A stretch of 64,000 nt of DNA from Owenia fusiformis (lineage: Eukaryota; Annelida; Polychaeta; Sabellida; Oweniidae): positions 5,618,001-5,682,000 of the forward strand of contig CAIIXF020000002.1 in the NCBI GenBank assembly GCA_903813345.2, read 5' to 3'. Position 1 is the first letter of the stretch. The number at the start of each line of letters is the position of its first letter. This document shows, one piece after another, positions 1 to 64,000 of the stretch. A model generated the notes under the pieces. It was not told the DNA's origin. It did no database searches and was given only the letters and a program-made list of their open reading frames with translations. The position numbers were made by a program, and so were the translations under genes.

Positions 1-680
1 AATCGGATCTCAACAGATTTTACTCATTAAGTAATGTTCGGATTCTGAGATCATTTACTCAAGATATTTTCGGATCTTTATAATATATATATTGATCACA
101 TCGGGTCCGATGTCCGATAACATCGGATCTTTTAGGACAAAGTTTATGTGAAGATTTTGCTGTTCAAAAGTGCTATTTTGACCTAATATTTTGACACTTA
201 ATATATTTTACATATGACATACATTTACCGGCCCAAGTATGTCTTATGTATGGCTCATGATCAATTAAGGCGAGTATGAATGAGAAAAACAAATCGAAGA
301 CCATTATACGCTTAACTTATCTCTTAATTTGGACATAACGAATATATTTCAACTATAATTCTAGGCCTATTCCGCCTGCTAGAACATCTTAGTAACGATT
401 CTAACCATCCAAGGGAATTGATAGAGGTCCAATATTACATTTATTGTACATTCTTCTGAGATCTAGTTAACCAAACATTTGATAGGCGGTATATGCGTGT
501 CTTGCTCGGCGGTAGGTTGTATATACACGGGTAGACTTTCCCCTCGTGCTTATATTCAAAGTAAGGATTATGATCTTGGTAAACTTAGCATGTTAACGCA
601 TCTCCCATCCTCTCTAGCTAAAAACAGAAATACTTACCTCAATTTAGAAAAATGCATCCTATTAGCGATCAGCCTGGGGG
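1..680. other. AT-rich left edge, no gene recognised
   Basis: No exon with convincing splice sites or protein-like composition is seen. The first 130 bases contain the heptamer CGGATCT several times among AT-rich sequence, probably the end of an unidentified repeat. The open frames here are short and have no recognisable motif. Confidence 0.4.
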
Positions 681-779
681 GTTGGTCGGTACCAAATCAG
701 GGGAATAATCGCCATGGTGATTTTTGGGAAGGTGTACACCCCTAGAGTAAGAAAATATATGATAGCATTGCAGAAGTGG

Positions 780-1760
780 CAGCTAAACACTCAGCTAAGC
801 TTCTGGAATACTAAGCTTACAAATATCATTGTAAATTGTTGCCATGGGCATTGTGGTTTAACAGTATTTCACCTAGTGATAGGCAAAAAGTTACCGAAAT
901 TAATAATTTTGGACATATTTACAAAGTTTAATCACACATTACATATCTCTAACATTGAATTAAGGTTAAGATATTGTCTTTTATAGTTGTTACTTATTCA
1001 ATTATGAACAAGTGGCATTGAGGGCATTGTATTATTATATTATTTCCCTAGCAACAACATAGCAACGAAGAAATATAGCCAAAAATTAGCTATTCTAGCC
1101 AATATACTGTACATGTAATTCTTAGCATTTCGTACATCGTAGGCACTCACTTGAGCTACAGAAAAGTTATTTTATTAAAAGCAATATATTTCTGCCCAAT
1201 GAGCATTGTGATGTCACATTATTTCCCCAGCAACCACCTAGAAATGGGCAAGTGGAACCAACATTAGCCTTTTTTACTTCCCCAAATTATCACTGTAGGT
1301 TCAAAGGTATTCCTAACCAAAAATTTTAAATTTCATTGACAAAAATAAAAAACAAATTACAGCAAAAATGTGACATACCCCTTTTGTCTAAGAATACCAA
1401 TATCTTTATAAAGAGTGAGCCAATTTGAATAAAATATGGGTATACAGTGTGTATACAAAGGGCTTCTCAAATAACACCCCCCCACCCTGATCCTATCGTT
1501 TAGGTTACCAATAGCTCATGGTTTAAAGTAAATATATTACTTTTAATACTGTAGTTGTTTCTGATCAATTCATTTGTGCAAACAAGGCATTTTATTATCA
1601 TAAAATTCCCCTAGCAACCACATAGCAACAATCAACTATAGCTCAACGTCAACTTTCCCAAACAATATAATTTCTATAACATTCTAAACTTCATGGGCAC
1701 TCAGGTGAGGTTAATAAAAATGTGTGAATTGTGATGCCAAATTATTTGCCTAGCAACAAC
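780..1760. repeat. Degenerate ~180-bp tandem repeat with CCTAGCAAC core
   Basis: A module of GCATTGTG-like sequence followed by CCCTAGCAACAACATAGCAA recurs near 845, 1025, 1205, 1585 and 1728, about 180 bases apart. The same sequence occurs in reverse complement at 7670-8215, including long stretches such as the segment around TTTACAAAGTTT. Several chance open frames run through it (for example 714-986) and are not genes. Confidence 0.6.
1591..1596 (-). promoter_or_regulatory. Possible polyadenylation signal for the 1777-7232 gene
   Basis: The + strand reads TTTATT, which is AATAAA on the - strand, about 180 bases past the stop codon of the upstream - strand gene. It is a single hexamer in AT-rich DNA, so chance occurrence is possible. 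Confidence 0.3.
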
Positions 1761-1776
1761 CTAGCCAAAATTAACA

Positions 1777-2085
1777 TTAAGTCTCTTGTTTGCTGAGAAT
1801 GTCTTGAACGTCGGTCAGAAGCTGCTGTAACTGGTTTCCATTCATCTCTTCGGCATGTAGATTGTTCTCCTGCTCCTGGTCATTTTCCTCCTTGGCAGAC
1901 TTTTTGGCAGTAAACCGTGAGAAAATTGACATGATTTGTTTATCTGTCAGCCATTCATTTGGGCTGAATTTGAATGAGCCATCATTATTTAGGGCCAATC
2001 TCATTTGCTTTTCTGCCGTATCTGCTGATACTTTGTTGCCTGTTGTTTCCCCGTACTGGTGTACTGCTTTAAGGTACTCTATAAC
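1777..2085 (-). CDS. Last exon, Cys/His-rich gene
   Basis: The acceptor is a T-rich tract ending TTTCAG; the exon begins VIEYLKAVHQYGETTGNKVS and ends at a TAA stop. It includes a basic patch (RFTAKKSAK) and a Glu/Gln/Asn-rich helix-prone tail. 102 codons plus stop, in phase 0 with exon 3. Confidence 0.55.
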   Translation of the reverse strand, partial: VIEYLKAVHQYGETTGNKVSADTAEKQMRLALNNDGSFKFSPNEWLTDKQIMSIFSRFTAKKSAKEENDQEQENNLHAEEMNGNQLQQLLTDVQDILSKQET

Positions 2086-5000
2086 CTGAAATAGTATACA
2101 CAAAATGAATAATTCAAGAGCATTTTAAAGACTTCAAAAGTTCTGAATAGTAATTTTTCTGTATCATGGAGGATTTTTACTAAGTCCATGTAAACTCAAC
2201 ATGAAAGAATAAGAAGAAATACAGATCTATTAGTTTTGGGATTCAAGAGAAAGGAAAAACTTCTGAAAATAGACACTCAGTATTAAAACAGATATTCCAA
2301 TTGTTTCAGGTTGATACATTAAACTTACATGTTGCGGATGTCGTGCAGATTTTCTTTGTTTTTTTAGTGCCCAGCCCATGTCTGCTGTTACAGGGCCTCC
2401 AGATTCAACATTAGGAGCTGCAATGTAGATAAGAGATATTGAATATAAGGAAAGAGCGAAACAAAGATATACCAAATGACCGATTAGGAAATGTTAATTT
2501 TATTCACATTTCTATTGATCATTTTTCCCCCTACCATCTGAGAGTGAATTATTTTTATGAGAACATGTTTCACTGAACTACACAATTTAGATCGGTTGAA
2601 GATTTAACAAGTATTTAAGTTTTGGCAACAATTTTAAAAGATCACAAGGCATTAATATGACAAAATGTCACCACCACCTAAAAAAGGGTTGGAACAACGG
2701 CGGGACATAAACCAAATCTTGTCATCAAATTTCCAGGATAACTGCTTACCTGTTCAACTTGAAATTTTTACAGATGCAAGAGCAGACTAGTACCAAGATC
2801 TGATTAGGTTAAGGGCATGCTGGGTAAACTACATGGCGGCCATTTTGAATTTTTCAACAAATCTTGTCATCAAAATTCCAGGAAAACCACTTATCCGTTC
2901 AACTTGAAATTTTTACAGATGCAAGAGCAGACTATTGCCAAGATCTGATTAGGTTTTGGGTATGCTGGCTGAATTACATGGTGGCCATTTTGAATTTTTC
3001 AACTTGCTCCAAATTGACCAATTTTTTTTTTAAAAACATCTACAAGTTCTCAGAAGTTCAAATCTGACCTTAGATTTCAGATTTGACCTTTCATTCACCT
3101 TCAGTGACCTTGAAAAGGTCAAAAAAGTTGATTTTCTAAATTGATATTTTGGATTTAAATTTAGGTCAGCTTAATTACAAAACACCTACTGAGGTCTGAA
3201 AAAGTTAAATTTCAAGGTCGAAGGTCAAGGTCATTAAACTAGGTCACAAATGATGTTATTCAAGTTTCTCAAAGTTTGAGACTACAAATCAATTCTTGTC
3301 ATCAAAATTCCAAGAAAATCGCTAACCTGTTCAACTTGAAATTTTTACACATGCAATAGCAGACAAGTGCCTAGATCTGATTAGGTTTAGGGCATGCTGG
3401 GTAAACTATGTGGCGGCCATTTTGAATTTTTCAACAAATCTTGTCATCAAAATTCCAGGAAAACCACTCATCCGTTCAACTTGAAATTTTTACAGATGCA
3501 AGAGCAGACTATTGCCAAGATCTGATTAGGTTTTGGGTATGCTGGCTGAATTACATGGTGGCCATTTTGAATTTTTCAATTTGGCGGCCATTTTGAATTT
3601 TTCAACTTGCTCCAAATTGACCAATTGTTTTTGTAAAAACATCTACAAGTTCTCAGAAGTTCAAATCTGACCTTAGATTTCAGATTTGACCTTTCATTCA
3701 CCTTCAGTGACCTTGAAAAGGTCAAAAAAGTTGATTTTCTAAATTGATATTTTGGATTTAAATTTAGGTCAGCTTAATTACAAAACACCTACTGAGGTCT
3801 GAAAAAGTTAAATTTTCAAGGTCGAAGGTCATCAAATTAGGTCACAAACGATGTTATCTAAATTTTCCCAAAGTTCCAGACTACAAATAAATTCTTGTCA
3901 TCAAAATTGCAGGAAAACCGCTAACCTTGTCAACTTGAAATGTTTACAGATGCAAGAGCAGACTAGTGCCAAGGTCTGATTAGGTTTTGGCCATGCTGTG
4001 TAAATTGCATGGTGGCCAGTTTGCTCTTCAAAGTGCGATATTTATCACTGTGTGTCTTGTTTAACCTTGAGAAGGTCATTGAAGGTCAAATCTAAAATCT
4101 TAAGTAAGATATGAACCTTTTACAACTTGTAGATGATCCAGAAAAAAATTAAAGTCAGTCTAAACAGTATTTATTGGAAGTTGTATGAAATTGTTACAGA
4201 CGCCAGACGCCAACCGCTGTCACAAAAAACGGAGACCATAACAATATGTCACCACTTTTGGTGATGACATAATAAGTGTACGTTATCAATTATATGTTTG
4301 TTGTCCCATTACACATCTCAATTCAAAGATAACCCAGATGCAGAGAACTGTTTTTCATAACACAAATGGTCAGGGGTCACATGCATTTAAAACTGAAACT
4401 GAACAATTACAGTATTACTTCAACTTGAAATAAACTGTAAAACGACATATTTAATCACTGTACGTCGTCGATGGTTAGGCGATTTGTTCAACTCAGATAG
4501 ATTTAAGTGTTGACTAATTTGAATTAATTTTACCTTTAGTACTTCATTCAATTTGATTAATGATGTTTCATCTGTTTCTGTCTGAGACCATGATGATCCT
4601 TGTGACATTGAACTCAGGGTCAGACTCTCTGGTTGAGACTGCTCTTGTTGAAGGGCTGCATCCATATAAGAATTGTGGTTTTTGCGGCAAGTGGCACACA
4701 TTGCTGAAAAAAAGGAATGATGATTGAAATGAAATACAATGTCCCTCATATTGTTTGAATATTGATTTTAATTTAGGGACCAAGTCAGTGCAGTTTTAGA
4801 AACTAAAGTAATTTTCTTGACCCCTTGATCCCCTCTTGAAACAAACGTGAGATAGATTGATTTTCAAAATGTTCAATGTAAAAATGATAAATTAATGACA
4901 TTAACTAACCAAACAAAAATGACCATTGACTCCCTCCTCACAAATTAATCAAATCTATAGTATATTTCAAAATGCAATGCAATGGAAATCAAGATCAGTA

Positions 5001-7232
5001 TCCAAACAACAATTATATTAAAAAATGTGGTCAATTAAAATTAGATCCATTTGTACCAAGTTATCTTTATGAACAATACTTATAAACAACTAACTTATGA
5101 AAAGAACAATATCAGGGGTGTTTTACATTTCAACCCTTACCAAAGGGCTGGGTTATATGTTTTCATGTATTTATCCTATATATACACGCCCGGTGATCGT
5201 GAAAATGGGACGGAGGGGGGAGCAGGCAATTTCCGCTAGAAAATTCAACAAATCTGGAAAAAAAAAATTTTCAAGACAGAGTTTACGATTGAATTGCAAA
5301 TTGAATAAGCGCACGGTATGATATAATATGTTAGGTATTCTAGGATTTTTTTTCAATCGATACTCTTCTAAGATATAAGATCTATTAAAAAAGGCGCAAC
5401 GCAACCAACGTGCAAAAGTCAAAGTTTTTGCTATAAATCAAGCAACAATGGACTTCACGACCTGTAATAAATACTTTATCATATCGTTATCATAACTAAA
5501 TTAATGTCATTGCTGAATTTATAAAATAAGTTTCCATACGTAAAATAAAAAATAATCGAAAATAATTAAAATGGGACGGAGGGGGGGAGGGGACGGAGGG
5601 GGGGAGCAATAATTCTATAAAGTGAAACAACTTCACACGAATTCTTGTATTTGAAAAATGAACTCATTAACTTAGTAAGAAACTGGATGATATACCCCTG
5701 GAGACTTAAAAATGGGGACATTTGGAGTAAAAGGACTAAAAGTCGCGAAACATCTCTAATCATGTCTTATATACATATTGCTCCCCCCTCCGTCCCCTCC
5801 CCCCTCCGTCCCAAATTCATTATTTTCGATTATTTTTTATTTCACGTATGGAAACTTATTTTATAAATTCAGCAATGACATTAATTTAGTTTTGAAAACA
5901 TCACTTACAAGTATTTATTACAGGTCGTCCAGACCATCGTTGCTTGATTTATAGCAAAAACGTTGATTTGTGCCTGTTGATGGCCTTGCGCCTTTTTTAA
6001 TAGATCTCATACCTTAGATGCGTATCGTTTCAGAAAAAATCCCAGAAAACCTAACATATTCTACCATACCGTGCGCCTATCCATTTAGCAATTCAATAGT
6101 AAACTTTTTCTTGAAAAAATAAATCTTCCAGATTTGTTGAATTTTCTAGCAGAAATTGCCTGCTCCCCCCCCCCCCCTCCGTCCCATATTTAGATCACCG
6201 GGCGTGTATATATATATATATGGATGTCTGAAATTCTGAGCGATTTCTCAACTGAAACCGATTTCATTGACATTTTTAGGAATAATAGAGTGTCATGTAA
6301 GGAAGAACTAATCTTAAGAGCAATATGTCCACTACTCAAAATGAAATATGGTTTAAGATATCCTCTGCTCTTAAGAAATATCATTTTTATATTACCAAGG
6401 ATGATATTGACTATCTGCCTGTCTGCACGAGATATTGAATATTCAATATTCACATTAGGGAGCAGGCGACCAATATTCAATGTTTTATGAGAGATGTTAT
6501 TTTTATCCACAAGAGGTTATTCGATATCCACCAGTGAGCATAGTGAGTTATACTGGATAAATATGATTGGATGAAATCATACCTGAATTTTGAATGGGAT
6601 TTTATATAGTAATTACCTATGATTACCTGGTAGACAGAGTAACCGTTCATTGTCATTTTGTTACTTTCAATGAATAGTTTAAAATTGGAGATAAAACAAT
6701 TTTCAGAGCAGAGGATACAAACCAATAGCCTCATTGCCTGGTTATTTTATTTAGATCTAATGATGTCCCAGGACTGATGATGAACCACATATATTTCTTT
6801 TTGTGGCCCTTGTCGACCAAACAGTAACACTCACATCAGGTACCTTAAACAAACAAGCAGAAATAATTGAAGTTACCTACCTCCACCAAACATGCCAGTT
6901 ACTCCCCATGTCAAAAAAATATCCCTGGCAAATGACAAACTGATTGGGCGGTCTTCTGGCTTTCCTTTTCCAGTATGACAAGGGTGCTGACAGAGTCGAG
7001 ATGGCCTGAAGTGTATACCATATGTCATCCTATGTTTGTTACAAATGTAAAGTGTTGATTCTGGACCAGAAAAAATACCTCCTCTGTATAATAACAGTTT
7101 AACTTCATTGACATTATCATTTTTATGTTCTCTCCAAAGCTTTAAATTTTTTAGGTGATTCTCCGTTTGCCTTTTACAGTCCTCTAATGGTACAGTGTCT
7201 CTCTCCTGGCAATACTGTACAAGGCAATTCAT
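1777..7232 (-). CDS. Multi-exon gene of unknown function with Cys/His-rich region (possibly transposon-borne)
   Basis: Four exons are proposed on the - strand: 7232-6881, 4703-4534, 2417-2329 and 2085-1777. The first begins with ATG and ends in phase 1 before GTAGGT. The second starts after a polypyrimidine tract and CAG and supplies the two missing bases, so this join is solid. Across the join lie ICNKHR, CQHPCH and CATC, a C-H-C-H-C-C arrangement suggesting a zinc-binding module. The third exon gives a basic lysine/arginine-rich stretch. The fourth gives a polar C-terminus rich in Glu/Gln ending ILSKQET. The frame from exon 2 to exon 3 does not match (phase 0 into an exon needing phase 1), so an exon is missing or broken; a 1.6-kb repeat element is inserted in that intron. 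I do not recognise the family. Its position inside a putative 14.9-kb element makes a transposon-encoded accessory protein plausible. Confidence 0.5.
2329..2417 (-). CDS. Exon 3 (provisional), Cys/His-rich gene
   Basis: It is bounded by TTGCAG upstream and the strong donor GTAAGT. Read with two bases completing a previous codon, it gives PNVESGGPVTADMGWALKKQ and more basic residues, all open, and joins exon 4 in phase 0. It cannot follow exon 2 directly: the phase-0 reading meets a stop after nine codons. Confidence 0.45.
2646..4273. mobile_element. Non-autonomous element, family 'GTCACCACC', copy 1, with internal two-level tandem repeats
   Basis: It starts AAGGCATTAATATGACAAAA followed by TGTCACCACC. 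It ends with a stretch containing ACGGAGACCATAACAATATG and then TCACCACTTTTGGTGATGAC. The same two ends bound 56561-58814. Inside, a block beginning CTTGTCATCAAA recurs at 2716, 2863, 3295, 3440 and 3894. This is a ~146-bp duplication nested in a unit of about 580-600 bp. There is no coding capacity. It sits in the intron between exons 2 and 3 of the - strand gene. Confidence 0.75.
4534..4703 (-). CDS. Exon 2, Cys/His-rich gene
   Basis: It begins after a T-rich tract and CAG and completes the split codon left by exon 1. It encodes MCATCRKNHNSYMDAALQQ followed by a Ser/Gln/Thr-rich stretch and LIKLNEVLK, then the donor GTAAAA. 170 bases: two, then 56 full codons, ending in phase 0. Confidence 0.55.
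5184..6207. mobile_element. Fold-back transposon (1.02 kb, long inverted arms)
   Basis: The outer ends are ACACGCCCGGTGATC at 5184-5198 and its exact reverse complement at 6193-6207, set in TA repeats. Arms of roughly 420 bases (about 5184-5610 and 5780-6207) mirror each other with scattered mismatches. They include GGGACGGAGGGGGG runs and the ATTATTTTCGATTATTTTTT stretch. The loop is about 170 bases. No gene. A partial second copy lies at 20810-21112. Confidence 0.8.
6881..7232 (-). CDS. Exon 1, Cys/His-rich gene
   Basis: ATG at 7230-7232 opens 117 codons plus one base, followed by the donor GTAGGT. The product is hydrophilic and ends with NKHRMTYGIHFRPSR, CQHPCH and an aliphatic/glycine stretch, with His and Cys spacing typical of metal binding. 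No signal peptide is seen. Confidence 0.6.
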
Positions 7233-7669
7233 GCTTTATGTTTTAAAATATACTAATCAAGCCATAACCATTAGATTTAATCAAAATAATGAAAATATAT
7301 TGAAAACATATTGATTTTAAATTTTTGAAGTATGGCAGACAAAAGTGACCTTGAACTACACTGGAAGAAATGAATATAGGAACCCGTCAACAAAGTGATG
7401 TTGATGCACTACCGGGATAATAGACATGAATACTAGAGAATAGTATATTGAGTTTGGAAAAGTAAATTTATATTGCATAAGCTTTTCTGCATTTTAATGG
7501 TATTGTAAAGTAATGGTATTTTCTATATTCCTGACATGTCAGAAATTTAATTGATGTAATTAATTGAAAAGTTAGAAAATTTAAAGTCAATCGGATTACC
7601 AACAAAAAGTTGATTCCAAAAGTCCTTATGGGGGCATTTACATTTATGCCCAATTCCTATTAATTTAAT
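7233..7669. other. 5' flank of the Cys/His-rich gene, nothing recognised
   Basis: AT-rich sequence directly upstream of the start codon of the - strand gene. I see no clear TATA box or conserved motif. A short open frame on the - strand has no protein-like features. Confidence 0.3.
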
Positions 7670-8215
7670 GTCAATGATGTGCATTGTGTAATCAAAGATT
7701 GCAAATCTGCCAAAAATGGCTAATTTGGGTTACATATAGTCCATTTCTAGGTGGTTGCTAGGCAAATTATGTAATTCCACAATTCTCATTGTACATAAAT
7801 AGATTGGTTTTAACTAGACTTTCTCTAAAGCTTAACTGAGTTCCCATAACATGATAGCATTGGCTAGCATAGCTCATTTTGGGCTATAGTTCCTCGTTGC
7901 TATGTGGTTGCTAGGGACATGTTTTAAATAATACAATGCCCACAATGCCTATTGCACATGATTGATGATTACAACTATAATTTTAAAGGATATTATCTTA
8001 ACATTAATTAAATATCAATGACGTGTAACATATGATGAAACTTTGTAAATCTGGCTAAAATGACTAATTTGAGTCTCTTTTTGCCCGTTGCTAGGTGGAA
8101 TACTGTTAGGCAACAATGCCCATTGAAATATTTTACAATGGTATATGTAAGCTTAGTATTTCCTGAGTTAAGCTGAGTGTCAATGCTGCATATCTTATTA
8201 ATAAAAAGTAACAAC
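7670..8215. repeat. Inverted copy of the 780-1760 repeat
   Basis: Read on the - strand, this matches the 780-1760 block in order: TAAGCTTACA, the GGGCATTGT module, GGCAAAAAG, TTTACAAAGTTT, then CCTAGCAACCACATAGCAAC. The two copies face each other around the 1777-7232 gene, like subterminal repeats of an element. Confidence 0.65.
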
Positions 8216-9565
8216 TAATAACTTTGGAATTTTTTTCCATCTTTTTTAGTTCATTAAAAAATGGTAAAAAGCTGATTTTTGCCAAATATTTTTGACAAGT
8301 TTACTTGCCCCCTGTGCTCATATTTTTCAAATTCCCAGATATTTTATTGCATTTCCCAAAAGACCTATATACCTGCTTTCATATGAACCTAATCCCATGT
8401 TAAGGGACCTTTGCATTTGTGCATACTATCCACTTAAAATGGGTGCCCATTTACATAGAAAATCAACATGGCCACTCTCAGCAGGCCTGGTTACCATAGC
8501 AACCAATGTGACGTCATAATGATGTCACAGAATAATAGATCAATATCAATATATTATATCTTCAAAGTATCAAGGGGAATCAATCATGCAATTATTTTCA
8601 AGACCTTGTGCAAAAAGTGCTATATTTGTCATATTTTAGATGAATCAACACCCCTCATTTTGAGTGTGAGGGTCAGTTGCTTAGCAACGCTCCAGCAAAA
8701 CAATGGAACAATTATATGAAAAATAAAATATGCCATTAGAGTCTAAATTGAATAAACTTTGATATATAATGGTGTTTTTTTATATTCCCAACATGTCATG
8801 TGGCATGTTTTGCCTGATTTTTACAGGCAGGCCCTCTTAAAAGCCATCAAATGATTATTTTATTTGAATATTCATTTTGGCAACCAAAATGGCTGCTAAA
8901 ATGAATTATTAATTTTGGAACATATTCCTTTGGATCAAAGATGGCCCTGATGGGATGTACTATCTTAATTGTTCTCTCTTCATCACAACAATGAACCTGT
9001 TTGTGAAAGCAGAAGAGTCCTAATATGGAGGTCTCAAAGGGAATGATGACACAAGACATCCTTCTTGCTGAGCCTTTATGGACATCATTAATGTTATGAC
9101 CTGGTCATTCCCTGGAGCCTAACGAATTTTAACCTGCTTGGAGAAGATGAGATGTATGTAGTGCAACCCAAGTAATCTTTTCAGCTGAGTGGTATAACGA
9201 TGAAGCTAATGTTTCACTTTTTCATACTATCCATGAGAGCATTGAATATATTTTGACAAAACATTTTGAAGGGTCCAAACAACAGCATCTGTGAAAACTA
9301 GAAAAGTGGATGAAAGCTATTGACCTTAGCATTGTAGGGAGTTGGTACAAGTCTTATGCTTTCAAGTTGGTGTTATTCTCCAATGACTTTTCCAAATCTG
9401 TAAGTTATATTATAACAACAGGCTGTTGAAGAGGCTGAAGTAAGGAAGCAACATCAACAGTAAGGTAGGGGTGACTTGCGAAGGTCTCCTGGGAGCAGAT
9501 GGGCAACTTTGGTTCCATTATTCTAAGACAAACACCTCAGGCAACTCATTTAAAGTGTCTCACAT
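8216..9565. other. No gene recognised; decayed repeat pieces
   Basis: It contains further scattered CATAGCAACC and TTAGCAACG modules near 8500 and 8680 that resemble the flanking repeats. The rest has no open frame or splice pattern that I would call a gene. Confidence 0.35.
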
Positions 9566-11284
9566 ATTCACCTTTCCACAAAGTAAAGAAAATCGATAAT
9601 TTCCGGCGCGCTGATTGGTTGTATGCAAATGAGTCAAATCAATGACGTCAATGATGGAAAGTTTTGAAGAATTAGTACAGCTAGCATAGGAATATTTTGA
9701 ATTAACTGCTATAAAAAGGATTCTATTTGCCAACGTACTAATTATTTTTAAGCAAACATGAAATATTGACGGGGCACTTTCTTTCCGAATCTTATGTAAT
9801 TTAATTTAATCATTTTTTTGACAGAACTATTGTTTATTAAGACTTCTCAGATCAGCCTCACATACCCGGGCTCACGTGTCTCGTGCGATTGTAAACAAAA
9901 AATGTAAATTGTGAAGTTACAAACATCGGCTAAATTATCTGATAGTGGTCATACACTATCCTGTTAAATGGTTATTATGTCGTAATAAGAAGTTCCATCA
10001 GAAATTCACCATGAGTGACATTTGCGCAAAGCGTTACCTTTTGGTATTTATTCGCCATCAGCGATGTCAATAATGATCAGCAATCTCAACATATCATCAA
10101 TAAACATTATATGATATACGCTCTTTCTCTGAAATCTTCCCAGTCATCATTATTCAAAACCGATCATCACATATCTAATTTATCCAATGACAAGTGAGGT
10201 TTCACAAGGAAAAATCGGGACACCCATATCCATGTTTGATTTCAAGCGTTCTCATTCTCATTATTTTCAAGAAATCCATCATCATTTTAGTTAAGAAAAA
10301 TTCTACGGTCTGCTGGATCTATTTTGACAGTTTTGCTTTAGCAAGATATTTTAACAAATTGACTGTTTCTACACTGAATAAAAAACATTTTCCCGGGGAT
10401 ATTTGGATCGGGAGATACGCAGCGGGAAATATACATTGGAATATATATACATGTTTAACCCATACTTGGACGTATATTGGACGTATATTGGGAATATTTG
10501 AGAGAACAGGAAAATCCGCCCACGGCCAAGAAAACAAAACTGGACATGAATATTCTAAAATATTTGGCCAATATAATATATTTTCCCTCGGGACCTTCGG
10601 CCCTCGGGCAGATATATTATAATTGCCTTGGGATAATCCCAATATCCTGAACCTCATGTAGGATAACCTCTATATATGTCACGCTCCTCTAAGATATCAA
10701 TTCTATATCCCGATGTTTTCAAGTATAATATTTTCAAGATACGATCTGATATGACTTGCAGAAATAAATATGAAGTAATCGTTTAGTTGATTGAATTATG
10801 GAAGTAGTGAAGTCAATGATTTAATGAATAAGAGCAAATGTTTTTAATTTGAACAGGTCATTCATCAAATGACACTGAAGATTAACTTAAAATAGATTGT
10901 CTATCTATATATTTTTATGCATAAGAGACATGTTATAATGTTGGTGAACTAATGATTATGATAATTTCACCTGTTCACATCATGATTGAAAACTGACCGG
11001 GAGTAATTCTTTTCAAATTATTTCCTCATTATGAAGAGACATTTAATATTTAAATCGCTTAGAAGGCGTAAATAAATGTCAATTTGACGTTCAATAAAAA
11101 TCTGTCAATAATTTACTAATTACTTGCACATTTGAAGAGGTAAAACTTACAGCAATCAACCGAGGATTTACATGTTAACTCAATTGCATTTGTTTTTCGC
11201 GGGAAAAAGTTTCAGTCATTGACGTCACAGATTTTTAAGCAGCTCATTATAATATTCATGAGCTGACTTTGTGGAAAGGTGAAT
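9566..11284. mobile_element. Short-TIR DNA element, 1.72 kb
   Basis: A perfect 19-base inverted repeat, ATTCACCTTTCCACAAAGT, lies at 9566-9584 and 11266-11284. GACGTCA(A)TGA-like sequence lies shortly inside both ends. There is no transposase reading frame, and a palindromic GC-rich module (10380-10640) sits in the middle. No convincing target duplication. Confidence 0.55.
10380..10640. repeat. Palindromic CCCTCGGG module, copy 1
   Basis: It contains CCCTCGGGACCTTCGGCCCT followed by CGGGCAGATATATTAT and GGGATAATCCCAA. Both strands stay open across it because the sequence is nearly self-complementary (opposed frames of 142 and 112 codons), so neither frame is a gene. A close relative lies at 38510-38770 and a looser one near 50850-50950. 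Confidence 0.5.
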
Positions 11285-11806
11285 TCGATCAAAATTTGCC
11301 ATGCAAACATGCTAGTCTACTTTACTGGCCCTCCTTGCTGTAACAAGGAACCCAAAACACATTAAAACGTAAACATAAACCAATTAGTCACTTCATTATG
11401 AAAGTGAGGGGTGTACGCTGTGTGCATGGACTAACACAATATCAGTGGTCATTTACTGTGTCAACTTAGTAACTCTTGCATATCGTGCTCACTCAAGTAT
11501 TGAATAATTTTTTTATGATTTAAAGCTGGACTTCCCTCCGAAACGCAATCTTGGGTTGTTTCGGGGGTGAACTTTATCATTTTGAGCTTAATGAAAGATC
11601 ATAGAATGATGAACAAATGGGGCAAATCTTGTGTAGAAATACTTACGATAAATGTGTCATTTCAACGATTTTTCATTGAATTTGCTTTGATCGGTGCCGG
11701 CGATATGATTTTGGAAAGGTTTCTAAATGAAGAACGTGACGTCACTTCCGAATCATAGCATTCAAAATAAGTAGCGTTCAATTACTTCCACCCTTAGCAA
11801 GAACAC

Positions 11807-11830
11807 GATGGTGTAGGGGTAGAATCCTCG
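11807..11830 (+). pseudogene. 5' half of a tRNA-Gly-like gene (A box)
   Basis: The sequence TGGTGTAGGGG at 11809-11819 fits the RNA polymerase III A-box consensus. It is followed by TAGAATCCTCG, as in the D arm and anticodon stem of eukaryotic tRNA-Gly. The match stops abruptly after GAATCCTCG (11822-11830). The acceptor side (CGATG) only partly pairs with the 3' half found 1.7 kb downstream. Confidence 0.5.
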
Positions 11831-11919
11831 GTTCTTGTGCCATGCTCACCTACACGGGAATTTTAAAAATGCAAATACAAGTGTATCATTCGTATCACCC
11901 ACACCGGAAATTTGAAGTG

Positions 11920-13345
11920 TAATTTACGAGTGCATTATCCGTAGTTGGCGTAGTCAACATACTATCATGTAGTTAGTTCAATAAAATACCCGTAGCAGAC
12001 GTGGAGATACATACGGTGGATCCTATGGTGTGTATGTATACCTATAGACTCATGTTTTGATGTAGCAAGCGTAGTAGGCGTAGTAAACATACTATGATGT
12101 GGTTATTTTCAATAAAAATACCCGTAGCAGACGTACAGATGTACCTAGGGTGGACCCTACAGTGTGTATGTATACCTATAGACTTATGTTTTGATGTAGC
12201 AAGCGTAGTTGGCGTAGTAAACATACTAGCAGACGTAGACATACCTAGGGTGGGCCCTACAGTGTGCATGCATACCTATAGACCCCTGTTTTGGTGTAGC
12301 AAGCGTAGTTGGCGTAGTCAACATACTATCATGTGGTTATTTGCAATAATATACCCGTAGCAGACGTAGCTATACCTAGGGTGGACCATGACAGTGTGTA
12401 TGTATACCTAGAGACCGATGTTTTGGTGTAGCAAGCGTAGTTGGCGTAGTCAACATACTATCATGTGGTTATTTTCAATAAAATACCCGTAGCAGACGTA
12501 GCTATACCTAGGGTGGACCATGACAGTGTGTATGTATACCTATAGACCACTGATTTGGTGTAGCAAGCGTAGTTGGCGTAGTCAACATACTATCATGTGG
12601 TTATTTGCAATAAAATACCCGTAGCAGACGTAGCTATACCTAGGTTGGACCATGACAGTGTGTATGTATACCTATAGACCAATGTTTTGGTGTAGCAAGC
12701 GTAGACATACCTAGGGTGGGCCCTACAGTGTGCATGCATACCTATAGACCCCTGTTTTGGTGTAGCAAGCGTAGTTGGCGTAGTCAACATACTATCATGT
12801 GGTTATTTTCAATAAAATACCCGTAGCAGACGTAGCTATACCTAGGGTGGACCATGCCAGTGTGTATGTATACCTATAGACCAATGTTTTGGTGTAGCAA
12901 GCGTAGTTGGCGTAGTCAACATACTATGATGTGGTTATTTTCAATAAAATACCCGTAGCAGACGTAGCTATACCTAGGGTGGACCATGACAGTGTGTATG
13001 TATACCTATAGACCACTGATTTGGTGTAGCAAGCGTAGTTGGCGTAGTCAACATACTATCATGTGGTTATTTGCAATAAAATACCCGTAGCAGACGTAGC
13101 TATACCTAGGTTGGACCATGACAGTGTGGATGTATACCTAGAGACCAATGTTTTTGCCATGTGTACCCTGGGTACAGCTACGTCTGCTACGAGTATTTGA
13201 TTGAAAATGACCACTTCATAGTATGTACTGTGTTGACTACGCCAACTACGCCTGATACACCAAAACATGAGTCTGTAGGTATACTCACACACTGTCATGG
13301 TTCACCCTAGGCCTACGCCAACTACGCTTGCTACACCAAAACATG
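11920..13345. repeat. 132-bp satellite array with inverted tail
   Basis: The landmark GTAGCAAGCG recurs at 12428, 12560, 12692, 12894 and 13026, spaced 132 bases apart. Shortened units lie at 12196-12297 and 12692-12762. Each unit also carries CCCGTAGCAGACGTAG, ATACCTAGGGTGGACC and GTGTGTATGTATACC. About nine to ten units are present. From about 13150 the sequence turns into reverse-complement half-units, so the array end can fold back. Frames reading through it are artefacts. Confidence 0.85.
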
Positions 13346-13538
13346 ATCAGGGTACATTACGTATGTACGCGTGATATTACATGTTGGTTGCGCTTTCTAC
13401 ACATGTGCGAGCCTACCAAAGCCACATTTGTCTGCATGTTACAGAAATCATCACGAAATATGTTCACCTATCTATGGGATTGTAACATGGGCATGTTATA
13501 TTGATACATGTCAAGTAGGTGATCACCGCACACGTGCC

Positions 13539-13588
13539 GAATCCTCGCTTACCACGCGGGAGGCCCGGGTTCGAATCCCGCATCCGCC
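13539..13588 (+). pseudogene. 3' half of a tRNA-Gly-like gene (B box, acceptor, Pol III terminator)
   Basis: It starts with GAATCCTCG, the same nine bases that end the 5' half at 11822-11830. It continues with an anticodon arm CTCGC/GCGGG around a loop reading ACC, a T arm with a perfect B box GGTTCGAATCC (13568-13578), and the acceptor strand CATCCGC. A run of T follows immediately. Layout and sequence match eukaryotic tRNA-Gly. The 5' half is missing here, and CATCCGC has no full partner upstream. Confidence 0.65.
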
Positions 13589-13593
13589 TTTTT

Positions 13594-14814
13594 ATTTTTT
13601 TAACTAAATGATTGTTCTTTGATATTACGCAGAAAAAAACAATTTTTATTTACATAAACTTTATATTAGAGCTTGAAAATGTAAAAACAATATATGTCAA
13701 CATATTGCGTTTTGGAGCGATGTGCAGGTTTAAATGTTTGTGGTTTATAAAAAAAAAGTGATATGTTTTAGTTAGAAATACATTAATTAATATATTCATT
13801 CAAACAGCACTAGAATGCGGGAAGAAAGAGCAATGGTGACAAAATGCAGACAGAATTTTCCGTAAGGGTTTCAATCATTTCTAAACACAATCATACATGT
13901 ACTTCATGTGTACTGTTATTTTTAGTGCTATATTTATAGATATAATTTCACGTATTAAAATCATATTTTCCAGCAATGACTTCAAATTCGGAACCACACC
14001 CATATTACATTTTCTTCAATAACTCCAAACATGTGTAAACATTGACCATGTGCATATAAATTCAGATTTCATGAGCTCTCTATTCGAGTACCTCATATAC
14101 CCCTGCATGGATTGAGTTGGATTCGCCTTTTATACGTGAGCCGACACAATCGCAAACGCTGATTGGATAAAGATTGCGAGAATCTTTAAACCTAAAGATA
14201 CGAGAAAAAGAGGATCGATCGCTCAATCATGTCTTAAGCACTCTGCAATGGACTGGTGATATAATAAAGTGCTGCAGGCCATTTCAAATTGGTTGACACC
14301 AAATGGCTAGAGGTTAACATTCAAAGTGATTCCTTACAACCTGTTTTTATCCAGTTTCTGTAAAGAAAGGACAAACTCAATCTAAGTGTACAATTACACA
14401 GAAGATAATATCTCGGAAGGATTGAAGAGTGCAGAGAATGAAGACCTCGTTGACAAAGGTGTAAAGGGTGGAAGGTGAGACATGTTCCAGTGCATGTAGG
14501 CCTTAGAGGCGGAACATCATGTTGAGAGAACTAGGTCTGAACTAGGTCTGAACTTCAAGATGGCATAAAGGAAATAGGTTGGATGGTTGAGTCATGCTCC
14601 ATGTGAATGTGGTAATGACCAATCAAATCAAGTGTCATGCTTAACAATGGCAATTGTAACCAATTAAATCAGGTAAACCGTATGAGGGTGAGCAACTGAT
14701 GATGGACAAATGACTACTGGAACAAACCTCGACCACTTGACCTTGGAAGATACCATAATCACCAGCCAACATTCTTCATAATGCCTAAAGATATGGGTAC
14801 ATATATATATTTAT
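13594..14814. other. No gene recognised
   Basis: AT-rich sequence with no long or protein-like open frame, no tandem repeat and no inverted repeat that I could identify. Confidence 0.35.
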
Positions 14815-15470
14815 TTACTTTGGCAGCTAGTTTGGTGACCATTTTGGATTTTAATATGAGGAAAGGTTAAGATAACTTAGGTAAAGGCTAGTAAATTGAT
14901 AATATAACTGTTCTAATGTTTCTATGTGCATATAAATTCATTTTTGCAGGCATATCGTCAGACATTTTTGCAGCCATTTTAGATTTCTATATAAAGATAT
15001 TGTTGAATCACTTCAATTTACACATTAACGGAATCATTAACCTCTAAAACCTTACCATGATCTGCAAAAGCACATTTTAACTGTTTACATAAATAGTTAC
15101 GTATTTATTTTGACACCCATTTTGGTGGCCATTTTGGATTTCTATGTAAAGTAGTTATTTGATTACTTAGATTTAGACACAAATAAAATCCCTAGCCTCT
15201 AAAACCTATTCATGGTCTCCAAAGTCACTCTTTAACCGTCCTTTGAGCTTTTTGAGCTTATATCAATAGTGACATATTTGTTTTGACATCCATTTTGGCG
15301 GCCATCTTGGATTTTGTATAATGCAATTAAGTTTTGACTTAAATGAAATCATTGACCCCTAAAACCAAGGCTTATACCTCAAAATCACTGTTTTTGCCTC
15401 TCAGTATGCTTAGATATAACTTCTTATATTTAGTAGCAAGCACACCGGCGGCCATTTTGAAAAATGGGTA
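14815..15470. repeat. Degenerate tandem repeat with GGCCATTTTGGATTT core
   Basis: The core (GGTGGCCATTTTGGATTT and variants) recurs near 14829, 14968, 15119, 15295 and 15446, every 140-175 bases. Between cores there are recurring 'CCTCTAAAACC' and 'AAATC(A)TT' pieces. It adjoins the right inverted terminus of the 681-15590 block and may be its subterminal repeat. Confidence 0.5.
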
Positions 15471-15599
15471 AAAACACCCATTTAGCTGCCACTTCTGCAG
15501 TGCTATCAAATAATTCATTACTCTAGAGGTATTTACCTTGCCAAAAGTCACAATGAGGCTTATTCCCCTAGCTTGGTACCGATAACCTAAATTTTGGGG

Positions 15600-16255
15600 G
15601 TGAAGCTGATGGCCTATATGGGACCAATACACATTCTGAGGCGCTATTGTAAATATGCTTACATTAACGTTCTGAGTCTTATAAACAGGTGAAATTGTCA
15701 TGTCAATGTTGCTTGCCTGACCTTTTTTCTATACTTCACCCTCTAAGACGGGGCCCAATGCTAGTGAGAGTTAATGTATTGCGTTTAGTTGATGTATTGC
15801 GTTTAGTTGAATGAATAAATGAAGTCGTGTCATTTTGACATGTTTTGTTATTATATACAAATGATTGTTTTACGATACATTTATGGAGACGAATTTAATT
15901 GACTAGTACAACTGTGTTTTAATTTAAAAACAAACGATATTATCAAATAAGTATTATATTTTAGCGAATTCCGAGGTCTCAATTTCAGAATAAAGTAAAC
16001 GATTTTTTTTTTTACATATTTAGGAATTTTCTTGTGACAATATCCAATTGTTATCATTCTTTGAGTTTTTTTTTATTTAGGAGTCGAAGATTGCTACATC
16101 GCCTAGGATGACAGGAGACTCAATCCCAGAGGTTAATTTTAGACACAGGATCAAATCGAGGTAATGTATTATAGGTGTATAGTGCAGTCCTATATGCAAA
16201 GTTTGGTTTTATGTATCTATGATGCGCTCTAATATCTTTGCAAATACGATAACTG
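15600..16255. other. No gene recognised
   Basis: AT-rich sequence between the right terminus of the large block and the next transposon; nothing identifiable was seen. Confidence 0.35.
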
Positions 16256-16260
16256 ATCAT

Positions 16261-17525
16261 CACGGTGTTATAGCATGACGGTTACATAAAGGCGATTTGC
16301 AAAATTTTGCGGTAACGATAACAAAAATGGCGGATGGGAAAGACATCATGTCCTCTTTCTCGCCTGTAGGCAATATTCACAGATAAGATTTCCTTTTAAA
16401 CTAGTTCCATTCGGTTACGTAATATATGGATGGTTATATAGACTGGGTCAAATCTGCCAGGTGGTCTACAAGAAACAGAATATAAGCCTTAAACCTACCG
16501 ACTGAGATATTCAAGTTCATAATTTTGGTCCATTCTCGTGTTTTCTCAGTACATGTGCCTCAGAGCCACTCAAAATATTAACTGTATGTAAACTTTGTAC
16601 AAACATGGCATAAAATGACAAATCCAGAACGGGAACGTGGTGTATATCGTAAATAATAAGGTTTCAAACGCAATGTCGTTAGACGACTACGTATGACTTC
16701 TATCGAATTCTATGGATGGTAACGTATTGTATTAGCTGTACATAAGTTATTTAGCGGACGGTTATGTGTATGTACATCTGTCAAGTCAAGGTTGCTAGAT
16801 CATGCTATTGTTATAATGGGTAAGAAATGGAATATTGAATTTCCTATATTTGTTTTCAGGACTCGCAAGAGACACTTTTGTTTCAGCCTCTATAGGGCAA
16901 GGAAAAAAACTGTCACTTGCTTTATTTATTAAACCAATGAAAGTGTAAAAGATAGCAATGAAGAGGCAAAAAAAGATTTAGGATCAAGTACTGATGAAGA
17001 TGACAAAATAATAACAATGAATCGGGGATTCATATTTGAATCAGGTTCGCGTAACCGTCCATCAATTTTTTACGTTACCGCAAATTCAAAATGCATTATT
17101 ATGACTTGAGTAGAACATATTAGGTGGTTTCCAATGCTCAATTGGCTTTGTATGATCGTATGTAGGCTACATCTGTATACCCCAAGGTTTTTCGGCAATG
17201 TAGACCATGCCCTAACATCAAAAATAAACAAATTACTAAATTTTCTGTAGTTTTGAATTCCAGACTCGACAGTTTTTCTCTTCTTTCGTGTTATCCCCGG
17301 GCATCAATTTGCAAAGACTACTTTCAAAATATACATCACTGAATGCGTCACCGAATGCGACGCTTACATAAATCGTTCATCCTTTCATTGATACACAGTA
17401 GTAGAAAATAATGCACCAACCTAAGTTTTCTCTTCCATCGCGGCCATTTTATTGGATAAATCAGTGAACGTAGCCGTCCAGCCTCGTTTTCAGAGGTGGC
17501 GTAACCGTCATGCTATAACACCGTG
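16261..17525. mobile_element. TIR element with CACGGTG ends and 5-bp duplication (Transib-like termini), 1,265 bp
   Basis: The left end CACGGTGTTATAGCATGACG is repeated exactly in reverse complement at the right end, and the inverted match runs on through GTTAC (25 bases). The pentamer ATCAT lies immediately outside both ends (16256-16260 and 17526-17530), as expected for a 5-bp target-site duplication. It has no transposase frame, so it is non-autonomous. A CAC..GTG start with a 5-bp duplication is the Transib/RAG signature, though Transib targets are usually GC-rich; assignment by ends alone is tentative. It ends 78 bases before the receptor's start codon. Confidence 0.8.
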
Positions 17526-17603
17526 ATCATAGTTAACAACTTTTAAAAGTCTGAAAAACAGTATCTCGGCCGACAAGCGACGTTACACGTTTCCTCTGAC
17601 ACA

Positions 17604-17927
17604 ATGACTAACATATGCTTAATACTCGCAGTATTCAGTGTGTCAAACACTCGTGGTTTGGCTGTTAATTTTACATATACAACGGATAGTACTACACAAG
17701 TTGTGAATAGCAATGTAGTTATGAACAGAAATGGGGATAATACCACGTTCTTCGTTGATGACAACCGAACTACCATACTAGTGGGGAACCTTATAGGTTT
17801 CACCACCAGTACCGACTATGATTTGGAGGATGCGATCTGTCAGTTTGCCGAAAGAGCGATTCAAGATGTCAACAAAGCTACAGAATTGTTTCCAATGTTT
17901 AAACTTAAATTAGATCCATGCATTGAC
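17604..17927 (+). CDS. Receptor exon 1: signal peptide and start of ligand-binding domain
   Basis: The ATG at 17604 begins a hydrophobic leader (MTNICLILAVFSVSNTRG). NFT, NTT and NRT glycosylation sites follow, then the LIGFTTSTDYDLEDAICQF stretch and FKLKLDPCID. The donor is GTAAGT and the exon is 108 codons, phase 0. The start is chosen because the leader directly follows it and no upstream in-frame exon is visible. Confidence 0.8.
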
Positions 17928-20900
17928 GTAAGTGAGAAATCATTGTCTAATGTCATGAAATCGGAAAAAGACAATAGTTGGGATAGAAAATATGAGACTC
18001 AGAACAAGGCATAGCCATTATATTTGGTAACATTTTTGCAAATATTCTTGACACATGTAGTATACCTGATGACTATAGTCAATTAATGGTCCACGGTGCG
18101 TTTGTTCGTTAGATAACGTTTTCAACGTGAAATTGTTGGATGTCAAATACATTTATTTAGTAGTATTATTACATTTTCAGGAGTCGAATGTCGCCTCTGT
18201 AAACGGCAGGTTGTGGGACTACATCTACCGAGGTCGTGATACACCTTTTATGTTAAGCTTTTGGCAAGGTCAAGCTGCGACGATACCAGTATGCGCTAAA
18301 TGGGGATGCATCTTTTTTAAAGAAATAAAATAGAGAGGTATAATATTTTAAAACAATTTTAAGGCAAAGAAAAACACAATTTATGCCGGTATATTATTTC
18401 AAATGTGTACCTTCTGTTTACATATTAGTTTAGATGACAAGAGCTACAAAGTTCGTTCGTTGAGGTGTATACCATTTGCTTGATATATAATCTTATCCCA
18501 TATTACCACTCCTTTGTGGTGAAGTACACCCTGGAATATTTTTGATATTGAAAAAATCACATTGTCCTGCCCAATTTCGCTCCCGAAAATCGCATTAACC
18601 CCCCCAATCCCGTTCATGAAAATGGTATTCATCTTCCAGGAATCTTTTCCTTGCTTCTTATTTCATTCAGTTGGGTCGATATGGCGTGCTATAATGATTT
18701 TTAGAAACGATAATATCCAAACAATATTAAGAATAGAGATTTTGAATTGTAAGAACTATGAAGATTGTTAGCATATTCACGGTGACCAAGAGTTAACAGT
18801 GCAAATCGGCCCGGTCGTGTTTTTTTAAACTCTTTAGTCGTGTTTTGTTGAAAATTTGAGAGGTAGGTTGATAAATTTGGTCATGAAATTGCTGTCACTT
18901 GACTTTATGTAAAAGTAAGTAATTTATATTGCTTTCCATACTATATATCTAAACTTCAGGTATTCGTAAACGTGTTATTTGCACGAATCGTATGCTATAG
19001 TCTTGTTATATCGGGAAATGAGCAATTCTGTCAGTGTTATACATATTTTGCCTGAAAATCACTTGCCTGACTTGTATTCAATGAATACATCGATTCATAA
19101 GGAAAGCATTCACAATATGTGCGAAAATCAAAAGTTAGAAGAGCTTAAATAAGTAGCAATTGACCGAATAATATTTTTTAGATTAAACTCTTTAGACGTG
19201 TTGAAAAGATTGCGGTTAATGACGTTGACCTGTTAGTGAAACGTTCTAGACGTGTAGAGACATTGAGGTTTAACGATTTGGAAGTGGGAAACAGCACAAT
19301 TAACACAACGAGAAACACTATATAATAAACTCCAATACGACGAGATAATATATTTGTTATCCAAATTGATTAATAAGTAATAAGATCAGATACTGTTAAA
19401 TAACATTCTGCCCGGGATTTGTTATTGTCGTATACAAACGTGGTATCCGAACTGCTTACTTATAGTATCCGTTGCGACCATTAACAATATTGTAAATGTC
19501 TAATTAGCTATTGTAAATAAACATGTCGTCACAGTCACTGTTGGCTATGGAGAGTTATTAATAATTATCGATCATAAATGTTATCATACTTTTTTGATTT
19601 AAATATCCAAATATTTACTATGTTTAAAAATGAAAATGTTTGATTTTTAAGTAACTGTTCGACCTTTTTTCTTATTATCAAGAACGCGCATGCAAGTTCG
19701 GCAATCCTTGTACATTGTGTGCACAGTATGCGCATTTTAATCGTTGTATTTTTCTATATACTATAATACTATTCATTTTTTGTACAATTGAACCGAACAT
19801 ACTTTAAAATCATCAGCTTTAAATAGATTATATGTTACGAAATTAGCCTTAATATAATTCGTGCGTTTGTAAATGCTCTCAATAAAGAAATAGACCAAAA
19901 TACGCAAGTTTACTTTGAAGTTTCTTTTATCGTCTTTTGTCATTAAACTTTAATGTTCTATCGATAAAATATGTGGAAATACCAGAAGAAGCATTGGAGT
20001 AGGAGAGTTCAACTAGAAGACAGCAACCCCTTGGAAAAAGCAATAATATTATACTACAGAATAATTATACTTTTAATATTAGGAGGCTCTCATTTATTCT
20101 CGGACCAAAAGCGATTTTATACCCGAACATCTAATTCTCCAGCTGAATTTTTCAGGAATAAAAAGTTCACAATGATCATGCTTTTTGTAAGATAAATACT
20201 GCTTATCCTCGGCCCGTTCACTAATTAACCGTTTGTCATCAAATGACTACAAGAATCTGTTACGTATCACAGCCAAGTCATTTTTATTTGAAATAAAGAA
20301 ATTATTTATTTATTCTTCGATTTGAACGTGAAATATATTTTAAAGTATGACGTAAAATTACAGAAATGCGCCCCTCCCCCTCCCTTCCTGGCATGAACTA
20401 TTTACATTATTAAACAGAAATAAATGCGTATTACGGGATTGAGACGTTTGATGACAGTGACTATTTCCCGTCACCTGCATTGATTGCATCATCATGGGAA
20501 AACGGGATTGAGTCTATATTGAACTAATTAATTAGAAATCGATAGATATTTTTGTCTACATGCTCATTTACCTCTAAGTGGTTAAAATATCAAAGAACTA
20601 GGACGTCGGTTTTTAGATAGGCTGTAATCATAAATGTACTGACTGCAGGGCCTTACCCGGGGGGGGGGTCACCATTCTCAGCACTTTTCAAGTGATTGCG
20701 GGGCCATATTTGTCAAATGTAAACCCCCTTGGAAAGTTTTGAAAAGTGCCCCCCCCCCCCATTGACAAAATGTGATTACGGTCCTGCACTTTTTACAAAG
20801 CTTTTAAAAACAGGTCGTGTAGAATGTAGACCCCCGTTGCTTGATATTTATAGCAAAAACATTGACATTTGAAAGTTAGTGACGCTGCGCTATTTTGAAT

Positions 20901-23900
20901 AAATCTTGTATCTAAGAAGCCTATCAGTTGAAAAAAATACCTAGAAGACTTAACATATTTCCCAATGTCATGCACCTATTAATTTAGCAATTGAATTATA
21001 ATTATAAACTTTCTCTTGAAACAATAAATCTTCCAGATTTGTTGAATTTTTGGACAAAATCGGCTCCCCCCTCCCCCCTCCGTTCATTACTTCCGATCAT
21101 CGGGCGTGATGTTGATTTTTATAATATGTTATGTTATGTTATATTTATTTCCATATTATAATTCTTACAATTGAATAACAATATATCTCTCTAAAATTAA
21201 ATTTGAAATAAACCGAAGAATAATCAGCAAGTCTGATTGAAAATACACATCCTGTAAAAGAGAGAAGAATTTAATCCGTCTGAATCTGATTGCAAAATAT
21301 AAATCTGTCTCATTAGGAAATTAATCCCTGCTATTTAACTTGCACATAATCTAAAAGCTAATAGTCAAAAACCAGGGTCAAAAAGCTTATCACAATATAG
21401 TAGAACATCTTGGCTTCAGATATTATTTTCTCATGAATTTTAAAAATCGGCCGCGAACTGATTAAGTAACATTCCGCACACGCCGTCTGATTGCATATTT
21501 GAAACGACAACATCCGATCTACTACAGTATAAATAATCCAATTGACTTTGATAGCATATATTTGTTTTCAGACATATTTTGTATTTGCGCCAGCTTCGAC
21601 CCCCCCCCCCCCCCTTCACGTGATGTCTTTCAAATCAATTCATTTCACAAATGACATAGAACTGCAAACGCCTGTTGCGTTTATTCCAAATGCAACAAGG
21701 CTAGCAGTTGAATAATAAAGCAAGACAAATCAAAATCATCCAACATACGTATCATGTATAGTTCCCCTTTTATAGGAGGCGTTATTAGGTAATTAGGTCA
21801 CTATTATTAATGAGGAAAATGTAGAACCAAATAAATGCTCATCTCAGCCTCAGTATTTGAGAGTTCATTTCATTTCACATCTGAGGATACATTTAGTTGT
21901 ATACCATGTACACATGCCTTCTGTTCATGCCCCGCTGTTAATGACCCGGTTTTAATGAACGCACTTTTGAATTATTGTAACATGTTATGTTCTAAATGGA
22001 TGCATCAAGATCTTGTGTTGCAAATCTATAGGTAAATTTCACCAGCCTATGAACTTTTATATACATTCTTTACATGTACGTGTACATGTATAGTAACTCC
22101 GGAAAATCAAGTATCATCAGTATTTTTTAACAAACTGGGACTTTTGATGTGAAAATCAATCATGATAGCAATATATGAGCAACGGTTTAGATTAAAACTG
22201 GGAAAAGCAGGCGGTCGCCGTCCGGGTCGCCGTATGCTTGACGCACGGCTAGTGTAACAATGTGAAGGGTAACAGCCCGCTTCCCCTATAACCTTGCCAA
22301 TGTCCATATACGCTTCTGCTTTTTCAAATTTCGGATCACCTTTGGGATGGCGATAATATACATGTAGATTTGGTACTGGGGGGGGGGGGGGCACACAGAA
22401 ACATACATTCTGGAGAAATAAGGGATTATCGGGGACTTATTTCCAAATCCACAGATTAGTGTCAAAAGCAGTTATTTACAAGGCTATGATTTTAAATGGA
22501 TAATTGACTCTTAAAACATGGGTTAAAGGCTAGTCCAAGTGCAGACCCGTACCAAGCTTATGTCATGTTATGTGGGGGGGGGGGGCTGAACCCCGACAAG
22601 GGGGTTCACATTTATGATCAAGAAAGCAACGTCCGAGTTATTTGATATTTCTAACCACTTAAAGAGGTGAATGAGCAAAACCTCCGTTGATTTTTAATTA
22701 ATAAGTTCAATATAGACTCAATCCCACTTTCCCATGATGATGCAATCAATGCAGCTGACGGGAAACAGACACTGTGTCATCAAATGTCTCAATCCAGTAA
22801 TACGCATTTATTTCCTCAAACTAAGATGAATATAACAGTTTCTTAAGAACAAAAACCGTAATCAGTTTTTATCAAGGGGGCTACTTTTCAAAAATACAAC
22901 GGGGTTCACTTTTGAAAACTTTGGTCCTAAAAACCACTTGAAACTGCTCAAAATGGTGAAAAGTTTAAACTGTATGATTTTGGGAGATTTGTTGGTCGTT
23001 GAGGGGGTCGTTCGGGTGTACGCATCATTTCCGCGATCTGGGGGGGGAGAACCCCCCAGATCCCATAAGTATACTCGCTCTGAAATTGGTCAGAATGCAT
23101 CAAATTAAATTATGTTAAATTTTCGAAATTTGCTAGGGGAGAACCCCCCAGTTCTGGTCAGAATGCACCAAATGATGTTCAATTTTCGAAATTTTCTGGG
23201 GGGGGAGAACCTCCAAGACCCCCATTTCTCGCCCGAAACTGGTCAGAATGTACCAAAGACGTTCTTCCCCCAGACCGGGCCCCAGATCCCCCCTTCTCGC
23301 GCTTGTTCGCTGGGGGGAGGGGGTACTGTCGGGGGTGGTTCGAGCCCCCCTTACAAAAAGCTGGCTACGGGCATGGACGCATCCCCCATGGGAAATTCCC
23401 TGTGGGTGCCAATGGGGTGCGCGTCCGAGGAGGGGCGTATATAGTCCACGAACATCCTAAAAATTCAGAAGTATCATATGATAAATTCGATTTTTATCCT
23501 CCTCTCTTATCAGTTTTCTAATCCTAATTGTTTAATTCGATTTTTGCTTTCCTCTCATCAGTTGTCTCCTTCATCTTTTTGTATTAACTATTTGTTTTCC
23601 CTCCCGGGTTTTTCCCTAATAGTTATAAATATAAAAGGAGTTCTAATTTTGGTATGTTTTGGGAATTTGGTTTTGATCTTAACATGCAAGGGAATTATCT
23701 CCCACTCCCCCTTCTATTTTGTAGACAATATACAAGTTAAATAACAGCGATTTATTCCGTGTTTGAATTCACTTTTACAGGATGTGTATTTTCAATTAGA
23801 CTTGCTGATTGTTCGATCATTTAATTTATCTGAAGCCATTAGACAAAAAAATGTTTCAATTTTTAGAATATTTTTTGGCTTATATCATTTCAATACACAA

Positions 23901-26900
23901 TTTCTTAGTGAGTTAGATCCAATGGCTTCCCAAATCAGATTTCTATTTATCATTCCTCTCTTGAAACGGTCCGATTTGATTCAGTGTCGGGCCGAGAGCA
24001 AACCTTTGAATGATGAATATATGTAACCGTTGATATTTTGAACGTACATGTATCAAGTTTAGATTCAAGGTACAAAATAACCAGTTACGGTTTTTTTCAA
24101 GAGGTAGATAGGTTTGAGGGAAAAGAGTACTGTATATTCAAAATCCGGATCAAAACAACATTATATTGTTATTTGTTGTCCAGTTCTACGTATTAATGCC
24201 GAATTATGCTGTTTGTTAGCAACATGATGTGGATTGATTTCTATATGGCAGGTTATTTTGATTTCAAAGGCCTATGGTAATATTGTTTTCATCAAATTAT
24301 AGCTATTTATCAGAGATATCTAATATGCGGAATTAAAAATAGTACTTCATAAAACCTAACGCAACTCCATAGACTGCAATCAAGGCCCGAAATCAAGATA
24401 AGTCCCTTGAATATCCTGTCTGTGAAGAACCAAAAACCGCAATCAAACAAGTATTATGTGGTCTAGATTAATGATCAAGGAAATCAATTCGTGGGAATCA
24501 TTATTATTGAGTTGATTGTATTTTTTGTTTACAAGAAAACGTTTCGTGCATATTGTACATTTAAGGCTTGCGCTAACCTGATATGTAAGTGTGTGGGGGT
24601 TTTGTTGACAGATCGTGATTTGGATCCCCGGGTTCGGATCATAAATTATTTTCACCAAGACGCTTGCACACTCGTGTATCATTTGTCAGTCTGTAAAATA
24701 TTCGTCATCTGTTATTAAAGTTCAATGCGTTTCTGAATCCCGCTATTTCATATCATAAAAAACTGCACGTAATGTTGTTAGTCATTTAGGCCTATATTTC
24801 GTAATTTATTCTTTGAGGTCTATCCGTTACACTTAATTTCTCAGTTTCTAAACGTTTCATTCAATTTTGCTATAAAGGAGATTGAAGACTACAATTAAAG
24901 TGTATGTTTTACCAATCTTTTAACTTTTTTAAAAGTATTGGATTTTTGGGAGTAACGAGGTTCGGAGTAATAACGTGTCGCTCCCCCTCCCGCCCCCACT
25001 CATTTTTATGTGTTAAACCTCATTTGATTTTTCATCAATTATCGTTAAATCACACTCTTTAATACATAAACAAATTCAAAATTATATATCTTGGAGAAAT
25101 AAAATATATATTTCATAATGAAAATATTAATTTATGCAGTTGGTCAGTATTGAATGGAGAGGTTAAGCTACCGTATAAAATCAAAAACGCAACTTAAACG
25201 TATCAATATGCCCTATACAAATACATGTAGAGTTCACACATAAATAGCCGTTCAGCTCTAGTGTTTGTTTAGACTACACCATAGCTTGTAATGATTACAT
25301 AATAACCCATTGATGAAGTTCAATAGCTGGTTTTCTAATACATATTTTAAACGAGCTCGTTTCGTAAGATTATTGGAGTTAAATCATGCGTAACATACAT
25401 CATCTTCTTCAGAAAGAATTATACTCTGCTTCGAAATCAAAATTGCAAGGATAGTATTCAACAGACATGAGTATAATGATTCCCGTTGATAGCAACGTGA
25501 AAGTTTAAAATCTCCCGTTCTAAACACGCAACTTTGAAGTAGAACGGGTATCTGAAGTAGACTAAAGCGATACAATCCTATGTTGATTCAATGTACTTTG
25601 CGTTTACGAATACGTTTTGAAAAACCGTATTTGCTTAACCTCTCCAATATTAAGTTTCACAGTCTGAAACCTCAAGGGCGGGAAATTGGATTAAATAAAA
25701 CGAAATATAAATACTTAGTCACATCATATCAGTGCAAACAATTAACTATATTTATTTTTCTATGCGATATACACCTGATATTGATATCTTTCCTCTGACA
25801 ATGTGTTATCTCATTGTCCGTTGACATCATTAAACTTGTGATTAACCAAAAGAGACCAAAAAAGATTGTAATACGCATCGGTAAGTCAACAAATCTAACC
25901 GTTAAATAAACAAACGTAGTTGTTCGTCTGCTGGTCAGAACACGGTATCCGATTCGGATACCGACTTTCTGAGAATACTAATGATATGTAGGATCACCAG
26001 CCGTGATACTTTTCATAAAACAGGCATCTAGTTAGAAAATTATTGCACTTTTGATTAATATCGTCATTCACAGTATAACCCGCCTATATTTATTCAAATA
26101 TGCATTATTCATAAAATGTATAGACTAATATCATCTTTTCACTCTTGATTTGAATTGGTATCTTGTATCTAAAGTTGTCTTCATCTATATTATTGGATTA
26201 ACATGAGCCTAGTAACCTAAACATATAAATACTAGTTGCCAGTCTACAAATTGAACATACAAAATGTAGCATATTCATTACACACTATATTAATAGAACA
26301 AGGTAATCATGTCATACCAATAGTTAGATGGTTAACTTATATTAACACAAAAGAATAATACACGATAATTGAAAAAATAAACCTCGGTATTCGGGGCTGA
26401 AATCCAAGGATACCTGTACCATTACTCCAGTATACGCTGCAATACCATATCGGATACCTGTACCATTACTCAATAATAACCACAACTACGACCATAATAA
26501 CAAGGTCAATACCGAGTTTATTGCAAGTTATTTTGTACGATTTTGTCTTGTGTAACATTATGTATTTCCCAAAAAATGATCACAATGTGGAAGAAGTTGT
26601 TGTCTGAGTGACACTATCTTAATTATAAATGATTAACAATAATCAAATGTACGACATAATATGTCAAGATTGATCTATGGGATCACTACCGAATTTGATA
26701 CTTAAATCAAAATGGTTAGAATCAGACACGCATGGTTAATGCAAGCGAGCTTTGCCTCGTCGCTCGTCATTTTGAAAATTTGACCAGTCATATTATTTTT
26801 TTAATTGCCCTGTCGCTCATTAAATGGCTCGTTGCTATTTTTGAATTTGCCTAAAATACGTTTTAAAACGTCCCTATTGGCCTTAAACTCACTTTTCCCT

Positions 26901-29900
26901 GTCAAGAACGTAAATAAATTTATTTAAAATGAGAGGAAATGTTTAGTTTGTGATGCACTACATGTAAATGCATATATATGATCACCTAATGTAAGGAATA
27001 ACTCCACCATTATTAAAATCGTATGCTCAATATCTATTAGGTTTGCCTCAGGATTTTTAACAATTTGATTCGATGTTATTCCCTAATTCGCCTCACACAA
27101 TGCAATACAATTTCAATTTTAATTTTCAAATTGCAATAGGTAAAAAACGCTACATATGCTGCTATCGTTCTATGAGTGATCTATGAACTGTAGTGTAACA
27201 TAGTTTTCTAGCGAATTAAATTACAATATCTGTTGATCTTGTTAAATCATATATCTGTCTTTTTTATTTATTCATATCTTGACTACTAATTACAATAAAC
27301 GGGTGACACATAATGTATATTCCCGTGTTTAGTACTAATACGATTATTTTCAGAAGCACAGACAAATTATTAAGCAACAAAACATGGTCAATGTGAACAA
27401 TATTACAAGACAATTCAAAGTCGTTAATTTTATCACGTCTAAAACGTTATCTTTACAATTCCAAAACGTTAACATGCTTATTATAAGACACGTCCATGAC
27501 GTTATATTGTCCCTTCTCCATAGTTAACTCCACTTTCTACATTTACGGTCATTTATGGTAATTTTAAGATAAATACAGTTAAAATATTTACACGATCTTT
27601 AGAGAAGTGAATATTATTCCACGTTGTTGAATGGATTGTCTGTTTAAACTTGATTAAATAACACTAAATGCAAATTAAGTACATATTTCTGGCACTTTTG
27701 GTATATAATTGCGATTGATATGAAGTATGATGGATTTATCCCCAAAATAGATTCGTTGGTATGAAGAAGAACATCTTAGGTAGAAGTCAAGATATGTAAG
27801 TTTGTAAAATATAGAATGGTACCATTTTGCTCCATTCTATCGAATGTCGCATCCCATGTTCTTACAAAACACGACTAAAGTGTTTAAAAAAACACGACCG
27901 GGCCGATTTGCACTGTTAACTCTTGGTCACCGTGATATTTAAGCGAATCATAATTTCATCTTCATGCTCTGGCACGGACATTCGACGTCATAGAAATCCG
28001 AGCAATACGAGAATGCCCTATGATGGACATGCATACATAGTGTTGAAAATGGCTCCGGAGTATCATACTTCAAAATGTAGCATTGCTTGTTTAACTTTCT
28101 AATGGTACGATATAGTGACATGACACGATAATATTTACACATGGTTTCAGCATATTAACTATGAAGGTATAAATGAGATGTTGATATATTTGGTCTTTTT
28201 AATTATTTTATCAAAATAATGTTAAACGGAGCAATTGCAGATGTGAACTGTGAAAATGCTCCGTCACAGCTGACAAAATATATTGTTTTTTATAAAAAGA
28301 ATTAAAAAGACCCTATGCATTAATATCTCATTAATACATTCAAAGTTATGCTGAAAACATATATTAATATTATCGTGTCATTATATCATGCCATTAAAAA
28401 GTTAAAAAAGAAATGGTACATTTTAGAGTTTGATACTCTGGCGCCGTTGTCAATAGATTTTACTCATAGTGTTATTGGACTTCAAACAGAAGTGAAGGTT
28501 ACTCAAATTATATATTCATTGCCTGGAGTAAGTACTTTTCTTTGATATAACGATACATATGAGTTAAAGAATAAATCGTGTGAATTGATACACATTGTTG
28601 GGCGTAGCCAGCTTTCAGTCAGGGGGTGCTCTTTTCTTCGTCTATCTCATGGTTCTATTTCTATTGGTTATTGGCGATCGCACCCATCGCACATCCGCCC
28701 TCCCGCCAATGCATCTATTGAATGCCAATGGCCTATGCTGTGCATGTAATGACTTTCCATGGGAGCGTGTCTCTGGCCTTTTTAGATTATGCCTAGTGTC
28801 CCACTTTGCCTCGTTTTGAGTCTGAAGTAGCAAAAATCCATAATTTATAACATACGTCATGGCTTAAATACCGTATGCTATGGTTAAGTGAAAATTTGTC
28901 AAAAATATCATATTTTACCACTGATTACAAAAATACCGTTTTTATTTTGACATGTTATCCTATGAATATCATGCTAACTATGTAATGATAATAGTTTCCC
29001 ACTGATTCATAATATTATATACATATTATATATTTTTTTTCGAGATCCAGGCGGTGAATATTTATGAATATGTTATTAAAATAATTTTGGTTTCCCATTG
29101 TGAATGATCAAAAAATGTGAAGAGAATCTGAATTGTGCAATATTTAAAAATATTCATTTTCTCATTGAAACCCTTACTTTGTTATACAATGTCATCAATA
29201 TATCCTTTCATCTAGATTTTTCAGGAAAATCTGAATTTTAGAAAAGGGTAATCGACAGCGGTGTTCTACCTTAGAAGATGCACTTATTGTTAAAAAAAAA
29301 ACTTTTTCAGAGCGCACTTTCCTTCCGCACAGAGTATAACAACCAAAACTATAAATACTATACTAGAACAGTTGCTGAAAGCTCATTTTGTTCATTTGCT
29401 TTCGATGCCATTATTCAGCATTATACATGGAACAAGATAGGGCTGTTGACCTACAATTTTGGGGAAGCGGCTAAGGTAAGGATTTGCTTTTTTGAAAAAG
29501 AAAGAATAAGACAATTGTGAAATAAAAAATGAATACTTCTTCCAGTGAACTCAAAACCTTTTTAGAATAATAATATTGACATACAATGACATTTTCGATG
29601 ACAATACTAAAGTTTGCGATTTTAATATCAGTTGAGGCAAATGCACATGTTTTCCATAAATTTTCAGTTTTTATTAATTAAAAATATATCTTTAAAACAC
29701 ACCCTTGATAGCAAATTGTAGCCTCTATGCTTTTTTACAAGGATACTAGTATTTAAGATAGGGGCAAGTTGAAGAAAGAACTTATTTATTCCTTTTTATT
29801 TCCACGATTAGGCAGCTGCTGTGTTGAGGAACGAGCTTAAGAAAAGAAACGCGACCGTAGATGCCGATGTTCTCTTTACATTCGATGAAGGATCACCTGA

Positions 29901-32900
29901 TGTCATTTGGGAACCATTAAAGGTAAAAATGAGAAGAAAATTAGTACATACAAAGGTACCAAAAGTAGTAGGCGATTGATATTTTCCATAATAATACTTT
30001 CCTGTGGATATATCCTCAAGTCAATGTTCAGGTCAAGTTGTTATCTCATTTCATGTTCAAGAGGAACGAACTTTTTAGATTTAATATTTTAATTTCAGTT
30101 TCTTTTCACTACAAATAAATCATTTTTGTGATTGTCGCTTCATTTTCGGTATCTATAATTGTCCATGGTATGAAATCTCTAGGACGTCTAATGAAGGAGC
30201 TGGTAGCACAATATAGTGCAGCGATATTTGACCTAACAGTATTATACCTACATTAACATGTCATTAACAAAGGTAAAAAAATACCAAAAAATAAAATCCC
30301 ATTTTTTCACAATTTGGAGTACACGATGCAACAGAAAATAATACAAAATGATTTTAAATATATGATTAAGGTTTCTAAGCTATAAGTTTGAGATTATTTT
30401 TCTTATCAATACCCAAAAATATGTAATTGGTATTACCTTTTGTATTGTTTCTTGGGTATTAATGATATAAATGCTACAAATGAATCTCCTTTAGAATGAC
30501 AAATGCTTAAATTATGCTAGTTTTTCACAAAATGGGTCTCAATACGTTTTGAGATATGGACTTTTATTCCTCGGTGAACATTATCAATAAAGGAAAGCAT
30601 ATTGCTCTTCCTTGACTATTGAGACTACAAAAAATTATATTTCTCGTAGTTACATATAGTCAAGTTGCTTATGAAACAACCAATAAGACTTAATCGAATT
30701 AATGAATAATTGAAAAAATCGTTATCATTATCTTCCTAAAATTTGATGACATCCAGCGGTAAGGTCAAAGAAGAAATAATTATCAGAAAACTTACTGATA
30801 GCCAGCAGTAACGTCGAGGGAGAATTGTAAGGTGTTCGATTGCAAATGACTCTAATTGATTATTATTTGTTATTGTAAATATGTTTTATAAAACATGAAC
30901 AGTGATTTGTTGTTTGACCCCTAGCGATTATATGAAAAAAATCTGGTAATAAAATGTTTTAAATGGTAAGAAATATGTTCCCAAGCATAAAATTACCTAA
31001 ATATTCCACACAATTTTGTTGAATCTGCTTGGCTCATATTTGAAAAATCAAACAAAATCTGAAAAACACACTTGCGTAATTACACTAATTGAACACCGAC
31101 ATCTACAGTAAAATTATAGTATATTTGCACATTTTGATAATCAATTTTTGTTCGTATCTTAGAATAACGATCTGTGTCTTATAAAATCTATAAAAGTTTC
31201 CCCTTCATTGGGGTTCCTCACATCTTTGTCATTTTAAGGAATTACTCCTTGATGTTTTACACACTTGTACATCATTCAATTCCCCATCAGCCAACCAGAT
31301 TTCATGACCAACAGAAAGTCACAATGTTACAGCACTTTAAACAACATGCCCCAGGTGTGATCATCATCGCGCTTAGGTAAACCTGCACAAATTGTCTATG
31401 CTTTGTTGTTAGGTCAAGCTGGTCTAATTGTGTCAGACTCAAGTGCCTGTAAAATATTCAAAATTTTAAATTGGTCTTGCTAACTTGGTCGTAGAAATTT
31501 TCATTTTAAGAGTCTTACGTATAAAGTCGACAATGCCCTCATTCCATAATATATAACAGACATATTCGTTCCTTATAAAAGAGCCAATATTAGAAATAAA
31601 CGTTTTAACCGAGATTATATCATGCCTTTTATTATCCCAGAAAATCACCAATATACAAGATGGTCGAGATATGTAAAAATGTACAACGTGATCAGCCTTA
31701 TCTGAAGTCCGATCCTTCATTGGCCTACTTAAAAGGAGACTAAAAATCGAAATGTTCCCTGGGATTATATCTACTGTGTCCCTTAACATTCTAAATCGCA
31801 GGCAAGAGATGTACCTCAACAGAGCCAGAGTTGACCTTATTTTGAAGACCCAATTGATATCTCACAATAGGAATAATGTTGACTCTCCAAACTGTGAGTG
31901 TGGGTCCCCTGAGACTTTTAGACATTTATTTTCAGCTGCCCCATGAGAATGAATAAACTTCATCAATTCAATGAAGCCATTATGTTAATTGTGGATGATA
32001 TATCACTTTATAAAACCCAACAGGATATAATTGATTTATATCTCTTTGGTGATCCCAACTCGATCATGATAAATTAGACAATCTATTTCAGTTGACATCA
32101 ACATTTATTTTTAAAAAACTGTTAATGGTTGTATTTTTTACATAGTCTGACTACCTTAGACTCCACTTACTCAACCTCTCGGTGAAATTGGTCGCCCCAT
32201 CTATGTTGCAACAGGTCCCCATCAGTACACTTCATTTATAACATGCCAGATCTAAACAGTGGGTGTGTTTTATTTTTCTTGAATTTTTCGTATATCTATA
32301 ATATGTAACATTGTAATTGAAAGCGGACATAAAATGCCAAAATGCGATTTGCCGCATGCTTGTGTATTATGCCACGAAAAATATAGTAATGAAATAATCC
32401 TATTGTTTAAAAAAGGTCATTTCTGTACACTTTATCTTTGGTATATCCCACAGGTAGAAGTCAGGTAATTACATTACGATGGGTGCAGGTTTTCCCAAAG
32501 CACAATATTGGCCTCTGGAGCGTGTTGTTTAAAGTGCTGTAAACTATCAACCTGATCGTCACGAAATAGTGTAGGCTGGTGGAAGATTAAATGATGTACA
32601 CATGTTCCAAATATCAGGGGCTATTTTTCTAAAATGACAAAGATTTGAAAAAGTTAGACAATTTGATTTTTTATATTAAAATAGATTTCGGTGAATCCTT
32701 TACGGACTAGATATCCTGAAATTTAGGGGCAAAGACATACATTTTAATATAACATTTGTTTAATGAAATCCAAATCAAGAGTTACTATACATGTACGGGC
32801 AAATCCTATCTTTAAGGAACATGTTTTTTAAAACGAGATATTTTAGGGAGAAATCCTCATTCCTAATTCGTTGAGATAGACTTTAGAGTTCAATATGTCA

Positions 32901-35900
32901 AATTCTGAAACATGTGATTCCCACACTTTAATACTGAGGTAAGATGATGTTTTGAAAAGATTCCAAATCAAAAGATTTTTATTTGGCATTTCATTTTATA
33001 ATAGAGGAGTGTTAAATGACCTAATGAACTTACAGTAAGTTACTGAATAGTAGCAAATATTTTCGAAAATGTAATACTGATTTAATCATGACGCACATAT
33101 GAGCGTCTTTATTGCTACACGAATACTCTCAATTGGTACTGACGATAGAAGTGACAGATGATAATAAGTATGCAATGCCTTGCAACAAAGAACACATAGT
33201 ACTCAAACTACCTATTTGTTCTTACTTTGAATTGAAAATAATCTGTAATTCTATAGATATCAGGTTTTATTTAATCTCCAAAAGTTCTTATTGTTTAGCG
33301 ATTCACATTCATTAATTTCTAAGGTTGGAGGGGCTTAAAATGGATTTCCTGTACAGGGTGACCCCAGAAACATCACCCACTTAGTTTGGGAATAACTATC
33401 TCAATTTTGAAGGAATTATCATGATTTTTTGTGTATATGGAGATTCCAATGCAGTAAACATTAGAATTTACCTAATAAGCAGTCAGTTCTTCATATTTGA
33501 AAAGATTATTGATAAAAAGGGTAGGTTTTACATACTATTGATAATATGTATGAAAGCAATCCAGAAATGGCTCAAATAATGGCTAAGACAGAAATCTCAA
33601 GTTCAGAAAATATTTCTTTGCATAATGTCATGGTGATCCGGGGTCTTCCCAAAATCCTACCCCGTGCCTACATGTAAGGTTGCCAAACTTTTGGAGAGAA
33701 GTGTTTCAATTATTATGTTTTTATTAAATGGTCATATAAATTGATTTGTTTCTGGTTATTGCAATGAATTTTTCCACAAATATTTTTTGGGGAAACCCTG
33801 GCCGGGGTTTCGTCCGAATCCACCAAACCCCTGGTCCCTACGGCTATGCAAAATATAAACTTTTTGACCCCTTGTGATGAAAGACATTTTTCGACCCGAA
33901 AGCCGGAAGTTTCTTCAGCAAATGGCATTTCAAAAGAATCAAGACATATGCACCTCTTTAGTTTTCTCCTGATGACCATTGTGAATTATTGTGTTTTATG
34001 GATTATGGCGACGGCTTTTGTGAATGGATGTTGACCCTTTGAAATGCCTATGGACTTGGAGACTGGATTTTATCTATCCCACATCATTTGAGACTGGATG
34101 CTCTATCTTGTATGAGTACTTATATCTACAACAATTTTTGAGGTTTTGGGTATTGGCTATCAATTGGATATCAATTTCTAATTTTTTCTTCAACATGTAT
34201 TGTAATGGCTTCAGTATGAATGAAATGTCCCTTGGTCTTCTGGTCTTGGATTGTGATATTGATTCTTGAATGGTGTGGGGAAAGGGGGTATTAGACATTG
34301 TTTCTTTTCACGTTAGATCATGGTTTTGGGTTATATGGGGTTTGTTTTTTTGACTGGTATGCACTTAAAGTTTGCTTTTTCTTGCTAAGTTCCATTACAT
34401 TGGTCCTTTCCCTTTGGCACTAGTGCTTATATATCCATAAATATTGCTTCAAATGTTGCTGCGCTATAATGTGCTACGGATCCTTCATATTCGGAAGTCA
34501 TACCATGGACTGTAACAATTTTATCAATCTGCACTAACAGAGATGCATTAACTATAAATACGTACAAGAATTAATCAGCTTCATTAACGTACTATACAGG
34601 GTGTCCCGAAAGTATGCCCCCCCCCCCTAGGCAGAAAATTGCTGCTGTTAACAAGGCCAAAGGGGGACACATTGACTAGTAATGTGGTGTAAAATTGAAC
34701 TTTATTTTGACAAAACACTAACTTTTAAAACGACTGTAACTTTTTCCCATTTGGGAGTTAAACCGTGATACTTGGCAAATCAATGTAACTTTGGATAAGC
34801 TTTAAAATGATATATGACACATACTATGAGGACACTGGAATATGTCTGCCTAGGGGGGGCATACTTTCGGGACACAGTGTACATAGTAGGGGATGTAACT
34901 CCACTTCATCGGTATACCATGATCACTTATTCTCAGCTGACAAGCGTTTACTACTTTTTTCTTATGTTTCATAGGACATTAGGGTTTTCGTTTCTTTTAC
35001 GCCAGGCACCTTGACATTTGGAAAGCTTCTCTGTAAGGTATGTTTTGTTAGTAAAATATAGCCTATAAACAGAGTTACACAAACAATTCCGCCCACACAT
35101 ATTACGTTGAATAACATTTTGTCTGCACGAATCTGACGTATTCTTCTATAAGCACATTAGATATGCATATGCCCCAATATAAACATAAATGAATGAGGTA
35201 TTTCAGTTTGGAATCAAATTGAAACGTTTAAGTATAAAGCAATGCCTATCTTTATATTTCCTTTAGTTACATAATCTTGGATTCTATGGGAGACAATATG
35301 TATTACTGACCTACTTTTTCGCAAGGATTTCGGATTGGGATTCAATAGACGAGTCTGTTTACGGATGCAATAAAAAAGAAATGTTGCAAGTTCTCGATGG
35401 AGCACTGGGCTGTTCCCAAATGGTAACGACCCTTGTAGGAATGTATGACAACGATAAACATTTCTCCACGAAACAGGTAAAAAGCATTTTTTTTATAAAA
35501 TCGGGTTTGATATATCAAAACTCCTCAATCGAATACTGTATTTAACAATAAGAGAGTAAAACATATGTTGTAAACCTTCCCGGGGCGTTTTGATGCCAAA
35601 TGGGTATTATTACTATTTAAAATGTATCTTTACATTACAAGTGTTTTAAACTACGTGCAGTGTTTGGCTATACAAATTCCCTTCCACGATTGGTTGTTTT
35701 TTTAGACATACAACGATTTGAAACCTTTGGTCAAGCTAATTCCAACAGCTGGATTGCGTTACTACCAGCCAATTGTTTATGACAGTGTTTGGGCGATAGC
35801 AATGGCGATTAATGCAACGATTCGTCAGGAGCATGACATCGATGAAATCAAGAATTATAAGCACAGAAATAGCAAGAATAAAACATTACTCGAATCACTT

Positions 35901-38900
35901 TATGGAAATCTTCTTGATGTAGAATTTGAGGGGCTATCGGTAAGATTCAATTTTATTCGTATATAAATCAGAAATTATAACATACAAGAAATAAAACTGA
36001 AGCTAGCTATTTTAATGTTATTAATGTAATACATGAAATATTATTGACCTTACTCATTTTAGGGTAAATACTATTATGAAAAATCAACAGGCGTGAGACA
36101 ATTTGACAGCTATATTGGACTCTTCGACTGTAAGTAAAACATGTAAATACTTTGTTTTTGTCTTTCGAAATGTAACATTAATTTTGTTTAAAGAGGTTCT
36201 CTTTTAATTTGCTTATAATGAATGAATCATAATTAGAGAAAAGATTTTGGGCCCCAAAAACCGAAAATTTTGGCCCAAATTTTTAAAGGAGTGGTATCGA
36301 TATGGAAAACCTTTTGAACACACGTTTCTCTTAAACCAGTCATGAAAAAAATCTAAATATTTGACATATCGTCAATTTAATGGTCATCTTTTGAATGGGA
36401 ACAATATAATTTGAAAAATATATATATACTTTCATCTATATTGTCTTAGAAAACACATCACACACTTGTTTTGTTCTTGGTATCATGTTTCAAGAGTGAA
36501 ATGAAACATCTTTCCGAACCTCATTGGAACAAAAAACGACATAAACACAATATGTTCAGGTCTCTCGATATTGTAATTGTACAAAGAAAATTGTGGTTGA
36601 TTTTAAAACATTATCTTGTTAATGGAATAAAAGGTTTATCTTGATTTTTATCTATTTTGGGGGGATTTTGTTTTAATTTTTTGAATACTTATTTAAAATC
36701 AACCAAAAATTCCTTTGTATAACTATAATATTGAGAGGTCTAAAAACATGTTGTATATGCTATTTTGTTCCAATAAGGTTCGGAAAGACATTTTATTTCA
36801 TTCTCAAGAATTTGTCGAAAGGAGCAAAAGCATTGGCACTAAAAAAACAAAAAATGTTAACAAAAACAGTTATATAAAATATTCCTAAATAAATTTCGCA
36901 TTAAATTGTTGCCAATCAGTCAACATTACACAGAATACCGTGTTTTTTACAGAATGTTTTCAATGATTGGTTTAAGAGAAAAACATTGTTGAATTCAGTT
37001 CTCCATATCGATACCACTCCTTTTGAGGCCCATTTTCTCCAAAATTTGGCCTGAAATTCGAAAATAAGGCCTTACAAGACCTATTAATGACCAAATGATC
37101 TGGGGGGCAGCCCCCCCCCCCCAGAACCGCCAGTGACCAATGAGAATTAGAATTCGTGTGACGGAATAAAAAATATTGTGTCCACGAGAAAGCGAAATGT
37201 TATATGACACTTTTTCATGTTTTTAGCAAATGGACGGTTGACTTATATTGGTTACTTTGATAAGCAAAATAGCAACATAGTAACAAAGCCCGATGATGTC
37301 GTGTGGAAATCAAAAGGTATTTCATTTAATATTCTGTTTACTATTTCTTAAATACAATCAGACCAAAGGGTCCCCATGCTTGTATTTTAGTGGTAGGAAC
37401 GATTCACTTTTATAGTGGTAGGAACGATTCACTTCGCGAATAAAATATAATAATATATAAATCCCGTAGCCGACAGCCGAAAGTTGCATTCACGAATCAA
37501 GCTATATTTCTCATATGAATATTTGTAGGCGGAGCTGCACCATTGGATGAGGAAATAAAGCAATACGAACGAAAACGCATTAGTAAGACTACCATTATTG
37601 TGCTCTCTGTATTTGCTGGCTTTGGGATATTACTAGCGTTAATTTACGTTCTATACGCAATTGTACATCGGAATCATATGTAATTATACTTATATTTTGG
37701 TGATGATGATTATTTTTAAATTTAACTATATAGCTAACGTTGCCATACAAAATGTAGAAGGGGGATGCCATATATCCGTGTATGGCTATGATCTGTAAAA
37801 TTAATTCATATGCAGATGAACACGTCGGATGGTATTCATACATAGCGAGAAAAGGTGTGTCCGATTTCAGCTAATAGTCTATAATCCGAACACGCTATTT
37901 CAAATAACTGATTGCAATATTATACAACCAGGAATTCACCCAAGGTCACTCTTATTCTATTGAAACTAATGAAACGATTGTTAATTATAATACATTCTTA
38001 GTATGATAAAAGACGAATGGCGGATAATGACCTACGTGATAGTCTTTGGTTGTATCATACTTGACACTTATGTCTTGATTCACATAGCTGACCTACAAAC
38101 TGGTGTACATCCAGAGCCCTTGCTTGGAGATTTGTGTAAAGTAAGAAAGAAATAATCTCAATTTGTATATTCAGGGATTCTGAATCTTGTCTAGATTGAT
38201 TGTTATTTCATTCCAAATATGTTACTTTGTAGTTTACTATGAAGTGGAATTATCCTCTCACGATCCTGTATTTATGTCAAACGTAGAGCCCCGACATTTC
38301 ATTTTTCCTGAAGTTATTATTACAATACATAGGAGAACAAAGTTACATCAAATTTTCTTAATATCGAAAAAAGTTATACATCTTTGTTTTATCAAAGGCA
38401 ACTACTGGGCTTCTCATATTTGGATTCACATTAGTGTATGGAGGGATGACTTTAAAGTTATGGGGAATCTACAAGTTTTTCAGCCAGAGCAAAAAGGTAA
38501 GATTCAACCAGGGAATCGAGTGTGATAAGCATGGTATGGTATCTACTCGGTGATATTGATATATGCACTCGTTCGCTTTGCTCTCTCGTGTAGATATCAA
38601 TATCATCTTGTCGATAAAAATGATATTTCTCAAAATCATAGGATATCCTATAATTATCCCTTGCCCAATATAATATATCCACCCTCTATGGCCCTCGGGC
38701 AGATATATTATTGGCCTCGGGATAATCCCAAAATCATGATACTCATAAAGGACAATCTCTATTTATTTTATAGTATTTTAGAATTGAAAGAATTTCAGAT
38801 AAAACATGAACATGTTACTATCAAATCATCAAATTGTTTCCGTTAACGAATTCGTTGAAGCCTCGACACATTTGTGATTCGAAAATAGCAGGGGCCACTC

Positions 38901-41031
38901 TTATTGCTCTTTTCGACGACGGAATCCTTTTGAATATGTATCGACTGAGCACGGGGAATTAGATAAATATACATATTTGCTCTGTCTTGGAAATTGTTTT
39001 GTTCATTGTGGTGGTTGATTAATAAGTAATGCTATTTATTTCAGAAAGTGATAAAGGAAGGATGGTTGGTATTCATTTTCTTCATGCTCATTGTCGCTGA
39101 TGTCATAGTAGTTTGCATTTGGTTTGTCATGGATCCATTGTATCCAGTGTCTAGAGAACTAGAATCAAATGTTAGTGCCATGTATATACTTTAATTTAGT
39201 TTTGTACTTGGAGGCGTTGGAAACACAAACCATCGAACTAAACCCTTTATCTAAAATCGACCGTATATAATTTATTTTGACATAAATTGGGCTTCAATTT
39301 TAACTACACCTTGTTTATGTTTATCCCGAAATTAGTTCTTGAAAGTAGTGAACATTTCCTTTAGAATTTGAAAAGAGTGTCACATGTTTTGTATGCCTTT
39401 TTATATATGGGTAAATGTACAATGATTTATATTTTTTAATATAGTCAAATTCTGTTATTCTACCATCATCTTTGCGCCATCTGTGTTAATATCAACAACA
39501 TTAAATGTGTACTATTTTGGTTGGTATCAACACAATTGGCTACCGTGCCCTTCTTATAATATTGACATACTAAAACGCATTCTTTATATGAGAATGAAAT
39601 ATTAAACAATCCTATTTTGAGGGCTGGTAGCAAACATGCTTTTGAACAAGTTGGAAATCAACGGAGCACATGTTTATATCGCATGGTCATGAGAACCAGT
39701 TGTGTTGACAATAAAGTACCACTGATTAAATGTCGTTGACATTAACACACATGCTGCAGGGTTTGGTAGAATAACAGAATTTGACCATATTTGAAAATAT
39801 CAATTATCGTTAATTTTCCCATATTGCGTTATTCCAGCTTAACGATGACACATCTGTCAGAACAATAACGGTAATGATTGGATGTGAATCGGTGTATAAA
39901 ACGTACTTTCTCATAGCCATATTTTGTTACAAGGCAGTTGTGTTGTTGTTGGGTGGTTTCATAGTTTGGCCAGCATTGTAAGTAAACGTATTATCCTGTA
40001 TCGAGACGCATCAAAATGTTAAACATGAAAACAATTTTAGCTAGGCATTCGAACCTCTCATAAATATTTGTTTAGTAAAACATAAAATACTACGATGAAT
40101 ATTTTTTGAACATTATTTAACTGGTTCAAATGTGATATTTCTATTCAGAAATAAACGCAAATAATGACCTGAACTAAAAAATTTAAAAATTACTCATTCC
40201 AGGTTTATGTCAGTGAAGAAGGGATTTCATCACTTCTCTGGATTTGGTATAGCTGTATTCACCAGTTTTTTGGTCAGCATTGTACTGGTTGTTATTTCGC
40301 TCCTCTTACCAACTGAACCAAATGCCCAGTTCATCATCGTTGGAAGTCTGATATTGCTTACAACTTATTTGACTACATTACTGGTTTTTGTTCCAAAGGT
40401 AATGATTTATTTGCAGTATATATTATGTATCGTAAAATGAAGAAAGTGTGATTCATGCGTGTAGTAAGAAGAATACTTTCACGTTAGATAATGGTTTTGA
40501 AATATACAGTATATAGCATGTATTTTTCTTATGACTGGTAAACGCCAATAGTTTGTTTTTTTCGTGTTCCTGCTAGGTTCCATCACAACTTTTGGTCATT
40601 TTCTTTTGGCTTTTGAGCTAAGGTATTTGTAATAAATAAAACAAATCAAACAGAAAAAAGTAAAACTACATTTGCTTCATTACTTAGGTTGAAGTCCTAC
40701 GTTTAAAGAATTTGCACATGAGTTGTTGGATTTTTAAAAAAGATTCCCATTTTAGGCAATTATAATTTCAAGAGGAGATGACAGTCTTTCTCAGAAGTTG
40801 TTTTCTCCAATTGGTGCAGCGTTTGGTTTCTTAGACACAGTCGCAGGAGAAGGCCAGATGCCAGGATTGGGCGCTGATAGGTCATTGTCCATGCCTGGAG
40901 TCGCTCTTGCCGCAGGAAAGATTGAAAAAAGTGACCAGATGTCTACGTTGTATAATGCCTACCACCATTTCGGAAAGATTAATTCTGACAAAACTGGTCC
41001 GTTTGATGATTATTATTATAACTCCAAATAA
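17604..41031 (+). CDS. GABA-B-like class C G-protein-coupled receptor (16 proposed exons)
   Basis: Sixteen exons with consistent phases give a protein of about 832 residues. It has a signal peptide (about 1-19) and an extracellular Venus-flytrap ligand-binding domain (exons 1-9, to about residue 457) containing NxT glycosylation sites. Seven membrane segments lie in exons 10-15, followed by a 91-residue cytoplasmic tail. Family marks include LIGFTTSTDYDLEDAICQF near the N-terminus, YYTRTV before the second lobe, YDSVWAIAMAIN, and VFVPK at the end of TM7, characteristic of metabotropic GABA receptors. Unlike typical vertebrate GABA-B subunits, the tail is short with no obvious coiled coil. The sequence is divergent enough that ligand and partner cannot be named. 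Exon 2 has an awkward 3' end. The gene is convergent with the EGF gene and has large repeat-filled introns. Confidence 0.85.
18181..18288 (+). CDS. Receptor exon 2: ligand-binding domain (3' end uncertain)
   Basis: After a TTTTCAG acceptor it reads ESNVASVNGRLWDYIYRGRD and on through PFMLSFWQGQAATIP. The end at 18288 uses an in-frame GTATGC donor (36 codons, phase 0). However, the next ten residues (VCAKWGCIFF) also look like receptor sequence, and reading through reaches TAG at 18331-18333. No GT lies between the apparent true end and that stop. The authentic donor may be lost. Confidence 0.6.
20420..22815. repeat. Inverted ~190-base arms around 2 kb (nested element?)
   Basis: 20420-20610, containing GCATTGATTGCATCATCATG and GGATTGAGTCTATATTGAAC, recurs in reverse complement at about 22635-22815. 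The arms match for about 190 bases with small differences. The interior holds a fold-back fragment and homopolymer G/C runs. It may be one element with terminal repeats or two copies in opposite orientation. Confidence 0.55.
20810..21112. mobile_element. Partial second copy of the 5184-6207 fold-back element
   Basis: It resembles the right arm of the 1.02-kb element in order: TTGATATTTATAGCAAAAAC, TCTTCCAGATTTGTTGAATT, then CCCCTCCGT and a terminal GATCATCGGGCGTG. The left arm is not seen. Confidence 0.6.
22540..23440. repeat. G/C-run repeat with 'GGTCAGAATG' modules
   Basis: Long G runs alternate with CTGGTCAGAATG(C/T)A(C/T)CAAA and ATTTTCGAAATTT, which recur near 23090, 23150 and 23240 (roughly 60-95 bases apart). 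It ends with CTGGCTACGGGC, related to the ends of the 54612-54811 MITE. The open frames across it, rich in Pro/Gly/Arg, are a composition effect. Confidence 0.5.
23460..27860. other. Interior of the 9.16-kb element, no gene recognised
   Basis: AT-rich sequence without a convincing exon. Short open frames (for example 23478-23744, 24491-24718) have no recognisable motif and no splice context. If this element once encoded a transposase, that part has decayed beyond recognition by eye. Confidence 0.35.
27950..28550. repeat. Facing inverted repeat, ~250-base arms with similar reading frames
   Basis: 27950-28205 on the - strand and 28290-28550 on the + strand are alike. The shared stretch includes GACACGATAATATT, TTTTCAGCATA and GGTCTTTTTAATT. 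Frames in the two arms also resemble each other (SLYRTIRKLNKQCYILKYDT against SLYHAIKKLKKKWYILEFDT). It adjoins the right end of the 9.16-kb element inside receptor intron 2. It could be a fold-back element or an inverted duplication of a decayed coding piece. Confidence 0.5.
29311..29475 (+). CDS. Receptor exon 3: ligand-binding domain
   Basis: Acceptor TTTTTCAG, donor GTAAGG, 55 codons in phase 0. It encodes SALSFRTEYNNQNYKYYTRTV, then AFDAIIQHYTWNKIGLLTYN. This corresponds to the hinge and second-lobe entry of GABA-B-type Venus-flytrap domains, where the RTV/RT(V)P motif and a helix followed by W-x-(K/R)-(I/V)-G are conserved. Confidence 0.85.
29812..29922 (+). CDS. Receptor exon 4: ligand-binding domain
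   Basis: AAAVLRNELKKRNATVDADV, then LFTFDEGSPDVIWEPLK; acceptor ATTAG, donor GTAAAA, 37 codons, phase 0. It contains an NAT glycosylation site. Confidence 0.8.
31440..32120 (+). mobile_element. LINE (non-LTR retrotransposon) 3' remnant
   Basis: The frame at 31752-31946 reads RRQEMYLNRARVDLILKTQL and NCECGSPETFRHLF, the zinc-knuckle-like C-terminal region (C-x-CG-x-x-E-T-x-x-H) that follows reverse transcriptase in many animal LINEs. A shifted frame continues at about 31946-32080 with FNEAIMLIVDDISLYKTQQD and IIDLYLFGDPNS. Upstream, the same strand is coding-like but broken by stops. It is a dead 5'-truncated copy in receptor intron 4; the antisense frame at 31466-31819 is its shadow. Confidence 0.7.
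32160..34600. other. Receptor intron 4, no gene recognised
   Basis: AT-rich intron. A stretch at about 34300-34420 (TTCACGTTAGAT, GACTGGTA, TTGCTAAGTTCCAT, ACA..TTGGTC) resembles 40470-40615 in intron 15 and is probably a dispersed repeat. Short open frames around 33713-34298 have no recognisable domains. Confidence 0.4.
34607..34879. mobile_element. Tc1/mariner-type MITE, 273 bp
   Basis: The ends are CAGGGTGTCCCGAAAGTATG and, in reverse complement, CACTGTGTCCCGAAAGTATG, both running into CCCC, with TA immediately outside each end. Short TIRs starting CAGGGTGTCCC with a TA duplication are typical of mariner-derived MITEs. It lies 95 bases upstream of receptor exon 5. Confidence 0.85.
34975..35037 (+). 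CDS. Receptor exon 5: ligand-binding domain (21 codons)
   Basis: DIRVFVSFTPGTLTFGKLLC plus K; acceptor TTTCATAG, donor GTATGT-like, phase 0 on both sides. It matches the family's D-(I/V)-R-(I/V) strand and following helix, which carries a conserved Cys. Confidence 0.8.
35267..35476 (+). CDS. Receptor exon 6: ligand-binding domain
   Basis: LHNLGFYGRQYVLLTYFFAR at the start corresponds to the family motif G-(L/M)-Y-G-x-x-Y-V-W. It continues to LDGALGCSQMVTTLVGMYDN and ends TKQ. 70 codons, phase 0, donor GTAAAA. Confidence 0.85.
35706..35939 (+). CDS. Receptor exon 7: ligand-binding domain core
   Basis: It contains IVYDSVWAIAMAINATIRQE, the highly conserved YD-(A/S)-VWA-(I/V)-A helix of GABA-B-type receptors, and an NAT site. 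It ends GNLLDVEFEGLS before GTAAGA. 78 codons, phase 0. Confidence 0.9.
36063..36129 (+). CDS. Receptor exon 8: ligand-binding domain
   Basis: GKYYYEKSTGVRQFDSYIGL then FD plus one base; donor GTAAGT, phase 1 out. It fits the G-x-V-x-F strand near the end of the Venus-flytrap domain. Confidence 0.8.
36243..37065. mobile_element. Fold-back element, ~820 bp, in receptor intron 8
   Basis: AAAGGAGTGGTATCGATATG at 36285-36304 recurs in reverse complement at 37004-37023. Further mirrored stretches lie inside (TTTCCGAACCTCATTGGAAC against GTTCCAATAAGGTTCGGAAA) and outside (GGCCCAAATTTT against AAAATTTGGCC). Arms are long but imperfect, and there is no coding potential. Confidence 0.7.
37227..37316 (+). 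CDS. Receptor exon 9: end of ligand-binding domain
   Basis: It completes a split Ser codon and reads NGRLTYIGYFDKQNSNIVTK then PDDVVWKSK. Phase 1 in and out. The G-x-(L/M)-x-x-(I/V)-G-x-(F/Y)-D pattern and V-W-x-x-x-G close this domain in the family. Confidence 0.85.
37529..37679 (+). CDS. Receptor exon 10: linker and TM1
   Basis: GGAAPLDEEIKQYERKRISK is the pre-membrane linker. A hydrophobic segment TTIIVLSVFAGFGILLALIY then VLYAIV forms TM1. It ends within a codon (phase 2) before GTAATT. Confidence 0.85.
38002..38140 (+). CDS. Receptor exon 11: TM2 and first extracellular loop
   Basis: MIKDEWRIMTYVIVFGCIIL and DTYVLIHI form the first intracellular loop and TM2. GVHPEPLLGDLCK follows and carries the conserved Cys at the top of TM3. 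Phase 2 in, phase 0 out, donor GTAAGA. Confidence 0.85.
38398..38496 (+). CDS. Receptor exon 12: TM3
   Basis: ATTGLLIFGFTLVYGGMTLK then LWGIYKFFSQSKK. The F-G-F-T-L-x-(F/Y)-G-x-M-x-x-K-x-W pattern is the TM3 signature of GABA-B-like receptors. 33 codons, phase 0 both sides. Confidence 0.9.
38510..38770. repeat. Palindromic CCCTCGGG module, copy 2
   Basis: It shares GGCCCTCGGGCAGATATATT and CCTCGGGATAATCCCAA with 10380-10640, preceded by a self-complementary GATATTGATAT...ATATCAATATC stretch. Noncoding, in receptor intron 12. Confidence 0.5.
39045..39170 (+). CDS. Receptor exon 13: TM4
   Basis: KVIKEGWLVFIFFMLIVADV, IVVCIWFVMDPLYPVS and ELESN. The W-x-x-x-DP at the end of TM4 is a family mark. 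42 codons, phase 0; the donor is GTTAGT, weaker than the others. Confidence 0.8.
39441..39790. mobile_element. MITE, ~350 bp, in receptor intron 13
   Basis: A perfect inverted repeat beginning GTCAAATTCTGTTATTCTAC (22 bases in all) lies at 39444-39465 and 39764-39785. Partial matching continues outward. No coding potential. Confidence 0.75.
39838..39977 (+). CDS. Receptor exon 14: TM5
   Basis: LNDDTSVRTITVMIGCESVY is the second extracellular loop. KTYFLIAIFCYKAVVLLLGG then FIVWPA forms TM5, with the family's Y-K-(G/A)-x-(L/V)-(L/M)-L-x-G pattern. It ends in phase 2 before GTAAGT. Confidence 0.85.
40203..40398 (+). CDS. Receptor exon 15: TM6 and TM7
   Basis: It begins with FMSVKKGFHHFSGFGIAVF. 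TM6 is within TSFLVSIVLVVISLLL, and TM7 is within FIIVGSLILLTTYLTTLLVF ending VPK. The N-x-Q-F-(I/C)-I-V and VFVPK motifs are diagnostic. Donor GTAATG, phase 0 out. Confidence 0.9.
40756..41031 (+). CDS. Receptor exon 16: cytoplasmic tail and stop
   Basis: AIIISRGDDSLSQKLFSPIG opens the tail; it ends FGKINSDKTGPFDDYYYNSK before TAA. 91 residues, Gly/Ser/Asp-rich, with no heptad pattern. Acceptor TTTTAG, phase 0. Confidence 0.85.
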   Translation, partial: AIIISRGDDSLSQKLFSPIGAAFGFLDTVAGEGQMPGLGADRSLSMPGVALAAGKIEKSDQMSTLYNAYHHFGKINSDKTGPFDDYYYNSK

Positions 41032-41045
41032 GCGCGTGATTTTAG

Positions 41046-41051
41046 AATAAA
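41046..41051 (+). promoter_or_regulatory. Polyadenylation signal of the receptor gene
   Basis: AATAAA lies 15 bases after the stop codon, on the coding strand. An unusually short 3' untranslated region would follow if it is used. Confidence 0.5.
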
Positions 41052-42344
41052 GGTATTTAAAATTCGTATATCTTTTAAAGCAGTATGTGTACATTATCGT
41101 TTTGCTTTACGATATACTTCTTTTGGACTGCATTTCTGAACTGACCGCAGAGCACGATTATTGCATAATAAGTTTTCCCCATACTGTCATAGGTATCATG
41201 AAAAAGACCAATGAGCCCATGTGTTGCAAATTACATGTTCACATGTTTTCAACAAAAACAGCGCATTCAAGCGCACCTACACCGCTAATTAGGATATGTC
41301 GATCTTGTCGGCTAACCACGTGTGTCAACCGCGTAGCCCAGTTGCTAGTGCACCACAGCAGTTCGATTGAAATAACCGTGATTGATGTCTTTCAAAATAA
41401 TGGTGTGATTGCAAGTGCGCTTAGATGAACTATTTTTATCGAGAACATATGAGCATATAATTGCACTAAGGGCTTATCGTTCTTTTTGGTGATACCTAGC
41501 GCGAAAAATCTTTTAAAATATTACGCAATTCACTAGCACCGCGGGCATACAAAAATACAGCCCTGTAGTATTTTCTTCCATTCAATCGATATTAAATACA
41601 GGGCGTACTCATACCTGAGGGGCCCATATTGTTTAATCAACTAATTTTATGACAATTTATTCAATATTCTTGGCGTTTACAGTAGTGCGTACACATCCAG
41701 GTCATAAGGGGAATAGGTCACTATTGGTGCCCATCTGTGTGAAGCTCAATTTTAAAACATGAAATGACTAATATAATTATGAATTGATACTTGAAATAAA
41801 AAAATATTTGTGCATTGTATATAGCACTTTGATATGGACAAAAATAAACAAAACTATGTATTAAATCAAAAATATTTTCCCTGTTTCTTCAATCACACAT
41901 ACGGGGGCTATAGCTGTTTCGGAACAAAAACTATTATACGCATCAAAAGAGGCAAACCTTCAATTCCCATTGGATAGCTCAATTGGATTGTAGTCAATAT
42001 TTATTACAATTTAAGAAATGAACAGCCATGTATTACAAGACTCAGTACGTGATCCAGTAGAAGAATTTCAGGATGCTGGTGTTTAAGGCTGGTACCCAGC
42101 GAGAAATAATATCTGTTTCAATTCATGTTATTTTAATAGATTAATGATGTCTCCCCACTCTGTGTTAACGTTGTCCTATATACTCGTAGGCGATTTTCTA
42201 TTTCATCAATAAGTCCCATAACGTCATTCTGAGTTTTATCTTCACGATTGTCTGAAATATAAATTTGTTTTACGTATAACGTGAAAAGTGTAATTTTCTT
42301 TTTTCACTTTTATAGAGTCAAGGCAGCACTACTAATTTCGACCG
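41052..42344. other. Intergenic, no gene recognised
   Basis: This is the space between convergent genes. An open frame at 41087-41428 has no recognisable domain, no splice context and unremarkable composition. Confidence 0.4.
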
Positions 42345-42347
42345 TTA

Positions 42348-43031
42348 TGGCCTAGTCACATAGCCCGGCCGATGAGGTTACGATGAGCCAGCGATACAAT
42401 TTTCACCGAACTCGGCCGAACACCGGCCGGACACCGGCCGGACATCCGTGGCGTTTGTTGCTTAAAACCGCATCGGTGGTAGCTCGGTGAAATTTTAACA
42501 TCGGAGTTAAATTTCACCGGGCTCTCACCGAGCTCCCTCATCATGTCATCGCAGCCCCATCGTAACCACATCGGAAAACACGTCGGCCGGTGCACGGCCG
42601 AGTATCGGCCGGTGTCCCGTGCATCTGAGACAACCAGAGGACGAGGTTTTTTAACGGACAGCGGCCGAGCTCCGACCGAGCTCCGGCCGATGTGGGACAG
42701 AGCATCGGCCGGTCACTGTTCAAAGCCCGTTAACAACCCGGCCGGCGATCGCACGGTGTCCTGTTACCTGCTCGGGTATCGGCCTTATTCCTTCCGATGT
42801 CCGGCCGACCTCCGGCCGGTAGTTGCTGCCACATCGGCAGAAAAAAACTACCATTTTGAGACGGACTCCGTACGGTCACCGGCCGGTGTTCGGTCGGTCG
42901 CCTGAAGATGTCCGGACGGAGTCCGTTCACGTCACCGAGCTCTGCTTCCGATGAGGAGAGCTCGGTGGCACCAAAAAAATCCACCGAGCTCTACCGATGC
43001 CGGACATCGGCCGGGCTATGTGACTAGGCCA
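42348..43031. mobile_element. GC-rich MITE, 684 bp, TTA duplication (Harbinger-like)
   Basis: The left end TGGCCTAGTCACATAGCCCG continues GCCGATG; the right end is its reverse complement. TTA lies immediately outside both ends (42345-42347 and 43032-43034), the size and sequence of PIF/Harbinger target duplications. The interior is dense in CGGCCG and CCGGCCGG, far richer in GC than its surroundings. The several open frames inside, on both strands, come from this composition. Confidence 0.8.
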
Positions 43032-43396
43032 TTAATTTGAATTTTTACCCTACCAGATGTTTGAAAATCAAGGATTACGCGTTCATACTGCACCATATTT
43101 CTTCAAACTTGTTCCATACAAAGCAAAACAAAATTTCCTTTCTGTCGGTGCATTGCTTTATTGTAAAGAGTCCCTCGTTTTAGCAGCGTTTTGCTCCCCG
43201 GTTGTTAGAAGCCCTTCTCACAGCTGGGGACCAAAATGCCGCTGGAAGAAGTGATTCTGTATAATAGAATAATGTTCAACAGAAAGACATTTTTGTTATG
43301 CTTTAAATGGAACTAGTTTGAAAAAACGACGCAGTATGGAAGGTCAAAAAATCGAAAGGTCGAAGTTAGTACCGAGTGATAGTATGGTTCAAAACA

Positions 43397-43402
43397 TTTA
43401 TT
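43397..43402 (-). promoter_or_regulatory. Polyadenylation signal of the EGF gene
   Basis: The + strand TTTATT reads AATAAA on the - strand, about 270 bases beyond the EGF gene's stop codon. Confidence 0.4.
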
Positions 43403-43672
43403 AACCTTAATGTACGACGAATACATATCGGTACTTTTGGTATGTACAAAACACAATTTAAAATGATGTAATATCCCCGATCGGCCCATACAATAGTTTA
43501 GATTGATACCGCAACTTTAGCTTTAAACATCTGTTTAGTAACATTTAAGGATGTGCATGTGATTTACAGCTCATATTGACAGGAGACATCTAAACAATGT
43601 ATAAAAGTGATGGCGTGGGATATCAAAATTTAAAAGGTCGATTTTTAGAATGGGCATTTCGTTATTATTTTG

Positions 43673-43850
43673 TTAGTTACCATGACTTGTCATCATCATA
43701 TTGTGCTGCAATGCCACACGTTCTTCAACTATTTGAAATAGTTGTGATATATCTTTGAGCAGTTCATCAGCCTGATGATTAGATAAATCGGTAGTAGTTT
43801 CTTTGATATTTTTATCCATTGGGCGATATACATGTACATCCGGGGTTTCC
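43673..43850 (-). CDS. EGF gene last exon: cytoplasmic tail
   Basis: After the acceptor ACACGCAG, one base completes an Arg codon split by the transmembrane exon. It then reads [20 protein letters not shown] and [20 protein letters not shown], ending MMMTSHGN before TAA. The middle looks helical, possibly a short coiled coil. 58 residues plus stop. Confidence 0.75.
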
Positions 43851-46800
43851 CTGCGTGTAAACATTTTCAATAAGCATTTACAATGGATAGAGAAAAAAAC
43901 CAATGCGACATTCAAAGGTTTCTGTGAGAACACATGGGGTGGGTCTGGGATTTTTTCAGATTATATCCCAGGGGGGGGGGTGAGTTTTGAAATATAACTT
44001 CTTCCGGGGAGTAAGGTCTTCCGTCGAAGTGCGTTTCTTTGGTAATCAGAATCAAGACTATATTTGAACAGCTATTATGGCTCAATATTGGGGATGTTGA
44101 CTCACAAGTTGCTCCTCGAGTAGGAAAGGCAGCCTATTTCACAATGTGTGTGTGGGGGACATGCACAAACTTTTAAATCTAAAAGATTGTCTATTTTAAT
44201 AGCATGCTGAACAGAAATTAATATTATTGAGCCTTATTTATTTGGTTCCACAAAATGTGACAGCAACGTAAAGGACGATTTTCGGTTTGGAGAACCAAAC
44301 CAATGACGATTTTCTGTTTGGAGAACCAACCAATGACGATTTTAAAAGACAAAATTCATCTGCCAATATCACTAAAAAATGTCATATTTTTACATATAGA
44401 TTTTAATGTCTTTCGATATTTTCGTTTTAATGATGATCATATTTTCAATTTTTTCATAAAAAAATATGATCGAACCCCCCTATGGCATTTTCATGATTCG
44501 TACCAAAAACATGAAAATCTTTGGCGACATTGGTAACAAAATATGCAGATGACTTAGGTTTTCAAAACCGAAATCGTCCTTTCCTTAAATCAATGTTTAT
44601 TCAAATCAATTCATAATACCTTGTATTTGTTTGGATCCACTTTACACCAAGTTTAAGTTTTCCCCAAAGGACACACATCCATACATCCAAGAAAATGATA
44701 AGCAACAATGTTATGGCGATCAAGAAGAAAAGCATAGCCCAAATGGACCGTTGATAAAGATCGTCTGAAAATACATACATGTTTAACAATACGTTAACGG
44801 ACAGGTCAAAGCTGTTTCGAAATAAAACATGATAATTTCAATACCGAAGTTACACCCGTAAAAAAGTTGATGTATACATCTACTTTTTCTGTTTTTATAA
44901 TGGTCAAATTTTACTTCTTGCCTCATTAATGTGCCGCGTATGGGAAAGGTTAAGTCGACCATATGTATGAAGATTTCGATTTGCAATTATTTATATTATC
45001 TATATTGTATGATACATTAGTCAATTTTTATTTTTCACGAAATTAATAAACCTGACATTTTGATTCTCTGTAGTTAGCGCACTTACATTGCTCACATCTA
45101 TGACCGATGAACCCATATTTGCATGTGCAGTTATACTTGTCAATTCTATCTGTACAGTAGGCTTCGTTTAGACAGGGGTCACTAGCACATTCGTCAATGT
45201 CTACAATTTAAATCCAGTGGCATCATTTCAAGACTTTTCGTCTGATACGATCATTAAATACACTGGGCGAAGTGACCAAATATAAACAATTTTAATCACA
45301 AATAATCAGTGAATAAATGATTATTATCTGGTTAAAACCTATTATCGAGACTATTATTGCTGGTTATCGCTGATTATCGAGACTTATTAATCAAAAATAA
45401 CCAGTGTTTTCACTGGTTATTACGATAATCAATTCTTATTAATGTGTAGCCAATGGCAAAAATTCCAACTGATTATTATGTCAAGTGATTATTCCCCCAA
45501 CTGATTATCGCTTTGTTTTCATTAGCAATTAAGAACCGTCTGCCATTTATGTGTCTAGCGCTTCCAATTATTATCCGTTGAATAAACAAACTATAGCTTT
45601 TGTCCAGCTAAAGAATATGAGTTTTTGCGAAATTGAATTTTTCATTCAAATATCTTTTTTTTAATTCATTATCAACTAAACAAAAAATAAAAGAAACACA
45701 TTTTTAGAATTTCATTTAATGTTAGATTTTATTTAACTTCAATTACCAGGATTCGAGATTTTTCATTAGCAATTATAATGCAGCAGCTTTCTGCAATTCA
45801 ATCAATAGTTTATACTAATTAGTAGTAATTAAAGAATATCACCAATAAAATATTTTATCATCATGTAGAAAGTCCAATCCAAATTCTGGTAAATGTGTTG
45901 CATTTATAGAAGCAATAATGTTGCGATACCACTGTAAAACTATAATTAAAATGTTTGATATGAAATTCGATTGTCGGGAATAAGAAATACACATCAATGC
46001 TTTTACATAATATCCAGTGTATTGAAATAAGATGTTATAACAAAGGCAATTGAAAAACTTCAATCTCAATGAAACTAGTAGTGAAACTCCCTAAATCTGT
46101 TAAAGGGAAGCCTTCATTCAAGCACTGAAAATTAAGTTTAAGAGGAAGAATTCAGTATCCCGTGTGTTCACTACCCCCTCCCATACCCAATCATTTAACT
46201 ACATGTATGCTCCAATGTGTTTCATTTCTGTGTTTAATAAATGCAATCAATATGATAGTTCTATATTACTCATTATTACCGTAGAGCAAATGTGCGCAAG
46301 GTTACATTTTAATCTTATTGAATTATGTTAATTAGTTGCTCGGATGGTAGATTGTTTGTTTGCTTGTTTATTAGCACGATTGATTGCTTGATTAGCCGTT
46401 TACTTGTTAACATTCTTTCTTTGTTGCTTAGGTGCTTCCTTGGTTTCTTGCATTAGAGTTTAATTAGCTACTTGCTTGGTTGGTTTGTCGGTAGTTCACT
46501 TGCTTTATTTGTAAGTTGCATGGTTTGCTTTTTTACTTGCTTAGTTTCCTGCTTGCTTGGATGGTCGTTTGCTTGGTTGCTTGGTTGGTTACTTGCGTGG
46601 TTGGTTGCCGAGTTATTGATTTGAAACTTTCTAAATATCCATAGGCGTAGCCAAGGAGGAGGGGGGGGGGGGGTTGGGAAAACCAATAAAGATAAAAAAC
46701 CCTGAGAAAGAGGACTCAAAGAGCTTTTAAATGCTTTTTATTTGAAGCTTCTAGCTCACTTTGGAAGGAACTTGCATCCAGTTTTTGTAAAATTCAAAAT

Positions 46801-49800
46801 AAAAATCATTTTTGGCTTGTTTATGTCACAATCACCCCCCCCCCCCCCCCCCGACTGAAAACCGAAATATTTTTGGCAATCACACTCCCCCCCTGACTGA
46901 AAGTAGGCTACGCCCCTGATATCTGTTATTGTGTTATAACAATAAACTATATTTATATTGTGAGCATTTATGGGTTTTGATAACACTAGGCTTTATACGT
47001 GTATAATTAATCAAATTTAATATTGTATCATGTTGGCTAAATCGTTTCAAGTGAAGAATTAAGAACTGTAATCGGGGTTTGCTTAGTTTGAGCAAGGGAA
47101 CAAAATGTAATCAGACGGACGTATTAATTAATATTTGTTTTGATAAATGAGTATTATAGCTTATAGGCAGTATCGTGGGAACCAAGTAATCGTGTATAGG
47201 ATTATTTTTTGTTTACTTCAGAATTGAGTGAACCATCTGTAGTTTTAAAAACAAGGATCAATAAATACATCGAATCAAGATCAAATATTAGAAATCTATT
47301 TTTGACTGGACAAATTCTTGTTCTCGAATGTCAAACAGAACCTTCATTATCTTTATTCATTTTGAACTTTGATTTGAATTATTTCAATCAAACGTGTGCT
47401 CCGAGCTAATACTATTAATTGAAAAAATGTTGCAATAGGGGGGGGGGCATTCCCAGCTAACAATTTTACGTTGTGATAACGTCGTCAGAATATATGTCTC
47501 AAGTTGTAGCAACGTTAATATGGAACGTTGTAGGTACAGGAAGGTGTGGACTAGCACAGATGTTTAAAGAACGTTACATTTGACTTAAATATCACGTGTC
47601 AGGAACGTAGTAGCGACCTTAAGAATTACGTCGCCAAAATAACGAAACTGTAACGTACTTACATTACGTCATATATACGTGGCCAATCTAAATTTCTGGT
47701 AACGTTGATATGGAACGTTGTAGGTACAGGAAGGTGTGGACTCGCACAGATGTTTAAAGAACGTTACATTTGACTTAAATATCACGTGTCAGGAACGTAG
47801 TAGCGACCTTAACAATTACGTTGCCAAAATAACGAAACTGTAACGTACTTACATTACGTCATATATACGTGGCCAATCTAAATTTCTGGTAACGTTGATA
47901 TGGAACGTTGTAGGTACAGGAAGGTGTGGACTCGCATAGATGTTTAAAGAACGTTACATTCGACTTAAATATCACGTGTCAGGAACGTAGTAGCGACCTT
48001 AACAATTACGTCACCAAAATAACGAAAATGTAACGTACTTACATTACGTCATAAATACGTGGCCAATCTAAATTTCTGGTAACGTTGATATGGAACGTTG
48101 TAGGTACAGGAATGTGTGGACTCGCACAGATGTTTAAAGAACGTTACATTTGACTTAAATATCACGTGTCAGGAACGTAGTAGCGACCTTAACAATTACG
48201 TCACCAAAATAACGAAAATGTAACGTACTTACATTACGTCATAAATACGTGGCCAATCTAAATTTCTGGTAACGTTGATATGGAACGTTGTAGGTACAGG
48301 AAGGTGTGGACTCGCATAGATGTTTAAAGAACGTTACATTTGACTTAAATATCACGTGTCAGGAACGTAGTAGCGACCTTTACAATTACGTCACCAAAAT
48401 AACGAAAATGTAACGTACTTACATTACGTCATATATACGTGGCCAATCTAAATTTCTAGTAACGTTGATATGGAACGTTGTAGGTACAGGAAGGTGTGGA
48501 CTCGCACAGATGTTTAAAGAACGTTACATTTGACTTAAATATCACTTGTCAGGAACGTAGTAGCGACCTTAACAATTACGTTGCCAAAATAACGAAACTG
48601 TAACGTACTTACATTACGTCATATATACGTGGCCAATCTAAATTTCTGGTAACGTTGATATGGAACGTTGTAGGTACAGGAAGGTGTGGACTCGCATAGA
48701 TGTTTAAAGAACGTTACATTTGACTTAAATATCACGTGTCAGGAACGTAGTGGCGACCTTAACAATTACGTCACCAAAATAACGAAAATGTAACGTACTT
48801 ACATTACGTCATAAATACGTGGCCAATCTAAATTTCTGGTAACGTTGATATGGAACGTTGTAGGTACAGGAAGGTGTGGACTCGCATAGATGTTTAAAGA
48901 ACGTTACATTTGACTTAAATATCACGTGTCAGGAACGTAGTAGCGACCTTAACAATTACGTCACCAAAATAACGAAAATGTAACGTACTTACATTACGTC
49001 ATAAATACGTGGCCAATCTAAATTTCTGGTAACGTTGATATGGAACGTTGTAGGTACAGGAAGGTGTGGACTCGCACAGATGTTTAAAGAACGTTACATT
49101 TGACTTAAATATCACGTGCCAGGAACGTAGAACCAACCTAAACGATAACTTAGCAAAAATAACGAGACTGTAATGTGCTTATGCAACGTCACATATACGT
49201 GGCCAGTTTTAAGTTCTGGTACGTTAATTATGGAACGTTGTAGGTACAGGAAGGTGTGGACTCGCACAGATGTTCAAAGAACGTTACATTTGACTTAAAT
49301 ATCACGTGCCAGGAACGTAGAACCAACCTAAACGATAACTTCGCAAAAATAACGAGACTGTAATGTGCTTATGCAACGTCACATATACGTGGCCGGTTTA
49401 AAGTTCTGGTACGTTAATTATGGAACGTTGTAGGTACAGGAAGGTGTGGACTCGCACAGATGTTCAAAGAACGTTACATTTGACTTAAATATCACGTGCC
49501 AGGAACGTAGAACCAACCTAAACGATAACTTCGCAAAAATAACGAGACTGTAATGTGCTTATGCAACGTCACATATACGTGGCCAGTTTTAAGTTCTGGT
49601 ACGTTAATTATGGAACGTTGTAGGTACAGGAAGGTGTGGACTCGCACAGATGTTCAAAGAACGTTACATTTGACTTAAATATCACGTGCCAGGAATGTAG
49701 AACCAACCTTAACAATGAATTCGCAAAAATAGTGAGACTGTAATGTGCTTATGCAACGTAACATATACCTGGCCAGTTTAAAGTTCTGGTAACGTTTATC

Positions 49801-52800
49801 TTGGAACGATGTAGGCACAGGAAGGTCTGGACTTGCACAGATGTTTATACAACGTTACATTTTACTTAAATAACATGTGCTAGGAATGTAGTAGCAACCT
49901 TAACAATGACTGCAAAAATAAAATGACAGACTGTAACGTGCTTATGCAACGTCACATATACGTGGCCAAGTTAAAGTTCTGGTTACATTAATTATAGAAC
50001 GTTGTAGGCAAAGGAAAGTGTGGACACGCATAAATGAGTATACAAGTTACGATCGACTTAGATATCACGAGCCAGGAATGTAGTACCAACCTTAACAACG
50101 ACTTTGCCAAAATAAAGAGACTATAACGTGCTTGTCACATACATGGCAAATTCATAACTTCTGGTTACATCAAGTTAGGACAACACATGCAAGGATATTC
50201 TAGTAACCTTAATTATGACATCAACAAGATATAGTGATAGTAGTGACTAACTTCCAGTTAAATGAATCATTACATGAACATATAGCTAATTTAAAGTTCC
50301 TGTACAGGAAGATGTAGACACCGATGTTCAGTAAAATTATATATAACACACTAAGCCTAACATTTTCACATGTGAAGGTAAAACACAACTAACTTATGCT
50401 TTGACTTATTGACAAATGTATATTGTTTTTCCAATAATTAATGAGTTAATACACAAGAAATTTTTTGAGCATCCAAATAGAGAATATTGACACACAGAAT
50501 TGAACTTAAATATAATCACAGTCTCGTATGTCATCTATCAAAAAAATCTATCCTATCGTTAATAAGTTTTATTAAGTATTTTATTAACCCCTAAACGGTT
50601 AAGGGGGTGGGGAGATTTGCCGTTCTGGCTTGTCTTAAAATTGAATTAGGCATATTTTAACTAATAAATTGTGACTAACCCCCCCCCCTTAGAAATGATA
50701 AACCCCCATGTTTTTAAAATATGAATTTCTTCATTAATAATGGCTCAATATAGTTATAAGAAAACTCAAAATACTGGGAGTTGAATACTTGTTACCTTTC
50801 CAATGATACCTATATATATAAGTTATTTAATGGGAGATTTTTGATAGAGGGTATATCTGAGGGAAATACAATATATCTACCTGAGGGACCGTAGGTTGAT
50901 ATATTGTATTTACTGAGGGATATACACTGTATCAAAAATCGAGCACTTAATAACTGATTTATCCTTTACTTAGTAGATTATGAGAATTAAATATGCATTG
51001 AATGTTAGGGAACTCTAATGTAGTAATTCAAACGATAATTACAATCAAAACATGAATATTTTATTTAAAGGCCTCAACAGCTTTTAACATTTTATAGTGT
51101 ATGAAATTAATATTTATCAAAGATAACCAAAGTATATCCCAGGAATTCAAATAAGCACTGAAAAGAAATTCCCAGTGATTGCTGATGAGCGGATGATATA
51201 TATATATGTATTCCATACCTACTGAGGTTCTAGGTACATAACGAGCGGGAATATATACTGTATCTAGCCAAGGCCCGGGATGGATACACGCTGCATCCAT
51301 CCTGGTCCCGCTCCTGAAATTTTTTTTCACAATTTTTTCAATTTTTTTTCAATTTTTTCACATTTTTTTAAAAAAAAATTTCACATTTTTTCAAATTTTA
51401 TTTTTCAAAATATGAGTTATATGAGTTTGATAATCTCAGAAACTTAAAAAAACATTTTATAACACAAAGAAATGCGTATCTTAAGTACTGTAAAACGGGT
51501 ATTGTTAGCGAGGGGTAATTGTTAGCGGTTGTTAGCGATCGCTATAGTTTCGCAAAAAAATCAATTTGCTAAAATAAACCGGGCGTATCCAAAACCTCCC
51601 AGTACATAACCGTTATATATCTCCCGCTAAACTCAGATATCAATTATATTCCTGCATGTTATTTACCTATAACACTACTAAGTATGGGATTAACCTTTGA
51701 TGATATTTCGATATTTCATTTCCGAGATTGTGCCCAGATCTCGGCAGATTTATTCACCCCCTTTACTATGAATGTAATTATCTATAGCCTAACTGTTTAG
51801 GGGTTATATTGTTATTTTTCTGAACGGGAATGAATAAATATTCTAATTTGAGCTCGAACAAATGCTCTATTAGTTAACATGGTATTGATTTTCAAAAAGC
51901 AATAATGACCATTTTAAGTTGGGAATAAATCTAGAAAGGTAGAGATTAAAAGGTGGATTGGATCGAGTAGATTGGATTCATGTAAAAGGTGGATTGGATC
52001 GGGAATCTTCAAAATGTGGAATTTCTTATGAAAAAAAATTCCTGTTGATCTCCCTCTAAACAATTTCCCTCTACAGTATTACAGGTCCATTTTGAGAAAT
52101 CAGAACAAAGCAATGACAAATACATACTCCAATTAGTTCATGGACACTCTTAAGTATTTAACCGCTTTCCCTTGTAAATCAACTTTTGTAAGACATAGAT
52201 CTTTAGAAAAAGAAAACCTGTCATTCAAATTGATGTGTGAATGTTCATAAAACATTTCTGGTTTGTTCAGTTTGGATTGAAAACAGATGATATGGATCTT
52301 CAAACCAGTCTGCCTTATGATTTATGAAATCTCTCAAATTACACTTGGAATGAATAAGATCGTGTATCAGAAAGCGGGTACCAGGTCATCCTTCTAGCCC
52401 ACCCAAGCAAGATAATATTACATCTATTATTTGACATTGTGCAAGTGAAGAGAACACCAGTCTTCCTAAAGGGTGATCAATAGAATTTTTAAGGGAAAAT
52501 CCATATTTTGAAGGTAGCCAATCCAATCCACCTTTTACATGAATCCAATCCACTCGATCCAATCCACCTTTTAATCTTTACCTCTAGAAAAATTGCATGT
52601 TTCAGATATGGAGCCATTATATCTATGCAATCTTAAAAGTACTGTCCCGTTACTTGTTACAGAGATAAAAATTTAATTCAAACTGGCTCGCTTCTCGGAA
52701 CAGATATTGTTTATGCTAAGTGTTCATTTTTCCTAGAAAGCATGAGCTCTCATTGGTCCTCATCACTTTCCAAATGTTTTTTCAAATGACTTGTACAGCT

Positions 52801-55800
52801 CAGTCGTTGTTTCCCTGGTTGCATGTTTAACACATTGCCATTTCTGCTTGTTTTTGGACATTTTCCTGGAAAAAATCAATCTATTGAAAAGTATGAAATG
52901 TAACCTGTATACCCATACCCACTCTGTATATTTTGCAGTGTCATTTTCAACCAAAATTGAGCTAGCGATCTATTCTTTACAATCTCAGATACAATATGTC
53001 TCAAAGGTCTACAATGTGTTGTAAATCAGTAAGTTATTGAGGATTAAAAGTGCGAAAATCTGGAAATTTTTTAAATTCTTCCAAATATAAATATGGAAGC
53101 CATATATATAAATTAAAATACATAATTGTAAAATTCTTTGGTAAAATACTCTAGTAGTAAGTCTGCACTTTATATTTTTAGAATAGAATGACAAGGATCT
53201 TGCTAGATTTGATTCTGCTGTAAACTTAATATATATAAAATACTTCTATAATGAATAATAGATTAACCTGGACTTACCGAAGTCACTTTCCTCGCAACTC
53301 CCCAAGCTCAGAGGACTCTAGACTGCCTAACTTCCAAACTGTCAAATGTTCCATTCTGCTTGTACTGCTAGTTTGTCTGAAATATTTTAGAGACTTGTAG
53401 TACAAACATTTTATTAGTTGGTTATCTGAAAATGCACCTGAGGGTGTAATCTTTCTTCCACCAGATCTGATCTTTGTCTCAGGAGACTTTTTGGGACTAC
53501 TCTGGGGTAAAACAATCCCTATGCTCATCTGTTTATAGATCCCTAGTAGCTTTTTGTACTATCCTTTTGTATTTCTACAGTAGAATCATATAGCCAAAAC
53601 ATTCCTTCGTTGACTCTCATAATCTTCATCCAATGATCTAACTAGAGATCTATTTATTAAAATATTCTATTGGATAATAATTTGAAATGTTGGAACGGTA
53701 GGAAAGTATATACCTGAGAATGACTCTTAACTTTCTGAGATAAAATATGGCAGGTCAACTTCGGGTCAGTGTGACACCTCTAGAAATAATATAGGCCTAC
53801 CTGATTAGCATAACACCACTCATCTCAACACAGCCAAAATCATCTCAGGGTTATCATGGGTGAAGGCTACAACAATCCTGAAAACAGAATAGGTAGATGG
53901 GAAAATAGAGGACAATAGTAGTACTTTAAAAGACTGTTACTTTATTTTATACTTTTATTTCAAATTGTATTGATTAAGATAAGACCTTTAAATGGTGAAT
54001 ATGATGAGTAAATCTACTGAGATGTTTTAACATTGTGTCAATCAGGATTAAGTTCAAACCTTTTAAAAGAACTTAATTATATAGCAGTCATACTTTTAAA
54101 ATTTGCACAGGGTGCCAAATTAAATAGCACCAAATTAAAGCAATTTACAGTATCTCATTTGCTGTGAAACTGTGAAAGTTAAATAATAACTGCATAAATA
54201 CAAATGAATACTTTCTGAAGCAAGGAGCCACAAATGATGCAAGTTAATTAAATCAAACGATGAAATAATATACCTGATTAGTATGAAACACCATCATCTA
54301 AACACAACCAACAAGGTCTCAGGGTTATCATGGATGAAAGCTACAAAAATCTGGTTCATCTCCTACTTCTGAAAACAGAGTAGAGAACTATTGTACACTA
54401 AGATGGAAAAACAGATGACAATAGTAGTTTTTTTAAAGGCTGATAAAAGTTAACTTAAAAGAAATTAACTTTCATTGAATTCGATCAATAAAAACAAAGC
54501 TTAATTTCAGATTTGCTGAAGATGAAATACACTTTTCAGTCTCTATCAATTGTTAAAAGGCGTGTGCTTATAACAAACACCATTTCGATTAAAAATATAA
54601 ATATCAATAATCAGGCCCGTAGCCAGGATTTGCCAAGGGGGGTTCATTTTTCCAAAATTTCCAGGGGGGTTCACATTTGACAATTTTGGCCCAAATATGG
54701 ACAAAATCACTTGAGAAATGCTCAAAATGGTGAAAACTGCATGATTTTGAAAGAATTTTTGGCCAGGGGGGGTTCGCCCGAACCCTGCGAACCCCCCTGG
54801 CTACGGGCCTGATAATCATACAGTTTCAAGGAAGGTTGAAGTTCACCTTTCAGTCTCCGTAAATTGGTAAAGGGTGTATGCTTAATATGCTTAATAACAG
54901 ACACATTTCCACATCAAAAACTGTCAAAGGCGAACCTAAATCATAATGGATAATGTTTGATTTTAAATTAAATTCACAAAATTTTGCCAGGCATATGTTA
55001 TATACATATTAATACTAGCCTAAATAAATTTCACCCTATGCAGACAGAGCCTGTGGGAAATATTGGGTGCGGCGCAAATGAGCGGAGGGTGCGGAGCTAA
55101 CGGTCATTTTTGAATTTAAAATTGGGATATTTCTGAAACTAAGCCGTTTTGGGACTTCAAATATACCAAGATATGTGTATTTGACACCAAATATCAATAA
55201 AATTGTGAAAATAGTAGTGCAATTCATTTTATAGCGACGCAGTATGCCTTAAACATTTCCCAGACCTATATATTTTGAGACTATACTTTTAATACTGCGT
55301 CCCCAGCATTCATAAAAATGGTGTTCAAGATACACTACCCATGCAAATTATTTTTGCATCTTGGAAGCCAGGCAGTATCTGTGTGATTTTATAAAAATTC
55401 GGAAATGTTCTTCAGATATGAGCCCCCTCTAAATATTGGGTGCGGAGGTACGTTTATGGAGCTCCTCCGCACCCAATATTTAGAGGGGGCTCATATCTGA
55501 AAAACATTTCCGAATTTTTATAAAAGCACACAGATACTGCCTGGCTTCCAAGATGCAAAAATAATTTGTATAGATAGTGAACCTTGAACACCATTTTTTA
55601 TGAATGCTGGGGACTCAGTATTAAAAGGATAATTTCAAAATATATAGGTCTGGGAAAGGTTTAAGGCACACTGCGTCGCTACAAAATGAATTGCGCTACT
55701 ATTTTCACAATTGTATTGATATTTGGTGTCAAATACACATATCTTGGTATATTTGAAGTCCCAAAACGGCTTAGTTTCAGAAATATCCCAAATTTAAATT

Positions 55801-58800
55801 CAAAAATGACCGTTAGCTCCGCACCCTCCGCTCATTTGCTCCGCACCCAATATTTCCCACAGGCTCTGTCTGCATAGGGTGAATTTTGGAACATAAATAA
55901 ATGACATGTGAATTTGCTGAAGTGACGATTTCCCATGTTAAAAATAAGAGAATTTTAGAGAGACCATACATCATGCGATTTATCGCATTCTACCCCCACT
56001 TTAACAAAAAACCTGTATGGCCCAGTTATCTACGCCTGACGTTGTTGGTCTACGACATTTCAGAATCAGGGAGTGGATAACAGGGCCAGACGAGTTTGGT
56101 TACCCCCACTTATGTTTTTTACAAATTTAAGTGGGGGTCGTAGAGTAGATGAGATTACAGTAAAATTTTGAATGTTTGGAACTTCTCTGAATCTAAAAAA
56201 TAAGCAATTAAAGGACCACATTGAAACAGAACATGTAAAAATAGAAACATTTATACATGTTCTTACTTTTGTTTATTTTTGTTTGTTTTGTAGTTTAGCT
56301 ATCATATCTGTGACCTCATATTTCAATGCTTCTCTGGCATGTTATTTTCAAAAAAATTAAAGAACTCCCTAAATATAGTATGCTATCTATTCACTGGTGA
56401 TCCGCTCGATTACACTGGTTACCGTAACGGTTCGTTTTGGTAACAAAATGTCGGAACGTCGAAGGTACGATTTTTCTTTTTTCCTTATTTCACGCATTGT
56501 AGGCAGAATCCCCACAACATTTTTTCTCACAAACATGTATCAGCATCATATGTTTTAGACAAGGCATTAACATGACAAAATGTCACCACCTATTTGCTCA
56601 CAATATTATGAGTTCAAACTTAAGTCAGATTTGAATTTCTGAGAACTTGTAAAGTCAAATTTGAACTTCTGAAAAGATGTAGATGATTTTGAAAAAAAAA
56701 ATTGGTCAATTTGAAGCAAGTTGAAAACAGACCTTTTTGACCTTTTTTGATCTTGAGAAGGTCATTAAAGGTCAAATGTCAAATCTAAAGTCAGATTTGA
56801 ATTTCTGAGAACATGTAGATGATTTTGAAAAAAAAAATTAGTCAATTTGAAGCAAGTTGAAAAAAGACCTTTTAGACCTTTTTTGACCTTGAGAAGGTCA
56901 TTGAAGGTCAAATGTCAAATCTAAAGTCAAATGTAAAGTCATATTTGAATTTTTGAGAACATGTAGATGATTTTGAAAAAAAACTTAGTCAATTTGAAGC
57001 AAGATGAAAAAATACCTTTTTGACCTTTTTTGACATTGAGAAGGTCATTGAAGGTCAAATGTCAAATCTAAATTCAGATTTGAATTTCTGAGAACATGTA
57101 GATGATTTTGAAAAAAAAATTTAGTCAATTTGAAGCAAGTTGAAAAGATACCTTTTTGACCTTTTTTGACTTTGAGAAGGTCATTAAAGGTCAAATGTCA
57201 AATCTTAAGTCAAATCTAAAGTCAGATTTGAATTTCTGAGAACACGTAGATGATTTTGAAAATTTTTTTTAGTCAATTTGAAGCAAGTTGAAAACAGACC
57301 TTTTTGACCTTTTTTGACCTTGAGAAGGTCATTTAAGGTCAAATCTAAAGTCAGATTTGAATTTCTGAGAACATGTAGATGATTTTGAAAAGAAAAAATT
57401 AGTCAATTTGAAGCAAGTTGAAAAAAGACCTTTTTGACCTTTTTTGACCTTGAGAAGGTCATTGAAGGTCAAATGTCAAATCTAAAGTCATATTTGAATT
57501 TCTGAGAACATGTAGATGATTTTGAAAAAAAATTTAGTCAATTTGAAGCAAGATGAAAAAATACCTTTTTGACCTTTTTTGACATTGAGAAGGTCATTGA
57601 AGGTCAAATGTCAAATCTTAAGTCAGATTTGAATTTCTGAGAACATGTAGATGATTTTGAAAAAAAAATTTAGTCAATTTGAAGCAAGTTGAAAAAAGAC
57701 CTTTTTGACCTTTTTTTACTTTTAGAAGGTCATTGAAGGTCAAATGTCAAATCTTTAGTCAAATCTAAAGTCAGATTTGAATTTCTGAGAACACGTAGAT
57801 GATTTTGAAAATTTTTTTTAGTCAATTTGAAGCAAGTTGAAAACAGACCTTTTTGACCTTTTTTGACCTTGAGAAGCTCATTGAAGGTCAAATGTCAAAT
57901 CTTAAGTCAGATTTGAATTTCTGAGAACATGTAGATGATTTTGAAAAAAAAAATTAGTCAATTTGAAGCAAGTTGAAAACAGACCTTTTTGACCTTTTTG
58001 ACCTTGAGAAGGTCATTGAAGGTCAAATGTCAAATCTAAAGTCAGATTTGAATTTCTGAGAACATGTAGATGATTTTGAAAAAAAACTTAGTCAATTTGA
58101 AGCAAGTTGAAAAAAGACCTTTTTGACCTTTTTTGACTTTGAGAAGGTCATTGAAGGTCAAATGTCAAATCTTAAGTCAAATCTAAAGTCAGATTTGAAT
58201 TTCTGAGAACACGTAGATGATTTTGAAAAAATTTTTTAGTCAATTTTAAGCAAGTTGAAAACAGACCTTTTTGACCTTTTTTGACCTTGAGAAGGTCATT
58301 GAAGGTCAAATGTCAAATCTTAAGTCAGATTTGAATTTCTGAGAACACGTAGATGATTTTGAAAAAAAAAATAAGTCAATTTGAAGCAAGTTGAAAACAG
58401 ACCTTTTTGACCTTTTTGACCTTGAGAAGGTCATTGAAGGTCAAATGTCAAATCTAAAGTCAGATTTGAAGGTCAAATATCAAATCTAAAGTCAGATTTG
58501 AATTTCTGAGAACATGTAGATGATTTTGAAAAAAAATTTAGTCAATGTGAAGCAAGTTGAAAAAAGACCTTTTTGACCTTGAGAAGGTCATTGAAGGTCA
58601 AATGTCAAATCTAAAGTCAGATTTGAACTTCTGAAAACATGTAGATGATTTAGAAAAAAATTGAAGTCAGTCTAAACAGTATTTGTTAAGTTATAGGAAG
58701 TTGTAAGAAATTGTTACAGACGCCGGACGCCAACCGCCGGACGCCAACCACCAACCGCCGTCGCAAAAAAACGGAGACCATAACAATATGTCACCACTTT

Positions 58801-61800
58801 TGGTGGTGACATAAAAATGAACATGTTTGCGAAAAATAGGCATAGCTCAGAAGACAACAGAATCATCGATTTAATTTCTCACTTAAGTTACACAAACGGT
58901 TCGGGTTAAAAGTGCAGATCTTAACTGTTTTTCGAAAAACCGTTTATGTAACTTAAGTGAGGAATTAAATCGACGATTCTATTGTCTTCTGAACTATTTG
59001 TTCGCAAACATGTACATTTTCTAAAGCATATGAAACTGATACATGTTTGTGTATTTCTGCCATCATGATTATCTATCAGGCTAAAGATGGCAATCTCCCC
59101 GTGCAATGTCTATTCTTTGAAAGAGGTAGATCTAACAGAGATCACCATCAAGATTAAGATAACTGCATAAACCATTTGCCATAAACACTTCACCATCCAA
59201 TCAACACCTCTGCGCCAGATCCCAGGGACCGGATCTGACTTGAGAGTCGCTGATGGTTAACTGACCCCTGGACCCCTTGTAATTGACCTAACGAAAATTA
59301 TGAACCGGGAATTATGATTGAAAATCGTGATGAAATTGAAAATCAATAACATCGATTCAAATATCAGAATATTCAAAAGTTCATTTCAAAAATTATGAAA
59401 ATTGAAACGATCCCAACTTTCACATGAGATTATTTGTGTTCTCGCTGCAAGTACCGGCCATGGAATGCTTTCATTTTAACCTTTGGTGATTGTGTAACAT
59501 GCATGCATCATTCTTACTTTCGAAAGCTGGCAGTACGGCTCCCAAGTTGTTTTTAAGCAGCAATATCTTGAACTTGGAACTGTCCTCCATGTTGATTTCG
59601 ACGCGGGAATTCCTCTATTTCTATTGGTTGATAGAACAGAATACGATAAAAAGCCGAACGAGAAATACATCAAATTTGCGAACGATGTACTTTCCGTTTG
59701 TAACGCTCGCCCTTGTTGAAAGGGACTAAAATTTTTGTCCCGAGGTCTGACAAATCGCCGGAAGAGTGGAGTTTTAGTCAATTTACCGATGATTCGCAAT
59801 CTTTAGTCCCGGTGTAAAAGGGTAGGAGGTCCTATCAAATTATGGTCCTACTTTCCATTGATTTATATGGTGACCTAAATACAACTCTCCCTTATTATCG
59901 TATCCACAATCAGGGCCAGTAAGGGCCTTTAAGAAAGGGGACCATAATCCCCAGGGGACCATAATTTCTTTTACACCGGCAAGCTCCAGAGGAAGTCGAC
60001 ATGGACATCTATGAAGTTCAGAGGAATAATACATGGAAACTTCCAATTTTGAGAGGAAATTGACATGGAAAAAATGCTCAAAAAGGGGGTCTTTGGCGCG
60101 GCACATAGGTATTAAGAGGTATATTGGAGTGAACCCCCCGGGACAGAACGTCAGACTTTTGTCAGCAATAACCCATGGCAAAATTACAACGTCGGAGAAA
60201 CGTTTTCTTTACATCATATTTCCACTCTCACTCTCAATTACCACGTTAAGTTCATCTGTGTGAGCCAACATATGCCTGTGCCTCCACCGATCAGTATTTA
60301 AAGTTACCACAACTCGAGGCATAAATGTATATTCGTTATATATTTAACATTTACTTCACGTCACAAATTAAACGAATTTGTTGAGACCACAACGTCTTTG
60401 TCACGTTCTTTTTCACATACATGTATATGTATTTTTCACGTTTAAAACCCGTTTCGTCAACGTCAAAATTAACTGTTTCGACACGTTGCAAATAAACCAA
60501 TTTCGTGAGGACATAGCGTCTTTTTGTAACGTTTCCTGCACTTACAAATATTTTTTTACATTTCAATTGAAAACACGTTTCGACAACGTTGAAATTAACC
60601 GTTTGCATTACGTTGAAAATGAACCATTTTGGTCAGAAAATGACGTCTTTGTAACGTGTTTTACAATTACAAATATTTTTTACATTCAAACCATGTTTTG
60701 ACAACGTTACAATTAGCCATTTTCACTACGTTGCAAATGAACCAATTTGGTGGGAAAACAAGGACTTTGTAACGTTTCCTAGACTTACAATTATCTTTCA
60801 CATTTAAAACACGTTACGACAACGTCAAATTTTACTGTTTATATTACGTAGCAAATGAAACAATTTGGTGAGAACTGCAACGTCTTTGTAACGTTTTCTA
60901 CACTTACAAATATCTTTCACATTTAAAACACGTACGTTACGACAACGTCAAATTTTACCGTTTACATTACGTAGCAAATGTACCAAATTTGGTGAGAACG
61001 CAACGTCTTTGTAACGTTTTTTACACTTACAAATATCTTTCACATTTAGAACACGTTACGACGACATCAAATTTTACCGTTTATATTACGTAGCAAATGA
61101 AACAATTTGGTGAGAAGTGCAACGTCTTTGTAACGTTTTCTACACTTACAAATATCTTTCACGTTCAAAACACGTTACGACAACGTCAAATTTTACCGTT
61201 TACATTACGTAGCAAATGTACCAAATTTGGTGAGAACACAACGTCTTTGTAACGTTTTCTACACTTACAAATATCTTTCAACTTTAAAACACGTTACGAC
61301 AACGTCAAATTTTACCGTTTATATTACGTAGCAAATGAAACAATTTGGTGAGAAGTGCAACGTCTTTGTAACGTTTTCTACACTTACAAATATCTTTCAC
61401 ATTTAAAACACGTTACGACAACGTCAAATTTTACCGTTTACATTACGTAGCAAATGTACCAAATTTGGTGAGAACACAACGTCTTTGTAACGTTTTTTAC
61501 ACTTACAAATATCTTTCACATTTAGAACACGTTACGACAACATCAAATTTTACCGTTTATATTACGTAGCAAATGAAACAATTTGGTGAGAAGTGCAACG
61601 TCTTTGTAACGTTTTCTACACTTACAAATATCTTTCACGTTCAAAACACGTTACGACAACGTCAAATTTTACCGTTTACATTACGTAGCAAATGTACCAA
61701 ATTTGGTGAGAACACAACGTCTTTGTAACGTTTTCTACACTTACAAATATCTTTCACATTTAAAACACGTTACGACAACGTCAAATTTTACCGTTTATAT

Positions 61801-63977
61801 TACGTAGCAAATGAAACAATTTGGTGAGAACTGCAACGTCTTTGTAATGTTTCCTGCACTTACAAATATTTTACACATTTAAAAAACGTTACGACAACGT
61901 TAAATTTTGCCGTTTATATTACGTTGCAAATGAACCAAACTGGTAAAAATTCAACGTCATTGTTACGTTTTTCACACCAGCACAAATTTCGAACTTTACT
62001 AACACATTACTACAACGTCATTTTTTAACCATCCACCGACGTTTTGCTGAATGTCACAATTTTACGTTGCTTTGACGTTTATATAACGGAAATATACAAC
62101 GTCTCCAGTGAACTTATATACCACATATGAGTGACGTTACATGGACGTCACTGTTTGCTGGGTTATTGTCTTTATTACATTACTTTTGTACATTATTACA
62201 TACACAATAATCGCAATCCGATCGGGGAGGGGATTCGGGTTGTGCACAGTGCACAATTTGTTATCTCTTTATGCATGTATTATTGCCAAATTAATATAAA
62301 AACAAGCTGGAGAAACATAAGTATTTATTTTGTATTTTGTTACCACACGTCAAAAGGTGCATTTGAAGTTCAGAAAATGTAAGAAGACTTGGCTAGACAT
62401 TATGTACTTATATATTTATATGTTACGTATTTATTTTGTATTCAATTCGAATTCTGTTCACTCGCACTCCTTGAACCACCACACCCCTTGGCTACGGGTA
62501 TAAGTACTTTCGGCACACGGAGAGAATAACATTAGACTTCTGCAATGCAACTACATGTAATAAGAGAGACCTAAAATGAAAATAATGTAATGTAAGAATA
62601 TACAATTGTAGCCCATCACAAAGTTCATTTATTCCATAAAAGCGTCAAGGGACAATGCCTCTAAACACTAAGATAAACAAATTAACTTCCGTAGAAACAT
62701 CCTGTTGTGGAAAAGACAAATGGCTTTTCATAACGGATTAAAATAGCCAGTCTGTCTAATTGTATAATATATTAGATACATTTTAAATTCCTTTATACTT
62801 CTTATCACAGACAGGTTGATCATTTTATTTAGACAAGAGATTGTATTCCAGCAGTGTCATTTGTAATTAGCCCTTTGAAGTTTAATCAATCACGATAATC
62901 AGTTGGTCGGTTATTCAGTAAAGAAAAAAGTGATTATCGCCAGGCCATGCCTGTTGCCATTGTATCTAGCCTTTAAAAGTTATAATTAGGTCAGGATAAG
63001 ACTGTGTATGGTTATTTATGATTATTCTAAAAAAATAATCGCTGATTATTATGTGTTAATTCCAACCTGTTTGTCTAGTGATATTTGATTTGAGGATGCG
63101 GTACTTTGTACCTCATAACGTCTCTTCAAATTCATTGTAGAATGAACTTTTTGAATTCGTAGATAACGGACGATAATTGCGATCGCCATTTATAATAAAC
63201 CTAAAATGGAAAAGAAAAAGGTTGCAAGTGACATAGCACCGATTTGAAGACTTCTGTCATACCTGTTTCACAATGTGAAGCGGTGTAACCACTAAGGCAG
63301 AGGCAAGTATAGCCATTTACCATCGCACTGCAGTTTCCGCCATTTCTACATGGACAACTTTCACAAAAGTTTATCTCTGTAATTTTGAGAAATAGAATAT
63401 ACATACTTTGGAAAAGTGTTTCAAAAATATAAATCATATCCACTCATGGATATAAATGATATTTTTTCAAAACCATAGGATATTCCTATAATATTTTCAT
63501 AACGCTATACTTACGTGTCTCGCAATGTATGTCCGTGTATCCGTGATCACAAGAACAGTTGTACGAACCCACATTCGGCTGACATGTACCATGGTTTAAA
63601 CACGGCTCACTTTCACAAAAATTAATTTCTAAAGAACATATGACTCCTATCAATGGAACAATTACTTCAGTGCACGCGTTTTTATTTACAAATTGAATAT
63701 AAAGTATGTAGTTGCATAATGTCTGTTTTAGTCTGCATCTTTAATCTCGATTTGCGATGGTTTCAAGAGTAATAATGCTAGATAAAGTATATGCAGTTCA
63801 GTGTGAACTTAGTAGACTTGCAAATCTGTAATTTGATATGTGCCTCATAACCAAATTACGTACCATATTCGCAATTATAGCCAGTATATTCGGATGGACA
63901 GCTACAAACATAATAGTTTTTCCAATTGTAACAACTTCCGCCATGCCTGCAAGGATTACTGAGACATTCATCAATAT
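43673..63977 (-). CDS. Membrane-anchored EGF-repeat protein, C-terminal part (gene runs off the right edge)
   Basis: Six exons on the - strand join without frame conflict. Four EGF modules come first, each encoded by one 114-bp exon with phase 1 at both ends. A transmembrane exon and a final exon encoding a cytoplasmic tail follow. Two modules begin with D-I-D-E-C, the calcium-binding EGF signature; the others begin with (E)INFC. Each has six cysteines. Such symmetric one-module exons are typical of Notch-, fibropellin- and crumbs-like proteins. The short tail (about 75-80 residues) lacks the ankyrin repeats of Notch, so this is not Notch. More EGF exons presumably lie beyond the window. The protein probably acts at the cell surface or in the matrix; the exact family is not determined. 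An 18-kb intron filled with mobile DNA separates the third and fourth visible modules. Confidence 0.85.
44620..44764 (-). CDS. EGF gene transmembrane exon
   Basis: [20 protein letters not shown] then [20 protein letters not shown]. One strongly hydrophobic segment is followed by basic residues, as for a type I membrane anchor. Acceptor TTTTCAG, phase 1 in; donor GTATTA, phase 2 out. Reading through the donor would give only four more residues before a stop, a possible short alternative end. Confidence 0.8.
45087..45200 (-). CDS. EGF gene exon: calcium-binding EGF module nearest the membrane
   Basis: [20 protein letters not shown] then [18 protein letters not shown]: six cysteines with normal EGF spacing and the D-I-D-E-C calcium-binding start. 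114 bases, phase 1 at both ends, donor GTAAGT. Confidence 0.9.
45265..45520. repeat. TGATTATC-rich repeat
   Basis: Many variants of TGATTATC, GGTTATTA and CTGATTATTATG recur in 250 bases. Similar material is found at 62870-63060 at the other end of the same intron. The family is unknown. Confidence 0.4.
45530..46320. other. Intron, nothing recognised
   Basis: AT-rich intron sequence of the EGF gene; no exon with EGF-type cysteines or other domain was found on the - strand. Confidence 0.4.
46330..46620. repeat. Degenerate TTGC/TTGG tetranucleotide tract
   Basis: Runs such as TTGGTTGCTTGGTTGGTTAC recur with many substitutions. The - strand frame reads as Asn/Gln/Lys/Pro/Ser-rich low-complexity peptide, a result of the tetranucleotide and not a gene. 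Confidence 0.7.
46640..46920. mobile_element. MITE with GGCGTAGCC ends
   Basis: ATAGGCGTAGCCAAGG at the left faces GGCTACGCCCCTGATA at the right, with G and C runs inside. Two internal copies of CCCTGACTGAAA or CCGACTGAAAAC resemble each other. A fragment of the same family occurs at 28600-28640 (GGCGTAGCCAGCTTTCAGTC). Confidence 0.55.
47520..50300. repeat. 190-bp tandem array, about 14 units, rich in ACGT motifs
   Basis: TGGAACGTTGTAGGTACAGG starts units at 47521, 47711, 47901, 48091, 48281, 48471, 48661, 48851, 49041, 49231, 49421 and 49611, exactly 190 bases apart. Divergent units follow to about 50300. Units 1-9 are nearly identical. Units from about 49130 form a second subtype (GAACCAACCTAAACGATAAC), and the rightmost ones decay. 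Most units carry a CACGTG E-box and several AACGTT and TTACGTCA sites. Confidence 0.9.
50584..51806. mobile_element. Possible TIR element, 1.2 kb
   Basis: AACCCCTAAACGGTTA near the left limit faces TAACTGTTTAGGGGTT at the right, inverted with one mismatch. Inside are repeated TTGTTAGCG motifs, a palindromic CCTGAGGGA module (50850-50950) and a T/A-rich stretch at 51310-51400. The ends are short, so the call is tentative. Confidence 0.35.
51931..52587. mobile_element. TIR element, 0.66 kb, with GGTGGATTGGATC ends
   Basis: About 67 bases at the left (GATTAAAAGGTGGATTGGAT, then GATTGGATTCATGTAAAAGG) recur in reverse complement at 52517-52587. Each arm contains the AAGGTGGATTGGATC unit twice. 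Noncoding interior. Confidence 0.75.
52763..52865 (-). CDS. Candidate last exon of a nested - strand gene
   Basis: After a T-rich tract and CCAG the frame reads [20 protein letters not shown] then [13 protein letters not shown] and a stop. Basic and protein-like in composition, but the family is not recognised. It may belong with the start exon at 59518-59590, or be a host nested gene or an old transposase. Confidence 0.3.
53283..53528 (-). other. Open - strand stretch, possible exon material
   Basis: Begins [20 protein letters not shown] and continues [17 protein letters not shown], then a Ser-rich part. A plausible donor (GTAAGT) lies just past its stop in another frame. Composition is protein-like, but no boundary pair gives a clean frame. 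Confidence 0.2.
53811..53960 (-). repeat. Duplicated exon-like block, copy A
   Basis: Read on the - strand, a TTTTCAG acceptor is followed by [18 protein letters not shown] and a TGA stop, and a GTAGGC donor lies a little further. A similar block lies about 470 bases away at 54281-54450. The direct duplication covers GACAATAGTAGT, TCTCAGGGTTATCATGG and CCTGATTAG. Confidence 0.4.
54281..54450 (-). repeat. Duplicated exon-like block, copy B
   Basis: The equivalent frame reads [18 protein letters not shown] and stops at the same TGA. Many codon differences from copy A are silent or conservative, which hints that one copy was once coding. No complete gene can be assembled. Confidence 0.4.
54612..54811. 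mobile_element. MITE, 200 bp, CAGGCCCGTAGCCAGG ends, 5-bp duplication
   Basis: The perfect 16-base inverted repeat CAGGCCCGTAGCCAGG (54612-54627, 54796-54811) is flanked on both sides by ATAAT (54607-54611, 54812-54816). CAG ends with a 5-bp duplication fit some hAT-type elements. Related CTGGCTACGGGC ends occur at 23360. Confidence 0.85.
55031..55882. mobile_element. Fold-back element, 0.85 kb, near-perfect ~410-base arms
   Basis: TCACCCTATGCAGACAGAGC at the left is mirrored at the right end. The arms match almost base for base to a centre at about 55440-55465, where GGGTGCGGAGG and CCTCCGCACCC close the hairpin. Both arms carry the same 63-codon frame in mirror orientation. The high arm identity suggests recent origin or gene conversion. 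Confidence 0.9.
56561..58814. mobile_element. Non-autonomous element, family 'GTCACCACC', copy 2, with ~110-bp AGGTCA-rich array
   Basis: The ends match the 2646-4273 copy: AAGGCATTAACATGACAAAA then TGTCACCACC at the left, and ACGGAGACCATAACAATATG then TCACCACTTTTGGTGGTGAC at the right. The interior is about 17-18 irregular units of roughly 100-130 bases. Each contains AGAACATGTAGATGATTTTG, TTTGAAGCAAGTTGAAAA and paired GACCTT/AAGGTC motifs. Confidence 0.85.
58813..59020. repeat. Imperfect hairpin, ~85-base arms
   Basis: AACATGTTTGCGAAAAATAG and CACTTAAGTTACACAAACGG at the left mirror CCGTTTATGTAACTTAAGTG and TGTTCGCAAACATGTACATT at the right, with a ~35-base loop. It begins exactly where the preceding element ends. 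It could be a small MITE or a hairpin-RNA source. Confidence 0.65.
59518..59590 (-). CDS. Candidate first exon of a nested - strand gene
   Basis: ATG GAG GAC opens [20 protein letters not shown] then PAFE, followed by a strong donor GTAAGAATG. Upstream on the - strand are CCAAT and an AT-rich TTTTTATCG box about 45 and 70 bases before the ATG. Protein-like, family unknown. It is inside the candidate 14.7-kb element and may start that element's own gene, with later exons possibly at 53.5-52.8 kb. A clean chain of exons was not found. Confidence 0.4.
60400..62000. repeat. ~119-bp tandem array with alternating unit types
   Basis: The landmark CGTCTTTGTA lies at 60881, 61004, 61123, 61242, 61361 and 61480, spaced 119 bases (once 123). 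Units alternate between AAATGAAACAATTTGG with TTTATATTACG and AAATGTACCAAATTTGG with TTTACATTACG, making a 238-bp higher-order dimer. All units carry CACGTTACGACAACGTCAAA-type ACGT motifs. Units at the left and far right are more diverged. Confidence 0.85.
62163..63262. other. Intron, mostly unrecognised; TGATTATC-rich patch
   Basis: No exon seen. 62870-63060 holds repeated AATCAGTTGG, GTGATTATCGC and CGCTGATTATTATG, like the patch at 45265-45520. These two patches bracket the candidate 14.7-kb element at a distance. Confidence 0.4.
63263..63376 (-). CDS. EGF gene exon: EGF module
   Basis: [20 protein letters not shown] then [17 protein letters not shown]. Six cysteines of a standard EGF module plus one extra Cys (CESCPC has three where two are usual within this spacing). 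114 bases, phase 1 at both ends, donor GTATGA. Confidence 0.9.
63515..63628 (-). CDS. EGF gene exon: EGF module
   Basis: [20 protein letters not shown] then [17 protein letters not shown]. Six cysteines, 114 bases, phase 1 at both ends, acceptor TTCTTTAG, donor GTAAGT. Confidence 0.9.
63864..63977 (-). CDS. EGF gene exon: calcium-binding EGF module
   Basis: [20 protein letters not shown] then [18 protein letters not shown]. Six cysteines and the calcium-binding start, 114 bases, phase 1 at both ends. This is the most upstream exon in the window; the gene continues past 64000. Confidence 0.9.
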
Positions 63978-64000
63978 CTGGAATATACACATACATAACG

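What the first reader, a model, noticed from the sequence alone, without database searches (positions are those of the whole stretch)
11807..13588. tRNA-Gly-like gene split by a 132-bp satellite block with a 9-bp duplication at the break
Seen: a 5' half with a perfect A box ends in GAATCCTCG (11822-11830). 1.7 kb later a 3' half begins with the same GAATCCTCG (13539-13547) and carries a perfect B box, acceptor strand and T-run. Between them is the satellite. Together the halves reconstitute a tRNA-Gly layout with the nonamer counted once. Inference: something inserted into a tRNA gene with a 9-bp target duplication and later bred an array, or the satellite-bearing element targets tRNA genes. 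Dada-type transposons are known to target small RNA genes, but with shorter duplications.
Basis: partly seen in the sequence, partly recalled or inferred. Interest (0 to 1): 0.7.

Follow-up and report, generated by a model that had tools for sequence, protein, structure and literature searches.

The report
Satellite-bearing transposon inside tRNA-Gly relic
A small mobile DNA element, built around a tandem repeat that folds back on itself, has jumped into an old glycine-tRNA-like sequence and split it in two; it is a tidy example of a known kind of element, and whether it seeks out tRNA genes cannot be told from one copy.

Summary
The split is real. GAATCCTCG stands at 11822-11830 and 13539-13547. 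With the nonamer counted once, the joined flanks align without a gap, 48 of 55, to a recalled human tRNA-Gly-GCC across the break. ARAGORN calls tRNA-Gly at a 94% threshold, not at 96-100%. Two corrections. The acceptor stem pairs poorly, so the target was a tRNA-Gly relic or SINE-like core, not an intact gene. The insert has 24-bp imperfect terminal inverted repeats (18/24) whose register fits a duplication of 8 bp (or 6, 4, 2), not 9.

The insert (11830-13538, 1709 bp) is a foldback-like DNA transposon: a 132-bp array (11940-13154), then inverted copies (to 13344), folding strongly (z -19.4). The closest architectures in print are Rehavkus (Mutator-like) and Tetris (foldback, superfamily unsettled). 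Dada membership is not supported. An outer 32-bp inverted repeat with TTAA at both ends brackets the locus, so the tRNA core may lie in an older TTAA MITE of about 0.5 kb. No genome is held, so targeting is untested.

The parts
11518..11549 (+). outer inverted repeat, left arm, with TTAA at 11520-11523
   Evidence: 27/32 inverted match to 13704-13735; score 39, reached by 0 of 256 random flank pairs, top 32; TTAA
11809..11830 (+). 5' part of tRNA-Gly-like core (T8 to the nonamer), A box
   Evidence: ungapped part of the 48/55 alignment
11822..11829 (+). left target site duplication GAATCCTC (8 bp; the ninth base G is also repeated)
   Evidence: exact repeat; register from the inverted repeats
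11830..11853 (+). left terminal inverted repeat of the inner element
   Evidence: 18/24 against the right end; 19 of 26 at best offset, as good in 6 of 100000 random window pairs
11830..13538 (.). inner non-autonomous foldback-like DNA transposon, 1709 bp
   Evidence: inverted repeats, duplication and split target
11940..13154 (+). direct array of 132-bp monomers, 11 full or partial copies; a 466-bp block duplicated at 97%
13165..13344 (-). inverted copies of the monomer (foldback arm)
   Evidence: 12950-13350 folds at z -19.4
13515..13538 (-). right terminal inverted repeat of the inner element
13539..13546 (+). right target site duplication GAATCCTC
13539..13580 (+). 3' part of tRNA-Gly-like core, anticodon arm (ACC) and B box
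13589..13601 (+). T-rich run after the tRNA-like 3' end (TTTTTATTTTTTT), Pol III terminator-like
13704..13735 (-). outer inverted repeat, right arm, with TTAA at 13730-13733

Best explanation
A non-autonomous, foldback-like DNA transposon of 1709 bp inserted by cut-and-paste into a tRNA-Gly-derived core sequence and duplicated 8 bp of target. SHOWN: the split tRNA-Gly core, the direct repeat at the break, inverted repeats at the two ends of the insert, the 132-bp array with inverted copies, and a 466-bp block duplication inside the array. INFERRED: a transposase made elsewhere bound the ends and moved the element (most likely Mutator-like/Rehavkus, by duplication length and satellite architecture; a P-type foldback partner is the next guess); the array grew by unequal exchange or slippage; and the tRNA core was already a relic, probably inside an older TTAA-flanked MITE, when it was hit.
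For: Exact nonamer at both junctions and no other exact copy in 64 kb. Ungapped 48/55 tRNA-Gly alignment across the empty site. Terminal inverted repeats 18/24; in a test allowing offsets of up to 4, 6 of 100000 random window pairs did as well. Array with inverted copies and strong folding. 466-bp duplication at 97%, while the other monomers are 87-97% like the reference monomer. Outer inverted repeat with TTAA. Published parallels, seen as passages: Tetris, foldback, 8-10 bp duplications, 220-bp tandem repeats in its arms (PMC4079207); Rehavkus, 9-bp duplication, minisatellite before the 3' inverted repeat (PMC6446971).
Against: Only one copy is available, so neither the ends nor the duplication length are confirmed by a second copy. 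No transposase is in hand, so the superfamily is a guess from architecture. The terminal inverted repeats are short and imperfect; by a local-alignment score on base-shuffled ends, without requiring position, 45 of 2000 shuffles did as well. The arms are lopsided: about 1.2 kb direct against 0.18 kb inverted. A 6-bp duplication fits the same register.
Confidence: 0.78

Rival explanations
1. A site-specific, tRNA-gene-targeting transposon of the Dada superfamily (a deleted derivative with an array), recognising tRNA-Gly.
For: It sits inside a tRNA-Gly sequence and its duplication runs into the anticodon stem. Dada families are found in tRNA-Gly among other tRNA genes. A 6-bp duplication (AATCCT) is allowed by the register, and apparent 8-bp duplications argued to be 6 bp are reported for Dada (PMC3706591, parts 1-3 of 4 read).
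Against: Dada-U6 and Dada-U1 are reported to lack terminal inverted repeats; here they start at the duplication. The site, about nucleotides 22-29, is neither the reported 8-13 nor one of the reported anticodon-loop sites (PMC8869645, parts 1-3 of 5 read), though it borders the latter. The mimicry of the target by the element end, reported for Dada-U6 and U1, is absent at equal distance: 8, 6, 3 and 6 of 24 positions match in four comparisons, longest run 2.
Confidence: 0.1
2. A Helitron/Helentron-type element with a central satellite array, as reported in an oyster.
For: Satellite arrays built into Helitron/Helentron elements are discussed for Crassostrea gigas (PMC8268682, passages). The host here is not known to be a mollusc.
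Against: Helitrons leave no target duplication (recalled); here a duplication and terminal inverted repeats are present.
Confidence: 0.05
3. Two unrelated tRNA-like pieces (SINE or pseudogene fragments) that happen to flank a satellite array; no insertion.
For: The acceptor strands do not pair; the left half alone scores only 24, reached at one other place in the window; random left stretches with the true right flank still gave 14/300 tRNA calls.
Against: The halves meet in register, without a gap, at the shared nonamer (48/55). The inverted repeats abut the nonamers.
Confidence: 0.05

Closest known systems
Tetris, foldback transposon of Drosophila virilis (PMC4079207, passages)
   Same: non-autonomous, tandem repeats in the inverted arms, 8-10 bp target duplications, repeats that expand into satellite arrays
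   Different: Tetris has arms of up to 1,735 bp and about 220-bp units; here 24-bp ends and lopsided arms. Its transposase was not found, so its superfamily is unsettled. No sequence relation was tested.
Rehavkus, Mutator-like (PMC6446971, passages)
   Same: 9-bp duplication (8 here, 9 by letters), inverted repeats of 26-400 bp (24 here), minisatellite before the 3' inverted repeat
   Different: no transposase or PHD finger seen here; listed there from Arthropoda and Annelida only
Dada superfamily (PMC3706591 and PMC8869645, parts 1-3 of each read)
   Same: sits inside a tRNA gene sequence, next to the anticodon arm
   Different: terminal inverted repeats present; site about 22-29; duplication most likely 8 bp; no target mimicry; no transposase

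Membership tests
TIR (cut-and-paste) DNA transposon | terminal inverted repeats abutting a target site duplication | tested here: met
   18/24 inverted repeats in register with an 8-bp (or 6-bp) duplication; 6 of 100000 random pairs as good
Foldback-type element | inverted arms built of tandem repeats | tested here: met
   direct array plus inverted copies, fold z -19.4; arms unequal in length
Mutator-like / Rehavkus | 8-11 bp (Rehavkus 9 bp) duplication | tested here: inconclusive
   8 bp by register, 9 by letters, 6 or less not excluded
Mutator-like / Rehavkus | MULE transposase of an autonomous partner | not testable with these tools
   no genome held; the only stop-to-stop ORF of 90 aa or more in the element is a 99-aa frame through the array
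Dada | no terminal inverted repeats | tested here: not met
   terminal inverted repeats found; feature as reported for Dada-U6 and U1
Dada | 6-7 bp duplication | tested here: inconclusive
   the register allows 6, not 7; 8 reads best
Dada | insertion at tRNA nucleotides 8-13 or in the anticodon region | tested here: inconclusive
   site about 22-29, overlapping only the first bases of the anticodon stem; sites from PMC8869645
Dada | Dada transposase in an autonomous relative | not testable with these tools
   no genome held
intact tRNA-Gly gene (target) | complete cloverleaf with paired acceptor stem | tested here: not met
   ARAGORN at default finds nothing in the joined flanks; acceptor strands do not pair
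TTAA-type MITE (outer element) | terminal inverted repeats with TTAA duplication | tested here: inconclusive
   32-bp inverted repeat with TTAA on both sides, but inverted pairs of this strength are common in the window and no second copy is held

The most novel reading that the evidence does not exclude
A foldback-type, satellite-bearing transposon family that inserts site-specifically at the D-stem/anticodon-stem border of tRNA-Gly sequences: a second, TIR-bearing lineage of tRNA-targeting DNA transposons besides Dada, using tRNA-Gly cores spread by TTAA MITEs as its landing pads.
Probability: 0.1. Interest if true: 0.65.

Novelty: new member of a known kind. Interest (0 to 1): 0.33.

Why it matters
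If a family of such elements hits tRNA-Gly cores at one site, it would be a second lineage of tRNA-targeting DNA transposons beside Dada, and a route by which satellites spread through small-RNA genes. As it stands, the locus is a clean nested example: a satellite array inside a foldback-like transposon, inside a tRNA-Gly relic, inside a probable TTAA MITE.

Tried and rejected
Other copies: 6 of 8 allowed viral contigs pattern scans (exact patterns of 18 to 28 positions) and 2 of 2 genome-contig scans gave 0 hits each. Those collections are viral and prokaryotic, so this says nothing about the host genome. BLAST of the insert and flanks against the rest of the window (E up to 1) found no second copy of the insert or of the tRNA parts; it did show the outer inverted repeat.

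Rfam: 0 gathering hits in the window. At E up to 10 on 11700-13700 there was one match, to an lncRNA at E 7.9. Split halves are not expected to reach tRNA thresholds.

Four other arrays in the window were checked for flanking repeats. Longest exact direct repeats were 9, at least 14 (14 was the longest tested; the array's own repeat), 11 and 10 nt; best inverted scores were 17, 26, 27 and 19 against 39 for the outer repeat here. Their flanks were not joined and tested for tRNA halves.

Shared motif between monomer and element ends, as in Tetris: 4 comparisons, equalled by 247, 17, 188 and 29 of 300 shuffles, so not shown. Direct repeat closely around the tRNA core: none of 6 nt or more between 11741-11822 and 13576-13680.

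Pfam: 7 of the 44 listed ORFs were given, 1 had a hit. PDB sequence searches: 40168-40440 matched GABA-B receptors, 17547-18014 matched nothing.

Literature: 9 of 10 searches used. I saw titles and abstract starts; one search listed 20 of 23, 12 of 24, 8 of 9. No listed title or abstract start reports a MULE or foldback element targeting tRNA genes, or a TTAA MITE with a tRNA core. Passages of PMC10294476 (bivalve transposons) hold no mention of Dada or Rehavkus.

Full report
OBSERVATION. The window is AT-rich (GC about 0.31-0.44 in 2-kb steps) and eukaryotic-looking: an ORF at 40168-40440 resembles the last part of a GABA-B receptor (Pfam match below its cut-off; PDB E 2e-4). The nonamer GAATCCTCG is present at 11822-11830 and 13539-13547 and nowhere else exactly in 64 kb. 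Upstream of the first copy stands TGGTGTAGGGGTA; downstream of the second stand an anticodon arm, a B box and a T-run.

THE TARGET. With the nonamer counted once, the flanks align ungapped to a recalled human tRNA-Gly-GCC from T8 to about position 64 (48 of 55, score 75). Five other recalled tRNAs score 33-49. ARAGORN at its default threshold finds nothing in the join; at -ps94 and below it calls tRNA-Gly with anticodon ACC. The window itself has no call at 90 or above. Control joins at -ps90 gave junction-spanning calls in 0/300 (true left, random right), 14/300 (random left, true right) and 0/300 (both random), so most of the signal lies in the right half. The acceptor strands do not pair in the aligned register (AACACGA and ATCCGCC); ARAGORN uses an offset register with two acceptor mismatches and a 3-pair D-stem. 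Anticodon ACC is, as I recall, not normal in animals. The target was therefore a tRNA-Gly relic or a SINE-like core, not shown to be a working gene.

THE INSERT. I tested every sub-string of 2 or more letters of the nonamer as the duplication. The two ends of the insert match as inverted repeats in one register only, compatible with 8, 6, 4 or 2 bp. With 8 bp (GAATCCTC) the ends are 18/24 identical, with 8 in a row at the inner side. In a test that takes the best of nine offsets over 26 positions, the ends score 19 and 6 of 100,000 random window pairs do as well. A looser test, local-alignment score on shuffled ends without any demand on position, is equalled by 45 of 2000 shuffles. A 9-bp duplication is out of register; the ninth base is most simply a chance G shared by element end and target. 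The insert, 11830-13538, consists of 110 bp of unique sequence, a direct array (11940-13154, eleven full or partial 132-bp monomers, ten of them 87-97% like the eleventh), inverted copies (13165-13344), and 194 bp of unique sequence. A 466-bp block is duplicated in tandem at 97%, so the array grew in at least two steps. Single-stranded DNA of 12950-13350 folds at -123.6 kcal/mol against a mean of -45.5 for 100 shuffles (z -19.4). The only stop-to-stop ORF of 90 aa or more within the insert is a 99-aa frame through the array.

THE SURROUNDINGS. A 32-bp inverted repeat (27/32) at 11518-11549 and 13704-13735 brackets the whole locus, with TTAA at the outer side of both arms. Its score of 39 was not reached in 256 random flank pairs (top 32). 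Against this, inverted pairs within 4 kb are common in this window: 32 pairs outside the masked arrays score 30 or more, and this one ranks 17th. I read the outer element as likely, not certain. Without the inner element and one duplication it would be about 0.5 kb, a size usual for a MITE (TTAA duplication of piggyBac/Kolobok: recalled).

MECHANISM. Most likely a transposase supplied in trans cut the element out by its short ends and pasted it into the tRNA-Gly core with an 8-bp stagger. The array and its inverted copies were or became the body of the element. Shown: the target, the duplication, the ends, the array and the fold. Inferred: the transposase, its superfamily, and the order of events.

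COMPARISON. Foldback elements with tandem repeats in their arms and 8-10 bp duplications are known (Tetris, PMC4079207, passages; its own transposase was not found). So are Mutator-like Rehavkus elements with a 9-bp duplication and a minisatellite before the 3' inverted repeat (PMC6446971, passages). Dada transposons do target tRNA genes (PMC3706591, parts 1-3 of 4; PMC8869645, parts 1-3 of 5). But Dada-U6 and Dada-U1 are described as lacking terminal inverted repeats, Dada duplicates 6-7 bp, and in tRNA genes it sits at nucleotides 8-13 or around the anticodon. This insert fails the inverted-repeat feature; its site, about 22-29, is not among those reported but borders the anticodon arm; and the target mimicry reported for Dada-U6 and U1 is absent. 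I do not file it as Dada.

LIMITS. No genome is held for this window. The decisive test, other copies and their flanks, could not be run; contig scans in viral and prokaryotic collections gave 0 hits, as expected for a eukaryote. One insertion into a tRNA relic is not evidence of targeting.

Noticed in passing
9566-9584 / 11266-11284 and 9636-9665 / 11205-11234: Two nested inverted-repeat pairs bracket about 1.7 kb just upstream of the locus, probably another MITE-like element.
   Followed up: no
5177-5620 / 5767-6214: A 452-bp inverted repeat at 86%, a clear foldback or MITE.
   Followed up: no
18777-18848 / 27864-27935: A 72-bp inverted pair at 98.6%, 9 kb apart: the highest identity among the 85 repeat pairs listed.
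   Followed up: no
2995-4275 and 56650-58817: Pieces of the 136-bp array recur 54 kb away, in inverted and direct orientation, so this satellite is spread within the window.
   Followed up: no
60326-60342 and beyond 62027: The 119-bp array (60343-62027) has a 17-of-19-column inverted match (score 27) and an 11-nt AT-rich direct repeat in its flanks, weak hints of another element.
   Followed up: no
47511-50133: A 190-bp satellite array of about 14 copies; no flanking repeat better than a 9-nt direct match and inverted score 17.
   Followed up: partly
40168-40440: Exon-like ORF resembling the C-terminal transmembrane part of GABA-B receptor subunit 2 (Pfam 7tm_3 below its cut-off; PDB match E 2e-4).
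   Followed up: partly
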